Shown piece after piece: positions 1 through 64,000 of a stretch of 64,000 bases of DNA. How positions within the stretch are numbered: position 1 is the first letter of the stretch; each line of letters opens with the position of its first letter. Position numbers and translations under genes: made by a program. This DNA is from a virus. The DNA lies in IMG/VR virus record IMGVR_UViG_3300023174_000039, positions 267,655 to 331,654 of that record. One strand, 5' to 3'. The notes under the pieces are model-generated. The model searched no databases and was not told the origin of the DNA. It saw only the letters and a list, made by a program, of their open reading frames with translations.

Positions 1-606
1 CAGTGTGGGCCACCATTCCCAAAATGCATCTACGTAAGGGTTAGCAGTCCGATTAGGAATAGGTCTGCGATCACCACTGAAATGTTCAGGTGCATTATGA
101 GGGCGACTGGTGGGGTAAGCCCCAAGTCTTTCCATTTCATCTTGCCAGCTTGAACTAAACTGGGGTGAGCAATAACTACATTTAAGATTACAAGCGTGAT
201 TAAAATTAACTTCCACATAACTGGGGATAATATCATCTTCGTTTCCCGTGCTGTTACGAATTTTTTCTAGATCCACAGCGGCCCAAGGTTCACCTGAACG
301 ATAGTGCCGATCACTCAGCTTGCCTAGATTTTCCATGTTCCAACAGTACTGACATTCACTGGGTTTTTCACCAGACAACATCATTTTTCTTTGTGCTTTT
401 TTATGATCAGTATTGTGCAAGCCACCTGGACGTTTTATATCTTCTGGGCTGATGCGATGCAGTGGAGGATGGTAGCAAGAATTGTTTAGTCCTGTTGGCA
501 AGTGAAAACTAACTTGTTTCCACTTGGCCAGACACAGCGCCGGGCCAAGTTCTTGTTGCATCTGCTCGGCAGAGCTCATAAACCCGCTTTGATCACCTTT
601 GCTCAT
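1..606 (-). CDS. Radical SAM protein, N-terminal part (cut by window edge)
   Basis: The reading frame opens at an ATG at 606-604 and stays open for 202 codons to the window edge, so the C-terminus is missing. Residues 139-146 read CNLKCSYC, the CX3CX2C motif that binds the 4Fe-4S cluster of radical SAM enzymes; an earlier CxxC pair lies at 85-88. The layout, with about 130 residues before the cluster motif including a CQYCW segment, resembles the 'twitch-domain' radical SAM proteins found in aquatic phages (from memory). The start ATG overlaps the TAA stop of the upstream gene (TAATG), so translation is probably coupled. Substrate is unknown; the glycosyltransferase neighbours suggest a modification pathway, which is inference. 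Confidence 0.8.
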   Translation of the reverse strand, partial: MSKGDQSGFMSSAEQMQQELGPALCLAKWKQVSFHLPTGLNNSCYHPPLHRISPEDIKRPGGLHNTDHKKAQRKMMLSGEKPSECQYCWNMENLGKLSDRHYRSGEPWAAVDLEKIRNSTGNEDDIIPSYVEVNFNHACNLKCSYCSPQFSSSWQDEMERLGAYPTSRPHNAPEHFSGDRRPIPNRTANPYVDAFWEWWPTL

Positions 607-1538
607 TACCAACCTTCTTGCTTGCGTATGACATCAATCTCACGTGTCATAGCACCTTGGTTGTGCCAATTGCTACGATAATGGCGTTTGAAAAATGCGC
701 TTTGCTCTTGTTCCAAAATAGCCATGGGCAAATCTAACTGAGTTCCTAAATCAACACCCAGTTGGTTGCTGAGTAATCGCGGTTGGCTGTCTTTAACTGT
801 GAGCCATAATTCAGATAATGCATCAAACCATTGCACCTGTTTGTGATCCCAATTGGTAAGCATGGTCATGTATGTGCCTTGTCGTGCGCCAGCAATGGCC
901 CATTCACCGTGGTCAACATCTGTACCCACATTATGCCAGATGGTCAAGTTCTCTAGGTTTTTCTTGTGTGCTTGTTCTTTGAAGTCTTCCACTGTGGGCT
1001 TGGCGCCTTTGTTCAGACACATCTTTACACCCTCACGGAAGCCGGCACGCCAAGCATGAAATGCATCACCGTTGGGATAAGTTGTTGAGTAGCAGTCGTA
1101 CATGGGCCAGTACAAGGGATCAAAACAAAACTCTACTTCAGTTTCTGTACGGCCGTCTGTGGCTTCGTGTGTGCGCATGTTCATTACAAATTCTTGTGTC
1201 CACGAACTTAGACCTCCGTTGCCATACATGAGTCCATTGACGTGATTACGGGCTCTCCAGCGGAACACTGCTTTTTCATACTCTGCAGTGGGAAATGACA
1301 GTGTTTGATTAAAGAACTCTGGGTCAGGCATGTTGTCGCCATCAATGAGAATAAAGCGTTCAGTATCAGACGCTTCGGCAGCTGCCTTGTGTGCGGCATC
1401 ACTTCCTTTGACCCCATCCACACGCTTGGCCCAAGGTACCATGTTGCGTATCTTGACCCAAAATTCTTCTTTCTGTGGTTCGTCGTAGGTTAGATAAATG
1501 CAGTCTAGATCTGCTACATCAATTTGATTCAAAGCCAT
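606..1538 (-). CDS. Glycosyltransferase-like protein
   Basis: 310 residues. The N-terminal half has a GT-A-like layout: a beta strand (DCIYLTYDE), then a WAKRVDGVKG segment, then FILIDGDN around residues 62-69, which looks like a hydrophobic strand followed by a metal-binding DxD-type motif. Related uncharacterised proteins occur in T4-like phages of aquatic bacteria (from memory). It could transfer a sugar to DNA, a virion protein or a host glycan; the sequence does not say which. The start overlaps the upstream small gene by 20 nt and the stop overlaps the next ATG by one base, placing it firmly in the 3736-to-1 operon. Confidence 0.6.
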   Translation of the reverse strand: MALNQIDVADLDCIYLTYDEPQKEEFWVKIRNMVPWAKRVDGVKGSDAAHKAAAEASDTERFILIDGDNMPDPEFFNQTLSFPTAEYEKAVFRWRARNHVNGLMYGNGGLSSWTQEFVMNMRTHEATDGRTETEVEFCFDPLYWPMYDCYSTTYPNGDAFHAWRAGFREGVKMCLNKGAKPTVEDFKEQAHKKNLENLTIWHNVGTDVDHGEWAIAGARQGTYMTMLTNWDHKQVQWFDALSELWLTVKDSQPRLLSNQLGVDLGTQLDLPMAILEQEQSAFFKRHYRSNWHNQGAMTREIDVIRKQEGW

Positions 1539-1860
1539 GTGTTTGTTTACTCCATCGTTGGTGCGTATCAGATTCGGAAACTACAATGCTAACATCACGG
1601 GGATGACATGGTGTTCCTGTTTCTGTAGGTTTTAATTTACTAATAATATTTTCTGTAAGTTCATACAGTTTTCCTTTGTGTACTCTCACATTTGCAGGGT
1701 TTCGACTGTATGTTTCGTGGTCAATTTCTATGTATGTACCTGGCAAATCTTCCATGCTATAGAATAACGGAATTCCTTGTTGGTCGTAGTACAATCTATA
1801 AAAAATGTCATAGACTTTGGGAGTATCTGTTAGAATTTTCCAGAACTCTTCATCTGTCAT
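1519..1860 (-). CDS. Conserved small protein of unknown function
   Basis: 113 residues, no signal peptide or membrane segment visible. The N-terminus is rich in aromatic residues (FYRLYYDQQG, PLFYSMEDLPG) and a YIEIDHETY segment follows. I do not recognise a domain, but proteins with the same opening occur in aquatic T4-like phages next to glycosyltransferase-like genes (from memory). It overlaps the upstream gene by 11 nt and the downstream gene by 20 nt, so it is translated as part of the accessory operon and may be a partner of the enzymes around it. Confidence 0.65.
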   Translation of the reverse strand: MTDEEFWKILTDTPKVYDIFYRLYYDQQGIPLFYSMEDLPGTYIEIDHETYSRNPANVRVHKGKLYELTENIISKLKPTETGTPCHPRDVSIVVSESDTHQRWSKQTHGFESN

Positions 1861-2638
1861 TGGTCCACTCCTTGACTCTGTAATGCAAGGCTCCCCATTG
1901 TACTATGGTGTTGATCTTGGCTATGTAGTTGTGGTATTCAAACACAAACTCATCAAGCCAGGCCTCTGTACGACTGCCGGCATGTTGTTGCTTCATGTGG
2001 GTAATCTGTGGGTAACTGGCAAATGGCATGGTACATCGTTCTGCGCCAATGATATTGGCAGCCATAGCATACACTAGATCCGTGCTTGGAATGTCTTCGG
2101 GGAACTTCAATAACTTCCGATATTCTTCCCAGTTTTCAAATATCTTGCGTACTGTATCAAAAAATTCCTTGGCTGTTTCACTGAGTCTCCAGTATGTGAT
2201 AGCATTGTACACATCTGGAAGGTCGTTGGCATCAAATACTTTGCGATAGTATCTGCTGGCGGCCTGTTGGTTTTTCCAATCTCTGCAACCAGTTGATACC
2301 ACTAGATCACGATTGCGTAACAGAGTCCACCAGTGATCAATAGGGCTAGTAATCATCATGTCTGCTTCCAGCTTGATTGTTTCTCTAAACGGTGTTGCAC
2401 GAAACACTTGCCAGTCGTTGGCCCAGGGGTTTTCTAAATCCAACGGATAAGGAAACTCACGCACATAGTCAAACAGCGGCGGATTTGATGCATCTGTAGC
2501 ATTGGTCAGCAAACAGATTTGCGCATCAGGATGCCAGTATTTGATGGTCTTGGCCAGTGTTTCGGCACAACTCACATAGTTTGTGCCGGGTATGTTAATT
2601 GCTACTATTAGGTAGCCTTGTTCGGCGATCGGTTTCAA
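1850..2638 (-). CDS. GT-A-like glycosyltransferase, paralogue with EAD motif
   Basis: 262 residues. It opens with a strand (YLIVAINIPG), has LLTN near 43-46 and a KLEAD segment at 89-93, the position where GT8-type glycosyltransferases carry their metal-binding D-x-D. Here the first residue is glutamate instead of aspartate. The architecture parallels the next upstream gene, which has a regular LDAD, so the two look like distant paralogues. Its start lies 44 nt inside the upstream gene; no later Met fits without losing the first strand, so the overlap seems real. Substrate unknown. Confidence 0.65.
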   Translation of the reverse strand: MKPIAEQGYLIVAINIPGTNYVSCAETLAKTIKYWHPDAQICLLTNATDASNPPLFDYVREFPYPLDLENPWANDWQVFRATPFRETIKLEADMMITSPIDHWWTLLRNRDLVVSTGCRDWKNQQAASRYYRKVFDANDLPDVYNAITYWRLSETAKEFFDTVRKIFENWEEYRKLLKFPEDIPSTDLVYAMAANIIGAERCTMPFASYPQITHMKQQHAGSRTEAWLDEFVFEYHNYIAKINTIVQWGALHYRVKEWTNDR

Positions 2639-3434
2639 CGATGTCTCCTAGATGTTTTTTGCCCATGGCATGGAAATCCAAGCCTTCGAAGCTCATGTGT
2701 TTGAGCTTCTGGTCACTGTCTGTGTATTCTATTGCGTATGAATCACTGTTGAGATGTTTCAAGTGTCTGCTTAATCGTGTGTTGGGCATGACGCTGGGCA
2801 AGGCCCAGGGTATTTCGTCTACCTTCATTGTATGTCCACTCACAATGCCCAGTGCAATACTTAATGCAAAGTCGTTGCGATAGGTAGCACGATCAATGTT
2901 GTACAAGTCTCTATAATGCTGCCAGTTGTCTCGCACCATTTGCATGCAATCAAATATATATTGTGCAGTATTGCTCTTACGGAACATCATCACTGTGGCC
3001 CACCACATGGGTATGTTGTATTGTCCAAACATGTTTAGTCCACGCATGTCTGTTTGTCCAGCAAGGTCAAATGCTTGTCTATGGCACATGAAGTCTTGCT
3101 GTGCGTTTAGTAATTGTTTTAGATTGTTACTGGCCACAACATAGTCAGCATCCAGCACAATAGTTTGATCATACGGGGTCAAACTGTATGCGTCAACACG
3201 CCCGGCATTGTGCCAAGTCACTGTTTTGTCATAATCTTCAAAGTAGCGAGTACCGCCTGATTCAGCATCAGCGCGGATCACACGGTCAAATGCTGTGCCA
3301 GTGTATTCAATATTGGTCACTACACTAACAGGTAGATTCAAATGTCGACGTACATTGCCAGCACTCCATTCAGCCATGGCCAAGTAGTCTGTTTCTTCGT
3401 TGTTGAAGGCAAAGATTAGCACACCTGCGGTCAT
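2595..3434 (-). CDS. GT-A-like glycosyltransferase
   Basis: 279 residues. N-terminal strand GVLIFAFNNEETDY, a SVVTNIEY strand and a clear TIVLDADYVV motif at 91-100, the D-x-D signature that binds the nucleotide-sugar metal in GT8-like enzymes. A WATVMMF segment near the middle matches the acceptor-side strand of such folds. It overlaps the upstream 101-aa gene by ATGA (4 nt). Likely transfers a sugar from a nucleotide donor to an unknown acceptor. The family assignment rests on motif and layout only. Confidence 0.7.
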   Translation of the reverse strand: MTAGVLIFAFNNEETDYLAMAEWSAGNVRRHLNLPVSVVTNIEYTGTAFDRVIRADAESGGTRYFEDYDKTVTWHNAGRVDAYSLTPYDQTIVLDADYVVASNNLKQLLNAQQDFMCHRQAFDLAGQTDMRGLNMFGQYNIPMWWATVMMFRKSNTAQYIFDCMQMVRDNWQHYRDLYNIDRATYRNDFALSIALGIVSGHTMKVDEIPWALPSVMPNTRLSRHLKHLNSDSYAIEYTDSDQKLKHMSFEGLDFHAMGKKHLGDIVETDRRTRLPNSSN

Positions 3435-3736
3435 CGTTGCTTTCTTAATTCTTCATGCTCTGCAAGCCATCCGTTCATTTGCTCTTGCCATCGTTGCTGT
3501 GCTGCCAGTTCAAGTTCTCTAACATCAACCTTTACTGGAGTTTCGTACAAGTCTAGCAACACTGCTGTGTCATCAGGGCACACAGCTAGCACGGCCAATA
3601 GTTCAGCACCTGCTCTCCACATACCACCTGCATAAGCAAACAACATGCGAGCTTCGTATTTTTCTTTTAGTACACGTTTTGCGGCAACGTGATCAAACCT
3701 TGCTCGTGCGTGAGCAACTAATTCATTGGTATCCAT
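3431..3736 (-). CDS. Conserved small protein, first gene of the accessory operon
   Basis: 101 residues, predicted mostly helical with an alanine-rich middle (GGMWRAGAELLAVLAV) and a charged tail. Similar short proteins occur in T4-like phages of aquatic bacteria (from memory); no function known. The ATG has no Shine-Dalgarno sequence, but a good sigma-70-like promoter ends six bases before it, so the transcript is probably leaderless. The stop overlaps the ATG of the following glycosyltransferase (ATGA). Confidence 0.65.
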   Translation of the reverse strand: MDTNELVAHARARFDHVAAKRVLKEKYEARMLFAYAGGMWRAGAELLAVLAVCPDDTAVLLDLYETPVKVDVRELELAAQQRWQEQMNGWLAEHEELRKQR

Positions 3737-3742
3737 AGTGAT

Positions 3743-3771
3743 AGTATACGCTGGTTTTAGATAAAAGTAAA
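3743..3771 (-). promoter_or_regulatory. Sigma-70-like promoter for the 3736-to-1 operon
   Basis: On the minus strand TTTACT (3771-3766), a 17-nt spacer and TATACT (3748-3743) are followed by six bases and the ATG at 3736. The predicted start of transcription falls on or next to the ATG. It lies immediately after the terminator of the baseplate block, so the accessory operon seems separately controlled. Confidence 0.5.
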
Positions 3772-3789
3772 GGGCCCAACGGCCCTTTT
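3769..3789 (-). terminator. Rho-independent terminator ending the baseplate/fibre block
   Basis: A perfect 8-bp stem (AAAGGGCC / GGCCCTTT) with a CAAC/GTTG four-base loop. Read on the minus strand it follows the stop at 3807 and continues into TTTACTTTT. It separates the structural block from the accessory operon. Confidence 0.8.
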
Positions 3790-3806
3790 GGTAAACAAGT
3801 TTGCTA

Positions 3807-4781
3807 TTAAGCGAACGTTGCTGCCACAGTTGGAGTTCCCCAGGCGGCTGTGGTTAGATATGTTGAACTTGGTGGGTAATATGTAACAATAGTACATGGT
3901 GCTGTTCCTGGTGTTGCACTAGTTGGGGCTGAGCCACCAGAAATTGGGTCACCTTCAGGATTTACCCAGGTTGTTGAGATTACCAATGTATCAGAACTTG
4001 CACCTTTGGCCAATGTGTGTTGGATATAGTTAGCAGTGTATGGTGCAGTGGCTGAGAACTGTTTGTAAACAATGGTTGCGGCAGCACCAGCAGTTAATGA
4101 ATACCAGCCAGTGGTAGTGGCCAGTGTATTAGGCGTACCTGTTCCACCAATTTTGGTTGTTCCTGTGTAGCTGGTAGAGGCAATGGTTTGTGCCGCACCG
4201 TTTACACGTCCAGAAATCCAAATTGCACCACACAGTGTGTTGGCCAAGTTATTCCATTCAGGATCACCTGTTTGTCCAGTAGAACTCTTTGCCACTTGAA
4301 TTTTAACAAGTCCGCCAGCATTAAAGAAATATCTTGCGGCAGCAGCACTGGCAAATGTCACAGTGTTTGTAAATGTCATTGTCCAAGCACCGGCAGTTTT
4401 ACCACCTGTGTTAGAGTTAGTACCAGTCCAGCCAGTGAACTGCGAACCACTCGCGGCTGCGTTTCCACGATTGGTAGTCAATGTAGTCAAGTCAGTGTTT
4501 AGTGCTGCCAAAATATTAATGATGTTACCAGCAGTTGGTGCGGTTCTAGCAGTGATTGCTGTGCCTTGATGGCTTCCCATTGAACTAATGGTGTTGACCA
4601 AACTAGCCCACTGTGTAGCAGTAACAGTGTTTGTAGCGGCCACAGTACCCAATGCTGATTGTCCGTACCCTGCATCAGTTGACCCAGTTGCCCATATGCT
4701 ATTGACGTTGGCACCGGCCGTGTCATTAGCAAACCCATTGTAGTCCGTTGCTACAATTAAACTACCGCTTGAATATGTCAT
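3807..4781 (-). CDS. Virion structural protein, Thr/Ala/Gly-rich
   Basis: 324 residues of low-complexity, beta-prone sequence rich in T, A, G, S and N. The N-terminus (SSGSLIVATDYNGF) and a QWASLVNTISSMGSHQG segment near residues 57-73 resemble a structural protein family found in aquatic T4-like phages (from memory). No enzyme motif. It is the last gene of the minus-strand structural block, in front of a strong terminator, and has a good Shine-Dalgarno (AGGATAA) plus its own late-type box TATAAATT 15 nt upstream of the ATG. Probably a fibre or fibre-associated protein (inference from position and composition). Confidence 0.65.
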   Translation of the reverse strand: MTYSSGSLIVATDYNGFANDTAGANVNSIWATGSTDAGYGQSALGTVAATNTVTATQWASLVNTISSMGSHQGTAITARTAPTAGNIINILAALNTDLTTLTTNRGNAAASGSQFTGWTGTNSNTGGKTAGAWTMTFTNTVTFASAAAARYFFNAGGLVKIQVAKSSTGQTGDPEWNNLANTLCGAIWISGRVNGAAQTIASTSYTGTTKIGGTGTPNTLATTTGWYSLTAGAAATIVYKQFSATAPYTANYIQHTLAKGASSDTLVISTTWVNPEGDPISGGSAPTSATPGTAPCTIVTYYPPSSTYLTTAAWGTPTVAATFA

Positions 4782-4794
4782 GCTATTATCCTAA

Positions 4795-6537
4795 TTAATT
4801 TATACTTACAATGGCTTCCACTGTGCCTAGATCAACTGTTGATTTATCTACTAATGATCTACCAATTACGTTAAATGGGGTTGGTTCTCCGGGTAGTGCG
4901 GCACGGGCTACACCATTTCCGGCACTGACCAAGCGGTCACCTTTAGTAATTTGTCCTACAACCTTAACTGGTACACGCCCAGTCATTGCAACTGGCGGGT
5001 GTGTATCGTTCTGACCGGCACCACCATTCATAGTAAAAGCTGGTCTTGTACTTATCACTCCGAACACATTTTCGCTTAAATCTGTACGAGATCTAGTAAT
5101 TTCTTTGGCTCCACCAAGTTCAACCACGGTTCCTGGGTCCATAACTTCGTCTGCTTCAAATCGTTCTGCAACGTCAGCGTATAGTGCAGTGGTCGCAGTA
5201 GCAAACACTTGGTTAAAGTAGTTGGAACTTGATCCAATGTTACCCACAGCGTTTGATCCTGATTTGGCAATGCTTTGAGTGGTCAATGTTGAAACAGTAA
5301 TACCTGTACCAGAAACTACCATGACATTTGATGTGCCACCAATATTAAAGTTGATGTTACCGCCACTTGCACCAACGTTGGCTTCTGAAGTACCATTTGA
5401 AATCTTTGTTACTGAAACGGCTGCACTAATACCAGTCAATTGAGATCCGTTACCAACAAAATATATGGCATCAATGTTACCTGAACTTGTGATATTACCG
5501 GTTGAACTAATCAATCCAGATGTACGTAAATTCCCGCCTTGAACGTTGGCAGTAGCACTGATATTTGTGCCTTGAACCAATGCACCTGAAATAACATTGC
5601 CGCCTGTGACGTTGCCTGTAGCAGTGACCAAGCCTACTGTACGCAAGTTTCCGCCATCAATGTTACCTGTTGAGCTAACACTAGCTGTTTGGAAAGAGCC
5701 TGCAGTAATAATATTTCCGCCGGTGATGTTGCCAGTGGCTGTTATAGTACCACCAGTACCTAAATTACCACCAATGATTGATCCAGTAACAATTGCAGTA
5801 CCACCTGATAACAAGTTACCACCGGTGATGTTACCTGAACTAGTTAGATATCCGTTGACATTCGCACCAGTTGATGTTACTGTAACAGAGGTAGCACCGC
5901 CTGCAGTGAGCGTGATATTTCCGCCATTGGTAACATTACCAGCTAGTGTACTAGAAGCACTCTTGGTAACTGTGATACCTGGATAGATTGTTGGAAAATT
6001 TGTGTTTGTAGGAGCAGCTGGAGTAAATGCACTATCAACACTGACAATGGCAATTTGCTGATTGTTTACATACAGGCTGGTAATAAAGTGTGGCGAACCG
6101 CCTGAGTCGTTGACTGTGCCTGGAATAGCACCTGCAGTACCCTCACTGCTGGTATATGCAGGACCAACTACAATAAAACTAGAACCAGTGTATACTTTTA
6201 ATTGTTGGTTTGTTGTATCGTACCATAAGTCGCCAGTGACATTTGATGTAGGTTGTGTGCTACTGGCAGTGGCAGCACTAATAGTTTTAAAGATAGAACC
6301 GTTGTAGACTTTTAACAAGTTATTGGTTTTATCCCACCACAGTTGTCCAGTTAACGGTGCGCCAGGGGCTGTGGTATTGGATCCATTTTCCAGCAAGTGG
6401 ATAAAGTTTTCGTCTAAAAATTCACCATAGCCAGCGTAGTTCTTACCTACCAGCGTCATGCTACTAGATGAATTGATTGTGCCGTCTGGTATTGTTGCAA
6501 AAACTGCACCATCAGTAAGATTAATTGTATATGCCAT
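4795..6537 (-). CDS. Tail fibre-like protein with beta-repeat shaft
   Basis: 580 residues. The N-terminal third has two beads with GQLWWD and GDLWYD motifs (around residues 64 and 101), each followed by LKVYNG or LKVYTG. Residues about 196-370 are a run of short repeats with TGNITGGN-like cores, consistent with a beta-helix or beta-prism shaft. The last 125 residues (from YADVAERFEADEV) form a distinct globular end, recalling the C-terminal domains that follow fibre shafts and may help trimerisation; resemblance to the phage G2 peptidase/chaperone type is suspected but catalytic residues were not identified. A late box TATAAATA lies 25 nt upstream and AGGA precedes the ATG. Confidence 0.7.
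   Translation of the reverse strand: MAYTINLTDGAVFATIPDGTINSSSSMTLVGKNYAGYGEFLDENFIHLLENGSNTTAPGAPLTGQLWWDKTNNLLKVYNGSIFKTISAATASSTQPTSNVTGDLWYDTTNQQLKVYTGSSFIVVGPAYTSSEGTAGAIPGTVNDSGGSPHFITSLYVNNQQIAIVSVDSAFTPAAPTNTNFPTIYPGITVTKSASSTLAGNVTNGGNITLTAGGATSVTVTSTGANVNGYLTSSGNITGGNLLSGGTAIVTGSIIGGNLGTGGTITATGNITGGNIITAGSFQTASVSSTGNIDGGNLRTVGLVTATGNVTGGNVISGALVQGTNISATANVQGGNLRTSGLISSTGNITSSGNIDAIYFVGNGSQLTGISAAVSVTKISNGTSEANVGASGGNINFNIGGTSNVMVVSGTGITVSTLTTQSIAKSGSNAVGNIGSSSNYFNQVFATATTALYADVAERFEADEVMDPGTVVELGGAKEITRSRTDLSENVFGVISTRPAFTMNGGAGQNDTHPPVAMTGRVPVKVVGQITKGDRLVSAGNGVARAALPGEPTPFNVIGRSLVDKSTVDLGTVEAIVSIN
4797..4804 (-). promoter_or_regulatory. Late-type promoter box TATAAATT
   Basis: Seven of eight match to the T4 late consensus TATAAATA, 15 nt upstream of the ATG at 4781 with an AGGA Shine-Dalgarno in between. 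Confidence 0.4.
5430..5950 (-). repeat. Short in-frame repeats of the fibre shaft
   Basis: About nine imperfect copies of a 17-20 residue unit, each with a core such as TGNITGGN or TGNVTGGN followed by a small hydrophobic strand. The pattern is that of a repetitive beta-structured shaft; copy number could vary by slippage or recombination. Confidence 0.6.
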
Positions 6538-6562
6538 GTCAGTTACCTGTTCCTGTTTTCAA

Positions 6563-6570
6563 TATTTATA
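6563..6570 (-). promoter_or_regulatory. Late promoter TATAAATA
   Basis: Exact T4 late consensus, 25 nt upstream of the fibre gene start at 6537. The box contains the TAA stop of the upstream 201-aa gene (6568-6566). Confidence 0.7.
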
Positions 6571-7171
6571 CAGCATTAATATTGCTTAATGTCTGTATAC
6601 GTAATGTATAATCAATTTGAATCTGTCGATTCAAACTTTTTTGCACTGGATGGAAGATCACATGCGTGATCAAACGTAGGTTATCTGCGCTTCCGTTCCA
6701 GGCTTTTAGTCCCAATTCGTCAAATACATATTCGCCATTGTAATTTGTTGAATTATCAAATGCTTGTTGTTCTGGCGGCTCGCCGTAGTCTAGCAAACAA
6801 CTTACCAAAATGTCTGTATAAACATTTCCAGATGTATGTAACACTGTCATTTTGTTGTTTTCTGGATCAGTATCTGCTGCCGAATTGTCGTTTATTACCT
6901 TGGCATAGGTTTGATTGTACAAGTCAGCATTTTGACCTGTTGTGTTTGGGGGCAAATATGTAATAACGCCCGTAGGGTCTACACTAGATCCACCGTTGCC
7001 AAACGCCATTTGATAGATATACCCGGTGTTACGATCAGCCAGAGTCTGGGCCATTGCAATTGAAATATTTTCGTAATGAATAGCATTATGATCATCATAA
7101 AAGATCTCACCACTTTTTGGGTCGTGTATCTTGACATGTCCTGTAATCTTGGCAAGTCCTGAAGTTATCAT
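6566..7171 (-). CDS. Putative virion structural protein
   Basis: 201 residues. The N-terminal segment reads ITGHVKIHDPKSGEIFYDDH and a MAFGNGGSSVDPTG motif follows near residues 55-68. Proteins of this kind sit in the tail/fibre region of aquatic T4-like phages (from memory); role not known. The N-terminus and the 50-aa product encoded just upstream both carry an '(I/V)xDPxT/S' strand, which suggests related small beta modules. Its ATG overlaps the TGA of the small gene (ATGA). Confidence 0.6.
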   Translation of the reverse strand: MITSGLAKITGHVKIHDPKSGEIFYDDHNAIHYENISIAMAQTLADRNTGYIYQMAFGNGGSSVDPTGVITYLPPNTTGQNADLYNQTYAKVINDNSAADTDPENNKMTVLHTSGNVYTDILVSCLLDYGEPPEQQAFDNSTNYNGEYVFDELGLKAWNGSADNLRLITHVIFHPVQKSLNRQIQIDYTLRIQTLSNINAV

Positions 7172-7320
7172 CCTCGTCCCTCCACAATGGTTTTTTGTGT
7201 AGTTGGGTCGCTGATTCTAAAATGGGCTTGTACGCTGATTGTGCCCATTTCGTTTGGGCGGCGGGGCCGGGCCGGCTGTGGAGCGGGTGTTGCGGGCTTG
7301 TTGTGCGTTGTATTTGACAT
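7168..7320 (-). CDS. Small conserved virion-block protein (50 aa)
   Basis: A 50-codon frame from ATG at 7320-7318 to TGA at 7170-7168, which overlaps the next ATG. The N-terminal half is a Pro/Ala/Arg-rich tail (PAPQPARPRRPNE) and the C-terminal half reads GTISVQAHFRISDPTTQK, then EGRG. The overlap with the next gene and the repeated DP-strand motif argue that it is real despite its size. It lacks a Shine-Dalgarno; a GATAAATA box ends seven bases before the ATG. Confidence 0.6.
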   Translation of the reverse strand: MSNTTHNKPATPAPQPARPRRPNEMGTISVQAHFRISDPTTQKTIVEGRG

Positions 7321-7327
7321 GGTCTTT

Positions 7328-7335
7328 TATTTATC
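7328..7335 (-). promoter_or_regulatory. Late-type promoter box GATAAATA
   Basis: Seven of eight match to the late consensus, ending seven bases before the ATG of the 50-aa gene. Predicted start of transcription is at or just inside the ATG. Confidence 0.45.
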
Positions 7336-7339
7336 CGTG

Positions 7340-10300
7340 TTATAATCCGCGTAAGAACCTTGCGGCTTGTGTGTTGGTTTGTTGCAGAGCAATACCATTG
7401 GAAACTGTGCTTATTGTACCTGTTCCTGTGCCAGGTCCTGTTGCAGTAAACAGTATTCCCACTGTGTTTTCTGCGGCGCCAATCCGGGTAAAATCAGTGT
7501 TGCCAACAGCATTAATAAAGTAACTTTCTCCGGCAATTGCCGTGGTTGCCTTTTGAACTATGCCATTACCATACCAGAAGTATCCACGACGTTGAGCAAT
7601 AGTAACTGATACTCCAGCTGCTGGCGCCAGCAACGGATGATATGGATCGTTATCGGTGATAAATTCTACGCCAATTGTGTAAGGGTCTCCTGGCACCACT
7701 GGATCCACAGTAAACACAGTATAGCGATATTGACTGGGTGTGTTGACTTCTGTAATTGGGTATTGGCGAGTTCCTCCCACATACACTTCAATGCTGTGAT
7801 CAATGTACACTGTACTGGAATCTTTGGGGTCTACAATAGGCAAGTAAATGCTTGGGGCATAGAATATAGTAGTTGATCCATCTGCCAATGTGTCATCTTT
7901 GATGATGTGATCTTGGTACTGTTCGCCCAGCAAATTGCCACGGCCCATGTCGTAGATTGGGGTGCCAATGATGTGCTCTGCGGCAGCAGTACCAGCAGTA
8001 CCTCGCATGAGTCCTGAAATTGTATTCAATGCAGTATTGCGGTAACGATACATAATGCGCTCGCCACCAATGGTACACACACCAAATACTCCATTTGTTA
8101 AGTCTGGCTCAGACAAGTTTGATGCATTTAACACATACATTATGTCAGCTATAGAACTTAATGGTTGAACTAGTTCTGTGGTGGAGTTTGTTGTAATTCT
8201 GTAGGTAGCTTGTACTCCTCGCATGTCCTGAAACACCCGGAAAGCCATGGCTTCTGGTACAATGCTATTGGTAAATTCTTGTATTACTGCAATATCGCTA
8301 GAAGCAATTGCACCGCTGGCAAAAATCACATACTGTCCTTGCACAGTGTAATCTTGTCCGTCAAACAATCTATAACCATTGAGTGTTACCCATAGACGAC
8401 TTGCATCAACTCCCAGTCTACCAAGGTCAAATTGATTTGACAGCAACGGAATACCTTCAGAATAAGCATATGATCCGGGATCATTGTTGACTACTCCTGT
8501 ATCAAATGCAGTTGAATCATATGGTTCATCAATAACCACTCCGCCTACTACGGGTCCTTGATACACTTGAGTTAAAATGTTCTGTTGTGAAGTATCATTA
8601 AACGTAGTCACAGCAATAATTGATCCAACCGATGGCGGGCTAATCAGTTGCAATTGAGATCCTGCTACATAGTATGCGGCTGCAACACTTACAGAGATTA
8701 AAATTCTAGCACCGTAATCAGGCGCTGTAACAAACTGTACTTGACGACCCGGAGTGTTAGATCCATTCCAGTTGGTCACACTGTAGTCTCCTGTGATTGA
8801 ACCAAAACTCTGCACTTGTAGAACGTTATCTACAAACACAGTAATGTCTGTCACAGGATTGATAATTGATTGCTGATATCCACCACGTTGTGGCAATCCA
8901 AAGCTGGTAGTACTGTTGTCACCAATCCACTCAATGCCTTCATAAGGACGCAATCTAACACCATTGATTTCTACAATCATGTTAGGAATATTTGTACCTG
9001 CTACCGAATTGGCCAAGTTAACAGTTTTGCTGGCATTAATAGCCGAAGTAACTGTGAAATATTCTGTTTGCGGTGTGCTCCAGGAATACTGTTTTGGTGT
9101 AGTAAATCCAAGAATAGTTATATTCAACGCATCGGTACTGGTGTATACTCGGTTCAGCGCGATCTTGCTAAGAGTTGTTGGCACAAACTGTTGCCAGTAG
9201 GCTGTGTTATGGATATCAATACCGGCAATGACATTTTGTAATGCTCTATAATATGTTGTAGGCCCTGTTGTGTATACTACATCAAGTGTGCTGTAAGTAT
9301 TCAACTGGTTCCATATACTTGCTGGATAGTAAGGTTCCCAGGAGTTAACTGCGGTATACACGCCATTAACAAACAAAACTGCTTGATATATTTCAGTTGA
9401 ATTAACAGGCACAATCAATTTGTTGCCCACTTTGTCACCAACATAATTTTGTCTGTACAACTGACTTCCGCCGCCCAATTCGTAAGCTGTGATGTTTATA
9501 ATGTCGCCACTGGTCACTCCAGAACGCATTGCAACAGTGCGAGCTACCCAATCAACCACATAGTCAATATTTGGCACAAGATCTATTCCTGAGCTAACAT
9601 TGCTAATTTCAAGATGCACTGGGTTTTCTACCAGTCCGTTCCAATTCAGCTCAGTGTTGCTCAAGCTGTATGTGTACCGACGGCTGGTAATTTGAAATCC
9701 ATGACCGTTGGATCCAGCAATGTTGTCATACAATGTCCAGTCTGACCCTGGACGAGTATATACTCTTATGTCTAGTGTGTCAAATTCAGAGCCATTTACT
9801 AGTTCTTCGGGTGCATAACCTTCATACATTCCAATAAATTTTCCACCATCAATGTTGATGTCAGAATATCTTGTGCCCAGGTATACATCACGGAAACTAC
9901 TGGAGTATGTGGCATCCAGCATTTGCAAACTGATTGCTTGCATAGATCCCGTGGCTGTTGTTAGCTCTATTGTAAACCCGCCAACTTTGGCGCAGATAGT
10001 AAAATGTGTTTGATCAACTATGTCTTTTACAAAATAGTTAACATCTTGTTCTATACCGCCAATGGTAGTGCCTAAGAATTTGATAGGTGCAGTTGCTTGC
10101 AGTCCCAAAGTATTGGTGCACGTAATTTGGTTGTTGTCTGCAGAAGTTGCAGTACACTCAAGTTGTGTACTGGTTGGGTCACTTCCCAAGAAATAGTCTC
10201 CCCAAACCTGCACACCTGGATAACTTGTACCATCAATCAACAATGGCAGGTCAAGACCTGGTTCGTTGACTCCTGGAATATAGTAACCCATTGTGCGATC

Positions 10301-13300
10301 AACCCCACTAAGTTCATTAGCAGGAACTAATTGCCAATCTTCTAAATTAAATGTTGCACTTGTTACTGATGTACCAGTAGGATTGGCAGCTCTCCAAACT
10401 TGATCATCGTATCTAACTAATGTACCGTTCTCGTAAGTGACATTGGCAGTCCATGTGAGTATGTTTGTATGGTACTGATACCGATCGTATTTGATAACAG
10501 TTTTAAAGCTACGAACAAGGTCGTTATTCATTAACGCATATGCTCGCGCTCCAGAGCCATTGCCACCACTGAATATCACATTGGGTGTCGCATAATATCC
10601 TGAACCTTCGTCAATGATTGCAACGTACAATACCGACGCTGTACCTGATGCATTAACTGGTCCCAAGAAAGCCTGTAGTGTAGCAGGCGTTGTTGCATCA
10701 CCATCAAGAGTTACTGTTGGCGGTTCTGTATAGCCGCTGCCGCCAGTGATCACTTTGATAAGTTGTAAATTCAACAAGTAATGATTGTACCACTGACTGT
10801 ACGGCCATGCTTGCCATACTAGACTTGATGGCGGAGTATCACTCAGTGTATTGTCTTGCTGGTGTGTGCTGTGCAAGTACGGCTCTTGATAACGTGGGTC
10901 AGTGGTGTCATCAATGTTTAAAATTGGACTTGTGTACTGGGGAACAACCAAACTGGTATTATAGTAAGCCGGTACATCAAAGTCAGTTACGTCACCGCCG
11001 TATTCGTCTTGACCGTTGTATCGCAAATTAAATTCACGAATTTGAACGTGATAGGGTTTGACTTCTTTGACGTAGTCAAGCACAAATTCTTGATTGTCAC
11101 GACGATAGTTCTGGAACGGTGCTAGGTTACGAATATTATGATCTACATCAATCAATGATGTTTTGACCAACCACTCAGGTGCTGAGAATTCACTCAACAC
11201 AAAGTTAAACATCAAAGTTAATGCTTTGTTGCGCTCAAGTGCAAGTTCGTCAATGAACAATTCTTCGTTGATTGCTTGTATAATCTTGCGAGTTTCAATC
11301 ACTGGCTCCTGGTCAAAGTATTGTGCGTCAAATACTTCAACGTCAAATCCAAAACGTCCCAGTGCATAGTTGTATATTTCTGCAGAGATTTCAATTGTTC
11401 CATCTTGTAACCCAACTCGTTCCCATCCAAGATCAGTTAACAAATAAATTTCAAACTTGCCTTGAGCATTGGCAGTGACCTTTACACTAGATCCAACAGG
11501 CACCGTGATTGTTGCCAGGGCACTGTAGTTAGGAACTTCAGCGATAACTTTGGTGCTTGAATTGTATCCTGGACGATACCAGTTGACATAACTCCAGTAT
11601 CTACGAGTATCATAATTTTGCACACGAGTCAACACAAGTTCTTTGGTACCAACCAAAGCGCCTTGTCCGTTTTGAACTGTGTAAATTGTCCACAAGCCGT
11701 TGTTTCGACTATCACTGTCAACTAGATACTTGTATCCAAATGGTACTAGACTGATATCTTGAAAACTAAGAATTTCTAAATTAGCAACTCTTAGATTCCA
11801 ATTGACAATTCCACCGGTAGTTGATGGCGGTTCAGGTTCTCTAGAGTTCAACAGCAAAAGGCTGCGATTTTCAACTATGGGATACAATGATAACACATTG
11901 TTTGTGCGCACAATGTAATTTTTCAGTGCGGCAAATCGGTCCACAAACATTGACTGTCGTGGACGGAACTGTACGCCGTATCGTTCTGCATCGTTTAGTG
12001 TGGGGTCAGGAACTAAATTACCAGCAGTATCAACACCGCAAAAGCTGTCTTGCAATTTGCGATACAAGTTGGTGCTTAAGAATGCGTCTGACTTTCCTTG
12101 TGCAATTAGTTCATATTCAACGTGAACATTGTTATCAGTGTATTCTCGATCAAATTCAACACTGATCACTGTGTCTTCTGCTTCAATGATCGTTGTGGCA
12201 TTGTAAATTGCAACAGTACTTGCATTAACCGGAGCAATATATGCTATTCCGCTGGCTTTGGGATTTTCAATATAATTGGCCACTGTTTGTGGTGCCAGAG
12301 TTTTACCTTGTTGTGTTGCAACAGTTGTGAGTCCCTTGACCCAGAAATAGTAATAGGTATTGAATGTACCATCAACACTTAATTTGGTACTCACAGTATA
12401 TGAATACACATTCAATGGTTTTCCTTCACCTGTGTATGTTGCAGGTGGTACACTAGATTGTATCCATTGATACATATCAACGGTACTTCCTGGAAATACT
12501 TGTCCCCAACGACGGCTTGCATACACAATGTCATCCTGGTTTGGATCAATAAATCTCACTGTGCTAACATCCCACCAGACTTGTCCCACATGATCAGCTA
12601 ACCAGGTGTTTCCTGAATTGTTAGTTGGGCCAACATTATAACCTGCGGGGTCAATTGCGCTGATGTAATTGATATTTTGTTTGGCAGCGCCAAGTATCTT
12701 ACCTTGCAATGGATCAAAGAAATCAAACTGCTGTGTTCTTGCACTGGTAAGTCGATCGTATGTAAACACCGAATTCAACAGTCGAATATCCACCACTGGT
12801 TGTTGTACTCGTATTGGAGTCCAAGCTGGCATGCGAGTTGCATTTTCGAACACAAATACACGACCATAGTTAGATCCTGAACTGTCAGCGGCAGTAGCAT
12901 CACTGCCCGACGCTCCAACCATTAACACACCGTCAACATAGCTTACAGATGCACCATATACATCATAAGGATAAACGTTGCTGTCAGTTATTTGTAAACC
13001 AAATGCAAATTTACCTGGGTTGGCTGCGGTTTCATCTGCGCTGGCCAAATAATCATATGTGTACACCGCACCACTTTGAACCACTTCTGAGAAGAAGATT
13101 GTGCTGTTTTCATCAAAGTCTGTGGTACCATCATCAAATATAGTGATCAAATACAATGTGCCACGAGGAGAGCCAACTACTAAGTTAGCAGCCGAGTCAT
13201 CAATGCTAATACTTGTGCCAAATCCAGCAAAGTCTACAGGATAAGGGCTATAGATACTTTGGGTGTATGTAAAAGTATTGAAACCAATTGTGGTAAATGC

Positions 13301-16300
13301 ACTACCAACTGATCCTGGAGCCACCTGAAGTTTGTTGCCCGGTGCAGCCGAGGCAGGATTTTTAACAGCAATAGTCAGGTATCCTTTAGATACACTGGCC
13401 ACAACGTTTGGTACAGTTTCTGTAATAGACTGTGCTAGACGTTGCAGGCTTGTTTGTTCAGCGGTGGGAAATAAAATTACAACGTCTTGATTGTTGACTC
13501 GTAGAGTATGTCCGGGTGTCAACACCGGATCCTGGTTTAAAGACACTGTGCTACCGTACACACGGCTTTGATTTACATTGCGTTGTACACTTCCAGACTT
13601 CCAGCCATCTGTGCTGTCTTGTGGAGCACCAACATACAAACTGCAACTGTACACACAGATGTCTACAGATTGTCCAAAGTTAGTGTATTCAGTCACAGTA
13701 TTTTTGGTAATCTTTTGCATCTGTGTGAACTGGTTGGTTTCAATCTCAATTACATCGCCAGTTTGTAGATCAGAGTTAATGGTGATATCATTGCCGCTGA
13801 CAGTGAAACTATTTGAAGCTCCAATGATACTGTTGTTTTGGTTTACCAAGAATACATTATTAACAATAACACTTACAGGTGCAGTAACAGTTCCTAGTAC
13901 TGTGAACATGGTTGAGCTTGGATCAGTTCCGTAATCAAACCGCTGAACGTTGCGATCAAACACATACACACTACCAGCATCAACCTTGCCACTGATGTCT
14001 TCGTCTTTACATCCAATAATGACTTGTCGGCCATCAACTGTGGTAGTGACACTATAGCCAAACTGTGCATCGGCTGCTAGTCCGGCAACAGTCAATGTGT
14101 TAACATATTCAAAATAACTCTGAGCTTGTACTGAAATTAAGGTACCTGCGGCAGGATTGTTAACAAATGTCATGTCCTGTGTGCTGGTATTAAATGTGTA
14201 ATCGATACCTGGACGTTGTAACACAGTATCAACATATACAGAGAATGAATAGATGTTATCAACTGTGAAGAAATATTCATTTAGAGAAAATGTTGATGTT
14301 AGTGTAACAGGAGTGTATGCAATATTAAATGTTTCAACTTTTCCACCTGCGCCCACAGATACCACTGTTAGCACTAAATTTGCTTGGCCGCCAAACTTGC
14401 TGGCTGCAAAAGTTATTGTATTTCCTACTGCATACCCAGTACCACCAGCAGTTACACCTACACCTCCTGAGATACTGCCTGGTTGTCCAACTTCATTACG
14501 AACTCGTCTGATAGTAAACTTAGCGCCTGTGCCTGAACCAGAAGTTGATGTTTGAGCAACGTTATAGTAATTGCCGCCATCAATAATTTTATTGTTATAA
14601 CGGTGAATGTCAACCAACACACCAACTGCTGGCGCTGTTGCAAATGTCACTGTGGCCAATCCTGAGTCAACTGTGTAGTCTGTACCAAGTAATTGTTGTG
14701 TTCCGTCGAGTGTTACCAACAGCTGAGTAGCAGTGTTAATTTGTATAGTTTGAGCTATGCTAAAAGATTTGGTGACTCCATCTCCTCTAGATTTAACAAA
14801 TTGATCTTGCCAGTCTACTCGACCGTATGCATATACTTTGTTGGCAGCAGGTGCTCCTATGTATACCCAGCGTTCATCAGTGCTGATTGCTACGCTGTGT
14901 CCAAATAATCCTGATTCAGTGTTGTTGGGTGATACCAACAACTGCCACGATACATAGGGAATTACACCCGGTTTGCCAAGATTTGGATCACGATAAATTA
15001 TCGCGGCGTATCCAACATCTGCTTGGCTGGCAGGACCAAGACTCTTGCTTGCACCAGCAACTGCCCATGTTTGGTTGCCAAATTCCACGGCATTTCCAAA
15101 TCCGCGAGCGCCGGTAGTGTCAAGAGTTAAAACAGCATCTCCGTTGGCCACTGGACTTACAGGTGCATACTGATCGCTGTAGTTTTTAACATAAACATAC
15201 ACAGCACCTTTTTCTGCACCAGTTGGGAATCCGTAGCGTGGGCTACCTACCAAAGCGGCAAATCTATTACGGGCCTGTGACACGCTCTGTCCATACTGCT
15301 CTGTGGCATCTAGTAATTTAGGTGACAACTCAATCACTGTTGAAAACTGATTTTCTTTTTGTAAAACTTCCCAATGCCCTGTTCCGTCATTGTCTACCCA
15401 TAACTTAGCACCTGTTTGAATATCATTTGCATAAGGTAGATTTATAATGTCACTGGCCTGTCTCACACGTTGAGTTTTTAATGTAAATCCAATACCAACG
15501 CCGTTGATAACTGTTTGGCCACCAGGGGTGAATGTATATGCAATAGTAACACGGTTAATACCTTGAACAGTTAGTACTTTGTATACACCATCAATTCTTG
15601 TGTCAAATTGTTTGATGATCAGTCGATCGCCAACTGACAAACCGTGTGGCTTGGTAAAGTTTACAATTGATGTTCCATCTAGGTTGTCACACACGTGGTC
15701 AATAAAACCTGGAATGTTGACGCAACGATAAATGTCCCAGTCGTAGTTGTTGACCTTGGCCACCCATACGGTGGCACCAACACTCACCAATCCTAAATTG
15801 GCAGCAATAGTAGATCTTGTTCCGAGATCAAAAGTAGCAATGTCAGCATCTTCAAGATTGACATATCCTGCATTTGGCAATGCAGTATCAGTTACTTGTG
15901 TGATTGTGGTAGGCAAAAAGTCTGGAGAAGTCAATTTATAACTTTGTCTCCAGACATTGTCTAATAAAATAGTCTGGTCTGCTTGACTTTGTTCTTGTGG
16001 TTGAATAACTTGTACTAAACTTGGATTTGCACTTAGCAATGCACGATTTAGTTTTAGTTCAACAAAACTGCGGTTAGCATTGGCTCCGTATACTGCACGT
16101 TGTACCGCCCAGTTTTCATAGATCTGATAGTCTGCAGATTCTTTACCAAGATTAGCATTGCTCAACAACTCTGCTGAAAGAATTGTGCCTTTGGTGCCCA
16201 AAAACTGTGAATAAACATTTACCTGGCTGACATCATCCAAATTCAGTGCTGCCATGTACTGGCGCGGACGGAATCCAATCAAGCCATAACTCAGCAAATC

Positions 16301-19300
16301 GTTGTCATTCTCAAGATTGGCACTGTTGATACTGTATGAATTTTGTAATTGGTTGGCCTTGTTTGAGATATTGGGCAATAATCCCAATGCAATCTGATTG
16401 TAATCGCTCTTGACCCACTTGTTGAAATCAAAGTCAGTACTGGGATCAACAATGACCTGCGCACTCCAATACTGGTCTTTGTACTTGACAATTTGTCCTT
16501 TGCTGTACTTCTTGAGACCAGACCATTCTTCAACATTGTCTTGGTTTAGAATGAAACCTTGTGCATCCACAGTGCCATTCCACTCAGTGGTTGTTACACC
16601 AACAAAATTCAATCGGCTTTGTCTAGCACCTGTAATTGGTTGATATATTAAATCTCCAAACACTGATTGATTGTTCAACACAATCATGTGTTCAAAATTT
16701 GTGAATCTTAAATCAGCAAAACTTAAACTTTGATCAGTCAATGGCTGTAATGTCAATGTGTTATCAAGACGAACAATATTGATATTACGAGCAGGCAGCT
16801 CACGTTTGTTTTGATCTAGTATGACATTCTCGCTGGTCTGTGTGACAATGCTGTCAACCACTGCGCCTGGTTTGGTAATTGTCAACGCACTGGCCAGTGG
16901 GTTGAGATTGATCAGGCAATTGTTTTCCCATCCTTGCTGACTCCAATACAAGAACTCAACAACCATCTGGTCCCAGTCTAACTGATAGCCGTTGACTCTG
17001 TCATCAAACGTGAGTCCTTGATCTGTTAGTAGTTTGCCATAGCTCAACAAGAAATCACAAACACTGGTTTGGTTAGTAAACACATACCCATAAGGAACTT
17101 GTGCCACTGTATTTGTATAAGTGGTAGGGACTCTCACAGTAACATCGCCAACTGTATATGGCTTTAATCTACCAGCTGACTGGCTTACTAAAATATTAAA
17201 GTACGGCTGAGTGGTTGAATATCCATATACAGCATAACCGCCTTCAACAATTTGTATCACAACTGAGCTATAAATTAGTCGATCAAATGGCTGATTTTTG
17301 TACAGCAACAAATCATAACTTTCGTCAGGAATCAACAATGTTGCATTCAAGCTGTTGGGGCTAGATTTTTCTGTGTATAATTTGATATACTGTTTGTCGG
17401 AATAACTAGCCAGTCTATAGCACAAGCGAACATCAATGCTGGCAAGATCTGCTTCAAGGGCAGAGGTGCTGTTTATACCAGTGATACGATTATAGTCCAC
17501 AATCCAGTTAATAAAACTAGCTTTGCTTGTGCCGTCACCGTACACTTGTATGCCATTGGCATCAAGTCGATACCGGTCATTGTAAAGAAATTGATCAAAC
17601 TCTGCCTGATAACGATATAAATCTCTATCAGCGTACAGTGCGTAAAACTTAGCTGGAATTGTCAATGCATACAATCTCATGACAGCAAATGGATAAGCAC
17701 TAGAGTTCCGCCATGATGATTCAACAGGACTACCGTCGCCGGCACTCCAACTCTTTTGAAATGTTGTTTCGTTGTAGTTGCCAACTACACATTCAAACGG
17801 GCTTACTAAATTGCCTTCAGTATCAACTGGTATCACTTGAGTGAGTCCTGGACGCACATAGGCTGGTAGTACATATGTTCCTGCTGGATCTGCTACAATA
17901 CCTGCTTCTAAATCATCCCATAGCACCATGTTTTCAGATGTGTAAGGTCCTACACCATATACAGTTTCCCACCAGGTTGGTTTGATACTGAATCCCAGCA
18001 TCTCCCAAGGAGTTTTGGCAGGATCTTGTGTGTCATAAAAGTATCTATAGATGCCACGCCAGGAGCCAATTAAGTTTTGACCAGTAGATAGTTTGTTTTG
18101 TGATCCACTATAGTTCCAGGAGAATTCGTTGTTTACAATATAATTTTGTGTGTTGTAATCAAGTTTGTTCCAGCCCACATAACTTAAAAAATCAACATTC
18201 AATATGGAATTAATTTCTTGTGATGAGTAACCGGTGTTGCGGAATTGTCCAGGAATAACATCACTGGCATTGATAGGCACTGGGTTGCCATCAAGTTTCA
18301 AGTTGTTGTAGATTCGAGTTTCAAACTCAAGTAACACTTGGTCTCGTACGTCACCAAATACTGGGGTTTGACTACCATCATGCCCAATGATAACTTCGCT
18401 GGAGCCGGATGTGGTGTCAATTGCAGTTATTACTGGACGGAATGTTGGGTACAGACCCATCTTGGTAGGAGTGTTTGGAACAAAACTTCCGTAAGTCGCT
18501 GAGTATTCTTGAACAGAGATAACATCGCCAATGGCCAATGGCACAAGTACTGTAATGCGTGGGCCATCTGTAGCAACAGTATAATCAATGCCACGAGTTA
18601 GTAATGCTTTGTTTTTGTAAACTAACAGTCCCAGATAGTTAGATGATGTATAATTGTAAACTTGTACTGTATCAAATACATTGGTTGTGATCAAACTTAC
18701 TGTGTAATTGTTTTCAATGTACACTGACCCTGATGGCAACATGTCTGACCAATAGAACGGATTAGATTCTAATCGTCCCAGAGTAATGTTGGCCATGGCC
18801 TCTACCAATATCTCTGCAGGAGTTTCTGTGTACAAAGTTAAATTGGTAACTTCGTTCATCAATAAGTCTTTGAACTTTTGGTATTCTCGCGAATTGTACT
18901 GCAAGGCAGCAAAAATATTATATTCTTTACTACGATTAAAATATCCAGCCAGTGTCAACGGACTACTTTGTTGTAGGATAATCAATCCATAAGGGCCAAT
19001 GTTTCCAAGGTCTCGAGTGTTGTTGGCACCATTGATTTTACCAGACAGTGTAATTAAGTTTTCACATATGGATTCGTAATGCGTACGAATGGTACCCAAA
19101 GTGAATACATCGCTGTTGCCATTGAGCGGGTTGTTCTCCAAATTGATAGGCACTTGATAAAATGCCACTTGACTTGTTTGGTCGCTTAACACCAATACTT
19201 CCACAATATCGCCAATGGCATAGGTATTATCCAACGTGATAGTAGATGAGTTAGACGTGGTTTCTAAAGTGTATGTTCCTGGATCTTTAAATTTACTACC

Positions 19301-22150
19301 AACGTAGATTTTTACAGCTGGAACAATGCCGTCGCTTTGTGCTTGAATATCCAGCAACAAAGGTCTACCAGTGTAGGTAAATTTAAACTGTTGTCTAACC
19401 TGAGTTGGTGTAATTGCTGTGTTCCATCCTAGCAGTCGATCATACAATAATCTTGTGGCATACTCTCTAGGAAATCCAGAGCTGATGGACGAAGTTGTAC
19501 TAACGTTATCACGCACATATAAAAATGTATCTTTGTATAGATTATTTTCAAATACAATGTCACCAACGTTGTTCAAATTCAAATACTGTAACGGAAATTG
19601 TAAAATTGGATCTAATATACCTGTAGATCCTTCGGCATAACTGAATAATTTTGATCCAGCAAATGTTGTTGATGGGTATACTGCTTTGTTTCCAAAGCTC
19701 ACCCCATTGGCGTCGTACACATTGAACAATGGTGCTTGTTGAACTTTGGTTTTCAGTTGCGCTTTGGTCCAAACAACTCCATCATACCAAAATGTAATGC
19801 CTCTAAGAGTTGAGCCATCTAGACACACAGTACTCTCGTCGACTAATACATCACCGTCATTGGCCAGCGTCAAATTAATAACAGGCTGAGAAATTATTGG
19901 AGATATTGAATCGGGAGACACAAAATTAACAACCCAAATCTTATTTCGAACATTGGCATCTGCATCCTTGGCAAAGATAACTCGGCTGCCTTGAACAAAA
20001 TTGTATCCGTCTACGGTATAACCAGTTGACCCTTCTACATTACTAAACGCATCAGTTTCTGCAAAGTCAATGACATTGACCGGCTGTTTGCCTTCTGTAC
20101 CCATGTTGTACAACCGTAGTCCAGGGCGAAATTGAATAATTGGACGTTTGGCTCGGTACTGATTGTCAATGGTAACATCTGTATTATTGTATTTTGCAGT
20201 GGCGTTGATAACATCTATATGAAACCAGCGATTGCCTCTGGTCCAGGCATTGAGATCCAAGCTGGCACGGCTGATGGTTAGATAATCCAAATCTGACGGC
20301 TCTGATGCAAATGTACTGGTATCAGCATCTACCACATATGTTTCTGGGCAGATAAAATCTGTCACTGGCAACAACTTTATGGCCGTACCAACCCCACTGA
20401 TATAATATTCGTTGCCAATGTAACTTGCTGGCACCACATCTCCACGGAATACAATTTTCAACCCATTGGTAAACTCTACACCATTTGGGCTGGTATATGT
20501 TTTTTTGCCAATGATTTCATCAATGTACAAAGTAGAACTTTGTGATTGTTCAATCAGTCTGATTCGACCAAATATTCCTGGATCTGTCCCATCTTGATAG
20601 TACAACGTATCCTGCGACGCAGTCAGCAACGGTATTTGTTTAAACACCCCAGCATCGTTCTTAAACCATCCGGTACTGGCATAAGTGTTACCATACAAGA
20701 TAGTGAACTTTTCTAGATCATTGATAGTACCTACATTGGTTAGGCTAATGTAAATAAAACCATTATTATTAATATAGTTAATCTGCCAGATATCTCGACG
20801 CTGGGACAATGGTACTTCAGTTTGTTGTGTATATAACAAACTATCATATCCTCCCACTTGACTTGTACTGCCTTGTGACAACGGATCAAAGTATGTGGTT
20901 TTGGTCCAACCGCCTACATCAGTATCCAGTGATGTGCCTTCAAAAATCAGTGTTCTACCATCAAGTGCAGTGATGCCATCGATACCGCCGTGAGTGGCAA
21001 TAAAATCAGCCACAGTGATATTGTTGATTTGATCAAATCTCAAATCAGTCAATAAATCAACTGTGCCAATGCTGGGTAGATTATAGTAAAACTGTTGCGC
21101 AATTTTGGTAGGAGCGTTAAATGTTATGGTGCCAAGATCTTCTCCATTATTGGTTACACCATACACATCTCTAGAACTGATATTTGGGGTAGAGGGCATT
21201 TTTCCATTGAACCCTGGCGCGGCTTGAATCCAAAAGCCTGGACCAGTTCCTGGGGTACCATCAACAATGTTCAGTTGTCCACGCATGTTTGATTGCGTGG
21301 AGCTAGAATAGTACAAGGTATCTGGGGCGTCTTGGGGCACAACAAATGTTACCAATCCAGTAACAGCACCATTATTGGTTACACCTATACTGTAAACATT
21401 GTTTAGTCCTGTGGTTGCGGCTGTTTTAATATAGAACGGATACACACCATTTAAATTTAAATTAAACACATAGGTGTTGCCACGAACCAAAGTCAATGTA
21501 GGATTGTTAACATAGTCAATGACATATGCACTGGTTCCAGAATTAGTCACACGATAGTTTACAGTTTCTTTATCGTTTTGTGCCACTTGAAAAGTGTAAC
21601 TGCCGCCACGCACCAGATCAACTGTGGGATTATCTCCGTTAAGACCAGAGAATGTGTACACACCATTGGCTCTTGTGACTACAAAATTGTCCGATGCCGG
21701 AACTCCAGTCGCTGCCACATCTACTGCTCCTGGCCCGCCAGGTAGCCAAAAATACTGACTGAAGTTGATGAACGTATCCCAGTCAATGAATGGGTCCCAG
21801 GTATAGTATTCGCTTTCAAATAGTCTGTCAGGTCGTGCAGAATTGCCGCCTTGATATGCAATTGAATCCAGCAGGCCCGGGTAAGTGATAGCATCTTCAA
21901 TGGTATTGGTATCTGGCTTGAGACTGATAATACCTGGCTCAAGTTGATAATCAGCACGAGCTTTGGTTGGCTCTACGACATATTTTTCGTTGGGGTTAAC
22001 ACCTGGACCCACTGTGCGGCCAATGAATCCTTGAGTCTTTTTAAATTTGGGCTCTTGTATCAACTGATCCAGCGTGGCCGCTAGGAACTGTTTGTTTACA
22101 TCAGTCTGAAAAATTTCAGGTAAAAAATCTACGCTTCGTACTTTTGCCAT
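7340..22150 (-). CDS. Giant virion structural protein (4936 aa) with FG-GAP-like propeller
   Basis: 4936 residues, the largest gene here. The N-terminus (VDFLPEIFQTDVNKQFLAAT) matches giant baseplate-region proteins of aquatic T4-like phages (from memory). Much of the chain is made of repeated beta modules with a VDG..Q..G.DYTV pattern, as in phage fibres. About residues 2270-3105 contain seven FG-x-SV...GAP/GSP...VYVF segments, the signature of integrin-like FG-GAP beta-propeller blades. The C-terminus ends with a GNTDFTRIGA segment common in environmental phage fibres. Start overlaps the gp6 stop (TAATG). Likely a large baseplate-attached appendage or host-contact protein; this is inferred from position between gp6 and the fibres. 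No signal peptide or membrane helix. Confidence 0.8.
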   Translation of the reverse strand: MAKVRSVDFLPEIFQTDVNKQFLAATLDQLIQEPKFKKTQGFIGRTVGPGVNPNEKYVVEPTKARADYQLEPGIISLKPDTNTIEDAITYPGLLDSIAYQGGNSARPDRLFESEYYTWDPFIDWDTFINFSQYFWLPGGPGAVDVAATGVPASDNFVVTRANGVYTFSGLNGDNPTVDLVRGGSYTFQVAQNDKETVNYRVTNSGTSAYVIDYVNNPTLTLVRGNTYVFNLNLNGVYPFYIKTAATTGLNNVYSIGVTNNGAVTGLVTFVVPQDAPDTLYYSSSTQSNMRGQLNIVDGTPGTGPGFWIQAAPGFNGKMPSTPNISSRDVYGVTNNGEDLGTITFNAPTKIAQQFYYNLPSIGTVDLLTDLRFDQINNITVADFIATHGGIDGITALDGRTLIFEGTSLDTDVGGWTKTTYFDPLSQGSTSQVGGYDSLLYTQQTEVPLSQRRDIWQINYINNNGFIYISLTNVGTINDLEKFTILYGNTYASTGWFKNDAGVFKQIPLLTASQDTLYYQDGTDPGIFGRIRLIEQSQSSTLYIDEIIGKKTYTSPNGVEFTNGLKIVFRGDVVPASYIGNEYYISGVGTAIKLLPVTDFICPETYVVDADTSTFASEPSDLDYLTISRASLDLNAWTRGNRWFHIDVINATAKYNNTDVTIDNQYRAKRPIIQFRPGLRLYNMGTEGKQPVNVIDFAETDAFSNVEGSTGYTVDGYNFVQGSRVIFAKDADANVRNKIWVVNFVSPDSISPIISQPVINLTLANDGDVLVDESTVCLDGSTLRGITFWYDGVVWTKAQLKTKVQQAPLFNVYDANGVSFGNKAVYPSTTFAGSKLFSYAEGSTGILDPILQFPLQYLNLNNVGDIVFENNLYKDTFLYVRDNVSTTSSISSGFPREYATRLLYDRLLGWNTAITPTQVRQQFKFTYTGRPLLLDIQAQSDGIVPAVKIYVGSKFKDPGTYTLETTSNSSTITLDNTYAIGDIVEVLVLSDQTSQVAFYQVPINLENNPLNGNSDVFTLGTIRTHYESICENLITLSGKINGANNTRDLGNIGPYGLIILQQSSPLTLAGYFNRSKEYNIFAALQYNSREYQKFKDLLMNEVTNLTLYTETPAEILVEAMANITLGRLESNPFYWSDMLPSGSVYIENNYTVSLITTNVFDTVQVYNYTSSNYLGLLVYKNKALLTRGIDYTVATDGPRITVLVPLAIGDVISVQEYSATYGSFVPNTPTKMGLYPTFRPVITAIDTTSGSSEVIIGHDGSQTPVFGDVRDQVLLEFETRIYNNLKLDGNPVPINASDVIPGQFRNTGYSSQEINSILNVDFLSYVGWNKLDYNTQNYIVNNEFSWNYSGSQNKLSTGQNLIGSWRGIYRYFYDTQDPAKTPWEMLGFSIKPTWWETVYGVGPYTSENMVLWDDLEAGIVADPAGTYVLPAYVRPGLTQVIPVDTEGNLVSPFECVVGNYNETTFQKSWSAGDGSPVESSWRNSSAYPFAVMRLYALTIPAKFYALYADRDLYRYQAEFDQFLYNDRYRLDANGIQVYGDGTSKASFINWIVDYNRITGINSTSALEADLASIDVRLCYRLASYSDKQYIKLYTEKSSPNSLNATLLIPDESYDLLLYKNQPFDRLIYSSVVIQIVEGGYAVYGYSTTQPYFNILVSQSAGRLKPYTVGDVTVRVPTTYTNTVAQVPYGYVFTNQTSVCDFLLSYGKLLTDQGLTFDDRVNGYQLDWDQMVVEFLYWSQQGWENNCLINLNPLASALTITKPGAVVDSIVTQTSENVILDQNKRELPARNINIVRLDNTLTLQPLTDQSLSFADLRFTNFEHMIVLNNQSVFGDLIYQPITGARQSRLNFVGVTTTEWNGTVDAQGFILNQDNVEEWSGLKKYSKGQIVKYKDQYWSAQVIVDPSTDFDFNKWVKSDYNQIALGLLPNISNKANQLQNSYSINSANLENDNDLLSYGLIGFRPRQYMAALNLDDVSQVNVYSQFLGTKGTILSAELLSNANLGKESADYQIYENWAVQRAVYGANANRSFVELKLNRALLSANPSLVQVIQPQEQSQADQTILLDNVWRQSYKLTSPDFLPTTITQVTDTALPNAGYVNLEDADIATFDLGTRSTIAANLGLVSVGATVWVAKVNNYDWDIYRCVNIPGFIDHVCDNLDGTSIVNFTKPHGLSVGDRLIIKQFDTRIDGVYKVLTVQGINRVTIAYTFTPGGQTVINGVGIGFTLKTQRVRQASDIINLPYANDIQTGAKLWVDNDGTGHWEVLQKENQFSTVIELSPKLLDATEQYGQSVSQARNRFAALVGSPRYGFPTGAEKGAVYVYVKNYSDQYAPVSPVANGDAVLTLDTTGARGFGNAVEFGNQTWAVAGASKSLGPASQADVGYAAIIYRDPNLGKPGVIPYVSWQLLVSPNNTESGLFGHSVAISTDERWVYIGAPAANKVYAYGRVDWQDQFVKSRGDGVTKSFSIAQTIQINTATQLLVTLDGTQQLLGTDYTVDSGLATVTFATAPAVGVLVDIHRYNNKIIDGGNYYNVAQTSTSGSGTGAKFTIRRVRNEVGQPGSISGGVGVTAGGTGYAVGNTITFAASKFGGQANLVLTVVSVGAGGKVETFNIAYTPVTLTSTFSLNEYFFTVDNIYSFSVYVDTVLQRPGIDYTFNTSTQDMTFVNNPAAGTLISVQAQSYFEYVNTLTVAGLAADAQFGYSVTTTVDGRQVIIGCKDEDISGKVDAGSVYVFDRNVQRFDYGTDPSSTMFTVLGTVTAPVSVIVNNVFLVNQNNSIIGASNSFTVSGNDITINSDLQTGDVIEIETNQFTQMQKITKNTVTEYTNFGQSVDICVYSCSLYVGAPQDSTDGWKSGSVQRNVNQSRVYGSTVSLNQDPVLTPGHTLRVNNQDVVILFPTAEQTSLQRLAQSITETVPNVVASVSKGYLTIAVKNPASAAPGNKLQVAPGSVGSAFTTIGFNTFTYTQSIYSPYPVDFAGFGTSISIDDSAANLVVGSPRGTLYLITIFDDGTTDFDENSTIFFSEVVQSGAVYTYDYLASADETAANPGKFAFGLQITDSNVYPYDVYGASVSYVDGVLMVGASGSDATAADSSGSNYGRVFVFENATRMPAWTPIRVQQPVVDIRLLNSVFTYDRLTSARTQQFDFFDPLQGKILGAAKQNINYISAIDPAGYNVGPTNNSGNTWLADHVGQVWWDVSTVRFIDPNQDDIVYASRRWGQVFPGSTVDMYQWIQSSVPPATYTGEGKPLNVYSYTVSTKLSVDGTFNTYYYFWVKGLTTVATQQGKTLAPQTVANYIENPKASGIAYIAPVNASTVAIYNATTIIEAEDTVISVEFDREYTDNNVHVEYELIAQGKSDAFLSTNLYRKLQDSFCGVDTAGNLVPDPTLNDAERYGVQFRPRQSMFVDRFAALKNYIVRTNNVLSLYPIVENRSLLLLNSREPEPPSTTGGIVNWNLRVANLEILSFQDISLVPFGYKYLVDSDSRNNGLWTIYTVQNGQGALVGTKELVLTRVQNYDTRRYWSYVNWYRPGYNSSTKVIAEVPNYSALATITVPVGSSVKVTANAQGKFEIYLLTDLGWERVGLQDGTIEISAEIYNYALGRFGFDVEVFDAQYFDQEPVIETRKIIQAINEELFIDELALERNKALTLMFNFVLSEFSAPEWLVKTSLIDVDHNIRNLAPFQNYRRDNQEFVLDYVKEVKPYHVQIREFNLRYNGQDEYGGDVTDFDVPAYYNTSLVVPQYTSPILNIDDTTDPRYQEPYLHSTHQQDNTLSDTPPSSLVWQAWPYSQWYNHYLLNLQLIKVITGGSGYTEPPTVTLDGDATTPATLQAFLGPVNASGTASVLYVAIIDEGSGYYATPNVIFSGGNGSGARAYALMNNDLVRSFKTVIKYDRYQYHTNILTWTANVTYENGTLVRYDDQVWRAANPTGTSVTSATFNLEDWQLVPANELSGVDRTMGYYIPGVNEPGLDLPLLIDGTSYPGVQVWGDYFLGSDPTSTQLECTATSADNNQITCTNTLGLQATAPIKFLGTTIGGIEQDVNYFVKDIVDQTHFTICAKVGGFTIELTTATGSMQAISLQMLDATYSSSFRDVYLGTRYSDINIDGGKFIGMYEGYAPEELVNGSEFDTLDIRVYTRPGSDWTLYDNIAGSNGHGFQITSRRYTYSLSNTELNWNGLVENPVHLEISNVSSGIDLVPNIDYVVDWVARTVAMRSGVTSGDIINITAYELGGGSQLYRQNYVGDKVGNKLIVPVNSTEIYQAVLFVNGVYTAVNSWEPYYPASIWNQLNTYSTLDVVYTTGPTTYYRALQNVIAGIDIHNTAYWQQFVPTTLSKIALNRVYTSTDALNITILGFTTPKQYSWSTPQTEYFTVTSAINASKTVNLANSVAGTNIPNMIVEINGVRLRPYEGIEWIGDNSTTSFGLPQRGGYQQSIINPVTDITVFVDNVLQVQSFGSITGDYSVTNWNGSNTPGRQVQFVTAPDYGARILISVSVAAAYYVAGSQLQLISPPSVGSIIAVTTFNDTSQQNILTQVYQGPVVGGVVIDEPYDSTAFDTGVVNNDPGSYAYSEGIPLLSNQFDLGRLGVDASRLWVTLNGYRLFDGQDYTVQGQYVIFASGAIASSDIAVIQEFTNSIVPEAMAFRVFQDMRGVQATYRITTNSTTELVQPLSSIADIMYVLNASNLSEPDLTNGVFGVCTIGGERIMYRYRNTALNTISGLMRGTAGTAAAEHIIGTPIYDMGRGNLLGEQYQDHIIKDDTLADGSTTIFYAPSIYLPIVDPKDSSTVYIDHSIEVYVGGTRQYPITEVNTPSQYRYTVFTVDPVVPGDPYTIGVEFITDNDPYHPLLAPAAGVSVTIAQRRGYFWYGNGIVQKATTAIAGESYFINAVGNTDFTRIGAAENTVGILFTATGPGTGTGTISTVSNGIALQQTNTQAARFLRGL

Positions 22151-25100
22151 TAAATGACTCCACTGCCTGGTGCTGTTCTTAGATTGGTGCTGGTCAGGGC
22201 TTCAATCACTTCTATATTAGTTATGTCTGCTGCATTCACAAAAATTTCGTTGGGCTCAGATCTAATCTCATACAAGTCACCAAAACTTTTCTGTGTGTCA
22301 AGTGGTACTAGCACTATTGAACTAATGATAGTGCCAAGTGTTCTGTGTAAGTATCCTGCTAGTTCAGAGAAATAAAATGTATCGCCAAAGTTCCATTTGT
22401 CAATGCTGAAATAGCTGTTCATTGCTGCCACCACACTGCTCTTGATTTCACTGGTACTGGCTGTTGAGTTCTGTGCTTTGATCACTTTGATTGTGGCTCT
22501 CAGTTGTTGTGCGGCTTTGGCACCAAACAATGGTTTAAAGTTCACTGAGTTCAACACAATGTTGTCTGAAATCATTTTGTAATCTTGTAAGCCTTGGTAT
22601 GCTGTTGACAATTCATCAATGGTAGGAACGTCAGGTTCTGTCACTGTACCTGTGGTGTCTTTGATCCAGTTCTGATATGCGGTATAATATGCCTGTGTAA
22701 CCACGTACAGGTCAATGATGTTTGTGGTGCCAGGATCAATGCGATTGGTCAATGGCGAGTTGTGACGATACTGGAAATACAAGTTTTGTCTTCCTGCTCT
22801 TGCAATCCATCCTGACTGTTGAACCAATGTTCGTGTGCCAGCAACATTGATACTGAGTAGATAAAACAAGTTTTGAGAATAAGCATAGAACACTTGTCCT
22901 GGACTCCACTCTGATTTTACCAATTCAATGTCGTCTAATGTAGCGTAGTCTGAGTTGACTACCCCTTCTTCAACCAACAAGTAACGTTGTAAGTTGTCAA
23001 AGTCCACTGTTTGCTGGAGGAACACCCAAGGTCCTGTGCTGGGAGTAGTTGGAACTGGTCCTACAATCTCACTAAAGAAATCTGGATTATCAGGTACACC
23101 ATCATTGTCTGAATCGCGGAAACTTACCAAGACCTGGAAGTCATCAACATATCCGTCACTCTCTACAGGCTGTCCAATGATATTCATGTAGATATCACTT
23201 TGCAACGGCTTGCTGTCAGTTGGTTGTGTATTCATTGCCAACACATTGATAAAGTCTTTGATAATTGTGCCAGTTCGACTGTCGTAGACCAATTGGTCAT
23301 CATAGAAGAAGAAACGTGTTTGTAACACACTGCCAAAGTTATATGCAAGTCCGCGGAAAGTCACTGTGTAGTTTTGATTTTCAACCACAAACTGTGCTAG
23401 CCAACTGGCATCCTTGTTTGTGCCTGATGTATCCCCGGCATATGTTTGACTCCACGTAGCATTGGCGTTGAGATTTGTACTGGTGATCAAATACCATGTA
23501 CCTGGAGGAATAGTTACACCTTGTGCTGTGACGAGTTCTGTACTGGCGTAACCAATACCAAAATTGCGGAACAATTCAATTTGATCGCCCATTTGTTGCT
23601 CTAGTGACAATGGCAAGTCTGTGATAAACACAGGAATGATGCTGTCAACCACTGCTCCTGTTGGCACAAAGTTATTGAGAGTTACTGGGCCAGTGCCTGA
23701 TGGTAAGTTGCCAATACCGCCATTGTACCCGTCTCCCACGATGGCTTGTGGAGCTGCCCATATCTCAGAACTTTCTTCTGGTTTAGTAGGTGGCCCTGGT
23801 TGCAATCTGTTGTTACGATCAAAATGGTATTCTATCCCGTTGATTGTTGGGGCAGTGAATTTAATAATGCTGCCGACTTGTACGTATTTAAAAACCGTCG
23901 TGGTGCTATTACCAACCGGAATAGCATTTCCGTTGGCATTTTCAAAGTACCCAGTGGTTTCGTTGGCCAGTGTGGTACTCTGTTGCCAGGTACTTAATGC
24001 TGTGGCTGAATCTACAACGTTGACTGTGGGTCTAGGAAAGTTGGCATAATAAAATTGTTTCATTGTGGCTTTGCCCACTTGTGGTTGAGCAGAGTTAGTA
24101 ACAAAGTCAGCAATTTCGTTGCGGTTGATCCACGAGAACAATACTGTGGGGAGAATATTTTGTTCCCACAACGCACCGTCACTGGAGAAAGAGTTAGTTG
24201 ATGAATACTTGCCAGTATTGTCCACTAGATCCAGGTACCGGCTGGTACCAATTGAACTACGGTTTAGAGCCTTGGATTTAATAATACTATTGTAGGCAGT
24301 GTAAGGAAACAGATTGTAGTCTTCACCATTGACCATACGGTTTTGTGTGTAGTATCTGGCAGGAGCACGTTGCTTGATTGCGTCAATTGTTTCACGTGCT
24401 TGTGCATTGCTCACTGGTTGAGTGATGCCACAAGTGAATGTGATTGTTTGAATGTTACCATTGCGGTCAGTGTAACTGATTGGCAATGTAACGTTTTGCA
24501 TTTCTTCAGGATTGATAATGTACTGCAATCCGTTTGATGCACGAGTATAGCAACGGAAGATACCAACTGGAATCTCTGAGAACACTCCGTCGCCAAAAAC
24601 TAGAGTAATTTGGTCATTGCTACGACTGGTGGTAGAATAAATAGGACGCAATGCCACAGTTTGTTCTGCGGCTGCTGTGTATACACTTTCTACATACTGC
24701 CATTCGCGGTTGATATTGCCTAGATTGGTAAGTTCAAACAACCAACGGTCGGTGTTGTTGACGCCTTCTACATTGATGTTTACAGTGCGGTTGCTTGTGC
24801 GTTCCGCCAAGTTAAAATCTGTGTTCTGCAATGTGCCTTGCTTGAACATAAAGAAGTAGCCGGTGTTGGCAGAACTAAATCCCAATTGATCATTACGGAA
24901 CAACACGTTGAAACTTGTGTTTGGAACTGGTGGTGGCTCATATAGATAGTCTCGGCCTACACTGGTGGATGTGGTGGCTTCAAATGGCATATTAACACCA
25001 TCAACTGTGGCAGTATAAGGGATCACTGGCAAAAAGCCTGGCACTAGATTCACTGCATACTCAGCAGTATCCACACCTAGTATTGTTTGTTTGTTGCCTG

Positions 25101-25617
25101 GACGACCAACACGTTGAGTATCAACCAATGAAGCATTGATAATTGCTGTGAACTGTTCTTGCCAGTCTGGATTTGTAGGATCTGCCCAGTCAACTGTGAC
25201 GTTAGATAAGTTCACTCCGTTATAGTCAACAACATTTTCTGTTGTGGTAACATTGAATACTTTTAACAGGCCTTGAGCGGCTGTGTTGCGCTTGGGACTG
25301 TAGCTTACTAGGTTAGCAAGACGCACAACAGAATCACGACGTTCTGCTGTGTCCAAATAATTCTCACGAGTATTAAGGTCAGTACGGAAAGCAAGCGATT
25401 GCCCCATAAACGCAATAATGTCTAACAGCGCAATAAATTCACTTGACTCAATGTAGTCATTGAATGTTTCTGGATAGTACAAACGTAGATAATCTACAAA
25501 ACTCTTGCGTAGAGTTTCAAAATCGTAGCTTTGGAAGTCTGCTTCTCTATACGTCTGATAGATTTGCTTCCAATCTTCTACTCCAAATATTGCCGTTTGT
25601 CTAGTGGTTGTTGCCAT
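22150..25617 (-). CDS. gp6: Baseplate wedge protein gp6
   Basis: 1155 residues, longer than T4 gp6 (about 660). The N-terminal 110 residues carry the gp6 pattern: SYDFETLRKSFVDYLRLYYP, FNDYIESSEFIALLDIIAFM and DLNTRENYLDTAERRDSVVR. gp6 forms the inner ring of the baseplate wedge around the hub. The extra length is in the middle and C-terminal part, which includes DxDxDGxxD-like (DSDNDGVPDN) sequence that could bind calcium. A CATAAATA late box lies 27 nt upstream, with an AAAGG Shine-Dalgarno. Directly downstream of gp25, as in many T4-like phages. Confidence 0.9.
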   Translation of the reverse strand: MATTTRQTAIFGVEDWKQIYQTYREADFQSYDFETLRKSFVDYLRLYYPETFNDYIESSEFIALLDIIAFMGQSLAFRTDLNTRENYLDTAERRDSVVRLANLVSYSPKRNTAAQGLLKVFNVTTTENVVDYNGVNLSNVTVDWADPTNPDWQEQFTAIINASLVDTQRVGRPGNKQTILGVDTAEYAVNLVPGFLPVIPYTATVDGVNMPFEATTSTSVGRDYLYEPPPVPNTSFNVLFRNDQLGFSSANTGYFFMFKQGTLQNTDFNLAERTSNRTVNINVEGVNNTDRWLFELTNLGNINREWQYVESVYTAAAEQTVALRPIYSTTSRSNDQITLVFGDGVFSEIPVGIFRCYTRASNGLQYIINPEEMQNVTLPISYTDRNGNIQTITFTCGITQPVSNAQARETIDAIKQRAPARYYTQNRMVNGEDYNLFPYTAYNSIIKSKALNRSSIGTSRYLDLVDNTGKYSSTNSFSSDGALWEQNILPTVLFSWINRNEIADFVTNSAQPQVGKATMKQFYYANFPRPTVNVVDSATALSTWQQSTTLANETTGYFENANGNAIPVGNSTTTVFKYVQVGSIIKFTAPTINGIEYHFDRNNRLQPGPPTKPEESSEIWAAPQAIVGDGYNGGIGNLPSGTGPVTLNNFVPTGAVVDSIIPVFITDLPLSLEQQMGDQIELFRNFGIGYASTELVTAQGVTIPPGTWYLITSTNLNANATWSQTYAGDTSGTNKDASWLAQFVVENQNYTVTFRGLAYNFGSVLQTRFFFYDDQLVYDSRTGTIIKDFINVLAMNTQPTDSKPLQSDIYMNIIGQPVESDGYVDDFQVLVSFRDSDNDGVPDNPDFFSEIVGPVPTTPSTGPWVFLQQTVDFDNLQRYLLVEEGVVNSDYATLDDIELVKSEWSPGQVFYAYSQNLFYLLSINVAGTRTLVQQSGWIARAGRQNLYFQYRHNSPLTNRIDPGTTNIIDLYVVTQAYYTAYQNWIKDTTGTVTEPDVPTIDELSTAYQGLQDYKMISDNIVLNSVNFKPLFGAKAAQQLRATIKVIKAQNSTASTSEIKSSVVAAMNSYFSIDKWNFGDTFYFSELAGYLHRTLGTIISSIVLVPLDTQKSFGDLYEIRSEPNEIFVNAADITNIEVIEALTSTNLRTAPGSGVI

Positions 25618-25644
25618 TGTTCTGTAACCTTTGTGTCACTGAAG

Positions 25645-25652
25645 TATTTATG
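25645..25652 (-). promoter_or_regulatory. Late-type promoter box CATAAATA
   Basis: Seven of eight match, located between gp25 and gp6, 27 nt before the gp6 ATG with an AAAGG Shine-Dalgarno between. Confidence 0.55.
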
Positions 25653-25671
25653 GTTACTAAAAACGGCGTAG

Positions 25672-26046
25672 TTATACGTAGGAGGCCACTCGTTGTTGTT
25701 GATCAAAGAATATGCTGAGAATTTCGGCGTTTTGCGTGGGCACTGCTGTGAGTTGTATCTCGATCAAGATACCATTTTCCTGTGGATAAGTTTGTATATC
25801 ACTGATGTAGATGCGCGGATCACCGCCTGCTACACGTTGTATTTCTGCTTCTATTCCGTTTTGTGTTTGTGTTGTTTGTGGTTCAAACAAAAAATCCCAA
25901 ATCACTGTGCCATATGCTGGGCGACCAGGCAGTTGTCCTTGACGGATATTAAATGCATTCAACAGGTCACGTTTGATCAGATCAAAGTCAGTTAATGTAA
26001 ACTTTTTGTATTGTCTAATGGTGTTGAACCCAATGAATGTAGTCAT
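25672..26046 (-). CDS. gp25: Baseplate wedge protein gp25
   Basis: 124 residues, close to T4 gp25 (132). The family hallmark is visible: DLLNAFNIRQGQLPGRP, then YGTVIWDFLFEP, with a PRIYISDIQ strand behind. gp25 is the conserved wedge protein that initiates sheath assembly, homologous to proteins of type VI secretion. The exact late box TATAAATA ends five bases before the ATG and no Shine-Dalgarno is present, so its mRNA is likely leaderless when started there. Confidence 0.92.
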   Translation of the reverse strand: MTTFIGFNTIRQYKKFTLTDFDLIKRDLLNAFNIRQGQLPGRPAYGTVIWDFLFEPQTTQTQNGIEAEIQRVAGGDPRIYISDIQTYPQENGILIEIQLTAVPTQNAEILSIFFDQQQRVASYV

Positions 26047-26051
26047 GATAA

Positions 26052-26059
26052 TATTTATA
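26052..26059 (-). promoter_or_regulatory. Late promoter TATAAATA (leaderless arrangement)
   Basis: Exact late consensus, five bases (TTATC) from the gp25 ATG. It contains the TAA stop of the upstream gene at 26057-26055. With the T4 late spacing the first transcribed base would be the A of ATG. Confidence 0.65.
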
Positions 26060-27395
26060 TGCTTTGTAACGAGGCATTAAATCGGCGAATGTTTTCAATT
26101 TCGTTATCTAATAATTCAATCAATGCTTGAGCGTTTGCGATTGCCAATTCAGCTCGGGTACTAAGTGTTTTAGAAGTAGTTGCTACTGAAATTGCTACTG
26201 CGGCCAAACTGTCAACGACTGGAGTAATTTCGGACTTTAATGCTGTTATTCGTGCTTCTCTAGCGTCAACTGTGTCTGACAACATGGGTTCAGCAATGAT
26301 AGCATTGGCCTTGGACTCAACATCACTGAGTTGCATATACAATGTTTTTAGTTCTTGTTCAGCAGCTGGGTCAGGTGTACCTTTGTTATAGTTTAAACTG
26401 GGGATCTTATCGTTTCCAACTACTCTACCAACGGCAGCATTAAGAGTTGTTCTGTTAACAGTCCCCACTGATCCAGTGATCTGTTTGATGTTCAATGTCT
26501 CGTTAGCCAGTTTCTCATCAACTAGATTTACTGCAAACGATGCATCTTTAGCTGTTTGGTTGAACTTTGACAGTAGACCCGAACTTAACGTTGATGTTTG
26601 TCCTGTTGCCCAGGCCAGAGTTGCAGTAACATCTTTGGCTGCGTTTAATGCAACTCCTCCGAGCACTGTTGCAGATAATTTATCTATAGGCAACCCCAAT
26701 GATTTAACTTGATCTAATCCTGTGGTCATGAGACTCTGTTGTACTTTGCTTTGCGCTGCCGGGTTGTTTAACATATTCTGAACTTGGTTAATTCCATCTT
26801 TACCAGTCCATACCGAAGGGCTGTTCAACACACTGGTTATAGAATTTTGTCCCGTGGAAACATATTTGGCTGTCATGCCTGGCTTGATGTATCCTGCTTT
26901 TTCTAACTGCCCAACATCAAGTCCAAAATTGCCGGCACCCCCAAGATTACTCACAATTGATGATGGTTGAGCCAATAACTTACTTGCCTGAGCAAGGGTA
27001 CCAGTGACCTGTGAAGGATTTAGATTTCCAATGCTAGCAAGTGCTGGTAATTCTTTAACAAAGTTTCCTGGATTTATACCAGCAGTAATTCCTGTTTTAC
27101 TGAGTGCAGATGTTATTCCATTGGTTGCTTTGGAAACTGATGCTCCTATACTGCTTATACCTGAAGTCAACTGAGATTGTGCTGATTTCAACCCATCAGC
27201 CACTTGACTTGCCGCATTTAGTACGTCACCTGATTTAAATCCTGTTAGGCCGCCTGTTTTGACTTGTTTTTCAAATATAGCCTGCGCTTGTGCCTGTGTC
27301 AAAGTGCTGGGTCCAGAAATTTTAAATGTTTTTGCACTGTCGGCATCTGCTGGTGCGCCCGGCACCTGATCAATATTGAATGTAAATGTTCCCAT
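26055..27395 (-). CDS. Helical baseplate-block protein, unknown function
   Basis: 446 residues, rich in Ala, Ser, Thr and Gln, mostly helical and without cysteine. The N-terminus holds LTQAQAQAIFEKQVKTGGLTG, and a middle segment (LEKAGYIKPGM ... WTGKDGINQVQNML) resembles helical repeats seen in baseplate-linked proteins of aquatic phages (from memory). The last 100 residues look like long amphipathic helices. It lies between the hub spike and gp25, with only one base between its start and the gp5 stop, so it is probably a baseplate or hub component; no specific function can be named. Confidence 0.6.
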   Translation of the reverse strand: MGTFTFNIDQVPGAPADADSAKTFKISGPSTLTQAQAQAIFEKQVKTGGLTGFKSGDVLNAASQVADGLKSAQSQLTSGISSIGASVSKATNGITSALSKTGITAGINPGNFVKELPALASIGNLNPSQVTGTLAQASKLLAQPSSIVSNLGGAGNFGLDVGQLEKAGYIKPGMTAKYVSTGQNSITSVLNSPSVWTGKDGINQVQNMLNNPAAQSKVQQSLMTTGLDQVKSLGLPIDKLSATVLGGVALNAAKDVTATLAWATGQTSTLSSGLLSKFNQTAKDASFAVNLVDEKLANETLNIKQITGSVGTVNRTTLNAAVGRVVGNDKIPSLNYNKGTPDPAAEQELKTLYMQLSDVESKANAIIAEPMLSDTVDAREARITALKSEITPVVDSLAAVAISVATTSKTLSTRAELAIANAQALIELLDNEIENIRRFNASLQSI

Positions 27396-27396
27396 G

Positions 27397-28896
27397 TTAT
27401 TCTGCCTGTATTTCTACGCCTTCAGGAACAGGTTCTGCTCCTGGTGGAGGTGGTGGTTTACCTTCTTCAAGACTCAGCTTGACATCAACCCCTTCGTTGT
27501 GATAACTGTAGGGTTCGTGTGTGGGTGCTCTGCTCACAATACTTTCAAGTCCGTCTGCTAGAGTTTGCCAACCTTTACTGGTGTCAAACTCTGTGTCGTC
27601 CATGGTGGTTTTAACCACGGGCTTGGGTGCTGTTACTGAGGCTGCTGATGGCCCGTTCAAATCAATACCACCAGCTGAGAATATCAGCGTACTACCACCT
27701 TTCCAGGAACCGTTTGAACTATCTAACGCAAGTGATCCATCTGCTTTGACTCCAATGTAACTCTTGCTGTACAAGGTTAAATTTTCCTGTGCTGTAGCAG
27801 TCAAATTCATTTCTGCTTCTAATGTGATATTTTCTTTGGATTTGGCAGTGATGTTACGACCTGCATACATGTTGATATCTCGGTCGGCATGAAGATTGAT
27901 ATCTCCACGGGTGCGAACATTTACAGAGTTTGTGGCAAACACATCCACAGTGCCTTCAGATCCAAACTCCAACCATGTGAGTCCATTGGCATGTGTGATA
28001 TAAAAGAAATCGCCCGAATCACTCATGGTAATTTGATGACCCTTGGCAGTTCGCAAACGGAACAATGCATTATCGCCGTCTTGATTACCGTCGTCCATGA
28101 CCAATGTATGGCCGCCCATGCGTCCAATAACTTTGACATCTTGTGGTTTTAGTGTGCCCGCATCAATGCGATCTCTAATCTCACCTGGTTTGATACCGCC
28201 TTGGTAAATGGCAACACCTGGAGTACTGACACCAAATACTGCACTAGGCGATTCTCGTTGACAGCTACTGGCAATTGGGCCGCGCTCGGGGTCATTTATT
28301 AGACCTTGTTGGAATAGCGCGGCGGCCACAACACTGTGGACTGGCTTGGACTGTTCAAAGAAACGTGGATTGTTGATTACCCCAAGATTAGTGTCGTTGA
28401 TTTCAGTTACAGGTGCTTGACTAGCATCTGCTAGATACACTTTTTGGTTTTCGTTTTGTGCCACAAAATTTGTTGCAGAGCCAATTGCAGGGATCATGTG
28501 GTTGATACCTTGTTCAGGTACTACACCAATGTAATAACCTTGATCTCGATCACCGTTGATAAAGATACAAACTACGGTGACTCCCAGATCTGGCGGTGTG
28601 AACCACATACCATAACTGTTTCTGTTGCCAGGATATGTGCCTGGACCTGTGCTGGTTCCTGACTTAGGTGTGGCGCCATAAAAACTAGGCAAATAATCCA
28701 CTGTGGTCCACTTGGTTTCGTCAGTCATGTTGCCATCGTTGAAGTTGGTAATGAATACTTGTAGTCTCCCTGCTCGTGTGGGGTCAATGTTGTTCATTAC
28801 TATGCCCAAAAACGGACCGTTCTCTGATGGGTATCCGCCACGGTCTAATTTATAATTCCCGGGACGTCCACGACTGCGTTGTGTATTTTCTGCCAT
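27397..28896 (-). CDS. gp5: gp5-like baseplate hub spike (no lysozyme domain seen)
   Basis: 499 residues. The N-terminal 140 residues form an OB-fold-like region (FLGIVMNNIDPTRAGRLQVF, later DLGVTVVCIFINGDRDQGYYIG) as in gp5 and VgrG. From about residue 330 a run of alternating octapeptide-like repeats (INLHADRDINMYAGRNITAK, then NITLEAEMNLTATAQENLTL) is the triple-stranded beta-helix needle. The chain ends with a Pro-rich tail (KPPPPPGAEP). T4 gp5 carries a lysozyme domain between OB fold and needle; here the middle region has no recognisable lysozyme motif. Good Shine-Dalgarno (AAGGACC). Confidence 0.85.
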   Translation of the reverse strand: MAENTQRSRGRPGNYKLDRGGYPSENGPFLGIVMNNIDPTRAGRLQVFITNFNDGNMTDETKWTTVDYLPSFYGATPKSGTSTGPGTYPGNRNSYGMWFTPPDLGVTVVCIFINGDRDQGYYIGVVPEQGINHMIPAIGSATNFVAQNENQKVYLADASQAPVTEINDTNLGVINNPRFFEQSKPVHSVVAAALFQQGLINDPERGPIASSCQRESPSAVFGVSTPGVAIYQGGIKPGEIRDRIDAGTLKPQDVKVIGRMGGHTLVMDDGNQDGDNALFRLRTAKGHQITMSDSGDFFYITHANGLTWLEFGSEGTVDVFATNSVNVRTRGDINLHADRDINMYAGRNITAKSKENITLEAEMNLTATAQENLTLYSKSYIGVKADGSLALDSSNGSWKGGSTLIFSAGGIDLNGPSAASVTAPKPVVKTTMDDTEFDTSKGWQTLADGLESIVSRAPTHEPYSYHNEGVDVKLSLEEGKPPPPPGAEPVPEGVEIQAE

Positions 28897-28905
28897 TATA
28901 GGTCC

Positions 28906-31900
28906 TTAGAAGTCTTTCTCTATAGTTTGTGGATTTGAATCAGTTTGTAGTTCAGCATTGGCATCAATCATGTTTTGATCTACGCCCATTTTAGGTGGTG
29001 CTAAAAACGCATTCAAACCAATGTCTTGGCCGTCACTGCTGGTTGTAGAATTTTGTTGCGGTCCTGGTGCTGAATCATCATTGGGTGTGGTGCTGGTAAT
29101 AGATGCACTGGCAGTATTAGAATTATTAACTTCTGCTTCTATCTCTGCCTTTGTCTTGCCACCAGTTTTATTTGTTGATGTGCTGTCTTCAGATCTACTG
29201 CTAGCACCATCATTGCCAACACTGTTGCTTGGTTGCGTTACTGCATTCTTCAAATTTTCAGTTGGATACAGATACAATGATCCATCAATGGTTTGTTCAA
29301 ATCTACCTTGACGAAATTCTGAAGTACACTTGATTGCCTGGTACACATAGCTGTTTATAGGTTTACGTGGGCCGCCTTCTTTTCCATACGGGTTAGCAAG
29401 TCCTGTGTTTAAATTGTAGTCTTGTGGCTTTTGCCATTCAATGGAAAACATCACCTGCTGCGAATCAAAATTTATAGTGCCGTCAGGTAAAAACCCACCG
29501 TAATAAAAATTGCCAATGCCAACTCCGCTAGATACACTGCCTTGTTGTATCCATCCTGGATCACCAACAATTTTTATTTTGCCTTTGGCCAAGTCACTGG
29601 GGCTGTACAAAGACTCTGCCGCATTGGCACTGACTTCATTGGCATCTAACTCGGCACCTGATCGTGTTTGATCACTTGCAGCCTGGTAAGAATATTTTGT
29701 TAGTTCTCTCATACTACTGGTATATTTTTGTCGTAGTTTCTTAAGGTTGTTGTTGCCAGGTTCTTTACCACTTACTGTCATGTTATACAAGTGATTGAAT
29801 GTGGCTTGGTAGTCAATCACATCTGTGTTTTCTCCAGTGAACCAGTAAAGATATTGTTTGTGTACTCCCAAGAACTTGGGAATAGGATAGAACTTGCTGT
29901 TGAAGTTTTGTATGATGTACGGACTGATAATGTATCTAATGGTATAAGAATAATCGTTGCGCTTGTAATCATATTTGCCAGGAATTGCTTCCATGGTAAT
30001 TTCAAACCAATTTAAATTTGCAGTTGCCGGAACTTTGTTTTCAGACGAGTTGTCATCTTCTCCGTCTTTGTTTATTTTTTCTACGTTGGGAGTCTCTGAG
30101 TTTTGTATTGCTGCCTGCTTGTAGATATAACTGCTGTTGCGAATGGTCAAATCAATAGCTTGCAGTATTTGTTGACCTGCAGTTACATTGAAATTTCTTA
30201 CATTGTTGTCAGTGCGTTGTCTAGCAGTGTCTTTGCTCTTGGGATCCTTGGCTGCGGCTGGAGACATAGGAGTTGCACTTTGGTTTTTTACTTTACCAGG
30301 CAAAGTAATCAATGCATCTCTAATGGCTTCAGCTCCATTGGTAAACACAATTTCGTATGTGTCTGGTACTTGATAAATTCCTTTGGCTACTAGTTCGGCC
30401 TGAAGTTCATTCATGGCACCCATAAGTCCGGCAGTGATGGTTTTCTTAGGAGTTGGCGCCGCACTGGCTTTGGCTGGGCTGGGCAGTGCTACTCCAGTTA
30501 CCGAGTTTAGACCGCCAGTTGCGCTGTCTGTACGTCTTGGATCGTTTGCATTACGCCCGCCGGCTGCCGCTGCATTTTGTCTTGTTAGCCGAGCAGTTTC
30601 AGCATTGCTTTGATTGCTGTTTGTAGGAGTAGTTGTGGTACTTGCTCCGGGGTTTGACGTAGTAGTTGCACCAGTTCCGTATTTGGCCGACCCGCCAAGC
30701 AATCCGCTTACAGTTGAATCTGACAGTTCTATATCATAAGGAACAGTGCCACGTGCGGTTGTACCGGCAATCAACTGTCCCACTGGTCCACATTCAAAAT
30801 CATAGCTTACCAACTTGTTGCTCACACCCCAGTTGATTTTTTTAATAATAAAAGGAATAAACTTTTCACAAATGGCATTGGGGTCACTCAGTCCGTCTTT
30901 GCCTTTGGCACCTGGTCGTATCAAGTTACCTGCTTCGTCATATCCATACCAACGTATGACCATGAGATATTGTGCGGCTGTGTAGTTAACTGCACCTGTA
31001 GAATCTCTGGGTGCTTGATCTTGTACAGCTTGGTATAATCTGTCAATTAGTGTGATGCCACCAGGTTCAATTACAGTGAACTTCATGTTGGTAACCATGT
31101 GCGCTGCATTGGTTTGCTTGCCTGGAAACTGATTTTCAACGGTGATACTTTCAATATAAAAGTCATCCGCAAAAAATGGATTACGTCCAGCATCTGGATC
31201 TTTGGCTCCAGGGGTAGCAATTGCTGACGATGTGTCTACACCCGGAGTAGGGTCTCCAGCATTCAAATTACTTGTACTGGCACTTGATAGCGCACCTTTA
31301 GCTCCCCCAACATTGGTAGGTGCTCCGCCAGATTGGAACAGCAAATTGTAGCCGTTGACTTTCTTTTGTTTGCTTTGTATTAGTGCTTGGTACTGTGCCG
31401 GTGTCATCAAATACACCGAAGCATTATATGTTGAACTAGCAAACTTGGCTAGAATATTAGGCTGAGGAACAATAGGTTGTGGATCGTTAAACCCATTGTT
31501 AGTTTTTACAGATTGTGTTTCGGGTGTTGGGGGAATATTATCGTCAACTTGCCCGTTGCCAGCAGTGGTTGGTGTGATTGGAGCACCGGTAGAACTTCCA
31601 TTGGCTTCGCTGCCAATATTGGTATTAGTATCAGAATTAAGATTAAATGTTGTTGTATTTGCACCTGTGTTTGTGTTTGTGTTTGTGTTTGTATTTGCAC
31701 CTGTGTTTGTGTTTGTGTTTGTGTTTGTATTTGCACCTGTGGTCACAAAACCATCACCAGTGTTTACCGGAGGAACTGGCATTGCTTGTCCAGACACTCC
31801 CTCATAGGTAGCTTGTGTGGTATTAAACGTTTTAGTAGCTTGATCAGTTCCTGCACTTGCAACTCCCACATCAGGCTGAGTGGCATTTGTAGGAGTGGTT

Positions 31901-32208
31901 GTTGCTGGAGGCGTTGTTACACGCCCGTCAGGACCTGCTTGCAATGGCGGCGGCTTGTTGGAATTGTTTGTTGCATCATCGTTGACTGTTTTACCAGCAG
32001 ATTCTCCTGGGGTTGTTTGAATAGAATTTAGTTGTGCTTCCAGTGCTCTAATTTGCCCAGGAATAGTGGCAACTTCGGTAGTGTATCTTGCTATGATAGC
32101 CTGATTGCTTTGTAAACTTTTGTTTAATGTAGAAAGGCCATTTTGAGCAACACGATAGCGATCCTGAAGGGCGGCAATCTGTTGTTGAATTTGTGCCGAG
32201 GTAGCCAT
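28906..32208 (-). CDS. Baseplate hub-like protein with low-complexity N-terminus
   Basis: 1100 residues in three zones. Residues 1-65 are a coiled coil. About 70-330 are disordered and Thr/Asn/Pro-rich, including NTNTNTNTGA repeats from a 36-bp DNA tandem repeat. From about 345 onward are structured parts: FFADDFYIESITVENQFPG, a WYGYDEAGN segment, a KYDYKRNDYSYTIRYIISPY segment and KIVGDPGWIQQG, the last typical of phage hub proteins of the gp27 kind (inference). The last 35 residues carry GVDQNMIDANAELQ, a motif repeated five times in the neighbouring 917-aa protein. Three bases separate it from the gp53-like gene. Probably the hub ring that holds the spike. Confidence 0.6.
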   Translation of the reverse strand: MATSAQIQQQIAALQDRYRVAQNGLSTLNKSLQSNQAIIARYTTEVATIPGQIRALEAQLNSIQTTPGESAGKTVNDDATNNSNKPPPLQAGPDGRVTTPPATTTPTNATQPDVGVASAGTDQATKTFNTTQATYEGVSGQAMPVPPVNTGDGFVTTGANTNTNTNTNTGANTNTNTNTNTGANTTTFNLNSDTNTNIGSEANGSSTGAPITPTTAGNGQVDDNIPPTPETQSVKTNNGFNDPQPIVPQPNILAKFASSTYNASVYLMTPAQYQALIQSKQKKVNGYNLLFQSGGAPTNVGGAKGALSSASTSNLNAGDPTPGVDTSSAIATPGAKDPDAGRNPFFADDFYIESITVENQFPGKQTNAAHMVTNMKFTVIEPGGITLIDRLYQAVQDQAPRDSTGAVNYTAAQYLMVIRWYGYDEAGNLIRPGAKGKDGLSDPNAICEKFIPFIIKKINWGVSNKLVSYDFECGPVGQLIAGTTARGTVPYDIELSDSTVSGLLGGSAKYGTGATTTSNPGASTTTTPTNSNQSNAETARLTRQNAAAAGGRNANDPRRTDSATGGLNSVTGVALPSPAKASAAPTPKKTITAGLMGAMNELQAELVAKGIYQVPDTYEIVFTNGAEAIRDALITLPGKVKNQSATPMSPAAAKDPKSKDTARQRTDNNVRNFNVTAGQQILQAIDLTIRNSSYIYKQAAIQNSETPNVEKINKDGEDDNSSENKVPATANLNWFEITMEAIPGKYDYKRNDYSYTIRYIISPYIIQNFNSKFYPIPKFLGVHKQYLYWFTGENTDVIDYQATFNHLYNMTVSGKEPGNNNLKKLRQKYTSSMRELTKYSYQAASDQTRSGAELDANEVSANAAESLYSPSDLAKGKIKIVGDPGWIQQGSVSSGVGIGNFYYGGFLPDGTINFDSQQVMFSIEWQKPQDYNLNTGLANPYGKEGGPRKPINSYVYQAIKCTSEFRQGRFEQTIDGSLYLYPTENLKNAVTQPSNSVGNDGASSRSEDSTSTNKTGGKTKAEIEAEVNNSNTASASITSTTPNDDSAPGPQQNSTTSSDGQDIGLNAFLAPPKMGVDQNMIDANAELQTDSNPQTIEKDF
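28948..28985 (-). other. Single VDQN...DAN motif copy at the hub protein C-terminus
   Basis: Encodes VDQNMIDANAELQ at about residues 1075-1087, matching the five copies found in the 917-aa protein at 33608-34034. Confidence 0.7.
31661..31740. repeat. 36-bp tandem repeat with TGTTTG microsatellite
   Basis: Two full copies of a 36-bp unit starting at 31661 and 31697, plus the start of a third at 31733. Each holds four TGTTTG-type hexamers. On the coding (minus) strand the unit gives the disordered GANTNTNTNTNT linker of the hub-like protein. Such a tract is prone to slippage in multiples of 6 bp, which keeps the frame. Confidence 0.85.
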
Positions 32209-32211
32209 TGA

Positions 32212-32511
32212 TTAAAACCCCAGTGATGTTTTGAGAGTGTTGAGTTTAGGCAAGTAAATTTTTACACCTGACTTAAAATCCAACGGTGGTGCTGTGAGTG
32301 TGTTAGGGTTGCGTTGATAAAATACCCACCACAAGGCAGCATCTTGGTACAAGTCAAATGCCAACAGGTCTGGTCGATACTGGTATGTTTGATTGATGAT
32401 AAATTCCAGGTCATCAGTTTCTTTGGGAATAGATCGGTTGACCATGACATCCAAGAAAAACTGACTATATCCAGTTTGATAGTACGGGCTTGTTGACACA
32501 TAGTTAGACAT
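32212..32511 (-). CDS. gp53: gp53-like baseplate wedge protein
   Basis: 99 residues, about half of T4 gp53 (196). The segment YRPDLLAFDLYQDAALWWVF, followed by QRNPNTL and a late IYLPKLNTL, is the gp53 pattern, related to LysM-like tail proteins with a 'D-x-LA-x-x-Y-x-D-x-x-LWW' motif. gp53 joins neighbouring wedges around the hub. It starts right at the stop of the 917-aa gene (shared base) and is followed after 3 nt by the hub-like gene. Confidence 0.75.
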   Translation of the reverse strand: MSNYVSTSPYYQTGYSQFFLDVMVNRSIPKETDDLEFIINQTYQYRPDLLAFDLYQDAALWWVFYQRNPNTLTAPPLDFKSGVKIYLPKLNTLKTSLGF

Positions 32512-35264
32512 TACCAGAATCCTCCTTTGATCAACGCACCCGATGCAAATTCTTTCATGTTGAACTGTGTGCTCACTTGACTGCGTGTGTTGATTGGCAG
32601 CAGAGTAATACTGAGTTCAATCTTGGTTGGCACATAGGTTGCCTGCGAAGTGTTATTGACGTTTTGATTTATCATACCTGGAGTTGGCGGAGTTGCTGTA
32701 GCACCCACTGGGGGTTTGGTTGGTGTTCCTAACAATCGTGTTAGGCTAGCAGATCCAGCATTGGCCGCAATAGCACCTGTTCGGGCACGTTGTGTTAACA
32801 AATTTGTACCATAGTTGTTGGGTGCATTTGCTCTTATATAGTCAACATCAGGCGGTAGGCTGTAGTTAAACTGCGATACCACACACGGATGCTGATTAAA
32901 CTGGTACGCACCCAGGCCACTTAGATAAGTCAGCGGGGGCGGTGCACCGCGATATGCATCTTTGGCACCGTAGAACATTTTGGTTACACTGCGGAAGAAG
33001 TGAATTACTGCTAACAAGTAGGCGGCTTCTTGTGTGTCTTGTGCGGTAAATGTAGCACGAATATTGATGTCATTCACGCGGCTGTTCTTGTAGAAGTATC
33101 CACGGAAGTTTGAGTGTGTGAGATCATACATTTCATAGTTGGCATTGTATGATGTTTCAATTGACGGAGTGTAAGGGAATATCACACCATCGGTGTCGTA
33201 TAAGGGTTTTAATATGCCTGCTTCGGCACCATCTTTGCCGGCTTTGTACAGGTAGTTTGCCCCAGGTGCCAGTTGCAATCGCACACGCCAATCTGAACTG
33301 GCAGGCTGTTTGTAACGTGCTTGTAGTGTGGCTTGGTTCAGTGCATTATTTTTAGCGGCTGCAGTTTCGGCAGCATCTCGATCAGCATTGATTTGATCTT
33401 GTATAGGGCCTGTGGTTCCATCATCAGCGGCGGCACCCAGTGCTGGATCAGTTTTAGAGTCAACATTGGTGGCTTCATATTGTTCGGCACCTTCAGCAGC
33501 GGCAGCTGCCAATTCAGCATCAACTTCTTCCGGCGATAACAGCGGCGGTTCTTCTAGTGCGTTTTCATTGGCACGAACTTGTTCATCAACTCCGGCAAAT
33601 TCATCTACAGCTTCTGGATCAAAGTGCTGAGGTTCTGCATTGGCGTCAATAAGATTTTGATCAACTATAGAGTTTTGAGGGTCTGCATTAGCGTCAACAA
33701 AATTCTGGTCAACTGCTTGCGGATCAAAACTTTGAGGTGCTGCATTAGCGTCAAGAAGATTCTGATCAACTGCTTGTGGATCAAAGTTTTCCGGCGCCGT
33801 GTTAGCGTCAATAAAGTTTTGATCAACTGCTGCTGGGTCTCTCGATTCAAACAGTGCCGCAGTTTCAGCTTCGGTCAATTCTGTTACGGTAACATCAGCT
33901 TCAACAAACGAATCAACTAAGTTTGGATCAGCACCATCAAACAATGCATTGGTTTCTTCTTCGCTGAGAATTGTTAATGTAGTTTCTGCCTGAACTTCTG
34001 CATTGGCGTCAAGAAAGTTCTGATCCACAGCAGTTTCTGGATCATTGTCGGCGACTACTAATGCATTGAGATTTTGGTTGTTAGCGGTGAATGCATCAGA
34101 GTTTTCTACAATTACTGCTTGATTTATTTCAACAGATGTCAGCTGGCGGTTATTGTTATCTGTTGCATTGTCAATGTTGGTCTGTGCTCGATCGATTACA
34201 GATGCATTTTCTGCAATTGTGGCCAGTTGTGCGGCATTGTTTGCTTCAAGTAATGCTCGTCGATCAGCAGGCAAGTTGTCATCTGCGAGTTCACGATTGT
34301 TCTGATCAATGATTGCTTGTGCTTGCCGTTGCTGTTCTTGTGCCTCTGCCAATGATTCTTGATTGGCCAAGATTGATCGATTGTTGGCTTGAATATTTTC
34401 TTCTGCTCGGGCAATTTCGGTTTGTGCACCAACAACATTTTGTAAATTTTGATCCTCGTCATCTGTTAATACAGTGTTTCCGGCCAAAAGTTTTGCGGCA
34501 TCCTGAGCAACAGCGGATGTGTCAGGTGTTGGTACTGGATTGCCCGTGGTAGTACCACTCTGTGTCACTGATGAGTTGGTGGTTTTACCTAGTCCAGAAT
34601 AATATGTACCGCCAGTTTCTTCATTGATAGCAAAGCCAGGCATCAAGTTACCATCGTCGTCATATGCAGGAAACTGACTGGGATCTGAAGAGGGCTTAAC
34701 CAGTGTTTTACTTGTTGCTGGTCCGGGATCAAAAACTGATTCGCCAATGTTGGCTACAGCCGACGGTGCAGTTGTAGAAGAAGTAGTGCCTCCTACACCT
34801 AAAATATCTTTGGCTGAACTGAATAACGATCCAACCAGTTTGGCAGTTCCTGCAGGATTGGCCACTGCCATTGCCAAGGCAGTTGCACCTGCAATATCTA
34901 ACAGTCCATTACTACTACTCATAGTTGGACCAGTTCCAGTGTTAGTTTGTACGTTGTATGGTTTTGCTTGTTTAACCCCAGAATCAACTGCTGGTGATAC
35001 TGCTTTTCCTGTGGTTCCTGCGGCCACTGCTACCTTATTGTTGGCAGCATTTAGTGCCATTTGTGCGCTTTTGACTGTGGTGCTACTGGTAGTCACAGCA
35101 TTTTGTGCCGCCGTTAATGCCGCAGTTTGTGCGGCTGTAGGAGTTCCGCCCTTGGCTGTTATAGTTGCAATTGCTTGCTGAGACGCGGCCAATGAAGCAA
35201 CTGCATTGTTATATGCTCGTTGAGCTAGCACAGCGGCATTGTTTAGTTTTGGATCGACGGCCAT
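32511..35264 (-). CDS. gp54/gp48-like tail-tube initiator with long repeat-rich N-terminus
   Basis: 917 residues. Only the last ~265 (from DWRVRLQLAPGANYLYKAG near residue 653) form a conserved domain: GVIFPYTPSIETSYNANYEM, then DLTHSNFRGYFY and AAYLLAVIHFFRSVTKMFYG. This recalls the baseplate-tube junction proteins of aquatic T4-like phages (gp48/gp54 kind; inference). The N-terminal 650 residues are Ala/Thr/Gln-rich: coiled coil at about 285-375, then five VDQN...DAN repeats at about 410-552 and an acidic stretch. T4 gp54 and gp48 are 320-364 residues, so the N-terminus is an unusual addition. A GGTAAATA late box and AGGA Shine-Dalgarno precede it. Confidence 0.6.
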   Translation of the reverse strand: MAVDPKLNNAAVLAQRAYNNAVASLAASQQAIATITAKGGTPTAAQTAALTAAQNAVTTSSTTVKSAQMALNAANNKVAVAAGTTGKAVSPAVDSGVKQAKPYNVQTNTGTGPTMSSSNGLLDIAGATALAMAVANPAGTAKLVGSLFSSAKDILGVGGTTSSTTAPSAVANIGESVFDPGPATSKTLVKPSSDPSQFPAYDDDGNLMPGFAINEETGGTYYSGLGKTTNSSVTQSGTTTGNPVPTPDTSAVAQDAAKLLAGNTVLTDDEDQNLQNVVGAQTEIARAEENIQANNRSILANQESLAEAQEQQRQAQAIIDQNNRELADDNLPADRRALLEANNAAQLATIAENASVIDRAQTNIDNATDNNNRQLTSVEINQAVIVENSDAFTANNQNLNALVVADNDPETAVDQNFLDANAEVQAETTLTILSEEETNALFDGADPNLVDSFVEADVTVTELTEAETAALFESRDPAAVDQNFIDANTAPENFDPQAVDQNLLDANAAPQSFDPQAVDQNFVDANADPQNSIVDQNLIDANAEPQHFDPEAVDEFAGVDEQVRANENALEEPPLLSPEEVDAELAAAAAEGAEQYEATNVDSKTDPALGAAADDGTTGPIQDQINADRDAAETAAAKNNALNQATLQARYKQPASSDWRVRLQLAPGANYLYKAGKDGAEAGILKPLYDTDGVIFPYTPSIETSYNANYEMYDLTHSNFRGYFYKNSRVNDINIRATFTAQDTQEAAYLLAVIHFFRSVTKMFYGAKDAYRGAPPPLTYLSGLGAYQFNQHPCVVSQFNYSLPPDVDYIRANAPNNYGTNLLTQRARTGAIAANAGSASLTRLLGTPTKPPVGATATPPTPGMINQNVNNTSQATYVPTKIELSITLLPINTRSQVSTQFNMKEFASGALIKGGFW
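33608..34034 (-). repeat. Five VDQN...DAN repeats in the 917-aa protein
   Basis: Copies read VDQNFLDANAEVQ, VDQNFIDANTAPE, VDQNLLDANAAPQ, VDQNFVDANADPQ and VDQNLIDANAEPQ, several separated by a FDPQA spacer. Three central copies are nearly contiguous with 19-residue spacing; the first lies about 60 residues ahead. The same motif occurs once at the end of the neighbouring hub-like protein. Confidence 0.85.
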
Positions 35265-35282
35265 TATTAGTTTCCTATATGT

Positions 35283-35290
35283 TATTTACC
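35283..35290 (-). promoter_or_regulatory. Late-type promoter box GGTAAATA
   Basis: Six of eight match to the consensus, 18 nt before the ATG at 35264 with TAGGA between. It stands at the head of the 31-kb baseplate block, in the divergent gap shared with gp55. Confidence 0.45.
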
Positions 35291-35333
35291 GGGTTTAAAA
35301 TGTGGGCCGTTTATCCGTAATCGCACAAACAGG

Positions 35334-35361
35334 TTGACAAATGTTGTAAATATGCTACACT
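35334..35361 (+). promoter_or_regulatory. Sigma-70-like promoter for gp55
   Basis: TTGACA at 35334-35339, a 16-nt spacer and an extended minus-10 (TGC then TACACT, 35356-35361). The expected transcript has a leader of about 24 nt with AGGAG ahead of the ATG at 35391, so early host polymerase can make the late sigma factor. Confidence 0.65.
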
Positions 35362-35390
35362 ACATTATATTTTAGGAGTTCATACACAGT

Positions 35391-36290
35391 ATGTCTTTAT
35401 TGCCCAAGCCGGCCGCCAAGGTCAACTATCTCAACAACAGAGATATTTTAAAAGAGATTCACCACAGCAAAAACACTTACTGCTGGTACAGAGACAGAGA
35501 TCTAGATCATCAGTTTGATTTAATCTTACCTAGCGTGGACAAAATAAATCAACGCACTGTGGTTGAAGCACGTAAAAACCGTGCGGACCGTATCAAACGA
35601 GAAACAGGCGAAATTATTGATCAAAAGAAGATACCCAATACAGATCTAGTGTTTCGTATCACGTGTTGGGATCATATTCCCAAGGCACCTAAGAAAATTA
35701 CCAAAGCTGAAGCAAAAAAGAAAAAGCTAGAAGAAATACTGGATCTAGATGATGCGGTTGAAGATGACCCGCTAGCAGACCTAGTAGATGTGCCGGTACT
35801 GAACATGAACTATGTGCGTTTGAACTTCCCACCGTTTGAACACTATCGACTAGATGAAAATAAAAATACTTTTTTGGTTGGGCGAAGTCACTGGCAGGGC
35901 GACTTGGAAACAGGAGAGTTTTCTAGAGATCATGGCAACATGACTCGTAAACTTGCAATGATGTTTATGAAGCTGTGTGAGCGTTATGCCACACGGTCAA
36001 ACTGGCGTGGCTACACCTACAACGAAGAGATGCGTGGACAGGCTCTACTACAACTCAGCCAAATTGGTCTGCAGTTTGACGAGTCAAAATCGCAGAACCC
36101 TTTTGCTTATTACACTGCGGCCATTACCAACAGCTTTACTCGTATCCTAAATATTGAGAAGAAGAATCAAAACATACGCGATGACATTTTGGAAATGAAC
36201 GGATTGAATCCATCATGGACTAGACAGAATTCCGGCAAGGCAGGTATGGCAGCCATGTCCGGACCGGTTGTGTCTAGCTTGGATGAGTAG
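35391..36290 (+). CDS. gp55: Late-transcription sigma factor gp55, extended
   Basis: 299 residues against 185 in T4. The N-terminus KVNYLNNRDILKEI and the C-terminal block NWRGYTYNEEMRGQALLQLS, then FDESKSQNPFAYYTAAITNS match gp55 (T4: NYVNNKELL..., FSGYTQSWKQEMI..., NPHAYITQACFNAF). gp55 replaces sigma-70 on the host polymerase and recognises TATAAATA minus-10 boxes, many of which occur in this window. Between the two conserved parts lies an extra region of about 120 residues including a Lys-rich helix (KITKAEAKKKKLEE) and an acidic stretch (DLDDAVEDDPLADL). Shine-Dalgarno AGGAG is 13 nt from the ATG. First gene of the plus-strand replication/recombination block. Confidence 0.88.
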   Translation: MSLLPKPAAKVNYLNNRDILKEIHHSKNTYCWYRDRDLDHQFDLILPSVDKINQRTVVEARKNRADRIKRETGEIIDQKKIPNTDLVFRITCWDHIPKAPKKITKAEAKKKKLEEILDLDDAVEDDPLADLVDVPVLNMNYVRLNFPPFEHYRLDENKNTFLVGRSHWQGDLETGEFSRDHGNMTRKLAMMFMKLCERYATRSNWRGYTYNEEMRGQALLQLSQIGLQFDESKSQNPFAYYTAAITNSFTRILNIEKKNQNIRDDILEMNGLNPSWTRQNSGKAGMAAMSGPVVSSLDE

Positions 36291-36296
36291 TATAAT
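36268..36296 (+). promoter_or_regulatory. Possible sigma-70-like promoter for gp47 (leaderless arrangement)
   Basis: A perfect TATAAT at 36291-36296, 17 nt after a weak TTGTGT, and six bases before the gp47 ATG. No Shine-Dalgarno is present. The minus-10 box starts one base after the gp55 stop codon. Confidence 0.4.
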
Positions 36297-36302
36297 CAAT
36301 AG

Positions 36303-37319
36303 ATGAGTAATCTATTTAAAAAAGCCGCAATCTTCACAGACATCCACTTTGGTCTCAAGTCAAACAGCACATTGCACAACGAAGACTGTTTGGCTTTTGT
36401 CAAATGGGCCACTGCCAAGGCCAAGGCAGAAGGCTGTGACACTTGTCTGTTTCTAGGTGATTGGCACAACAATCGATCAAGCCTAAACATTGTCACACTA
36501 AGCTACAGTCTGCGAGCATTAGAACACATGAATGCCAACTTTGATCGTGTGTTTTTCATTCCTGGCAATCATGACTTGTATTATCGTGACAAGCGTGATA
36601 TACAAAGTGTAGAATGGGCCAAACACTTGCCAAACATTGAAATATGCAACGACTGGTTCAGTGATGGCAATGTTATCATTGCTCCTTGGTTGTGTGGCGA
36701 CGATCATAAACGTATTCCCAAACTAAAAGGTCAGTACATGTTTGGGCATTTTGAACTGCCTGGATACATGATGAATGCCATGGTAGAGATGCCAGATCAC
36801 GGAGAGATCCGCAGGGAAGACTTCAACAACTTTGATCATGTGTTCACTGGTCACTTTCACAAACGTCAGACCAAAAAGAACATTACCTACATTGGTAACT
36901 GCTTTCCGCACAACTATGCTGATGCCGGTGACGATGATCGTGGATTGACTATTTTAGAGTGGGGGCAAGATCCGGTGTATCATGCGTGGCCCGCACAACC
37001 CAAATATCGGGTGTTAGGGTTAAGCTCGGTAATTGACAATGCTGCCACACTGCTTGCTCCTGACATGCATGTTCGTGTACAATTAGACATTGAGATCTCA
37101 TACGAAGAAGCCAACTTCATTAAAGAAACATTTATCAAGCAGTATCAACTGCGAGAAATGGCATTGATTCCTAACAAGAACTCCGGGGTTGACACAGACA
37201 TGGCACCCGGAGAAGTAAAGTTTGAATCTGTTGATCAAATTGTTACAGACCAACTCACCAACATTGAATCTGAATTTTACGATCCAAAACTGTTGCTAAA
37301 GATTTATCAAAACTTATGA
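36303..37319 (+). CDS. gp47: Recombination endonuclease subunit gp47 (SbcD/Mre11-like)
   Basis: 338 residues, the same size as T4 gp47 (339). Calcineurin-like phosphoesterase motifs are in order: FTDIHFG at 11-17, GDWHNN at 52-57, GNHD in the first half, and GHFHKR further on. gp47 forms with gp46 the Mre11/Rad50-type nuclease that resects DNA ends for recombination-dependent replication. The ATG has no Shine-Dalgarno but a TATAAT lies six bases upstream. Its TGA overlaps the ATG of the next gene. Confidence 0.93.
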   Translation: MSNLFKKAAIFTDIHFGLKSNSTLHNEDCLAFVKWATAKAKAEGCDTCLFLGDWHNNRSSLNIVTLSYSLRALEHMNANFDRVFFIPGNHDLYYRDKRDIQSVEWAKHLPNIEICNDWFSDGNVIIAPWLCGDDHKRIPKLKGQYMFGHFELPGYMMNAMVEMPDHGEIRREDFNNFDHVFTGHFHKRQTKKNITYIGNCFPHNYADAGDDDRGLTILEWGQDPVYHAWPAQPKYRVLGLSSVIDNAATLLAPDMHVRVQLDIEISYEEANFIKETFIKQYQLREMALIPNKNSGVDTDMAPGEVKFESVDQIVTDQLTNIESEFYDPKLLLKIYQNL

Positions 37320-38026
37320 GATTTCAAGACACACGTTTCTGGAAAAATTACAGTGAGTACACTCGTATTACACTGAACTCGTCTATGCGATCAACCGTTG
37401 ATGCTGTAATTTACTGGCGGTTGTTAAATTATTTTAAGTTTAATAAGTTTTTAGAAATTGGGGTATATCAAGGATTAACTACTGGATTGATATTTGACAC
37501 AACACCTACTGCTCATGTGACTGCAATTGATCCAACAGATCGGTTGGCATTATTTTATAAAAATTATCCAGAATACCAATCACAGTTTACTTTTATTAAC
37601 CAACCAAGTCAAAAAGTTGAGTTAGGTGACACCATGTATGATTTTATTCTAGTCGATGGCGACCATTCCTACGAGATAGTGGTAGATGATATTTTAAAAT
37701 GTTTACCAAGGCTGGACACTAGTGGGGTGTTAGCAATTGACGATTACAAACTGCCGGGGGTTGCAAAAGCAATAGAATACCTGTATAATTTAAAAACTGA
37801 CTGGGTTCCATTTTTACGATCTGAACAAACTGAATTTTGGCATCATTGCAGGTGTGATCGTGGTGACTTTTTAGATTCCTTGTTCACTGATTCAATTAGT
37901 AAATTTATTTTTATTAGAAACACAGTTGACCAATATAACAATACCATATGCTCTGCAACCACACTAGGCATATTTACTGATCAAACTGAATACTTTGATA
38001 TGGCCTTACAGCACTATAACATATGA
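37316..38026 (+). CDS. Class I SAM-dependent methyltransferase inserted between gp47 and gp46
   Basis: 236 residues. Motif I is LEIGVYQGLTTGLI near residues 46-59, an acidic residue follows in TAIDPTD, and FILVDGDHSYE near 110-120 is the motif IV region typical of the Methyltransf_24 type. Both ends overlap the neighbours by ATGA (37316-37319 and 38023-38026), so it is fused into the translation relay of the nuclease operon. It looks more A/T-rich, with many TTA leucines and TTTTTA tracts, than gp46 and gp47, suggesting later acquisition. Substrate unknown; small molecule, sugar or protein all possible. Confidence 0.8.
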   Translation: MRFQDTRFWKNYSEYTRITLNSSMRSTVDAVIYWRLLNYFKFNKFLEIGVYQGLTTGLIFDTTPTAHVTAIDPTDRLALFYKNYPEYQSQFTFINQPSQKVELGDTMYDFILVDGDHSYEIVVDDILKCLPRLDTSGVLAIDDYKLPGVAKAIEYLYNLKTDWVPFLRSEQTEFWHHCRCDRGDFLDSLFTDSISKFIFIRNTVDQYNNTICSATTLGIFTDQTEYFDMALQHYNI

Positions 38027-40104
38027 TCCAAATTAAAAACTTGACTGTTAAAAACTTCATGAGTGTGGGCAATGCCACACAAGGTATTGACTTTGACCGT
38101 AACGACCTTACACTTGTGCTGGGCGAAAACTTGGATCTAGGCGGTGACGGATCACGCAATGGCACAGGCAAGACCACTATCATTAATGCGTTGAGTTATG
38201 CTTTGTATGGACAAGCACTATCAAACATTCGCAAAGATAATCTTGTGAACAAAACCAACGGCAAGAATATGTTGGTTAGTCTAGACTTTGTTGTGAACGG
38301 GCAAGAATACAAGATCGAACGTGGGCGCAAACCCAATGTGTTGCGGTTTTATGTCAACAATCAAGCGCAGGTATCTACAGACGAAGCGCAAGGCGATAGT
38401 CGAGAAACACAAGATGCAATTGAACGGATTATGAATATGAGTCATGACATGTTCAAACATGTGCTGGCGCTAAACACTTACACCGAACCGTTCTTGAGTT
38501 TAAAAGCCAATGACCAGCGCAACATAATCGAGCAGTTGTTGGGTATCACTTTGCTGAGTGAACGTGCAGATGCCATCAAAGAACTTAATCGACAGACCAA
38601 AGATGGCATCAGTCAAGAAGAATTTCGTATTCGTGCTGTGCAAGAAGCCAACAAACGCATCGAAGAACAGATTGAAAGTTTGAAACGCAGACAAGTACTC
38701 TGGCAGAAGAAGTACGATAGTGATGTAGCATATCTCGTGGCACAATATGATGATCTAGACAAGATTGATATTGAAGTAGAATTACTAGCTCACAAAGATC
38801 TGGCCTTGTGGACCACAAGAAAACAACAACAAGATGCGTATACTGCACTTGTTGGTCGCCAAACTGCTTGGAAGCAAAAACAACAAAAAGATATCAGTGA
38901 GTTGGAATCAGGTTACAACAATCTCAGTCACATTGACATTACTGCAGAACTACAAGCACATGCGGACTTGGCTGCTCACACACAACAAGCCAAGGACATT
39001 GCTGACCTTGAAAAACTCATTGCTAGATGTGTTACCGACGAGGCAAAAGAACAGAAAACAATTGATAAGCTCAAAACCGAAATTGATGAATTAAAAAATC
39101 ACAAGTGTTATGCTTGTGGGCAAGACTTTCACGACGCCAATCATGAAACAGTGCTAGCAACAAAAGAAAAGGCTCTACAAGAAGCCGCACTGCAAGCATT
39201 GAGTACCAATGGTCAGTGGATAGAAAATACAGATGCATTGGCTGCATTAGGTGTGCTAGGTACCAAACCCACCACACACTACCGTACAGAAACAGAAGCA
39301 ATTCGACATTCAAGTGAACTAGAAAATATTCAACACAAGATTGATGCCAAACGTGCAGAAACAGATCCCTATGCTGAACAACTAGCAGAACATGCCCTTG
39401 TAGAAGTCGGCACACAACCTGTTACACATTACGACACAGAGGCTCAAGCTGTTGAGCACCGCAGTCGTATGAACACATTGCTGACACAGATTGCTACCAA
39501 AGGTGAAGAGAAGGATCCTTACACAGAACAGATTGTTGAAATGCAACAACAAGCATTGCAGACTGTGAGTTACGATACACTCAACGATCTTACCAGATTG
39601 CAAGATCATCAAGACTTCTTGCTCAAACTATTGACATCAAAAGATTCATTTGTGCGCAAGAAAATTATTGATCAGAACTTGAGTTACCTGAACGCACGAC
39701 TCACACACTATCTAGATCGCATTGGATTGCCACACACTGTGAAGTTCCAGAACGATCTAAGTGTAAGCATTGAAGAACTGGGTCGTGAACTAGATTTTGA
39801 TAACTTATCACGTGGTGAACGCAATCGATTAATCTTGAGTATGTCATGGGCCTTCCGTGACGTATGGGAAAGTCTGTACTCACCAATCAACTTGTTGTTT
39901 ATTGACGAGTTAATTGACAACGGTCTAGACACACAAGGCGTAGAAAATGCCCTGGCTTTGCTGAAGAAGATGAGTCGCGAACGCCACAAGAGTATCTGGC
40001 TTGTAAGCCATAGAGACGAGCTTGCAGGGCGTGTGGAAAACATTCTCAAAGTTGTAAAAGAGAATGGCTTTACCAGCTACAACACCGACATAGAACTGGC
40101 ATAA
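38023..40104 (+). CDS. gp46: Recombination endonuclease subunit gp46 (SbcC/Rad50-like ATPase)
   Basis: 693 residues. Walker A is SRNGTGKTT with Lys50. A long coiled coil follows, interrupted near residue 361 by the zinc-hook CYAC. The ABC signature LSRGERNRL is near 596, Walker B (NLLFIDE) near 624, and an H-loop (WLVSHRDE) follows. This is the SMC-like ATPase partner of gp47. Longer than T4 gp46 (560), mainly in the coiled coil. Start overlaps the methyltransferase stop (ATGA) and the stop overlaps the next ATG (TAATG). Confidence 0.95.
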   Translation: MIQIKNLTVKNFMSVGNATQGIDFDRNDLTLVLGENLDLGGDGSRNGTGKTTIINALSYALYGQALSNIRKDNLVNKTNGKNMLVSLDFVVNGQEYKIERGRKPNVLRFYVNNQAQVSTDEAQGDSRETQDAIERIMNMSHDMFKHVLALNTYTEPFLSLKANDQRNIIEQLLGITLLSERADAIKELNRQTKDGISQEEFRIRAVQEANKRIEEQIESLKRRQVLWQKKYDSDVAYLVAQYDDLDKIDIEVELLAHKDLALWTTRKQQQDAYTALVGRQTAWKQKQQKDISELESGYNNLSHIDITAELQAHADLAAHTQQAKDIADLEKLIARCVTDEAKEQKTIDKLKTEIDELKNHKCYACGQDFHDANHETVLATKEKALQEAALQALSTNGQWIENTDALAALGVLGTKPTTHYRTETEAIRHSSELENIQHKIDAKRAETDPYAEQLAEHALVEVGTQPVTHYDTEAQAVEHRSRMNTLLTQIATKGEEKDPYTEQIVEMQQQALQTVSYDTLNDLTRLQDHQDFLLKLLTSKDSFVRKKIIDQNLSYLNARLTHYLDRIGLPHTVKFQNDLSVSIEELGRELDFDNLSRGERNRLILSMSWAFRDVWESLYSPINLLFIDELIDNGLDTQGVENALALLKKMSRERHKSIWLVSHRDELAGRVENILKVVKENGFTSYNTDIELA

Positions 40105-41114
40105 TGTTAGCTACTTGGCACTTTCACATTGAGATCTCCAGCAAGTGTACCTTGCAGTGTCCTCGTTGTGCTCGTCAAGAAGTACCCAACAGTCTTGTGA
40201 ATACAGAACTAGACCTAGAATTTTTTAAACGTAATTTTACTCCAGAGTTTATCAAAAACAATGTAGAGAAGATTACGTTTTGTGGCGACGATGGTGATCC
40301 TATATATGCACATGATCTAATTCCTGTTATAGAATATATCAAAAGCGTCAAACCTGTTGAGTTTGTGATTGTCACCAATGGATCGCATAAAAAAACTGCA
40401 TGGTGGACAGAACTAGGCCAATCTCTAGATTCCAGCGACAGTGTGCATTTTAGTGTAGACGGATATGACAATGACAGCAATAACCTGTATCGTGTCAACA
40501 GTGATTATGATAGTGTTGTTGATGGCATAAAAACTTTGCGAGCATCAAGCGATTGCAAGATTGTGTGGGCCGCTATTGCTTTCAAATTCAACGAAGAACA
40601 ATTAGACTCCATGAAAGAGTTTGCACAATCTATAGGTGTTGACCGGTTCCAGTTAACCAAGAGTACCAAATTTGGCAGTGTGTATCCTTCATATGGCATA
40701 AACGATCCATTGCAACCCAGTGTAAAATACATTAGCAGTACTCACCGATTTGAACGTGAGGCAACGGTGTTTACAGATACAGGATCCCAAGACTCTGTAT
40801 CCCAGACAAACATACAATTATTCAAACAAACAACAAGTCGCAATGGTATTACTCCATTGTGCATGATAGGCAACAAAGGACTGTACATTGATGCCCGCGG
40901 CAGGTTATTTCCCTGCTGTTGGGTAGCTAACCGATACAATCACAATTCAGACTGGCAACAACAGGCAACAAACTTTGATTTACACAACAAAACATTAATC
41001 AATGTACTTGCAGATACATTTTGGTCTACAGAATTTCAAACATTCAAGTGGCAAGAATGCCAAAGCAAGTGCAAAACTTCAGTAGTAGACGAGAAATACG
41101 CAACTTCTTGGTAA
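40104..41114 (+). CDS. Radical SAM protein with C-terminal cysteine cluster
   Basis: 336 residues. CTLQCPRC at 15-22 is the CX3CX2C radical SAM motif; CGDDGDP and FVIVTNGS follow as the GGE-like and strand motifs of the barrel. The C-terminal part has further cysteines (PLCMIG, then FPCCW, then CQSKCK), as in SPASM-type auxiliary cluster domains. This is the second radical SAM gene in the window. Translation is coupled to gp46 by a one-base overlap. SPASM enzymes usually modify peptides or proteins, but no substrate is visible nearby. Confidence 0.8.
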   Translation: MLATWHFHIEISSKCTLQCPRCARQEVPNSLVNTELDLEFFKRNFTPEFIKNNVEKITFCGDDGDPIYAHDLIPVIEYIKSVKPVEFVIVTNGSHKKTAWWTELGQSLDSSDSVHFSVDGYDNDSNNLYRVNSDYDSVVDGIKTLRASSDCKIVWAAIAFKFNEEQLDSMKEFAQSIGVDRFQLTKSTKFGSVYPSYGINDPLQPSVKYISSTHRFEREATVFTDTGSQDSVSQTNIQLFKQTTSRNGITPLCMIGNKGLYIDARGRLFPCCWVANRYNHNSDWQQQATNFDLHNKTLINVLADTFWSTEFQTFKWQECQSKCKTSVVDEKYATSW

Positions 41115-41154
41115 CGGAGATAACTATACAGCAAGGATAAATCGCATACAACAC

Positions 41155-41583
41155 ATGACATGGCTATATCAAGATACCCCAATTGAGATGTTGCCCGATG
41201 AGTGTGTTGGATTTGTTTACTTGATTACAAATAATCTCACTGGACGCAAGTACATAGGCAAAAAATTAGCAAAATTTAGCAAAACAACATACAAGACAGT
41301 TAAGCAAAAGAATGGCATCAAGAAGAAGAAAAAGATACGATCAAAGGTCGACTCAGACTGGAGAGAGTACTATGGGTCAAGCCCAGAATTAACTTCAGAC
41401 GTAATCAAACTAGGCACCGAAAACTTTACCAGAGAAATACTTTTTTATTGCAACTCTAAATCGGAATGTAGTTACATTGAAGCAAGAGAACAATTTGCAA
41501 GAAGAGTATTAGAATCACAAGATTATTACAATGGCCACATACAAGTGCGTGTGCATGGCAGTCATATTATAGGCAAATTATGA
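41155..41583 (+). CDS. GIY-YIG domain protein (Seg-like)
   Basis: 142 residues. The core VGFVYLITNNLTGRKYIGKK at about 18-37 is a GIY-YIG variant; a Lys-rich insertion (KNGIKKKKKIRSK) and WREYYGSS follow, and EAREQF supplies the conserved glutamate. Small GIY-YIG proteins of this type are annotated as Seg-like endonucleases in T4-like phages. No NUMOD or zinc finger is present, so it may be a nuclease with a non-homing role. It overlaps the next gene by ATGA. No convincing Shine-Dalgarno. Confidence 0.7.
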   Translation: MTWLYQDTPIEMLPDECVGFVYLITNNLTGRKYIGKKLAKFSKTTYKTVKQKNGIKKKKKIRSKVDSDWREYYGSSPELTSDVIKLGTENFTREILFYCNSKSECSYIEAREQFARRVLESQDYYNGHIQVRVHGSHIIGKL

Positions 41584-41849
41584 CCAAACTTGATTGGAAC
41601 CGACAACCTTGGATCAGTACAATGAACTCAGAGTACTGGACAAATCCAAAGACCGGGTTTGACAAGGCTTGGCACGAGCAACAAAAACACAAAAAAGCAC
41701 AGACAGAGAAAGAAAAGCAGTTTTTAGGCATACATGCAACACACGAGTTAGATCGCATTCAGCTAGAGTACGGTCCTCATGCAGGCAAACTTATTTGTAA
41801 AACTTGTAAAAATAAATTTCTAAAGTGGCTTCCAAAGGAAGCATTTTAA
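41580..41849 (+). CDS. Small protein with C-terminal CxxC zinc-ribbon-like motif
   Basis: 89 residues. The N-terminal half is hydrophilic and rich in Lys/Gln; the last 35 read HELDRIQLEYGPHAGKLICK then TCKNKFLKWLPKEA. This GPHxGKLxCxxC...KWLPK ending is a short module seen at the end of several phage proteins (from memory) and may be a nucleic-acid-linked half zinc ribbon. It is the last gene of the plus-strand block and precedes the folded intergenic region. Confidence 0.7.
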   Translation: MTKLDWNRQPWISTMNSEYWTNPKTGFDKAWHEQQKHKKAQTEKEKQFLGIHATHELDRIQLEYGPHAGKLICKTCKNKFLKWLPKEAF

Positions 41850-42190
41850 TCTAACACTGAAGGTTAGCGGGCCAGTTTGTAATACCGCTGTGGAAAAACC
41901 GGGGAATAACCGGACACGTAACATATTGAAGCACTCCCGTCAGTAGATCTGACTATCCTGAAAAATTGGAAGTGAGTCTGAGAGCAGAACCCTACGCTCA
42001 ACGCTTTGATATAGTATGAATGTTAGCATACGAGAACACCGGCTATAAAAACTTAAACACTAGGAACGAGGTTTAAGGTAGCAAGAGATTGCAATGTCGA
42101 CGTAGGTTGGGAAAGGTCAGAGCCCAGTAGCACACGGTGTATAAAAATACCTACTTCCAATGTCGTGGCTGTGACAACTCACATGAAGAC
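41850..42190 (+). ncRNA. Candidate structured non-coding RNA
   Basis: No open frame of note. The region holds many complementary segments that can coexist on the plus strand. A 9-bp long-range helix pairs ATTGGAAGT (41965-41973) with ACTTCCAAT (42153-42161). Inside it CCTACG (41991-41996) pairs with CGTAGG (42101-42106), enclosing hairpins GTATG/CATAC (42014/42027), CTTAAAC/GTTTAAG (42052/42071) and GCAA-GAGA-TTGC (42081-42092), the last with a GNRA loop. Upstream are CTAAC/GTTAG (41851), AGCGG/CCGCT (41866) and GTCAG/CTGAC (41939). The GNRA loop favours the plus strand. It does not match tmRNA, RNase P or a clear group I intron core; class unknown. Confidence 0.45.
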
Positions 42191-42194
42191 AAAA

Positions 42195-42219
42195 ACGGAA
42201 CCGCGCAAAACGGTTCCGT
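42195..42219 (-). terminator. Terminator of the convergent minus-strand operon (distal)
   Basis: A perfect 9-bp stem (ACGGAACCG / CGGTTCCGT) with a 7-nt loop. On the minus strand it is followed by TTTTTGTCTT; on the plus strand no T-run follows, so it mainly serves transcripts coming from 45179. Confidence 0.65.
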
Positions 42220-42267
42220 CTGACTAAAACAATCTACATGAATACTTAATCGCTTCGCTCTTGAATT

Positions 42268-42298
42268 AAAAAAACATTGACGAGCAAAGCGAGTCAAT
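42268..42298 (-). terminator. Terminator of the convergent minus-strand operon (proximal)
   Basis: On the minus strand ATTGAC and GTCAAT (6 bp) flank an 11-nt loop and are followed by G and seven T. It lies 19 nt after the stop of the nucleosidase gene. A further small hairpin (AACTTC/GAAGTT, 42301-42315) sits between. Confidence 0.6.
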
Positions 42299-42316
42299 AG
42301 AACTTCGTAGAAGTTC

Positions 42317-42859
42317 TTAAACAGTTACTCCAAGTTCAAGTAGTTTAGCAATAAAGAACTTTTCTCCATTGGATACAGATTGTTTCCAAGAGTCATGAGC
42401 TTGATCATCTGCTTGATCAGTAATGTATTTGAAGCAACGGAATTTGACCTTGTACCGTAAACATGCCTTGGCAATTGCATATGCCTCCATATCAACTACG
42501 TCTGCAGGTATGTCAAGTTTGGGATTCATCACAAAGTTATCTCCGGTACTGCATGTGAGTCCATTGGTACCTGTGCTCAGTATGATATCATCTTCAAATG
42601 GAGTTTGTCCGTCTGCACATCCCATGGCCTGACACGTGATATCTCTTTGTACAAATTGAGTACATTCATGTAGACCGGGACCAGCAGTAATACCACCTGC
42701 TGTGCCTATATTGATAATGCGATCTGGTTGATAACGTTCGATCACTTGTGCGGCAGTTAATGCCGCATTGACCTTGCCAACCCCGGTATAGAACACATTC
42801 ATCATGTGTCGTAGGTTAGGAGCCTCGCTGGGCAAGGCTATCAAGATCACAGTTTTCAT
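42317..42859 (-). CDS. MTA/SAH nucleosidase-like protein (PNP/UDP superfamily)
   Basis: 180 residues from the ATG at 42859, chosen because it overlaps the upstream TGA (ATGA); an in-frame ATG 18 nt earlier is less likely. Motifs of the nucleoside phosphorylase/nucleosidase fold are visible: TGVGKVNAA, INIGTAGG, VDMEAYAIA (ribose-binding Met-Glu) and YITDQAD (catalytic Asp region). Shorter than bacterial MTA/SAH nucleosidase (about 230). Such enzymes split adenine from S-adenosylhomocysteine, methylthioadenosine and 5'-deoxyadenosine, the by-products of methyltransferases and radical SAM enzymes, both encoded in this window. The functional link is inference. Confidence 0.75.
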   Translation of the reverse strand: MKTVILIALPSEAPNLRHMMNVFYTGVGKVNAALTAAQVIERYQPDRIINIGTAGGITAGPGLHECTQFVQRDITCQAMGCADGQTPFEDDIILSTGTNGLTCSTGDNFVMNPKLDIPADVVDMEAYAIAKACLRYKVKFRCFKYITDQADDQAHDSWKQSVSNGEKFFIAKLLELGVTV

Positions 42860-43191
42860 ACAAAGGTATCTGGCCAATCACGGAACAATGCGTGTTGAAT
42901 TGTTCCTGACACAAATTGATTGAAACTTTTGTGTTTGACTTCTAGTTCACCTGCAAGAGGTGCAACACGTTTGAATGCCAAGTCCATTTGGCCCATGTCT
43001 TTGAACTCCATCAAGATCATCCATTCTGGCATGTTGGCAATACTTCTAAAGCCCATCTTGCATCTGGTAATGCGATAGTCTTCTAGTTTGCCTTCTGATT
43101 TCAAATGATCAAAGAAACTCTTCATGCCGTTAACCCAGTCCAAGTCTGAGATGTCGCCTTCTTTATCTGCCCAAATTGTGTAAATGTCCAT
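42856..43191 (-). CDS. Conserved small alpha/beta protein (DUF6614-like)
   Basis: 111 residues with a ferredoxin-like pattern: a first strand (MDIYTIWADKEG), a helix (WVNGMKSFFDHLKSEGK), a strand (YRITRCKMGF), then EWMILMEFKD and a helix (GQMDLAFKRVAPL). The layout recalls small dimeric alpha-beta barrel proteins, possibly DUF6614 (from memory). It overlaps the genes on both sides, by one base upstream and by ATGA downstream. Function unknown. Confidence 0.6.
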   Translation of the reverse strand: MDIYTIWADKEGDISDLDWVNGMKSFFDHLKSEGKLEDYRITRCKMGFRSIANMPEWMILMEFKDMGQMDLAFKRVAPLAGELEVKHKSFNQFVSGTIQHALFRDWPDTFV

Positions 43192-43622
43192 TATAGTGGT
43201 CCTAGTATTTCAAAACCTTCAAGGTCCTGTTTATACAGATGTGCCTGATCCAAGTACAGGTACTGGAATCCGCGCTCTCTGTAGATTGCACATTCTGTTT
43301 GTAAGCTCGTAATACCCAACCGTAGTCGGGGCTTGCGATAGTTCCAAGCAAATTGTGCGGCTAATAAATTTTTGTCGTCGTAACGTTTCATTATTGAAAA
43401 CGCTGCCAGTTCGCCGTTGTCTCGGTATCCTATTAGATCCACACCTGGTTCTGTAAATTGGCTGTCAAACAACGGCATCACACTGGCAAAGTGTTTGTAG
43501 GTACAATAGGTTCTGTATATGTCCTGTAGTTCTGCAATATTGGGCTGAGTGATATAAAACCAGTCAACTGTGGGTTTGTATGTTGTTTTTTCCAAATTGA
43601 TTCTAGCAAACTGATAGGTCAT
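43191..43622 (-). CDS. GNAT-like acyltransferase fold protein
   Basis: 143 residues. The second half shows the N-acetyltransferase layout: LIGYRDNGELAAFSIMKRYD (two strands with a turn), then an AAQFAWNYRKPRLRLGITSL segment and YRERGFQYLYLDQ, the pattern of helix and strand near the end of GNAT domains. It also recalls the C-terminal half of aminoacyl-tRNA-protein transferases. No acetyl-CoA P-loop (RxxGxG/A) is obvious, so activity is uncertain. ATGA overlap with the upstream gene. Confidence 0.5.
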   Translation of the reverse strand: MTYQFARINLEKTTYKPTVDWFYITQPNIAELQDIYRTYCTYKHFASVMPLFDSQFTEPGVDLIGYRDNGELAAFSIMKRYDDKNLLAAQFAWNYRKPRLRLGITSLQTECAIYRERGFQYLYLDQAHLYKQDLEGFEILGPL

Positions 43623-44122
43623 GTTCTTGGGTCTTTTCTATGTTGAAATAAGCCAGTGAGATACTCTTCGGGCCAGGTGTCATAAAATCCTCGCTTGGCC
43701 ATTAACTGTGCTTTTGAATCAAGATCGCTCAGACTTTGTACTAATGCAAGCGCATATGTACCTTGATTCATACAGATTCCGTTGACAATTTCAACATCGT
43801 TGGGATGATCTTCAAGTGTTAACAAATCTGCATTTAACAAAAAATCTCTGTTGGCCTGATCTAAGCTACTTGCAAACAGGTCGTGTGGCCATTCTTTAGG
43901 ATCATATGCATACACAATAACTTCTTTGTCGCCCATGCCATACCGGGCACGATTTTTAAGATCAAAGTAAGGATCAGCACCAATGAACACATCGTAGCTG
44001 TTTTTGAGTCTTGAGCTACGAGCATATGGGCAAGGAGGGAAGTTGCCCAGGGCAGGATGCGGAACTTCTACAAAGTTCACAATCCACTGCTCAATATCTC
44101 GTTTAACTTGATCTATATCCAT
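43619..44122 (-). CDS. Conserved protein with HPxLGxFPPCPYAR motif
   Basis: 167 residues. The sequence VEVPHPALGNFPPCPYARSS at about 17-36 is a striking motif with histidine, cysteine and arginine that I have seen in bacterial and phage proteins of unknown function (from memory). Other parts include VIVYAYDP and LLTLEDHPNDVEIVNG. No named domain. Overlaps by one base with the small gene upstream and by ATGA with the GNAT-like gene. Confidence 0.55.
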   Translation of the reverse strand: MDIDQVKRDIEQWIVNFVEVPHPALGNFPPCPYARSSRLKNSYDVFIGADPYFDLKNRARYGMGDKEVIVYAYDPKEWPHDLFASSLDQANRDFLLNADLLTLEDHPNDVEIVNGICMNQGTYALALVQSLSDLDSKAQLMAKRGFYDTWPEEYLTGLFQHRKDPRT

Positions 44123-44310
44123 TAGAAGAACGGTAGTTTGCTGTTTTTAGTTGTTTCAAGATTGTCTTTGATTAACTCACTGATCATCTGACGTTCATGA
44201 TGACTCATGTTCATAACATCATCATAACTGGCTCCGCCACGCATGTACCACGACATTTTTAAGCCTTGACGTCTTAGGTCACTGGCCTCCTGGTCCATCC
44301 TGTCTACCAT
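44122..44310 (-). CDS. Small baseplate-linked protein (62 aa)
   Basis: 62 residues. It contains MSWYMRGGASYDDVMNMSHH followed by ERQMISELIKDNLETTKNSK and ends LPFF. Short proteins with the same 'SWYxRGGASYxDVxNMS...TKxxxLPFF' pattern follow the gp26-like gene in aquatic T4-like phages (from memory), where they are sometimes called baseplate hub assembly proteins. Direct function not known. 26 nt after the gp26-like stop. Confidence 0.65.
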   Translation of the reverse strand: MVDRMDQEASDLRRQGLKMSWYMRGGASYDDVMNMSHHERQMISELIKDNLETTKNSKLPFF

Positions 44311-44336
44311 AGCAGAAATCTGCTCAGCTGACGAAA

Positions 44337-45179
44337 TCAGGAGGCGGTTTCGAAAAAACTTGCTTGATCCAAATTCATTGATTGTTCATAGTTGTTATTA
44401 CAAGCCGAACAGGTTATTTTGATAGGTGCCAGTTCGCTAGCAGATCTAAGTTCAATCACACGATCTCGTATTTTGCTAAACAAGTTACGATCGCAGTTGT
44501 TTAGAAATTCATGAATAAATTCTGGTTCAGTTACCAGGGCTTGCGGAGTTCTAATACTGGCAATGTTAAATTTCATGGCATCAATAGTTAGCTCGGTGAT
44601 GTGTTTTAATGCCGCATTGAGCTTGGCAATTTTTTCATCATCGGACAAATCTGATCCAGGGATGGCACGAATCATGCGCTGTTCTTCAAACTGCATTTGA
44701 TTGGTATCGTTTTGATCTTTGTAGGTCACTGGATGAAATGCTATTTCTAAATCTCTGTGTTTGATAGTATTTGAGTAGTCCGGGGCTGAAATTTGGTCTA
44801 GTATGTTGCGCAAATCGATATCGTATTGATCTTCGTTTTGACATTTTGGGCAAGTGGTGCTGATGCCCATGTTGTGTCCGTAACTGGCAATACGAATAGC
44901 AACCAAAATAGCATTGATGTCAACATTGGGGGCTAGCCATGCATTTTTAATAGCAGGAATACAGCTCTGGATTACAGAAATCACAGCTTGACCGTTGAAC
45001 AAGGCATCTGGTGTGCGGTAAGTGATTTCGTCAATGGCAGTCATGGGAAGCACTGGCAATTCTTTGTTTTGCGGCATAGCAAGAGTGTCCGGTGCCCAGT
45101 ATTCGCCACCAGAAGGCAGTCTCAAGTAAATTGCAGGTTGTCTAAAAAATTGTCTTAAGGGGTTAGCAGTTTGGGTCAT
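44337..45179 (-). CDS. gp26: gp26-like baseplate hub protein (T4_baseplate family)
   Basis: 280 residues. N-terminal AIYLRLPSGGEYWAP, then LPVLPMTAIDEITYRTPDAL and a VISVIQSCIPA segment are the pattern of the T4 gp26/gp51-type baseplate proteins (PF12322 kind). Two CxxC pairs, CPKCQ near residue 112 and CSACN near 262, could make one zinc site. In T4 gp26 helps hub assembly. Its transcription starts from a late-type box (TATAAGTA) in the divergent gap with the tape-measure gene, and AGGTG is the Shine-Dalgarno. Confidence 0.7.
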   Translation of the reverse strand: MTQTANPLRQFFRQPAIYLRLPSGGEYWAPDTLAMPQNKELPVLPMTAIDEITYRTPDALFNGQAVISVIQSCIPAIKNAWLAPNVDINAILVAIRIASYGHNMGISTTCPKCQNEDQYDIDLRNILDQISAPDYSNTIKHRDLEIAFHPVTYKDQNDTNQMQFEEQRMIRAIPGSDLSDDEKIAKLNAALKHITELTIDAMKFNIASIRTPQALVTEPEFIHEFLNNCDRNLFSKIRDRVIELRSASELAPIKITCSACNNNYEQSMNLDQASFFETAS

Positions 45180-45187
45180 TTTGCACC

Positions 45188-45195
45188 TATAAATA
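45188..45195 (+). promoter_or_regulatory. Late promoter TATAAATA (for tape-measure-like gene)
   Basis: Exact late consensus, 25 nt before the ATG at 45221, with a TATAGGT Shine-Dalgarno in between. Confidence 0.7.
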
Positions 45196-45201
45196 TACTT
45201 C

Positions 45202-45209
45202 TACTTATA
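45202..45209 (-). promoter_or_regulatory. Late-type promoter box TATAAGTA (for gp26-like gene)
   Basis: Seven of eight match to the late consensus on the minus strand, 22 nt before the ATG at 45179. It forms one arm of the inverted repeat with the plus-strand box at 45188. Confidence 0.5.
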
Positions 45210-45220
45210 GGTAATACACC

Positions 45221-48200
45221 ATGGCCGACACAAATGCACAGATGGAAGAACTCGCTCGAATACTTGAAGAAGTAAATCGAGAAATGGCTTACTACGGCAA
45301 AATAACCAAAGAAACTGCTGACGCTAAGTTTGATGCTGAGGTCAAGGCCAAGACTGGTCTTAACAATGCCACCAAAGGTATGGCCGCATTGGGCGAAGGA
45401 CTTACTGCTGTAGCTGGTGCGGCATTCGGTGCTGGTAAAGCCATGGCTGATGGCAAAAAAGGTGCATCAGCATTCAATGAAAGTGTTGATGACATGGCCA
45501 AAGCAGCGGCTGCTGCCGGTGCTGTGTTGACCTTGATGATTCCTGGTGGACCACTGATCAAGTTGTTCTTTGCCGGTGTAACTGCGGCTGTTGGTGCTGT
45601 TGCTGCCTATACCAAAGCAACCAACACCATGGCAGATCAGCTGTACAAAACGTACTCGGGTCTCAGCAAATCTGGCGGTGCTGCCAGTGATGGAATGTCA
45701 GGGGTACTAAAAGCCAGTAATCAACTGGGCTTGAGCATGGAGGAAATGGACGGCTTTGTTGGGCAAATCACTGCCAACAGCAAAGACCTGGCATTGTTCT
45801 CTGGTTCAGTATTTGAAGGTCGACAAAAACTAGGCGACATGGGCGATGCCCTACGTGGCAGTAGACAAGACTTTTTAAAAATGGGCATGAGCATGACTGA
45901 CGTGTCTGATGGCATGTTGGGTTACTTGAAAATACAAACTCGTTTGGGACAGAGTCAAAACAAAACCACAGCGGAACTTGCTGATGGTGCCAAAAAATAT
46001 CTATTTGAACAAGATGCCCTAGCCAAGCTCACAGGACAAAATCGAAAGGAAATGGAAGATCAGCGTGAACGTGCCTTGCAAGGTGAGCAGTTTGCAGCCA
46101 AGATACGTGAACTTCAGATGAACAATCAAAAAGAAGCAGCCGAAGATCTGCTGAAAATGAATGCCCTCTACGAAAAAGCAGGACCCAAATTGGCTGCTGC
46201 CTTCCAAGCATCAGTGACAGGCAACCTAAGCAATGCAGATGCACAAGAAGCCAACTTGGCCAGTAACGGAGCCATGCTTGAGACCACACAAAAAGTCATT
46301 GCTCGTCAGATGAGTTACACTGATGCAGTTGATGCTACAGGTAAAGCCATGGGTCAGACTGCTGACAGCGTAGGCGTAGTACTAGGGCAGTTTGGTGCAT
46401 ACGGCGAAAGTTTTGGACCTTTGCACGAGCAATTGAAACTAGCGCAAATGGCTCAAAATGGCATTACTGAATCCATGGCCAGGATCAAAGAAGATCAGAA
46501 AAAGGTATTAGAAGGTGGTGCTGACAAGTTGCTGGAAAATCAAGCCAAGTTGATTGACACACAGATCAATGCCAACGAAGCATTTAAAACATTTATTAGC
46601 AACGGCATTGAACCAGCACAAAAAGCCATGATAGCATTGGCTGAAGCAACAGTAAAAGCTGGAGGTTTCCTTTCTGAAATGACAGGCAGCAAAGGACTTA
46701 TACAGCGCACAATAGACATGATCAATGCCAAGGACTCAAAAGAACTGGCCAAAGTAGGCGGCAACGAAACATTTGGTGAACTTGCAGGCGGTGCAGGCGG
46801 TGGTATAGCAGCCGGTATGGTTGCTGGTGGCTTGGTGGGATCTATTGTGCCTGTGGTAGGCACAGCAATTGGCGCAGCCATTGGCGGTGCACTGGGTGCC
46901 TGGGGCGGATCAAAAATTGGCGGAACCATTGGCAAGTATGTTGACGATACTACCAAGGAAGAAGCCGACAAATCAAAAGGTAAACCGATTGAAAAACGTG
47001 CCGGTGGCGGCCCAGTTGACGCAAAAACGCCATATCTAATTGGTGAAAACGGTCCAGAGCTGTTTGTGCCATCTGCTGGCGGAGATGTTATATCTAACTC
47101 GGCCATGAAAACATTGGGTAATGCAACTAGCGCAATGCCATCACCAATGGGCAAGATGCCCAACGCAATGCCAACACCACCAGACATGTTTAAAGATACT
47201 GAACATTCTTTTGATAAAATATTATCAACAGTCAATGTGGCATCAAAATCAATGACTGCAGGGTATCGAGAGTTAGATAGCTCGTTTGACGACATACTAT
47301 CAACAGTTAATGTAGTATCAAAATCAATGACCACCGGGTATCGAGAGTTAGATAGCTCGTTTGGTGAAATTGCCAAAGACTCGTTAAAAATTGAAAAACT
47401 CACTGACAGTGATACAAAACGTGCAGAAAAATACAGTATAGCCTACAAGAGTTATGTAGATTTAAAAACTCAATTGATGGATCTTGAGATCCCAGACCTT
47501 AAAACACAGATTGATCTATTACAACAAAAAGCACTGCAAACTAGCACTACTACCGCTGGTGCAACAGCTTCACAAAGTGCTTTGCCCGCAACTGGTTCAG
47601 GGTTAAAATTACCAGCTGCCGGAAACATGCCTAGCATGGGAGGTGGTCAAGGTATACAGGGCGGTGTAGCATCGCAAAATGATCTTACTAAACTGGGATT
47701 AAAACTCAAGACTGGTGATGTACAGGCCGAAGGTGCTAAAATTGATCCTAAACTCATTGAGATGGCACAGCAAGTGCAAGCCAACATGCCTAACTTTGGG
47801 TACTTCTCAGGGTTCAACGACAAGTTCCATCAGGAAAAATCTCCAAGCAGTAGTCACACCACAGGGCGTGCCATGGACTTTGCATTATCAAAAGAACCCA
47901 GCAAAGAAGAAGGGCAAGAAATTGTCAAGTGGCTCAAGAGCATGGGTGCCAGCGTGGCCATTGACGAATACAACAACCCCAGTTCAAAAGCCACTGCCGG
48001 ACACATTCATGCTCAGATAGCAGGATATGCAGATGGTGGTGTCGCTTCAACACCACAAATTGCCATGGTAGCAGAAAAAGGACCAGAAGCCATGATTCCC
48101 TTGGTAAACGGTGCCATTCCGATCAATCTAAAAATGGGTCCGCCGCCAGAAGATGATCACATGAGCAAGATATTTGAAGCAGGATTTGGAGAACTGTCGG

Positions 48201-48499
48201 CTCAGTTTGCCAAACTAACTGACATAGACTTGTTAAAATCCACTATATCTGATTTTAAAAATGGACAATTTGGCCTGGAAGATGCAAAGGAATTGCTGAA
48301 ATCAAACTCAACAGAAGCAAAGACAGCACTGGATGATGGTGCACAGAGATACGAAAGAATGCTGGCCGAAGCCCTGGAAAAACAGGCGGCCCAACAAGCA
48401 GACCAGTCAGCTAGAATGATTGATGCGCTGTCTGAAATGATACGAACACAAAAAGACAGCAACAGTATCCAAGAACGAATACTGCAAACTTCCATGTAA
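45221..48499 (+). CDS. Tape-measure-like tail protein with M15-type peptidase domain
   Basis: 1092 residues. Residues about 60-130 and 515-580 are Ala/Gly-rich and hydrophobic, with GG-rich transmembrane-like stretches, separated by long helices. Two 'GGxVxxxTPYLIGExGPELFVP'-like segments (near 600 and 940) are typical of tape-measure proteins. About 832-935 hold a peptidase M15-like domain: SSHTTGRAMDF with His879 and Asp886, and GHIHAQ with His928 and His930, the zinc ligands of VanY-like enzymes that cut peptidoglycan cross-bridges. A 25-residue tandem repeat lies at 663-712. Probably sets tail length and opens the wall during DNA injection (inference). Confidence 0.75.
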   Translation: MADTNAQMEELARILEEVNREMAYYGKITKETADAKFDAEVKAKTGLNNATKGMAALGEGLTAVAGAAFGAGKAMADGKKGASAFNESVDDMAKAAAAAGAVLTLMIPGGPLIKLFFAGVTAAVGAVAAYTKATNTMADQLYKTYSGLSKSGGAASDGMSGVLKASNQLGLSMEEMDGFVGQITANSKDLALFSGSVFEGRQKLGDMGDALRGSRQDFLKMGMSMTDVSDGMLGYLKIQTRLGQSQNKTTAELADGAKKYLFEQDALAKLTGQNRKEMEDQRERALQGEQFAAKIRELQMNNQKEAAEDLLKMNALYEKAGPKLAAAFQASVTGNLSNADAQEANLASNGAMLETTQKVIARQMSYTDAVDATGKAMGQTADSVGVVLGQFGAYGESFGPLHEQLKLAQMAQNGITESMARIKEDQKKVLEGGADKLLENQAKLIDTQINANEAFKTFISNGIEPAQKAMIALAEATVKAGGFLSEMTGSKGLIQRTIDMINAKDSKELAKVGGNETFGELAGGAGGGIAAGMVAGGLVGSIVPVVGTAIGAAIGGALGAWGGSKIGGTIGKYVDDTTKEEADKSKGKPIEKRAGGGPVDAKTPYLIGENGPELFVPSAGGDVISNSAMKTLGNATSAMPSPMGKMPNAMPTPPDMFKDTEHSFDKILSTVNVASKSMTAGYRELDSSFDDILSTVNVVSKSMTTGYRELDSSFGEIAKDSLKIEKLTDSDTKRAEKYSIAYKSYVDLKTQLMDLEIPDLKTQIDLLQQKALQTSTTTAGATASQSALPATGSGLKLPAAGNMPSMGGGQGIQGGVASQNDLTKLGLKLKTGDVQAEGAKIDPKLIEMAQQVQANMPNFGYFSGFNDKFHQEKSPSSSHTTGRAMDFALSKEPSKEEGQEIVKWLKSMGASVAIDEYNNPSSKATAGHIHAQIAGYADGGVASTPQIAMVAEKGPEAMIPLVNGAIPINLKMGPPPEDDHMSKIFEAGFGELSAQFAKLTDIDLLKSTISDFKNGQFGLEDAKELLKSNSTEAKTALDDGAQRYERMLAEALEKQAAQQADQSARMIDALSEMIRTQKDSNSIQERILQTSM
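47207..47365 (+). repeat. 75-bp tandem repeat in the tape-measure-like gene
   Basis: Two copies start at 47207 and 47282, with a third started at 47357. Each encodes SF(D)(K/D)ILSTVNV, then SKSM and GYRELDS (25 residues). In frame, so copy number changes would alter protein length by 25 residues. Confidence 0.85.
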
Positions 48500-48503
48500 A
48501 CAC

Positions 48504-48511
48504 GGTAAATA
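48504..48511 (+). promoter_or_regulatory. Late-type box GGTAAATA before gp20 (leaderless arrangement)
   Basis: Six of eight match, ending seven bases before the gp20 ATG. No Shine-Dalgarno precedes the ATG. Confidence 0.4.
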
Positions 48512-48518
48512 ACTCACT

Positions 48519-50294
48519 ATGGCAGAAAAACAATCCCCCGGCTGGAAAAAATATTTCAAAGTGGCAGACACCACAGGTCAATTAGGACCCATCTCCGGCC
48601 GCTATGCTGATGGATATCCTCAGTATGGCAAGAACAACGGCACAGACAATTACCCTGCAGACATGGTTTATCGTAACTATGCCAGCCGATTGCCAGAAGT
48701 GTATTCAGGTCATCCCAATCGTATTGAGCGTTATAATCAGTACGAAAACATGGACATGGACTCAGAGATCAATGCCTGCTTGGACATTATTGCTGAGTTT
48801 TCTACTCAGCCAAACGAAACAAACGGCACACCATTTGAAGTAAAATATTCTGACACTCCTACTGATCATGAAATTGATATTATCCGCAAGCAGTTGCAAC
48901 AGTGGGTGAAACTGAACAAACTGGATCAACGTATCTTCAAGCTATTCCGTAACACTGTGAAGTACGGGGATCAAATCTTTGTGCGTGATCCAGAAACATT
49001 TGAAATGATGTGGGTAGACATGACCAAGGTGGCTCGTGTGATTGTGAATGAAAGTGAAGGAAAACGTCCTGAACAGTATGTAATTCGCGATATCAACCCC
49101 AATTTTCAAAACATGACTGTGGCAGCCAAGACTACCACAGACTACATGACTAACCCTGTTACAGGCTCAGTATCTGGTTCCAGTAACTACACCATGCCCA
49201 ATGGTGGCACAGGTGGTGGCGTGGGCAACAGCCGTTTCATGCAGGCCATGAACGAAGTTTGTTTGGATGCCAAGCACGTGGTGCACATGAGCTTGAACGA
49301 AGGACTTGATGTGTTTTGGCCATTTGGCAAAAGCATCTTGGAAAACATCTACAAAGTGTTCAAGCAGAAGGAATTGCTGGAAGACTCAATTCTTATCTAT
49401 CGTGTGAGTCGTGCTCCAGAGCGTAGAATCTTCAAGATTGACGTGGGCAACATGCCCAGTCACTTGGCCATGCAGTTTGTGGAACGCATCAAGAACGAAA
49501 TGCACCAGCGTAGAATTCCCACTGTAACAGGCGGCGGCCAAAACATGATGGATGCCAGTTACAACCCACTCAGTATCAATGAAGACTACTTCTTCCCACA
49601 AACAGCAGACGGTCGCGGATCAAGTGTAGACACCCTGCCAGGTGGACAGAACCTGGGCGAAATTGACGACTTGAAGTACTTTAACAACAAAATGGCCCGT
49701 GGCTTGCGTGTGCCTTCAAGCTATTTGCCCACAGGTCCTGACGATTCGGGCAAGACATTTGACGATGGCAAAGTAGGCACAGCACTCATACAAGAGTACA
49801 GATTCAACCAGTATTGCGAACGTTTGCAAGCATTGATCTGTCAAAAGCTAGACGACGAATTCAAAATGTTCATGAAATGGCGTGGGTTTAACATAGACTC
49901 TAGCCTGTTCAACATCAAGTTTAATGCACCTCAAAACTTTGCAAGTTACCGTCAAAGCGAACTGGACAACACACGTATTCAAGCATTTACCAGCTTAGAA
50001 CCCTTGCCATACATGTCAAAACGTTTTATGCTAGAACGCTTCCTGGGCTTGACCGAAGACGAAATCAAGAAGAACGAAGAGTTATGGCGTGAAGAACGTG
50101 ACGACCCAGAAATGAAAGCTGCCACAGGACAAGACCTGCGTTCAGTAGGCATCACTCCTGGTGCACTAGAAACTGACATCCAAACAGGTGAAGATATTGG
50201 ACAAATGACTCCAGCAGGCCCTGGCGGTATGCCTGGTGCGGCTGTTCCTCCTGCCCCAGGCGGCCCAGGCGGTGCCGCACCTCCACCAGTATAA
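48519..50294 (+). CDS. gp20: Portal vertex protein gp20
   Basis: 591 residues (T4: 524). The gp20 pattern is evident: NRIERYNQYENMDMDSEINA near 70, DIIAEFSTQ, FRNTVKYGDQIFVRDPET, then EDYFFPQTADGRGSSVDTLP and LDDEFKMFMKW. It forms the dodecameric portal through which DNA is packaged. The C-terminal 40 residues are a Pro/Gly-rich tail (GGMPGAAVPPAPGG). The upstream gene is a tape-measure-like gene, not the tail sheath/tube pair found before gene 20 in T4. No Shine-Dalgarno is visible. The stop codon is part of the next late box. Confidence 0.95.
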   Translation: MAEKQSPGWKKYFKVADTTGQLGPISGRYADGYPQYGKNNGTDNYPADMVYRNYASRLPEVYSGHPNRIERYNQYENMDMDSEINACLDIIAEFSTQPNETNGTPFEVKYSDTPTDHEIDIIRKQLQQWVKLNKLDQRIFKLFRNTVKYGDQIFVRDPETFEMMWVDMTKVARVIVNESEGKRPEQYVIRDINPNFQNMTVAAKTTTDYMTNPVTGSVSGSSNYTMPNGGTGGGVGNSRFMQAMNEVCLDAKHVVHMSLNEGLDVFWPFGKSILENIYKVFKQKELLEDSILIYRVSRAPERRIFKIDVGNMPSHLAMQFVERIKNEMHQRRIPTVTGGGQNMMDASYNPLSINEDYFFPQTADGRGSSVDTLPGGQNLGEIDDLKYFNNKMARGLRVPSSYLPTGPDDSGKTFDDGKVGTALIQEYRFNQYCERLQALICQKLDDEFKMFMKWRGFNIDSSLFNIKFNAPQNFASYRQSELDNTRIQAFTSLEPLPYMSKRFMLERFLGLTEDEIKKNEELWREERDDPEMKAATGQDLRSVGITPGALETDIQTGEDIGQMTPAGPGGMPGAAVPPAPGGPGGAAPPPV

Positions 50295-50297
50295 ATA
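50290..50297 (+). promoter_or_regulatory. Late promoter TATAAATA (leaderless arrangement)
   Basis: Exact consensus, containing the gp20 stop TAA (50292-50294), five bases (GTATC) from the ATG at 50303. Confidence 0.65.
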
Positions 50298-50302
50298 GTA
50301 TC

Positions 50303-50521
50303 ATGTTACTAACAGAATTTTGGCACAAAGAACCTGAAGCATATCAGGACACCGCACAAGACAACAGTCAACCGCAAACGGGCGACCTGCGCAAGAGTCG
50401 CCTAACCTTGCGTCAGTTAAACAAACTGCGCAAAATGAACGATGTACGAACCTACGAGTACAAAGAAAAAATCAAACTAGTGCGTCAACAATACGCACCG
50501 CCTCCAGCACCACCAATGTAA
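50303..50521 (+). CDS. Small head-block protein (72 aa)
   Basis: 72 residues. Acidic/Gln-rich N-terminus, then a basic block RKSRLTLRQLNKLRKMNDVR and YEYKEKIKLVRQQYA, ending in a Pro-rich tail (PPPAPPM). A homologous small protein lies between portal and prohead core genes in aquatic T4-like phages (from memory); its position matches T4 gp67, a prohead core protein, but sequence similarity to gp67 is not evident. A late box ends five bases upstream and there is no Shine-Dalgarno. Confidence 0.7.
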   Translation: MLLTEFWHKEPEAYQDTAQDNSQPQTGDLRKSRLTLRQLNKLRKMNDVRTYEYKEKIKLVRQQYAPPPAPPM

Positions 50522-50578
50522 TAAAAATTACATTTATGGCTGTTTTGACCCCATAAACCACCTATATTTCTTCCTGTG

Positions 50579-50586
50579 TGTAAATA
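50579..50586 (+). promoter_or_regulatory. Late-type promoter box TGTAAATA
   Basis: Seven of eight match apart from one G, 30 nt before the ATG at 50617, with a TATAGGAG Shine-Dalgarno in between. Confidence 0.5.
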
Positions 50587-50616
50587 ACAGCACACTTTAC
50601 CTATAGGAGTTTCCAT

Positions 50617-51447
50617 ATGAACCGTTTTGAACAATTGATTGAATATGTGATCAATGATGACGAGCAAAAAGCTCGCGAACTATTCCACGACATTGTTGTG
50701 GAAAAAAGCCGCCAGATCTACGAAGACATCATGGCTGAAGAAGCCGAAGAAGAACTCGAAGAAGGCGCAGAAGAAGAACTTGAAGAATCTGAAGAAGATC
50801 TTGAAGAAATGGACATGGGCGGCGACGCCAGCAACGACCTGATCGACGATGTTGAGATGGAAGAAGAAAGCGACATGAACATGGAAGCCGAAGGCGACGA
50901 AGAAGATTTTGGCGATGAGCATGACGAGCCAGACATGGACAACATGGGTGGTGCAAGCGACATGGATGCTGACAATTCTGAACCAGCTACCAAAGACGAC
51001 ATCATGAATTTAGAAGACAAACTGGACCAGTTGATGGCCGAGTTTGAAGACCTAATGGGTGGCGACGACGAAGGCAATGGCGACATGATGGGTCCAGACG
51101 AAGGCGGCGACGCTCTTGAAATGGACGACACAGAAGAAATGGGCATGATGGAAGCTCTTGAACTGAAAGCAGCTCCAAAGCCAGTGACTTCCGAAGAAGG
51201 CAACACAAACAAAAAGTCTACAGTGGCAGCCAACTCAGGCGCACGTGGTGCAATGGCCAAGCCAGTACACACAGGTGCTGACGGCGGTGGACACCATGAC
51301 TCTAGTGCTTACAAAAACACAGTGAAAGAACTTGGCGTGACACCCACACAAGATGCAGGTAAGAAGGCATTTAAATCAGCAGCTCCTGCTCCTGTTAAAA
51401 CACAAGCTTCAGGTGTGAACATTAGAAGCCCACTGCCACGTAACTAA
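50617..51447 (+). CDS. Prohead core protein (gp68/gp67-like), strongly acidic
   Basis: 276 residues. The first 40 (FEQLIEYVINDDEQKAREL then HDIVVEKSRQIYEDIM) resemble the T4 gp68 start. Residues about 45-190 are almost entirely Glu, Asp, Gly and Met (EEAEEELEEG, DMMGPDEGGD), and the C-terminal third is Ala/Lys-rich and basic. Acidic core proteins fill the prohead scaffold and are cut by gp21; T4 gp67 and gp68 are much shorter (80 and 141), so this may combine both roles. Preceded by a TGTAAATA late box and AGGAG. Confidence 0.75.
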   Translation: MNRFEQLIEYVINDDEQKARELFHDIVVEKSRQIYEDIMAEEAEEELEEGAEEELEESEEDLEEMDMGGDASNDLIDDVEMEEESDMNMEAEGDEEDFGDEHDEPDMDNMGGASDMDADNSEPATKDDIMNLEDKLDQLMAEFEDLMGGDDEGNGDMMGPDEGGDALEMDDTEEMGMMEALELKAAPKPVTSEEGNTNKKSTVAANSGARGAMAKPVHTGADGGGHHDSSAYKNTVKELGVTPTQDAGKKAFKSAAPAPVKTQASGVNIRSPLPRN

Positions 51448-51450
51448 GCA

Positions 51451-52083
51451 ATGAAAACACTAAGAGAACAGCTTACCTTTAATCAGGCCAACATCCAAGT
51501 GTTGGAGGAATCCGACATGACTGGGGGCAAGCATCTCTATCTTAAAGGCATTTGTATTGAAGGCAACAAGCGCAATGCAAATGAACGTGTCTATCCTTTA
51601 CACGAAATAACCAAGGCAGTTAACACAATTAATCAACAGATTAAAGAAGGTAACTCTGTTTTAGGTGAAGTGGATCACCCAGATGATTTGAAAATCAACC
51701 TGGATCGTGTGTGCCACAGCGTTGAAGGCATGTGGATGGATGGAGACGCCGGATGTGGTAAACTTAAAATTTTGCCAACTCCAATGGGAGAATTGATCAA
51801 GACGTTGCTACAATCTGGTGTTAGACTAGGTGTATCAAGCCGTGGAAGCGGCAACGTTGATGACAGAACAGGACATGTAAGTGACTTTGAAATTGTCACT
51901 ATAGATGTGGTTGCACAACCCAGTGCTCCGAATGCTTATCCCAAAGCAATTTACGAAGGACTCATGAACATGAAGTACGGACATAGATTGCTGGAAGTGG
52001 CTCGTGAATCTGGGCAAGACAACAAAGTGCAGAGATACCTCAAGGATGAAGTTAAAAAGCTCATCCGGGATCTCAAAATATAA
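51451..52083 (+). CDS. gp21: Prohead protease gp21
   Basis: 210 residues (T4: 212). The herpes-type serine protease motifs are present: GEVDHPDD with His76 and GVSSRGSG with Ser129/Ser130, with an IVTIDVV strand behind. It cleaves scaffold and capsid proteins after (I/L)-x-Glu during head maturation and then itself. Three bases after the core gene and twelve before gp22. Confidence 0.94.
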   Translation: MKTLREQLTFNQANIQVLEESDMTGGKHLYLKGICIEGNKRNANERVYPLHEITKAVNTINQQIKEGNSVLGEVDHPDDLKINLDRVCHSVEGMWMDGDAGCGKLKILPTPMGELIKTLLQSGVRLGVSSRGSGNVDDRTGHVSDFEIVTIDVVAQPSAPNAYPKAIYEGLMNMKYGHRLLEVARESGQDNKVQRYLKDEVKKLIRDLKI

Positions 52084-52095
52084 GGAGAACCAGGC

Positions 52096-53190
52096 ATGTT
52101 AGATGCTATCAAACCATTGCTAGATAGTGACCTGATCACCGAGGAAACTCGCATGGAGATTAACGAAGCGTGGGAAACCAAGCTAAGTGAAGCTCGTGAA
52201 CAGGCTCGTGTAGAACTCAGAGAAGAGTTTGCACAACGCTACGAGCACGACAAGTCAGTAATGGTGGAAGCCCTTGACAAAATGGTAACAGAAGGTCTCG
52301 CCGCAGAGATTCAAGCCGTGGCTGCTGAAAAGCAAGCATTGGCCGAAGATCGAGTGCGTTTCCAACGCAAGATGAACGAATCAGCAACGAAGTTTAACGG
52401 CTTCTTGGTTAGTAAACTTGCAGAAGAAATTGGCGAATTGCGTCGAGATCGTAAAATGCACACAGAAGGTCTAGCCAAGCTAGAAAACTTCATGGTGCAT
52501 GCATTGGCTCGTGAGATCCAGGAGTTTGCCGCAGACAAACGTGACGTAGTGGAAACCAAAGTCCGCCTCGTTCGTGAAGCCCGTGCCAAACTTGAAGGAT
52601 TGAAAGCACGTTTCGTAAAAGAAAGTGCAGACAAAATGAGTCAAGCTGTTAGCCGTCACTTGAAGGCTGAACTTACACAATTGCAAGAAGACATCAAAGT
52701 TGCTCGTGAGAACAATTTTGGTCGTCGTATCTTTGAAGCGTATGCAAGCGAATTTGGTGCTACTCACCTGAATGAGAAAGCCGAAGTGCGCAAGTTATAC
52801 TCTGCATTGCAGAACAAAGACAAGCAATTGGCGGAAGCCATCAAACTCACACAAAAGGCGAAAGTCGTTGTGGAGTCAAAAGAACGCGAACTGCGTATGA
52901 TCAAAGAATCCAACGAGCGTGACAGCACGATGGAAATGTTGCTCTCTCCCTTGAACCGGGAAAAGCGAGATGTCATGCGTAATTTGCTCGAAAGCGTCCA
53001 GACAAATCGTCTGAAAAACGCATTCGAAAAGTATCTACCAGCAGTGTTGGAAGACCGATCAGTGAAAGCCTCAAAAGTGATCACAGAGACAGTTTCCTCA
53101 GTTACCGGTGATAAGACTGTTCCTACCCAAAACGTTGATCAAGAAGATCGCAGCAATGTGATTGACCTCAAGCGTCTGGCTGGACTGTAA
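52096..53190 (+). CDS. gp22: Prohead scaffold protein gp22
   Basis: 364 residues, larger than T4 gp22 (269). Almost entirely charged coiled coil (EAWETKLSEAREQARVELRE and so on), with no cysteine, and a conserved region toward the end (MEMLLSPLNREKRDVMRNLL, then LKNAFEKYLPAVLE) typical of gp22. It forms the scaffold core inside the prohead and is degraded by gp21. AAGGAGAA is a strong Shine-Dalgarno. Confidence 0.92.
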   Translation: MLDAIKPLLDSDLITEETRMEINEAWETKLSEAREQARVELREEFAQRYEHDKSVMVEALDKMVTEGLAAEIQAVAAEKQALAEDRVRFQRKMNESATKFNGFLVSKLAEEIGELRRDRKMHTEGLAKLENFMVHALAREIQEFAADKRDVVETKVRLVREARAKLEGLKARFVKESADKMSQAVSRHLKAELTQLQEDIKVARENNFGRRIFEAYASEFGATHLNEKAEVRKLYSALQNKDKQLAEAIKLTQKAKVVVESKERELRMIKESNERDSTMEMLLSPLNREKRDVMRNLLESVQTNRLKNAFEKYLPAVLEDRSVKASKVITETVSSVTGDKTVPTQNVDQEDRSNVIDLKRLAGL

Positions 53191-53212
53191 TTTAAATTTT
53201 TAGGAGACTTAA

Positions 53213-54409
53213 ATGTCAGAACCATTGTTAGAAAGTCGCTGGGGCGAAACCAAAGAAGCATTGCTCGAAGGTTTGAACGGTACCCGTCGCAATTCCATGA
53301 GTGTGATCCTTGAGAACACACGCAAGTACTTGAAAGAAAATGCATCCGCAGGTTCCACAAGTTCCGGCAACATTGCCACATTGAACCGCGTGATTCTTCC
53401 CGTGATTCGACGTGTTATGCCAACCGTTATTGCTAACGAGTTGGTTGGTGTTCAGCCAATGACTGGTCCAGTTGGTCAGATCCATACTCTGCGTGTACGT
53501 TATGCACAGAGCTTGACTGATACATCAGCAGCCGCAACCAGCGTCACAGCTGGCCAAGAAGCCCTGAGCCCATTCACTATTGCTACTGCATACTCTACAG
53601 TACCAAGAGACACAGCTACAGCTACATCATATACTGGTAACAACACAGCAGTGATGGAAGGCAACGGCGGTAAGCAAATTTCCGTCCAAATCTTGAAGCA
53701 AGCTGTTGAAGCCAAGACTCGCAAATTGCAAGCTCGTTGGACATTTGAATCTGCACAAGACGCACAAGCCATGCACGGTATTGACGTTGAAGCAGAAATC
53801 ATGGCTGCTTTGGCTCAAGAGATCACAGCTGAGATTGACCAAGAGATCTTGTTATCTCTACGTAGTCTGGCTGCTACTGAGTTCACATACAACCAAGCTA
53901 CTGTATCAGGTACAGCCACATTTGTTGGTGACGAACATGCCGCATTGGCTGTTTTGATCAACCGTGTTGCTAACTTGATCGCCCAACGTACACGTCGTGG
54001 CGCTGGTAACTACGCTGTTGTATCTAGTGCCGCATTGACAGTGTTGCAATCTGCAACTACTAGCGCATTTGCACGTACTACAGAAGGTACTTTTGAAGCT
54101 CCTACAAACACCAAGTTTGTGGGTACATTGAACGGCGCTATGCGTGTGTTCGTTGACTCTTATGCCAGTGACACAACACCTGTGTTGGTTGGTTATAAGG
54201 GCTCTTCAGAAGCTGACGCTCCTGCATTCTACTGCCCATACATTCCATTGATGAGCAGTGGTGTTGTGTTGGATCCATCAACATTCGAACCAGTCGTGAG
54301 CTTCATGACGAGATATGGTTACATAGAATTGACAAACACCGCATCGAGTTTTGGTAATGCGGGCGATTATGTTGGCGAGATCGCCGTGAGTAATTTGTCT
54401 TTCAGTTAA
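53213..54409 (+). CDS. gp23: Major capsid protein gp23
   Basis: 398 residues (T4: 521), the HK97-fold shell protein. Conserved segments include NIATLNRVILPVIRRVMPT, ANELVGVQPMTGPVGQIHTL and a C-terminal FMTRYGYIELTN. A candidate gp21 cut site is LKE|N at residues 40-43, which would remove a 42-residue propeptide (inference from the (I/L)xE rule; T4 removes 65). Strong Shine-Dalgarno TAGGAG; a weak TTTAAATT box lies 14 nt upstream. Followed by a strong terminator. The gene lacks room for the T4-type insertion domain. Confidence 0.95.
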   Translation: MSEPLLESRWGETKEALLEGLNGTRRNSMSVILENTRKYLKENASAGSTSSGNIATLNRVILPVIRRVMPTVIANELVGVQPMTGPVGQIHTLRVRYAQSLTDTSAAATSVTAGQEALSPFTIATAYSTVPRDTATATSYTGNNTAVMEGNGGKQISVQILKQAVEAKTRKLQARWTFESAQDAQAMHGIDVEAEIMAALAQEITAEIDQEILLSLRSLAATEFTYNQATVSGTATFVGDEHAALAVLINRVANLIAQRTRRGAGNYAVVSSAALTVLQSATTSAFARTTEGTFEAPTNTKFVGTLNGAMRVFVDSYASDTTPVLVGYKGSSEADAPAFYCPYIPLMSSGVVLDPSTFEPVVSFMTRYGYIELTNTASSFGNAGDYVGEIAVSNLSFS

Positions 54410-54435
54410 TCACTGCAAGGCTTCCTCAAAGCACC

Positions 54436-54460
54436 AAAAAGCACCTTCGGGTGCTTTTTT
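54436..54460 (+). terminator. Rho-independent terminator after gp23
   Basis: Stem AAAAAGCACC / GGTGCTTTTT with a TTCG tetraloop and a T6 run. It closes the head gene block. Confidence 0.92.
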
Positions 54461-54461
54461 G

Positions 54462-54490
54462 TTGACAAAAATATCTAAAAATGTTATTGT
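54462..54490 (+). promoter_or_regulatory. Sigma-70-like promoter for the GIY-YIG gene
   Basis: A perfect TTGACA (54462-54467), 17-nt spacer and TATTGT (54485-54490), directly behind the gp23 terminator. It would give early transcription of the nuclease gene with a leader of about 30 nt. Confidence 0.55.
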
Positions 54491-54514
54491 TATTAGCAGA
54501 AATAGCACTCTCAA

Positions 54515-54522
54515 ACTAAATA
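54515..54522 (+). promoter_or_regulatory. Late-type box ACTAAATA (leaderless arrangement)
   Basis: Six of eight match, ending five bases before the ATG at 54528; no Shine-Dalgarno is present. Confidence 0.3.
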
Positions 54523-54527
54523 ACAAT

Positions 54528-55283
54528 ATGAAACCTTATACCTATCTAATTAAACATCGACCAACAGGCAAAATCTATTATGGCTATCGTTCTGCTAACA
54601 AAGTAGACCCACAAGAGGATTTATGGAAACATTACTTTACAAGTAGTCCGGGAGTACAAAAGCTGATTGAAGAAACCGGGACCGATAGCTTTGATGTAGA
54701 AATACGCAGGACATTTGAAACCAAAGAACAGGCAAGTAATTGGGAAACAAGAGTTCTCAAACGCTGTCGAGTATTAGAAGATGACCGCTGGATAAATCAA
54801 AATGTAGCTGGATACATTGTACCAACAGAAGAAAGCAGAAAGAAGATTAGCGAGTATCACAAAGATAAACCTAAGAGTGAAGAACATAAACTGAATTTAA
54901 GCAAATCTCAAAAAGGAAAACCCAAGATAAACAGCAAAAATCAGACGCCTGAATATAGAGCACTGATGTCTAAACTTAAATCTGGACCAAACAACCCAAT
55001 GTATGGCAAAGGGTGTACCGAAGAAAGAGCTAGAAAAATAAGTGAAGCCAATAAAGGACGCAACGCACCTAACAAAGGTGTGCCCATGAGCGAAGAACAA
55101 AAACAAAAACTCAGTCAAAGAATGAAAGGGCGTAAAGTTGATCCTGAAGTGCTAGCCCGCAGAGTAGCATCTCAAACTGGTCAAACCCGACCCAAGCTGT
55201 ACTGTGCTCACTGCAAGCGAAACATAGCTCAAGGTTGGTTCCACCGACACGGTGATAACTGTAGCAGTCAACCCACAGCCTGA
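54528..55283 (+). CDS. GIY-YIG homing endonuclease with NUMOD3 motifs and zinc finger
   Basis: 251 residues from the ATG at 54528, preferred over an upstream ATG at 54459 inside the terminator because the domain begins at PYTYLIKHRPTGKIYYGYRS. That is the GIY-YIG core; NWETRVL supplies the catalytic Glu. The middle holds two or three NUMOD3-type DNA-binding motifs (SEEHKLNLSKSQKGKPK; PMYGKGCTEERARKISEANK; MSEEQKQKLSQRMKGRK), and the end is a C2HC-like finger (YCAHCKRN...WFHRHGDNC). Free-standing homing endonucleases next to gp23 may bias inheritance of this region in mixed infections (inference). Confidence 0.85.
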   Translation: MKPYTYLIKHRPTGKIYYGYRSANKVDPQEDLWKHYFTSSPGVQKLIEETGTDSFDVEIRRTFETKEQASNWETRVLKRCRVLEDDRWINQNVAGYIVPTEESRKKISEYHKDKPKSEEHKLNLSKSQKGKPKINSKNQTPEYRALMSKLKSGPNNPMYGKGCTEERARKISEANKGRNAPNKGVPMSEEQKQKLSQRMKGRKVDPEVLARRVASQTGQTRPKLYCAHCKRNIAQGWFHRHGDNCSSQPTA

Positions 55284-55336
55284 CCACTTGACTCCGGCTT
55301 TTTCCAGGCCCTACGCCCAGTCACACAGTGGCCAGC

Positions 55337-55344
55337 GATAAATA
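55337..55344 (+). promoter_or_regulatory. Late-type promoter box GATAAATA
   Basis: Seven of eight match, 29 nt before the first LamG adhesin gene, with an AAGGAAA Shine-Dalgarno between. No other late box was found until the end of the adhesin cassette, so the five genes probably form one transcript. Confidence 0.55.
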
Positions 55345-55373
55345 AAAAAGCTGTAAAAAACAAGGAAACACAT

Positions 55374-57413
55374 ATGCCATTATCAATCGGACCTGGCTGG
55401 AGCATTGGCCCTGGATGGAGCATTGGGGGAGGCGGAGCCGCCCCTGCTGTCGCAACTGATCCGTACTTCATGTACAACTCGCTGTTGCTCACAGGAGATG
55501 GTACTAATCTCTCACAAAACAACACGTTCTTGGATTCAAGTACCAACAACTTTGCCATCACACGAGCAGGCAATACCACACAAGGCACGTTCTCTCCTTA
55601 TGGCACCAACTGGTCAAATTACTTTGATGGGTCTGGGGATTTTTTGACTGCGCCAAGCAATGCCGCATTTAATGTTAGCAACACATGGACAGTTGAGTGC
55701 TGGTATTACCCAGTAAGCAGATCAAATACATATCCATGTATTATCTCACTCTCAGATGGCAACTATGCAAATTCAATAGTTCTATTTGATAGACATGCTA
55801 GTTCTTCTACTAAGTTTTCTTTTGCCGTTGGATCCGCTGCTCTTAATTCAGGCACAACCAACGTTGTTGATGGCACATGGTATCATATAGCTTTAGTTAG
55901 CAATAGTGGTGTTGTTACTATGTATGTCAATGGCACTGCAGAGGTCACAGCAAATGTAACTGCTGGTGCTGTAAGTAAATCTGTTTATATTGGTGCAAAT
56001 TTTGATTATGCGTCTTATGCAACATACATCAATGGTTATATCAGCAATGCCAGAGTTGTTAAAGGTACCGCAGTTTATACAGGTAATTTTACCCCAAGTA
56101 CCACACCACTAACAGCAATCACCAACACAAGTTTATTAACCTGTGCTGCCAGTCGTTTTATTGATAACAGTACTAATAACTTTACTATTACCAAGAACGG
56201 TGATACCGCAGTTCAAAGATTTTCACCATTTGAGCCCACAGCCGCCTACTCAACCAGCACAATCGGTGGGTCAGGATACTTTGATGGCTCAGGTGATTAT
56301 TTGAGCGTTGCAAACAATGCAGCATTTGCCTTGGGATCTGGTGACTTCACTGTTGAATGTTGGTTTTATATGAACAACACATCAACTGCAATGTGTATGT
56401 TTGAGAATCGTCCAAGTAATACAGGTAGTGGAATTAATATGTTTGTCAATTATTCTGCGGCTGGACAAGTTCAATATAGAGACGTTACCGGCGCACCAAT
56501 TTCATCATCTATTACAGTATCAGCAAATACATGGAATCATTATGCATTAGTGCGTAGTGGTTCAACAATTACACTTTGGATTAACGGTCAAAGTGGCGGC
56601 ACTGTTACAAAAACAACAAACTTTACTGATACTACTTGTGTATTGGCGCAAGACCAGGGAGGCGGATTTAACTTTGCCGGTTATCTAAGTAATTTTAGGA
56701 TTGTTAAAGGCACTGCTGTTTATACAAGTGCATTTACACCAAGTACTACACCACTAACAGCCATTGCAAATACAAGTTTATTAACTGGCTTTACCAACGC
56801 AGGTGTCATTGACAATGCCATGATGAACGACTTGGAAACAGTTGGTGATGCAAAAATATCTACCACACAATCAAAGTTTGGCGGTTCAAGTATGGCGTTT
56901 GATGGTACTGGTGATTACTTAACACAACCAAGCTCACAAAACTTCAATTTTGGATCAGGCGATTTCACAATGGAGGGATGGTTTTACCAAACAGGTTTGT
57001 CATCGTCCTACCCTGGTATAGTTTCAAATCCATTAGCTTGGGGCAATGCAGGTGCGTGGGCAGTTTTATCTAGCCATGCCGCATCCGGAGTAAGAAAATT
57101 ACAATTTTATTGCTACAACGCTGACCAATCTAATCCTTTACTGTTAGGAACAACATCATTATCTGATAATACTTGGTATTATTTTGCACTAACTAGATCA
57201 GGCACAACCTTTAGATTGTTTTTGAATGGGACACAAGAGGCGACAGCTACATTTAGCGGATCCGTTACTAGTGTAAGCAGTGGTCTTGTTGTAGGTATTA
57301 ATCAAACGGCTTATGCGTTTCAAGGTTACATAGACGACCTCCGCATCACCAAGGGATACGCCAGATACACCACCACATTCACGCCACCCACAGCGGCACT
57401 ACCAACTTATTAA
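55374..57413 (+). CDS. Adhesin-like protein with three LamG/ConA-like domains (copy 1)
   Basis: 679 residues. After the leader SIGPGWSIGPGWSIGGGGAA come three concanavalin A-like (LamG type) domains at about 60-245, 280-470 and 500-679. Each shows YFDGSGDFL, then (T/F)(V/T)(E/V)(C/G)W, W(Y/N)H(I/Y)AL, a VNG turn and GYIS/D...R(V/I)xKGxA.YT...FTP. LamG domains bind glycans or proteins, so this is likely a virion adhesin or fibre for host attachment (inference). It starts a five-gene cassette whose members alternate with glycine-rich proteins. AAGGAAAC Shine-Dalgarno. Confidence 0.8.
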   Translation: MPLSIGPGWSIGPGWSIGGGGAAPAVATDPYFMYNSLLLTGDGTNLSQNNTFLDSSTNNFAITRAGNTTQGTFSPYGTNWSNYFDGSGDFLTAPSNAAFNVSNTWTVECWYYPVSRSNTYPCIISLSDGNYANSIVLFDRHASSSTKFSFAVGSAALNSGTTNVVDGTWYHIALVSNSGVVTMYVNGTAEVTANVTAGAVSKSVYIGANFDYASYATYINGYISNARVVKGTAVYTGNFTPSTTPLTAITNTSLLTCAASRFIDNSTNNFTITKNGDTAVQRFSPFEPTAAYSTSTIGGSGYFDGSGDYLSVANNAAFALGSGDFTVECWFYMNNTSTAMCMFENRPSNTGSGINMFVNYSAAGQVQYRDVTGAPISSSITVSANTWNHYALVRSGSTITLWINGQSGGTVTKTTNFTDTTCVLAQDQGGGFNFAGYLSNFRIVKGTAVYTSAFTPSTTPLTAIANTSLLTGFTNAGVIDNAMMNDLETVGDAKISTTQSKFGGSSMAFDGTGDYLTQPSSQNFNFGSGDFTMEGWFYQTGLSSSYPGIVSNPLAWGNAGAWAVLSSHAASGVRKLQFYCYNADQSNPLLLGTTSLSDNTWYYFALTRSGTTFRLFLNGTQEATATFSGSVTSVSSGLVVGINQTAYAFQGYIDDLRITKGYARYTTTFTPPTAALPTY

Positions 57414-57422
57414 GGAACACAC

Positions 57423-58346
57423 ATGGGATTCACAATCGGCCCTGGATGGGCAATTACAGGGGCATGGGCCATTGGCGACACTGGGGGCGGAGCCTCAGTC
57501 ACACCCACAGTGGAATACTTGGTGGTTGCCGGCGGAGGTGGCGGAGGTGGTAAAAATACCGGTGGTGGTGGAGGTGCAGGTGGTTTTAGAACAGCCACCG
57601 GATTTGCAGTCACATCCGGTACACCTATCACAGTCACAGTTGGCGCAGGTGGCGTTTCAGCTGCAACCACCACTCAAGCATATGGTGGCAACGGTGGCGA
57701 TTCAGTGTTTGGCACTATTACCGCCACTGGTGGTGGCGGAGGTGGCTACGGTGTAGGCGCAGGTCAACGTGCAGTTGCTGGTAAAGCCGGTGGTTCAGGC
57801 GGCGGTGGTGGTGGCGATGACACAGGCGGACCATATTCAGGAGGTGCAGGTAACACACCATCTACTTCGCCAGTGCAAGGTTATGCTGGCGGCCAAGGAA
57901 ATTCACCCGGAGCCAATGGCGGTGGTGGCGGTGGATCATCAGCCGCGGGCGAAAACGGCATTGTGAATACTCGTGGTGGAAATGGCGGAGCAGGAACAGC
58001 AAGTTCAATATCTGGAACAAGTGTGACTTACGCCGGTGGCGGTGGTGGTGGTGGTAATGCAACTGCTGGCGCAGGCGGTTCTGGTGGTGGTGGCGCAGGA
58101 GGCGCAGGCAATCCAGGAGGCGCAGGAACTGCAGGAACCCCTAATACTGGAGGCGGTGGAGGTGGTTGCGGTGGTTACGAAACCAGTAACGCATCTGGTG
58201 CAGGTGGATCGGGTATCGTGATCATTCGTTATCCAGATAGTTATGCAGCCGCTACTGCCACAACAGGGTCACCCACTATCACAGTAGCCGGAGGCTACAG
58301 AGTGTACAAATGGACCACTGTGGGTTCAGGATCAATAACATTTTAA
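57423..58346 (+). CDS. Glycine-rich adhesin-like protein (copy 1)
   Basis: 307 residues. Leader MGFTIGPGWAITGAWAIGD shares the IGPGW motif with the LamG proteins. Then VEYLVVAGGGGGGG begins a long Gly-rich region with GGGGGG runs separated by short polar loops, and the end reads GSGIVIIRYPDSYAAA, then GGYRVYKWTTVGSGSITF. Such proteins are common in environmental phages. The glycine-loop style recalls the T-even gp38 adhesin, whose polyglycine sandwich carries receptor-binding loops; homology is not shown. AAGGAA Shine-Dalgarno, nine bases after the previous stop. Confidence 0.75.
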   Translation: MGFTIGPGWAITGAWAIGDTGGGASVTPTVEYLVVAGGGGGGGKNTGGGGGAGGFRTATGFAVTSGTPITVTVGAGGVSAATTTQAYGGNGGDSVFGTITATGGGGGGYGVGAGQRAVAGKAGGSGGGGGGDDTGGPYSGGAGNTPSTSPVQGYAGGQGNSPGANGGGGGGSSAAGENGIVNTRGGNGGAGTASSISGTSVTYAGGGGGGGNATAGAGGSGGGGAGGAGNPGGAGTAGTPNTGGGGGGCGGYETSNASGAGGSGIVIIRYPDSYAAATATTGSPTITVAGGYRVYKWTTVGSGSITF

Positions 58347-58360
58347 TCGAGGAAACACAT

Positions 58361-60373
58361 ATGCCATTATCAATTGGACCCGGCTGGAGCATTGGCCCTG
58401 GATGGAGCATTGGAGGAGGCGGAGCCGCCCCTGCTGTCGCAACTGACCCCTACTTCATGTACAACTCATTGCTGTTGACCGGAGACGGAACTAACAATGC
58501 CACAAACAACACATTTGTAGATGGTTCAACCAACAACTTTAGTATCACTCGCAACGGTAATACCACACAGGGCACCTTTTCACCATATGGTGCTAATTGG
58601 AGTAACTACTTTGATGGTAGTACCTCTTATCTAACAACAGCATCTAGTTCAGCCCCGTCTAGTGATTTTACACTGGAGGCATGGATTTATAGGACGGCTG
58701 CAACAACTGCTGTTATAATTGGTTATGGATCGGAAACAACCGGTCGTACATTTATGTATGTTACATCGGGCGGCAGTTTAGCTACAAGCATTTATAATAT
58801 AGGAGACACTACATTTGGTGGATCAATTCCTCTAAATCAATGGACTCATATTGCCATGGTTCGCTCAAGTAATGTAATTACGGGCTATATAAACGGCACT
58901 GCTCAAGCAACAACGACATCAACTGCTACAACTGTAGGGAATACAGGTGGGTTTGGGGTGGGAGCCGGAAAAGACGGTTCAAACAAATTTACAGGATATA
59001 TTTCTAATGCTAGGGTAGTCAATGGAGTTGCAGTTTACACATCAGCCTTTACGCCAAGTACAACGCCACTAACAGCCATAGCAGGTACAAGTTTGTTGAC
59101 CTGCCAAAGCAACAGATTCAAAGATAACTCATCAAATGCATTTGCATTAACTGTGTCAGGCACCCCAACCGTGCAAGTGTTCTCACCATTCAGTCCCACC
59201 GCAGCCTACTCAGCAAGTACAATCGGTGGGTCAGGATACTTCGATGGCGCAGGAGATTTTTTAACAGCTCCAGCAAACACTGCATTCAATTTGGGCACTG
59301 GCGACTTTACCATTGAATGTTGGGTTTACTTGACAAATTCGACGGCCACTACTCAAAGCATTATGGGTATTGGTGACACTGGAGCAACCAATGATATTCA
59401 ACTTTGGTATAATAATGTTGCCAACAAAATCACATTTAATGTGTATGGCAACCCCAGATTTGATTCTAGTTCCAATGTCACTACCGGCAATTGGATACAC
59501 CTAGCGTGTACCCGCGCATCGGGTGCATTCAAGCTGTTTATTAATGGTGTACAAGAGGCCGCTGGCTCTCTAGGCAACAATTTATCAAACAACGTGCTGG
59601 TCATTGGCAGACCTTACGCATCACTTCCAAATAATGAATATTTTTATGGTTACATCAGTAATCTTCGCATTGTTAAAGGCACCGCGGTCTACACCTCGGC
59701 CTTTACACCACCTACCTCACCGGTCACTTCAATCAGTGGTACCAGCATATTAACCAACTTTACCAACGGTGGTATTATTGACAATGCAATGATCAACAAC
59801 TTGGAAACAGTGGGTGATGCCAAAATATCCACTGCACAATCAAAGTTTGGCGGTTCAAGTATGGCGTTTGATGGTACTGGCGATTATCTAGCCGTATCTC
59901 CTAATGTAACTAATAACTTAGGCACCGGTGATTTCACAATTGAAGCATGGATATATCTAACATCGGCCTCTACATATCAATTTTTAATAGGTAGTAGCAA
60001 CAATGTTAGTGGCTACATGATGGTTGGACTAAACGTACCGCTTTCCCCAACATCAACTATTGCTTTAGGTACGTCTGGCCAGACTTGGCCACTACAATTT
60101 GGAACAGGCACAACATTTACATCAAATACGTGGACTCATATTGCTATCACTAGATCAGGCACAACAAATAGAGCATTCATCAATGGAGTCCAACTTGGTT
60201 CTAATGTAACCGATTCTACTAATTGGACATTCCCAAGTAATACAATGTGGATAGGTAACCAATCAGGCGGAAATTCCTTGAACGGTTACATAGACGACCT
60301 CCGAGTAACCAAAGGCTATGCACGTTATACAAGTAACTTCACGCCTCCCACTGCGGCACTACCAACTTATTAA
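58361..60373 (+). CDS. Adhesin-like protein with three LamG domains (copy 2)
   Basis: 670 residues from the ATG at 58361, which follows GAGGAAAC and encodes the same leader (SIGPGWSIGPGWSIGGGGAA) as copies 1 and 3; an upstream in-frame ATG at 58310 lies inside the preceding gene and is rejected. Three LamG-like domains as in copy 1, with conserved junctions (FTPSTTPLTAI, GGSGYFDGAGDFLTAP, NNLETVGDAKIST) but different domain bodies, especially in the first and third. Conserved ends with variable bodies indicate duplication followed by divergence or recombination. Confidence 0.8.
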   Translation: MPLSIGPGWSIGPGWSIGGGGAAPAVATDPYFMYNSLLLTGDGTNNATNNTFVDGSTNNFSITRNGNTTQGTFSPYGANWSNYFDGSTSYLTTASSSAPSSDFTLEAWIYRTAATTAVIIGYGSETTGRTFMYVTSGGSLATSIYNIGDTTFGGSIPLNQWTHIAMVRSSNVITGYINGTAQATTTSTATTVGNTGGFGVGAGKDGSNKFTGYISNARVVNGVAVYTSAFTPSTTPLTAIAGTSLLTCQSNRFKDNSSNAFALTVSGTPTVQVFSPFSPTAAYSASTIGGSGYFDGAGDFLTAPANTAFNLGTGDFTIECWVYLTNSTATTQSIMGIGDTGATNDIQLWYNNVANKITFNVYGNPRFDSSSNVTTGNWIHLACTRASGAFKLFINGVQEAAGSLGNNLSNNVLVIGRPYASLPNNEYFYGYISNLRIVKGTAVYTSAFTPPTSPVTSISGTSILTNFTNGGIIDNAMINNLETVGDAKISTAQSKFGGSSMAFDGTGDYLAVSPNVTNNLGTGDFTIEAWIYLTSASTYQFLIGSSNNVSGYMMVGLNVPLSPTSTIALGTSGQTWPLQFGTGTTFTSNTWTHIAITRSGTTNRAFINGVQLGSNVTDSTNWTFPSNTMWIGNQSGGNSLNGYIDDLRVTKGYARYTSNFTPPTAALPTY

Positions 60374-60381
60374 GGACATAT

Positions 60382-61326
60382 ATGGGATTCACAATCGGGC
60401 CCGGATGGGCAATTACAGGTGCATGGGCCATAGGAGACACAGCAGGAGGCGGTGGTGGATCAACTGTTCCTGCTGAATTTTTAGTTGTTGCCGGGGGCGG
60501 TGGCGGTGCTTATGCCAGTGGTGGGGGTGGTGGCGGCGGAATAGTACATGCTGTCACAGCAAATTTCACAATGTCAACGGCGTATACTATCGCTGTTGGT
60601 GACGGCGGTGCCGGAACTAACTCGGCAAGTTTTGCAAGTTCAGGACAAAACAGTTCCATAGTAGGAACCAGTATCAACGCTGTTGCACTTGGAGGCGGAG
60701 GAGGTGCTGCCTATAATAATACAGGTGTAGCCGGCGGATCAGGTGGCGGCGGTGGATACAACTTTGGAGTTGTTGCACAAATTGGCGGAGCATCAACACA
60801 AACTTCTGGAAGTTATAACGGATATGGATCAGCTGGTGGAAGTTCAATTGATAGCCAATCACAGCCATTTTCAGCAGGTGGTGGCGGAGGTGCAGGCGGC
60901 CCAGGTGGGTCAGTTACTTCTGCCACCGGTATTGCAGGTGTAGGCGGGGTCGGACGTGCATTTAGCACATCTGGTACTTCAACATATTATGGTGGCGGTG
61001 GTGCAGGTGGTGCCGGGGGCAGCCTATATACAACACCTATAACAACAGCCGCATTAGGTGGTGGTGGAGTTTGTGGTGGCAACGGTGGTGGTACCGCTAT
61101 GAATGGTACACCAAATACAGGTGGTGGTGGTGCAGCCGACAACAGATCAACGGGCAATAATTACAATGGTACCTTTGGCAACGGTGGATCGGGTATCGTG
61201 ATCATTCGTTATCCAGACTCATATGCAGCCGCAACTGCCACTACTGGCAGCCCAACAATCACCGTCGCAGGTGGCTACAGAGTCTACAAATGGACCACTG
61301 TGGGCAGTGGCTCAATAACATTTTAA
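60382..61326 (+). CDS. Glycine-rich adhesin-like protein (copy 2)
   Basis: 314 residues, paralogue of the 57423 gene. Leader (GFTIGPGWAITGAWAIGDT) and the last ~45 residues (from GSGIVIIRYPDSYAAATA) are practically identical to copy 1, while the Gly-rich middle differs in length and in the polar loops between GGGG runs. That pattern fits a receptor-binding protein in which the loops are variable. Nine bases separate it from copy 2 of the LamG gene. Confidence 0.75.
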   Translation: MGFTIGPGWAITGAWAIGDTAGGGGGSTVPAEFLVVAGGGGGAYASGGGGGGGIVHAVTANFTMSTAYTIAVGDGGAGTNSASFASSGQNSSIVGTSINAVALGGGGGAAYNNTGVAGGSGGGGGYNFGVVAQIGGASTQTSGSYNGYGSAGGSSIDSQSQPFSAGGGGGAGGPGGSVTSATGIAGVGGVGRAFSTSGTSTYYGGGGAGGAGGSLYTTPITTAALGGGGVCGGNGGGTAMNGTPNTGGGGAADNRSTGNNYNGTFGNGGSGIVIIRYPDSYAAATATTGSPTITVAGGYRVYKWTTVGSGSITF

Positions 61327-61342
61327 TCGAGGAAACATAAAC

Positions 61343-63433
61343 ATGCCATTATCAATTGGACCCGGCTGGAGCATCGGCCCTGGATGGAGCATTGGAGGAG
61401 GCGGAGCCGCCCCTGCGGTCACAACTGACCCGTACTTCATGTACAACTCACTGTTGCTCACAGGTGATGGTACAAATCTCTCACAGAACAATACCTTCCT
61501 AGACTCAAGTACAAATAATTTTACTATTACCCGCAATGGCAATACCACACAGGGTACATTCAGTCCTTATGGAAGCAATTGGTCTTTGAGTAATCCAAAC
61601 ACTTCGGATAATGGCATTGGAGTTGCATCGAATGCCGCATTAAATCTTGGAACTGCTAGTTTTACAGTTGAATGCTGGGTGAACCTGAATGCGTTACCAT
61701 CATCGAATGTCTGGACCACATCTGCTGGCGGCTACCAAGCGTTATTTGGTACTGGTCCTAGCAATAGCGCCACAGGATCACAACTGTATATTGGAACCAC
61801 AAACTTATTTTTTGACACAACGTCTGACGGAAGTGGACCAATCAGTGTTGCACACGGAATGACTGCTGGAGTTTGGTATCACATTGCTCTTACTCGTAGC
61901 GGCAATACTTTTGCCTTGTACAAAAATGGTGTGCTACTTCAATCAGCTTCTGATGCAAGCTCAATGACTTCTGGATATGGATGGGGCATTGCTAGACCAG
62001 AACCAGTTGGATCATACTCCGGCGGCTGGTTAAATGGATACATATCTAACTTTAGACTGGTAACTGGATCAGTTGTGTATGTCGGAACATTCACACCGCC
62101 CACAACACCACTTACTGCAATCTCTGGAACTCAATTGTTATTATGCCAGAGCAACAGATGGATTGACAACAGTTCAAATAGTTTTGCTGTCAGCGTTGGT
62201 AGCACTGCACCAACTGTACAACGATTCTCACCATTTGAACCCACAGTCGCCTACTCATCAAGTGTGATTGGTGGGTCAGGCTACTTTGATGGCACGGGGG
62301 ATTATTTGACTATCGCCAGATCAAATCTACTTATACCAGTTGCCAATGAAAATTTTACAATAGAATCGTGGGTTTATTTAACACAAGCCGCAGACCAACA
62401 GATTGTTGGATTTCATACACAGGGCGTAAGTTCAGACTGGCTTATATCTATAAGTAGTACAAATTATACTACATTTTATATTAGTGCTACTGCCACAAGT
62501 GTGACATCTAGTATTGCTGTACGATTAAACACTTGGAATCATATTGCGGTTGTGCGTACAAATACAAACACCATTACTTTATATGTAAATGGAGTTGCCG
62601 GGGCAACTACTACAACTACTTCAACGATGGTAGGAAATGGATCTAACCCATTGACAATTGGATCAGACTATAATGGTGTTAATTGGAGGTATACAGGTTA
62701 CATTTCTGATATTCGTATTGTCAAAGGTACAGGAGTCTATACCTCAAACTTTACTCCACCAACTGCACCATTAACAGCAGTTGCTAATACCCAACTCTTA
62801 TTAAGTTACACCAACGGTGGCATCATTGACAGCACAATGATCAACAACTTGGAAACAGTTGGTGATGCAAAAATATCTACCACACAAAGCAAGTTTGGCG
62901 GATCCAGCATGTACTTTGATGGCAATTTAGATTATTTAAACGGCGGAGTAAATTCTGGTTACAGTTTTGGATCAGGAGATTTCACTATAGAGTCTTGGGT
63001 ATATATTGTTGCTAGAGGAAGCAGCGGGTCATGTTTTGCTGGAACTTGGGCAGCTAGTGGTAGAGGATGGATCTGGCTTTCTAACCCCACTCAGTATGGG
63101 TTAGTGTATAGCACCAATGGTACTAATGAAACTGCTATATATTCAACCTACACAATACCTTTAAACACATGGACACATTTGGCTACCGTTAGAAATGGAA
63201 ATACTATTACAAACTATGCAAATGGTGTTAGTATTGGTACTGGCTCTGTTACTGGGGTTACGATTAGTACGCCTACTCAACCACTTTATGTAGGAGCCAA
63301 TAAGCAAGACGTTGATAGTAGTATAAACAATTATCAAATGAACGGTTATATGAACGATTTTAGAATAACAAAAGGTTATGCACGTTACACAGCCAACTTC
63401 ACACCCCCAACTGCAGCATTGCCTACACAATAA
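61343..63433 (+). CDS. Adhesin-like protein with three LamG domains (copy 3)
   Basis: 696 residues with the same leader and three-domain layout. In the first domain the usual YFDGS opening is replaced by NWSLSNPNTSDNGIG, but VECWVNL, WYHIAL and LNGYISNFRLVTGS remain. The last gene of the cassette; there is no third glycine-rich gene, the next gene being a metallophosphatase. Shine-Dalgarno GAGGAAAC. Confidence 0.8.
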   Translation: MPLSIGPGWSIGPGWSIGGGGAAPAVTTDPYFMYNSLLLTGDGTNLSQNNTFLDSSTNNFTITRNGNTTQGTFSPYGSNWSLSNPNTSDNGIGVASNAALNLGTASFTVECWVNLNALPSSNVWTTSAGGYQALFGTGPSNSATGSQLYIGTTNLFFDTTSDGSGPISVAHGMTAGVWYHIALTRSGNTFALYKNGVLLQSASDASSMTSGYGWGIARPEPVGSYSGGWLNGYISNFRLVTGSVVYVGTFTPPTTPLTAISGTQLLLCQSNRWIDNSSNSFAVSVGSTAPTVQRFSPFEPTVAYSSSVIGGSGYFDGTGDYLTIARSNLLIPVANENFTIESWVYLTQAADQQIVGFHTQGVSSDWLISISSTNYTTFYISATATSVTSSIAVRLNTWNHIAVVRTNTNTITLYVNGVAGATTTTTSTMVGNGSNPLTIGSDYNGVNWRYTGYISDIRIVKGTGVYTSNFTPPTAPLTAVANTQLLLSYTNGGIIDSTMINNLETVGDAKISTTQSKFGGSSMYFDGNLDYLNGGVNSGYSFGSGDFTIESWVYIVARGSSGSCFAGTWAASGRGWIWLSNPTQYGLVYSTNGTNETAIYSTYTIPLNTWTHLATVRNGNTITNYANGVSIGTGSVTGVTISTPTQPLYVGANKQDVDSSINNYQMNGYMNDFRITKGYARYTANFTPPTAALPTQ

Positions 63434-63434
63434 A

Positions 63435-63442
63435 TTTAAATA
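63435..63442 (+). promoter_or_regulatory. Weak late-like box TTTAAATA
   Basis: Seven of eight match, ten bases before the ATG at 63453, with no Shine-Dalgarno between. Weakly supported because the stretch is simply A/T-rich. Confidence 0.25.
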
Positions 63443-63452
63443 ATCAAGACAT

Positions 63453-64000
63453 ATGGTTATGGATACCAATAATTCTATAACTCAACAAAAAATATATCGC
63501 AGTATTTTTATTAGTGATGTGCACCTTGGCACAAAAGATAGTCAAGCTGGCAAATTAAATAACTTTTTAAAACATAATACTTGCGATACTCTTTATTTGA
63601 TAGGTGATATTATTGACGCATGGCGAATACAACAAAACAAATGGCGATGGAAACAAAGTCATACCAATGTTGTTCGCCGTGTTTTAGGTCATGCAAAACG
63701 TGGAACACGCGTTGTCTACATTGCAGGCAATCATGATGAATTTTTAAGACCAATGATACCATATGGATTCAGTTTTGGTCTAGTAGAAATTCATAATCAA
63801 ATAGAACACATCGGTGCTGACGGTAAGCACTATTTAGTAACGCACGGAGACTTGTTTGATGGTATAACAAGATTGGCACCGTGGATAGCATTTTTAGGAG
63901 ATAAAGCATATGACTTCGTTCTTTCACTCAATAGCAAGTTCAATTGGATACGCCATCGTATGGGTTTTGGGTACTTTAGCCTTAGCAAGTTCCTTAAACA
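63453..64000 (+). CDS. LpxH-like metallophosphatase, N-terminal part (cut by window edge)
   Basis: 182 codons open to the end of the window; a second ATG two codons later is an alternative start. Calcineurin-like metallophosphatase motifs appear in order: FISDVHLGT, GDIIDAW, GNHDEF and THGDLFDG. The GDxxDxW and GNHDE versions match the UDP-2,3-diacylglucosamine hydrolase (LpxH/LpxH2) type rather than gp47. LpxH cuts a lipid A precursor, so a phage copy could alter the host envelope, but related bacterial enzymes act on other substrates. It sits right after the adhesin cassette. Confidence 0.75.
   Translation, partial: MVMDTNNSITQQKIYRSIFISDVHLGTKDSQAGKLNNFLKHNTCDTLYLIGDIIDAWRIQQNKWRWKQSHTNVVRRVLGHAKRGTRVVYIAGNHDEFLRPMIPYGFSFGLVEIHNQIEHIGADGKHYLVTHGDLFDGITRLAPWIAFLGDKAYDFVLSLNSKFNWIRHRMGFGYFSLSKFLK

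Follow-up and report, generated by a model that had tools for sequence, protein, structure and literature searches.

LamG and Glycine-Rich Genes with a Common Tag Next to the Capsid Gene of a Jumbo Phage: A Probable Part of a Recombining Host-Recognition Island

Array of LamG and Glycine-Rich Genes

The window analyzed here makes up the final 64 kb of a virus contig of 331,654 bp, and positions refer to the window unless the contig is named. The gene for the major capsid protein, of the gp23 type, lies at 53,213–54,409 on the plus strand (Pfam Gp23, E 1e-96) and is the left border of a variable island. Its product is 61–66% identical to the capsid proteins of the jumbo phages PA5oct, Vibrio 2.275, XaC1, and Phosso, and on this sequence identity the source phage is assigned to the jumbo T4-like myoviruses. 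A gene for a SegE-like GIY-YIG/NUMOD3 endonuclease (54,459–55,283, plus strand; Pfam NUMOD3 and SegE_GIY-YIG) is placed between the capsid gene and the array. Its reading frame begins with TTG, and an ATG is present at 54,529.

The array consists of five genes on the plus strand with intergenic gaps of 8–16 bp: LamG1 (55,374–57,413, 679 aa), Gly1 (57,423–58,346, 307 aa), LamG2 (58,361–60,373, 670 aa counted from the conserved ATG), Gly2 (60,382–61,326, 314 aa), and LamG3 (61,343–63,433, 696 aa). LamG1 has an IGPGW tag and three LamG domains, and Gly1 has an IGPGW tag and a glycine-rich body; both are supported by Pfam and by AlphaFold2 models, and the other three genes by their open reading frames and Pfam. 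The first gene after the array encodes a metallophosphoesterase (63,453–63,998, plus strand; Pfam Metallophos) and is cut by the contig end. The repeat unit is ~2.98 kb, with direct repeats spaced 2987 and 2982 bp, and no inverted repeats were found in the array region. The alternation of three triple-LamG genes with two glycine-rich genes in a unit of ~3 kb, as given in the preliminary description of this DNA, is thus borne out by the reading frames, the Pfam matches, and the repeats.

Each LamG gene contains three Laminin_G_3 stretches (Pfam, E 3e-51 to 3e-64). In a fold search, the predicted LamG structure matches the LamG domains of laminin and neurexin with E down to 2e-16. The Laminin_G_3 profile and the jelly-roll fold place the LamG genes among the LamG/concanavalin A-like lectins. 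Gly1 and Gly2 match Pfam Gly_rich_2 at 65 and 50 bits (curated cut-off 24.3). Across 43 sequences, invariant glycine blocks alternate with variable loops. The cassette copies are ~50% identical to one another in protein and unequal in length, and the variable bodies differ across their whole length, with indels. The ~50% identity and the length differences rule out that the cassette is an assembly artefact of one repeated gene, and the variability of the domain bodies noticed earlier is confirmed. The Rfam search gave no matches. A late-promoter scan with TATAAATA gave 4 matches versus 2.3 expected, none of them before the array.

In total, ten LamG domains of the contig score above the Pfam cut-off: the cassette has nine of them, and one is in a truncated fourth LamG gene (LamG4), which lies at the contig start, outside the window. 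There are three glycine-rich genes. The third one, Gly3, and a tagged 102-aa gene are located at 101.4–104.2 kb of the contig; Gly3 is about 220 kb from the cassette, on the opposite strand. One genome therefore carries seven complete or partial LamG/glycine-rich adhesin genes. Gly3 is adjoined by a gene for a sodium:dicarboxylate symporter family protein beside one for a family 3 solute-binding protein (L130 8734–10,887, minus strand; about 104.7–106.9 kb of the source contig), a pair of possible auxiliary uptake genes.

N-Terminal IGPGW Tags

IGPGW is encoded at ten sites in the contig, all of them at the starts of seven genes: the three LamG genes of the array, the three glycine-rich genes, and the gene for the unrelated 102-aa protein. 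The reversed control pattern has zero sites in the contig. Every LamG, Gly, or 102-aa gene of this genome with an intact start carries the tag. Other phages, too, tend to have one tag in common between the LamG and Gly genes of a contig, and this tag varies from phage to phage. The mean within-contig similarity between LamG and Gly tags is 0.414 versus 0.231 ± 0.031 after permutation of the contigs, and 0 of 2000 permutations are as high (11 contigs, some of them mutually related). A hexad pattern covering IGPGW-like tags, composed after the tags had been seen, is present within the N-terminal 40 residues in 27 of 245 LamG/Gly ORFs versus 4 of 4122 other ORFs. Three of these four are IGPGW-tagged genes already identified, and the fourth follows the capsid gene of L096. 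The AlphaFold2 models have low confidence in the tag, while the bodies are well predicted.

Homogenized Joints and Linkers

The starts, ends, and inter-gene joints had been described as nearly identical at the DNA level. This holds for the LamG genes over their first 90 nt, which are 92–96% identical, but not further on: the following 90 nt are 64–87% identical (79–86% for the block of the first 242 nt), the joint from Gly to LamG is 85% identical over 155 nt, the ends of LamG1 and LamG2 are 79% identical, and the end of LamG3 is 61% identical. Two conserved linkers inside the LamG genes, absent from the earlier description, also belong to the similar blocks. An exact repeat of 46 bp, longer than any other in the cassette, lies in the second of them. 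All exact matches of at least 25 bp between cassette copies fall in a tag, a joint, or a linker. Even the distant Gly3 shares exact matches of 50 bp (tag) and 35 bp (C-terminus) with Gly2.

These blocks were compared by a synonymous measure that counts only codons for the same amino acid, with 79 LamG genes of other phages for comparison. The tag block of LamG1 (codons 1–40; 55,374–55,493, with copies at 58,361–58,480 and 61,343–61,462) shows differences among the three copies of 16% (codons 1–20) and 29% (codons 21–40) versus 67–72% to other phages. The linker block between domains 1 and 2 (56,211–56,304, copies at 59,171–59,264 and 62,216–62,309; repeat family D5) shows 27% (codons 281–300) versus 57%. 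The linker block between domains 2 and 3 (56,679–56,917, copies at 59,648–59,886 and 62,696–62,934; repeat family D2) shows 23–33% versus 48–66%, and 19–36% by pair in codons 481–512. Over all LamG joint columns, the difference between phages is 48–72%. Outside the joints, the LamG copies mostly differ in 40–75% of such codons. Codons 41–80, just after the tag, are well conserved in protein and synonymously saturated.

The glycine-rich genes, including the distant Gly3, show the same pattern. Their tag (57,423–57,482 in Gly1, copy at 60,382–60,441) is 26% different versus 62% between phages. In the C-terminus of Gly1 with the joint to LamG2 (58,203–58,357, copy at 61,183–61,337), the first 20 codons, codons 261–280, are 23% different versus 60%, and 0 of 400 random sets of three genes are as low. 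For the LamG linkers, 2–4% of random sets are as low; each linker alone is moderately unusual and is weaker evidence. In other arrays, homogenization is present in several and weaker or absent in several. The low synonymous difference in the joints, 15–36% overall, and the ~50–70% in the bodies indicate that the joints are homogenized within the genome and that the bodies are not recent copies.

The regular 3-kb unit would also be expected from plain tandem duplication, in which three copies have drifted apart and their starts, ends, and linkers are alike from protein constraint alone. The joints are indeed protein-conserved in all phages compared. But in tags and linkers, codons for the same amino acid are far more alike among the copies of this genome than across phages, and the adjacent, equally conserved codons 41–80 are saturated. 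Protein constraint alone as the cause of the alike joints is contradicted by this synonymous pattern, and no nucleotide-level constraint common to all phages was found at the joint columns. The second domain of LamG1, described below, is moreover closer to a domain of another phage than to any paralogue. Simple duplication is thus an unlikely history of the cassette.

Bodies Shared with Other Phages

The bodies of the cassette are no more identical to one another than to the bodies of unrelated phages. The body of LamG1 domain 2 (56,292–56,774, plus strand) is common with domain 1 of L021 (89% identical in protein, 80.5% in DNA), and L020 and L012 are also close; the best paralogue is 49% identical. 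The identity to L021 collapses near codons 303 and 467, between two homogenized linkers. An end-to-end alignment of LamG1 and L021 hid this match, the domain being at a different position, and a local DNA search revealed it. The body of Gly1 is 70% identical in DNA to L136 over codons 31–262, again between two homogenized islands. The LamG4 fragment resembles L139 in two parts: its linker matches the last linker there at about 99% identity, and its domain matches the first domain there at 85%. The switch point is the shared motif YFDGTGDYL; this fragment is at the contig end and could be an assembly chimera. Since the bodies are as distant from each other as from those of other phages, the comparison suggests that import from a wider pool counts at least as much as exchange among the three copies of the cassette.

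Mosaic Sister Arrays

The array comparisons rest on metagenomic contigs. Three arrays, L156, L173, and L214, are 91–94% identical in their flanks and shared stretches and contain 7, 6, and 8 glycine-rich genes, respectively. Among genes that share a tag, the tag sequence is nearly identical and the C-termini are mostly similar, but the identity of the bodies ranges from 100% to about 40%. L156 begins with a mosaic gene: its first half matches L214, and part of its second half matches L173. The different copy number and the mosaic structure are what the preliminary description proposed to look for in related genomes. L226 and L227 agree at 99.6% over 7.6 kb, after which they split at the linker between domains 1 and 2 of their third LamG gene, a divergence to be taken with caution because L226 ends shortly beyond. 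L156 also contains a Gly/LamG hybrid, an 812-aa gene (4160–6598) with a Gly-like start and end and LamG similarity inside. A locus search for relatives with LamG3 as the query found none. A tblastn search of Gly1 against isolated phages gave no match, for which low-complexity filtering is possibly responsible.

Variable Island between the Capsid and NUDIX Genes

The DNA similarity to the near relative L050 (88.6%) ends at 54,412, 3 bp past the capsid stop codon. At the contig start, the stop codon of LamG4 marks the beginning of the similarity to L151 (87.9%). The flanks are thus 88% identical in DNA to those of relatives, and nothing is shared inside. LamG/Gly genes follow the capsid gene in 4 of the 26 relatives with at least 5 kb there, and none were found in the other 22. 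To judge from these comparisons, the interval from the capsid gene to the NUDIX gene is a variable island, with replaced content between conserved flanks as in host recognition islands.

The NUDIX gene of PA5oct and the next two genes are homologous to genes at the start of the source contig. Both contig ends (63,453–64,000 of the window and 1–1205 of the contig) seem to be within one capsid–NUDIX interval, and the contig is therefore probably a circular map linearized inside the adhesin island. The array is at the contig end, and the right-hand portion of the island is absent from the contig.

Fibre genes are found in the interval of L133, L200, and L151. At the island position, L151 encodes a protein of 856 aa with a Gly body at its end. 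The island of L133 contains a long tail fibre gene (Phage_T7_tail match), followed by genes for two IGPGW-tagged proteins of other types, and that of L200 contains two Gly genes and a one-LamG gene. Adjacency to a long tail fibre gene is seen in L133 and probably in L200; no such neighbor is visible in the source contig, where the island is incomplete. In PA5oct, the capsid–NUDIX interval encodes a putative tail fibre that is annotated as detected by mass spectrometry. Relatives of the SegE-like endonuclease follow the capsid gene in 15 of the 62 relatives with at least 1 kb there; this endonuclease may promote exchange at the island by adding breaks.

Interpretation

We consider the cassette to be part of a recombining host-recognition island, extending from the capsid gene to the NUDIX/tail block, which would encode tag-docked adhesins with exchangeable bodies (probability of roughly 0.68). 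Each gene would combine a short genome-specific N-terminal tag with an exchangeable body: three LamG lectin-like domains, a glycine-rich domain, or, more rarely, another type. Through the tag, the proteins probably attach to a single shared site of the virion, most likely a tail fibre, and the bodies may bind host surface structures. Homologous recombination in short conserved blocks (the tag with the upstream joint, the two LamG linkers, and the C-terminus of the glycine-rich genes) would keep the joints alike within a genome and permit replacement of bodies from the phage's own copies or from other phages. A RecA-family gene is present in the contig, and the exchange could proceed via the phage's own RecA-like system.

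The architecture, the shared tags, and the replacement of the interval are observed and support this reading. Joint-localized exchange is supported because synonymous homogenization is confined to tags, linkers, and joints, shared bodies are bounded by joints, and sister arrays are mosaic. The idea that the copies exchange modules is upheld to this extent, although a picture of the three copies alone is too narrow. From the domains, the locus, and the relatives, we infer that the products are virion receptor-binding proteins; the same evidence, together with the fold, points to their incorporation into the virion and their docking by the tag.

The array genes directly follow the capsid gene, and LamG proteins belong to many PHROG families with a virion structural or baseplate annotation. 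The products might therefore be decorations of the capsid or tail, glycan-binding or particle-protecting, without a role in host choice, and their variation would reflect loose selection or immune-like escape. This seems improbable to us, although it deserves more weight than simple duplication: tail fibres are encoded in the same interval of PA5oct, L133, and L200, and the long interval protein of L151 ends in a Gly body. Constant starts with variable bodies are typical of dedicated diversity generators, by which retroelement-driven mutagenesis or invertible DNA varies genes. Such a generator is very improbable here. No reverse transcriptase, as a diversity-generating retroelement has, was detected in the contig, and no resolvase or tyrosine recombinase, as an invertible fibre locus has; the region lacks inverted repeats, and the differences between bodies, indels among them, extend from end to end. 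The most economical explanation of the data is general homologous recombination at the joints, both among the copies and with phages infecting the same cell.

It can be speculated further, with more doubt than belief, that the tag is a genome-specific docking code. Any tagged body, LamG, glycine-rich, or other, would then fit the same virion site, particles could carry mixed, interchangeable adhesins, and the joint DNA would be a recombination platform loading bodies from a pool common to unrelated phages.

Comparison with Known Systems

The array resembles the distal tail fibre locus gp37/gp38 of T-even phages (T2, PP01, and S16), in which glycine-rich motifs alternate with hypervariable segments and a detachable adhesin has an N-terminal attachment part. 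As related in papers citing the original work, recombination between conserved motifs of the T-even fibre locus swaps adhesin parts. However, T-even phages have one gp38 per phage, whereas the array has many genes per genome and two main body types, and gp38 has a helical attachment domain instead of a hexad tag of roughly 20 residues. The alternation of motifs is that of gp38-type polyglycine II tip adhesins, but gp38 (S16 6F45, PP01) is absent among sequence matches to E 1 and fold matches to E 10.

Glycine-rich tips are known from gp38 of S16 and PP01 and from gp24 of Pam3. Among solved structures, only those of the tail fibre protein gp24 of cyanophage Pam3 (PDB 7ypx, 7yfw) come near the profile or model of Gly1, and the similarity is weak (sequence E 0.14–0.18, fold E 3e-3, TM 0.34–0.40). 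The glycine-rich distal domain of gp24 is the proposed receptor binder. Unlike the array, gp24 is a single gene with an alpha-helical N-terminal docking domain.

The host recognition clusters or metaviromic islands of marine phages are likewise islands in the structural module that vary between close relatives, and they contain tail fibre, lectin-like, and concanavalin A-like genes. The papers on them describe variable islands, and no common N-terminal tag or homogenized joints were found there. The branched multi-tailspike complexes of Ackermannviridae are similar in having several receptor-binding proteins per phage and in being an evolving complex. Their tailspikes are in one branched complex, whereas the array encodes short-tagged LamG and glycine-rich proteins.

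A title- and abstract-level search of the literature for tail adhesins with LamG domains, lectin-like fibres in jumbo phages, and gene conversion among phage fibre paralogues gave no such arrays, a weak negative as subscription papers are mostly outside its coverage. We found no description of an array of many genes in which a single short, genome-specific tag is common to several body types and the joints are homogenized within the genome. Modular swaps of receptor-binding parts are already known in phages, mostly as one gene changing between isolates. The signature of homogenized joints and saturated bodies separates module exchange from simple duplication quantitatively. The tag-by-body rule allows cheap listing of the adhesins of an uncultured phage, prediction of interchangeable bodies, and a test for combinatorial adhesin sets in phages.

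Two other genes of the contig are worth recording. An unusually long single reading frame of 4936 aa is located at 7340–22,150 of the window on the minus strand and matches a PHROG virion structural protein family. Near the contig start (L005 7016–8986, minus strand), a 656-aa protein with B12-binding and radical SAM domains is encoded.
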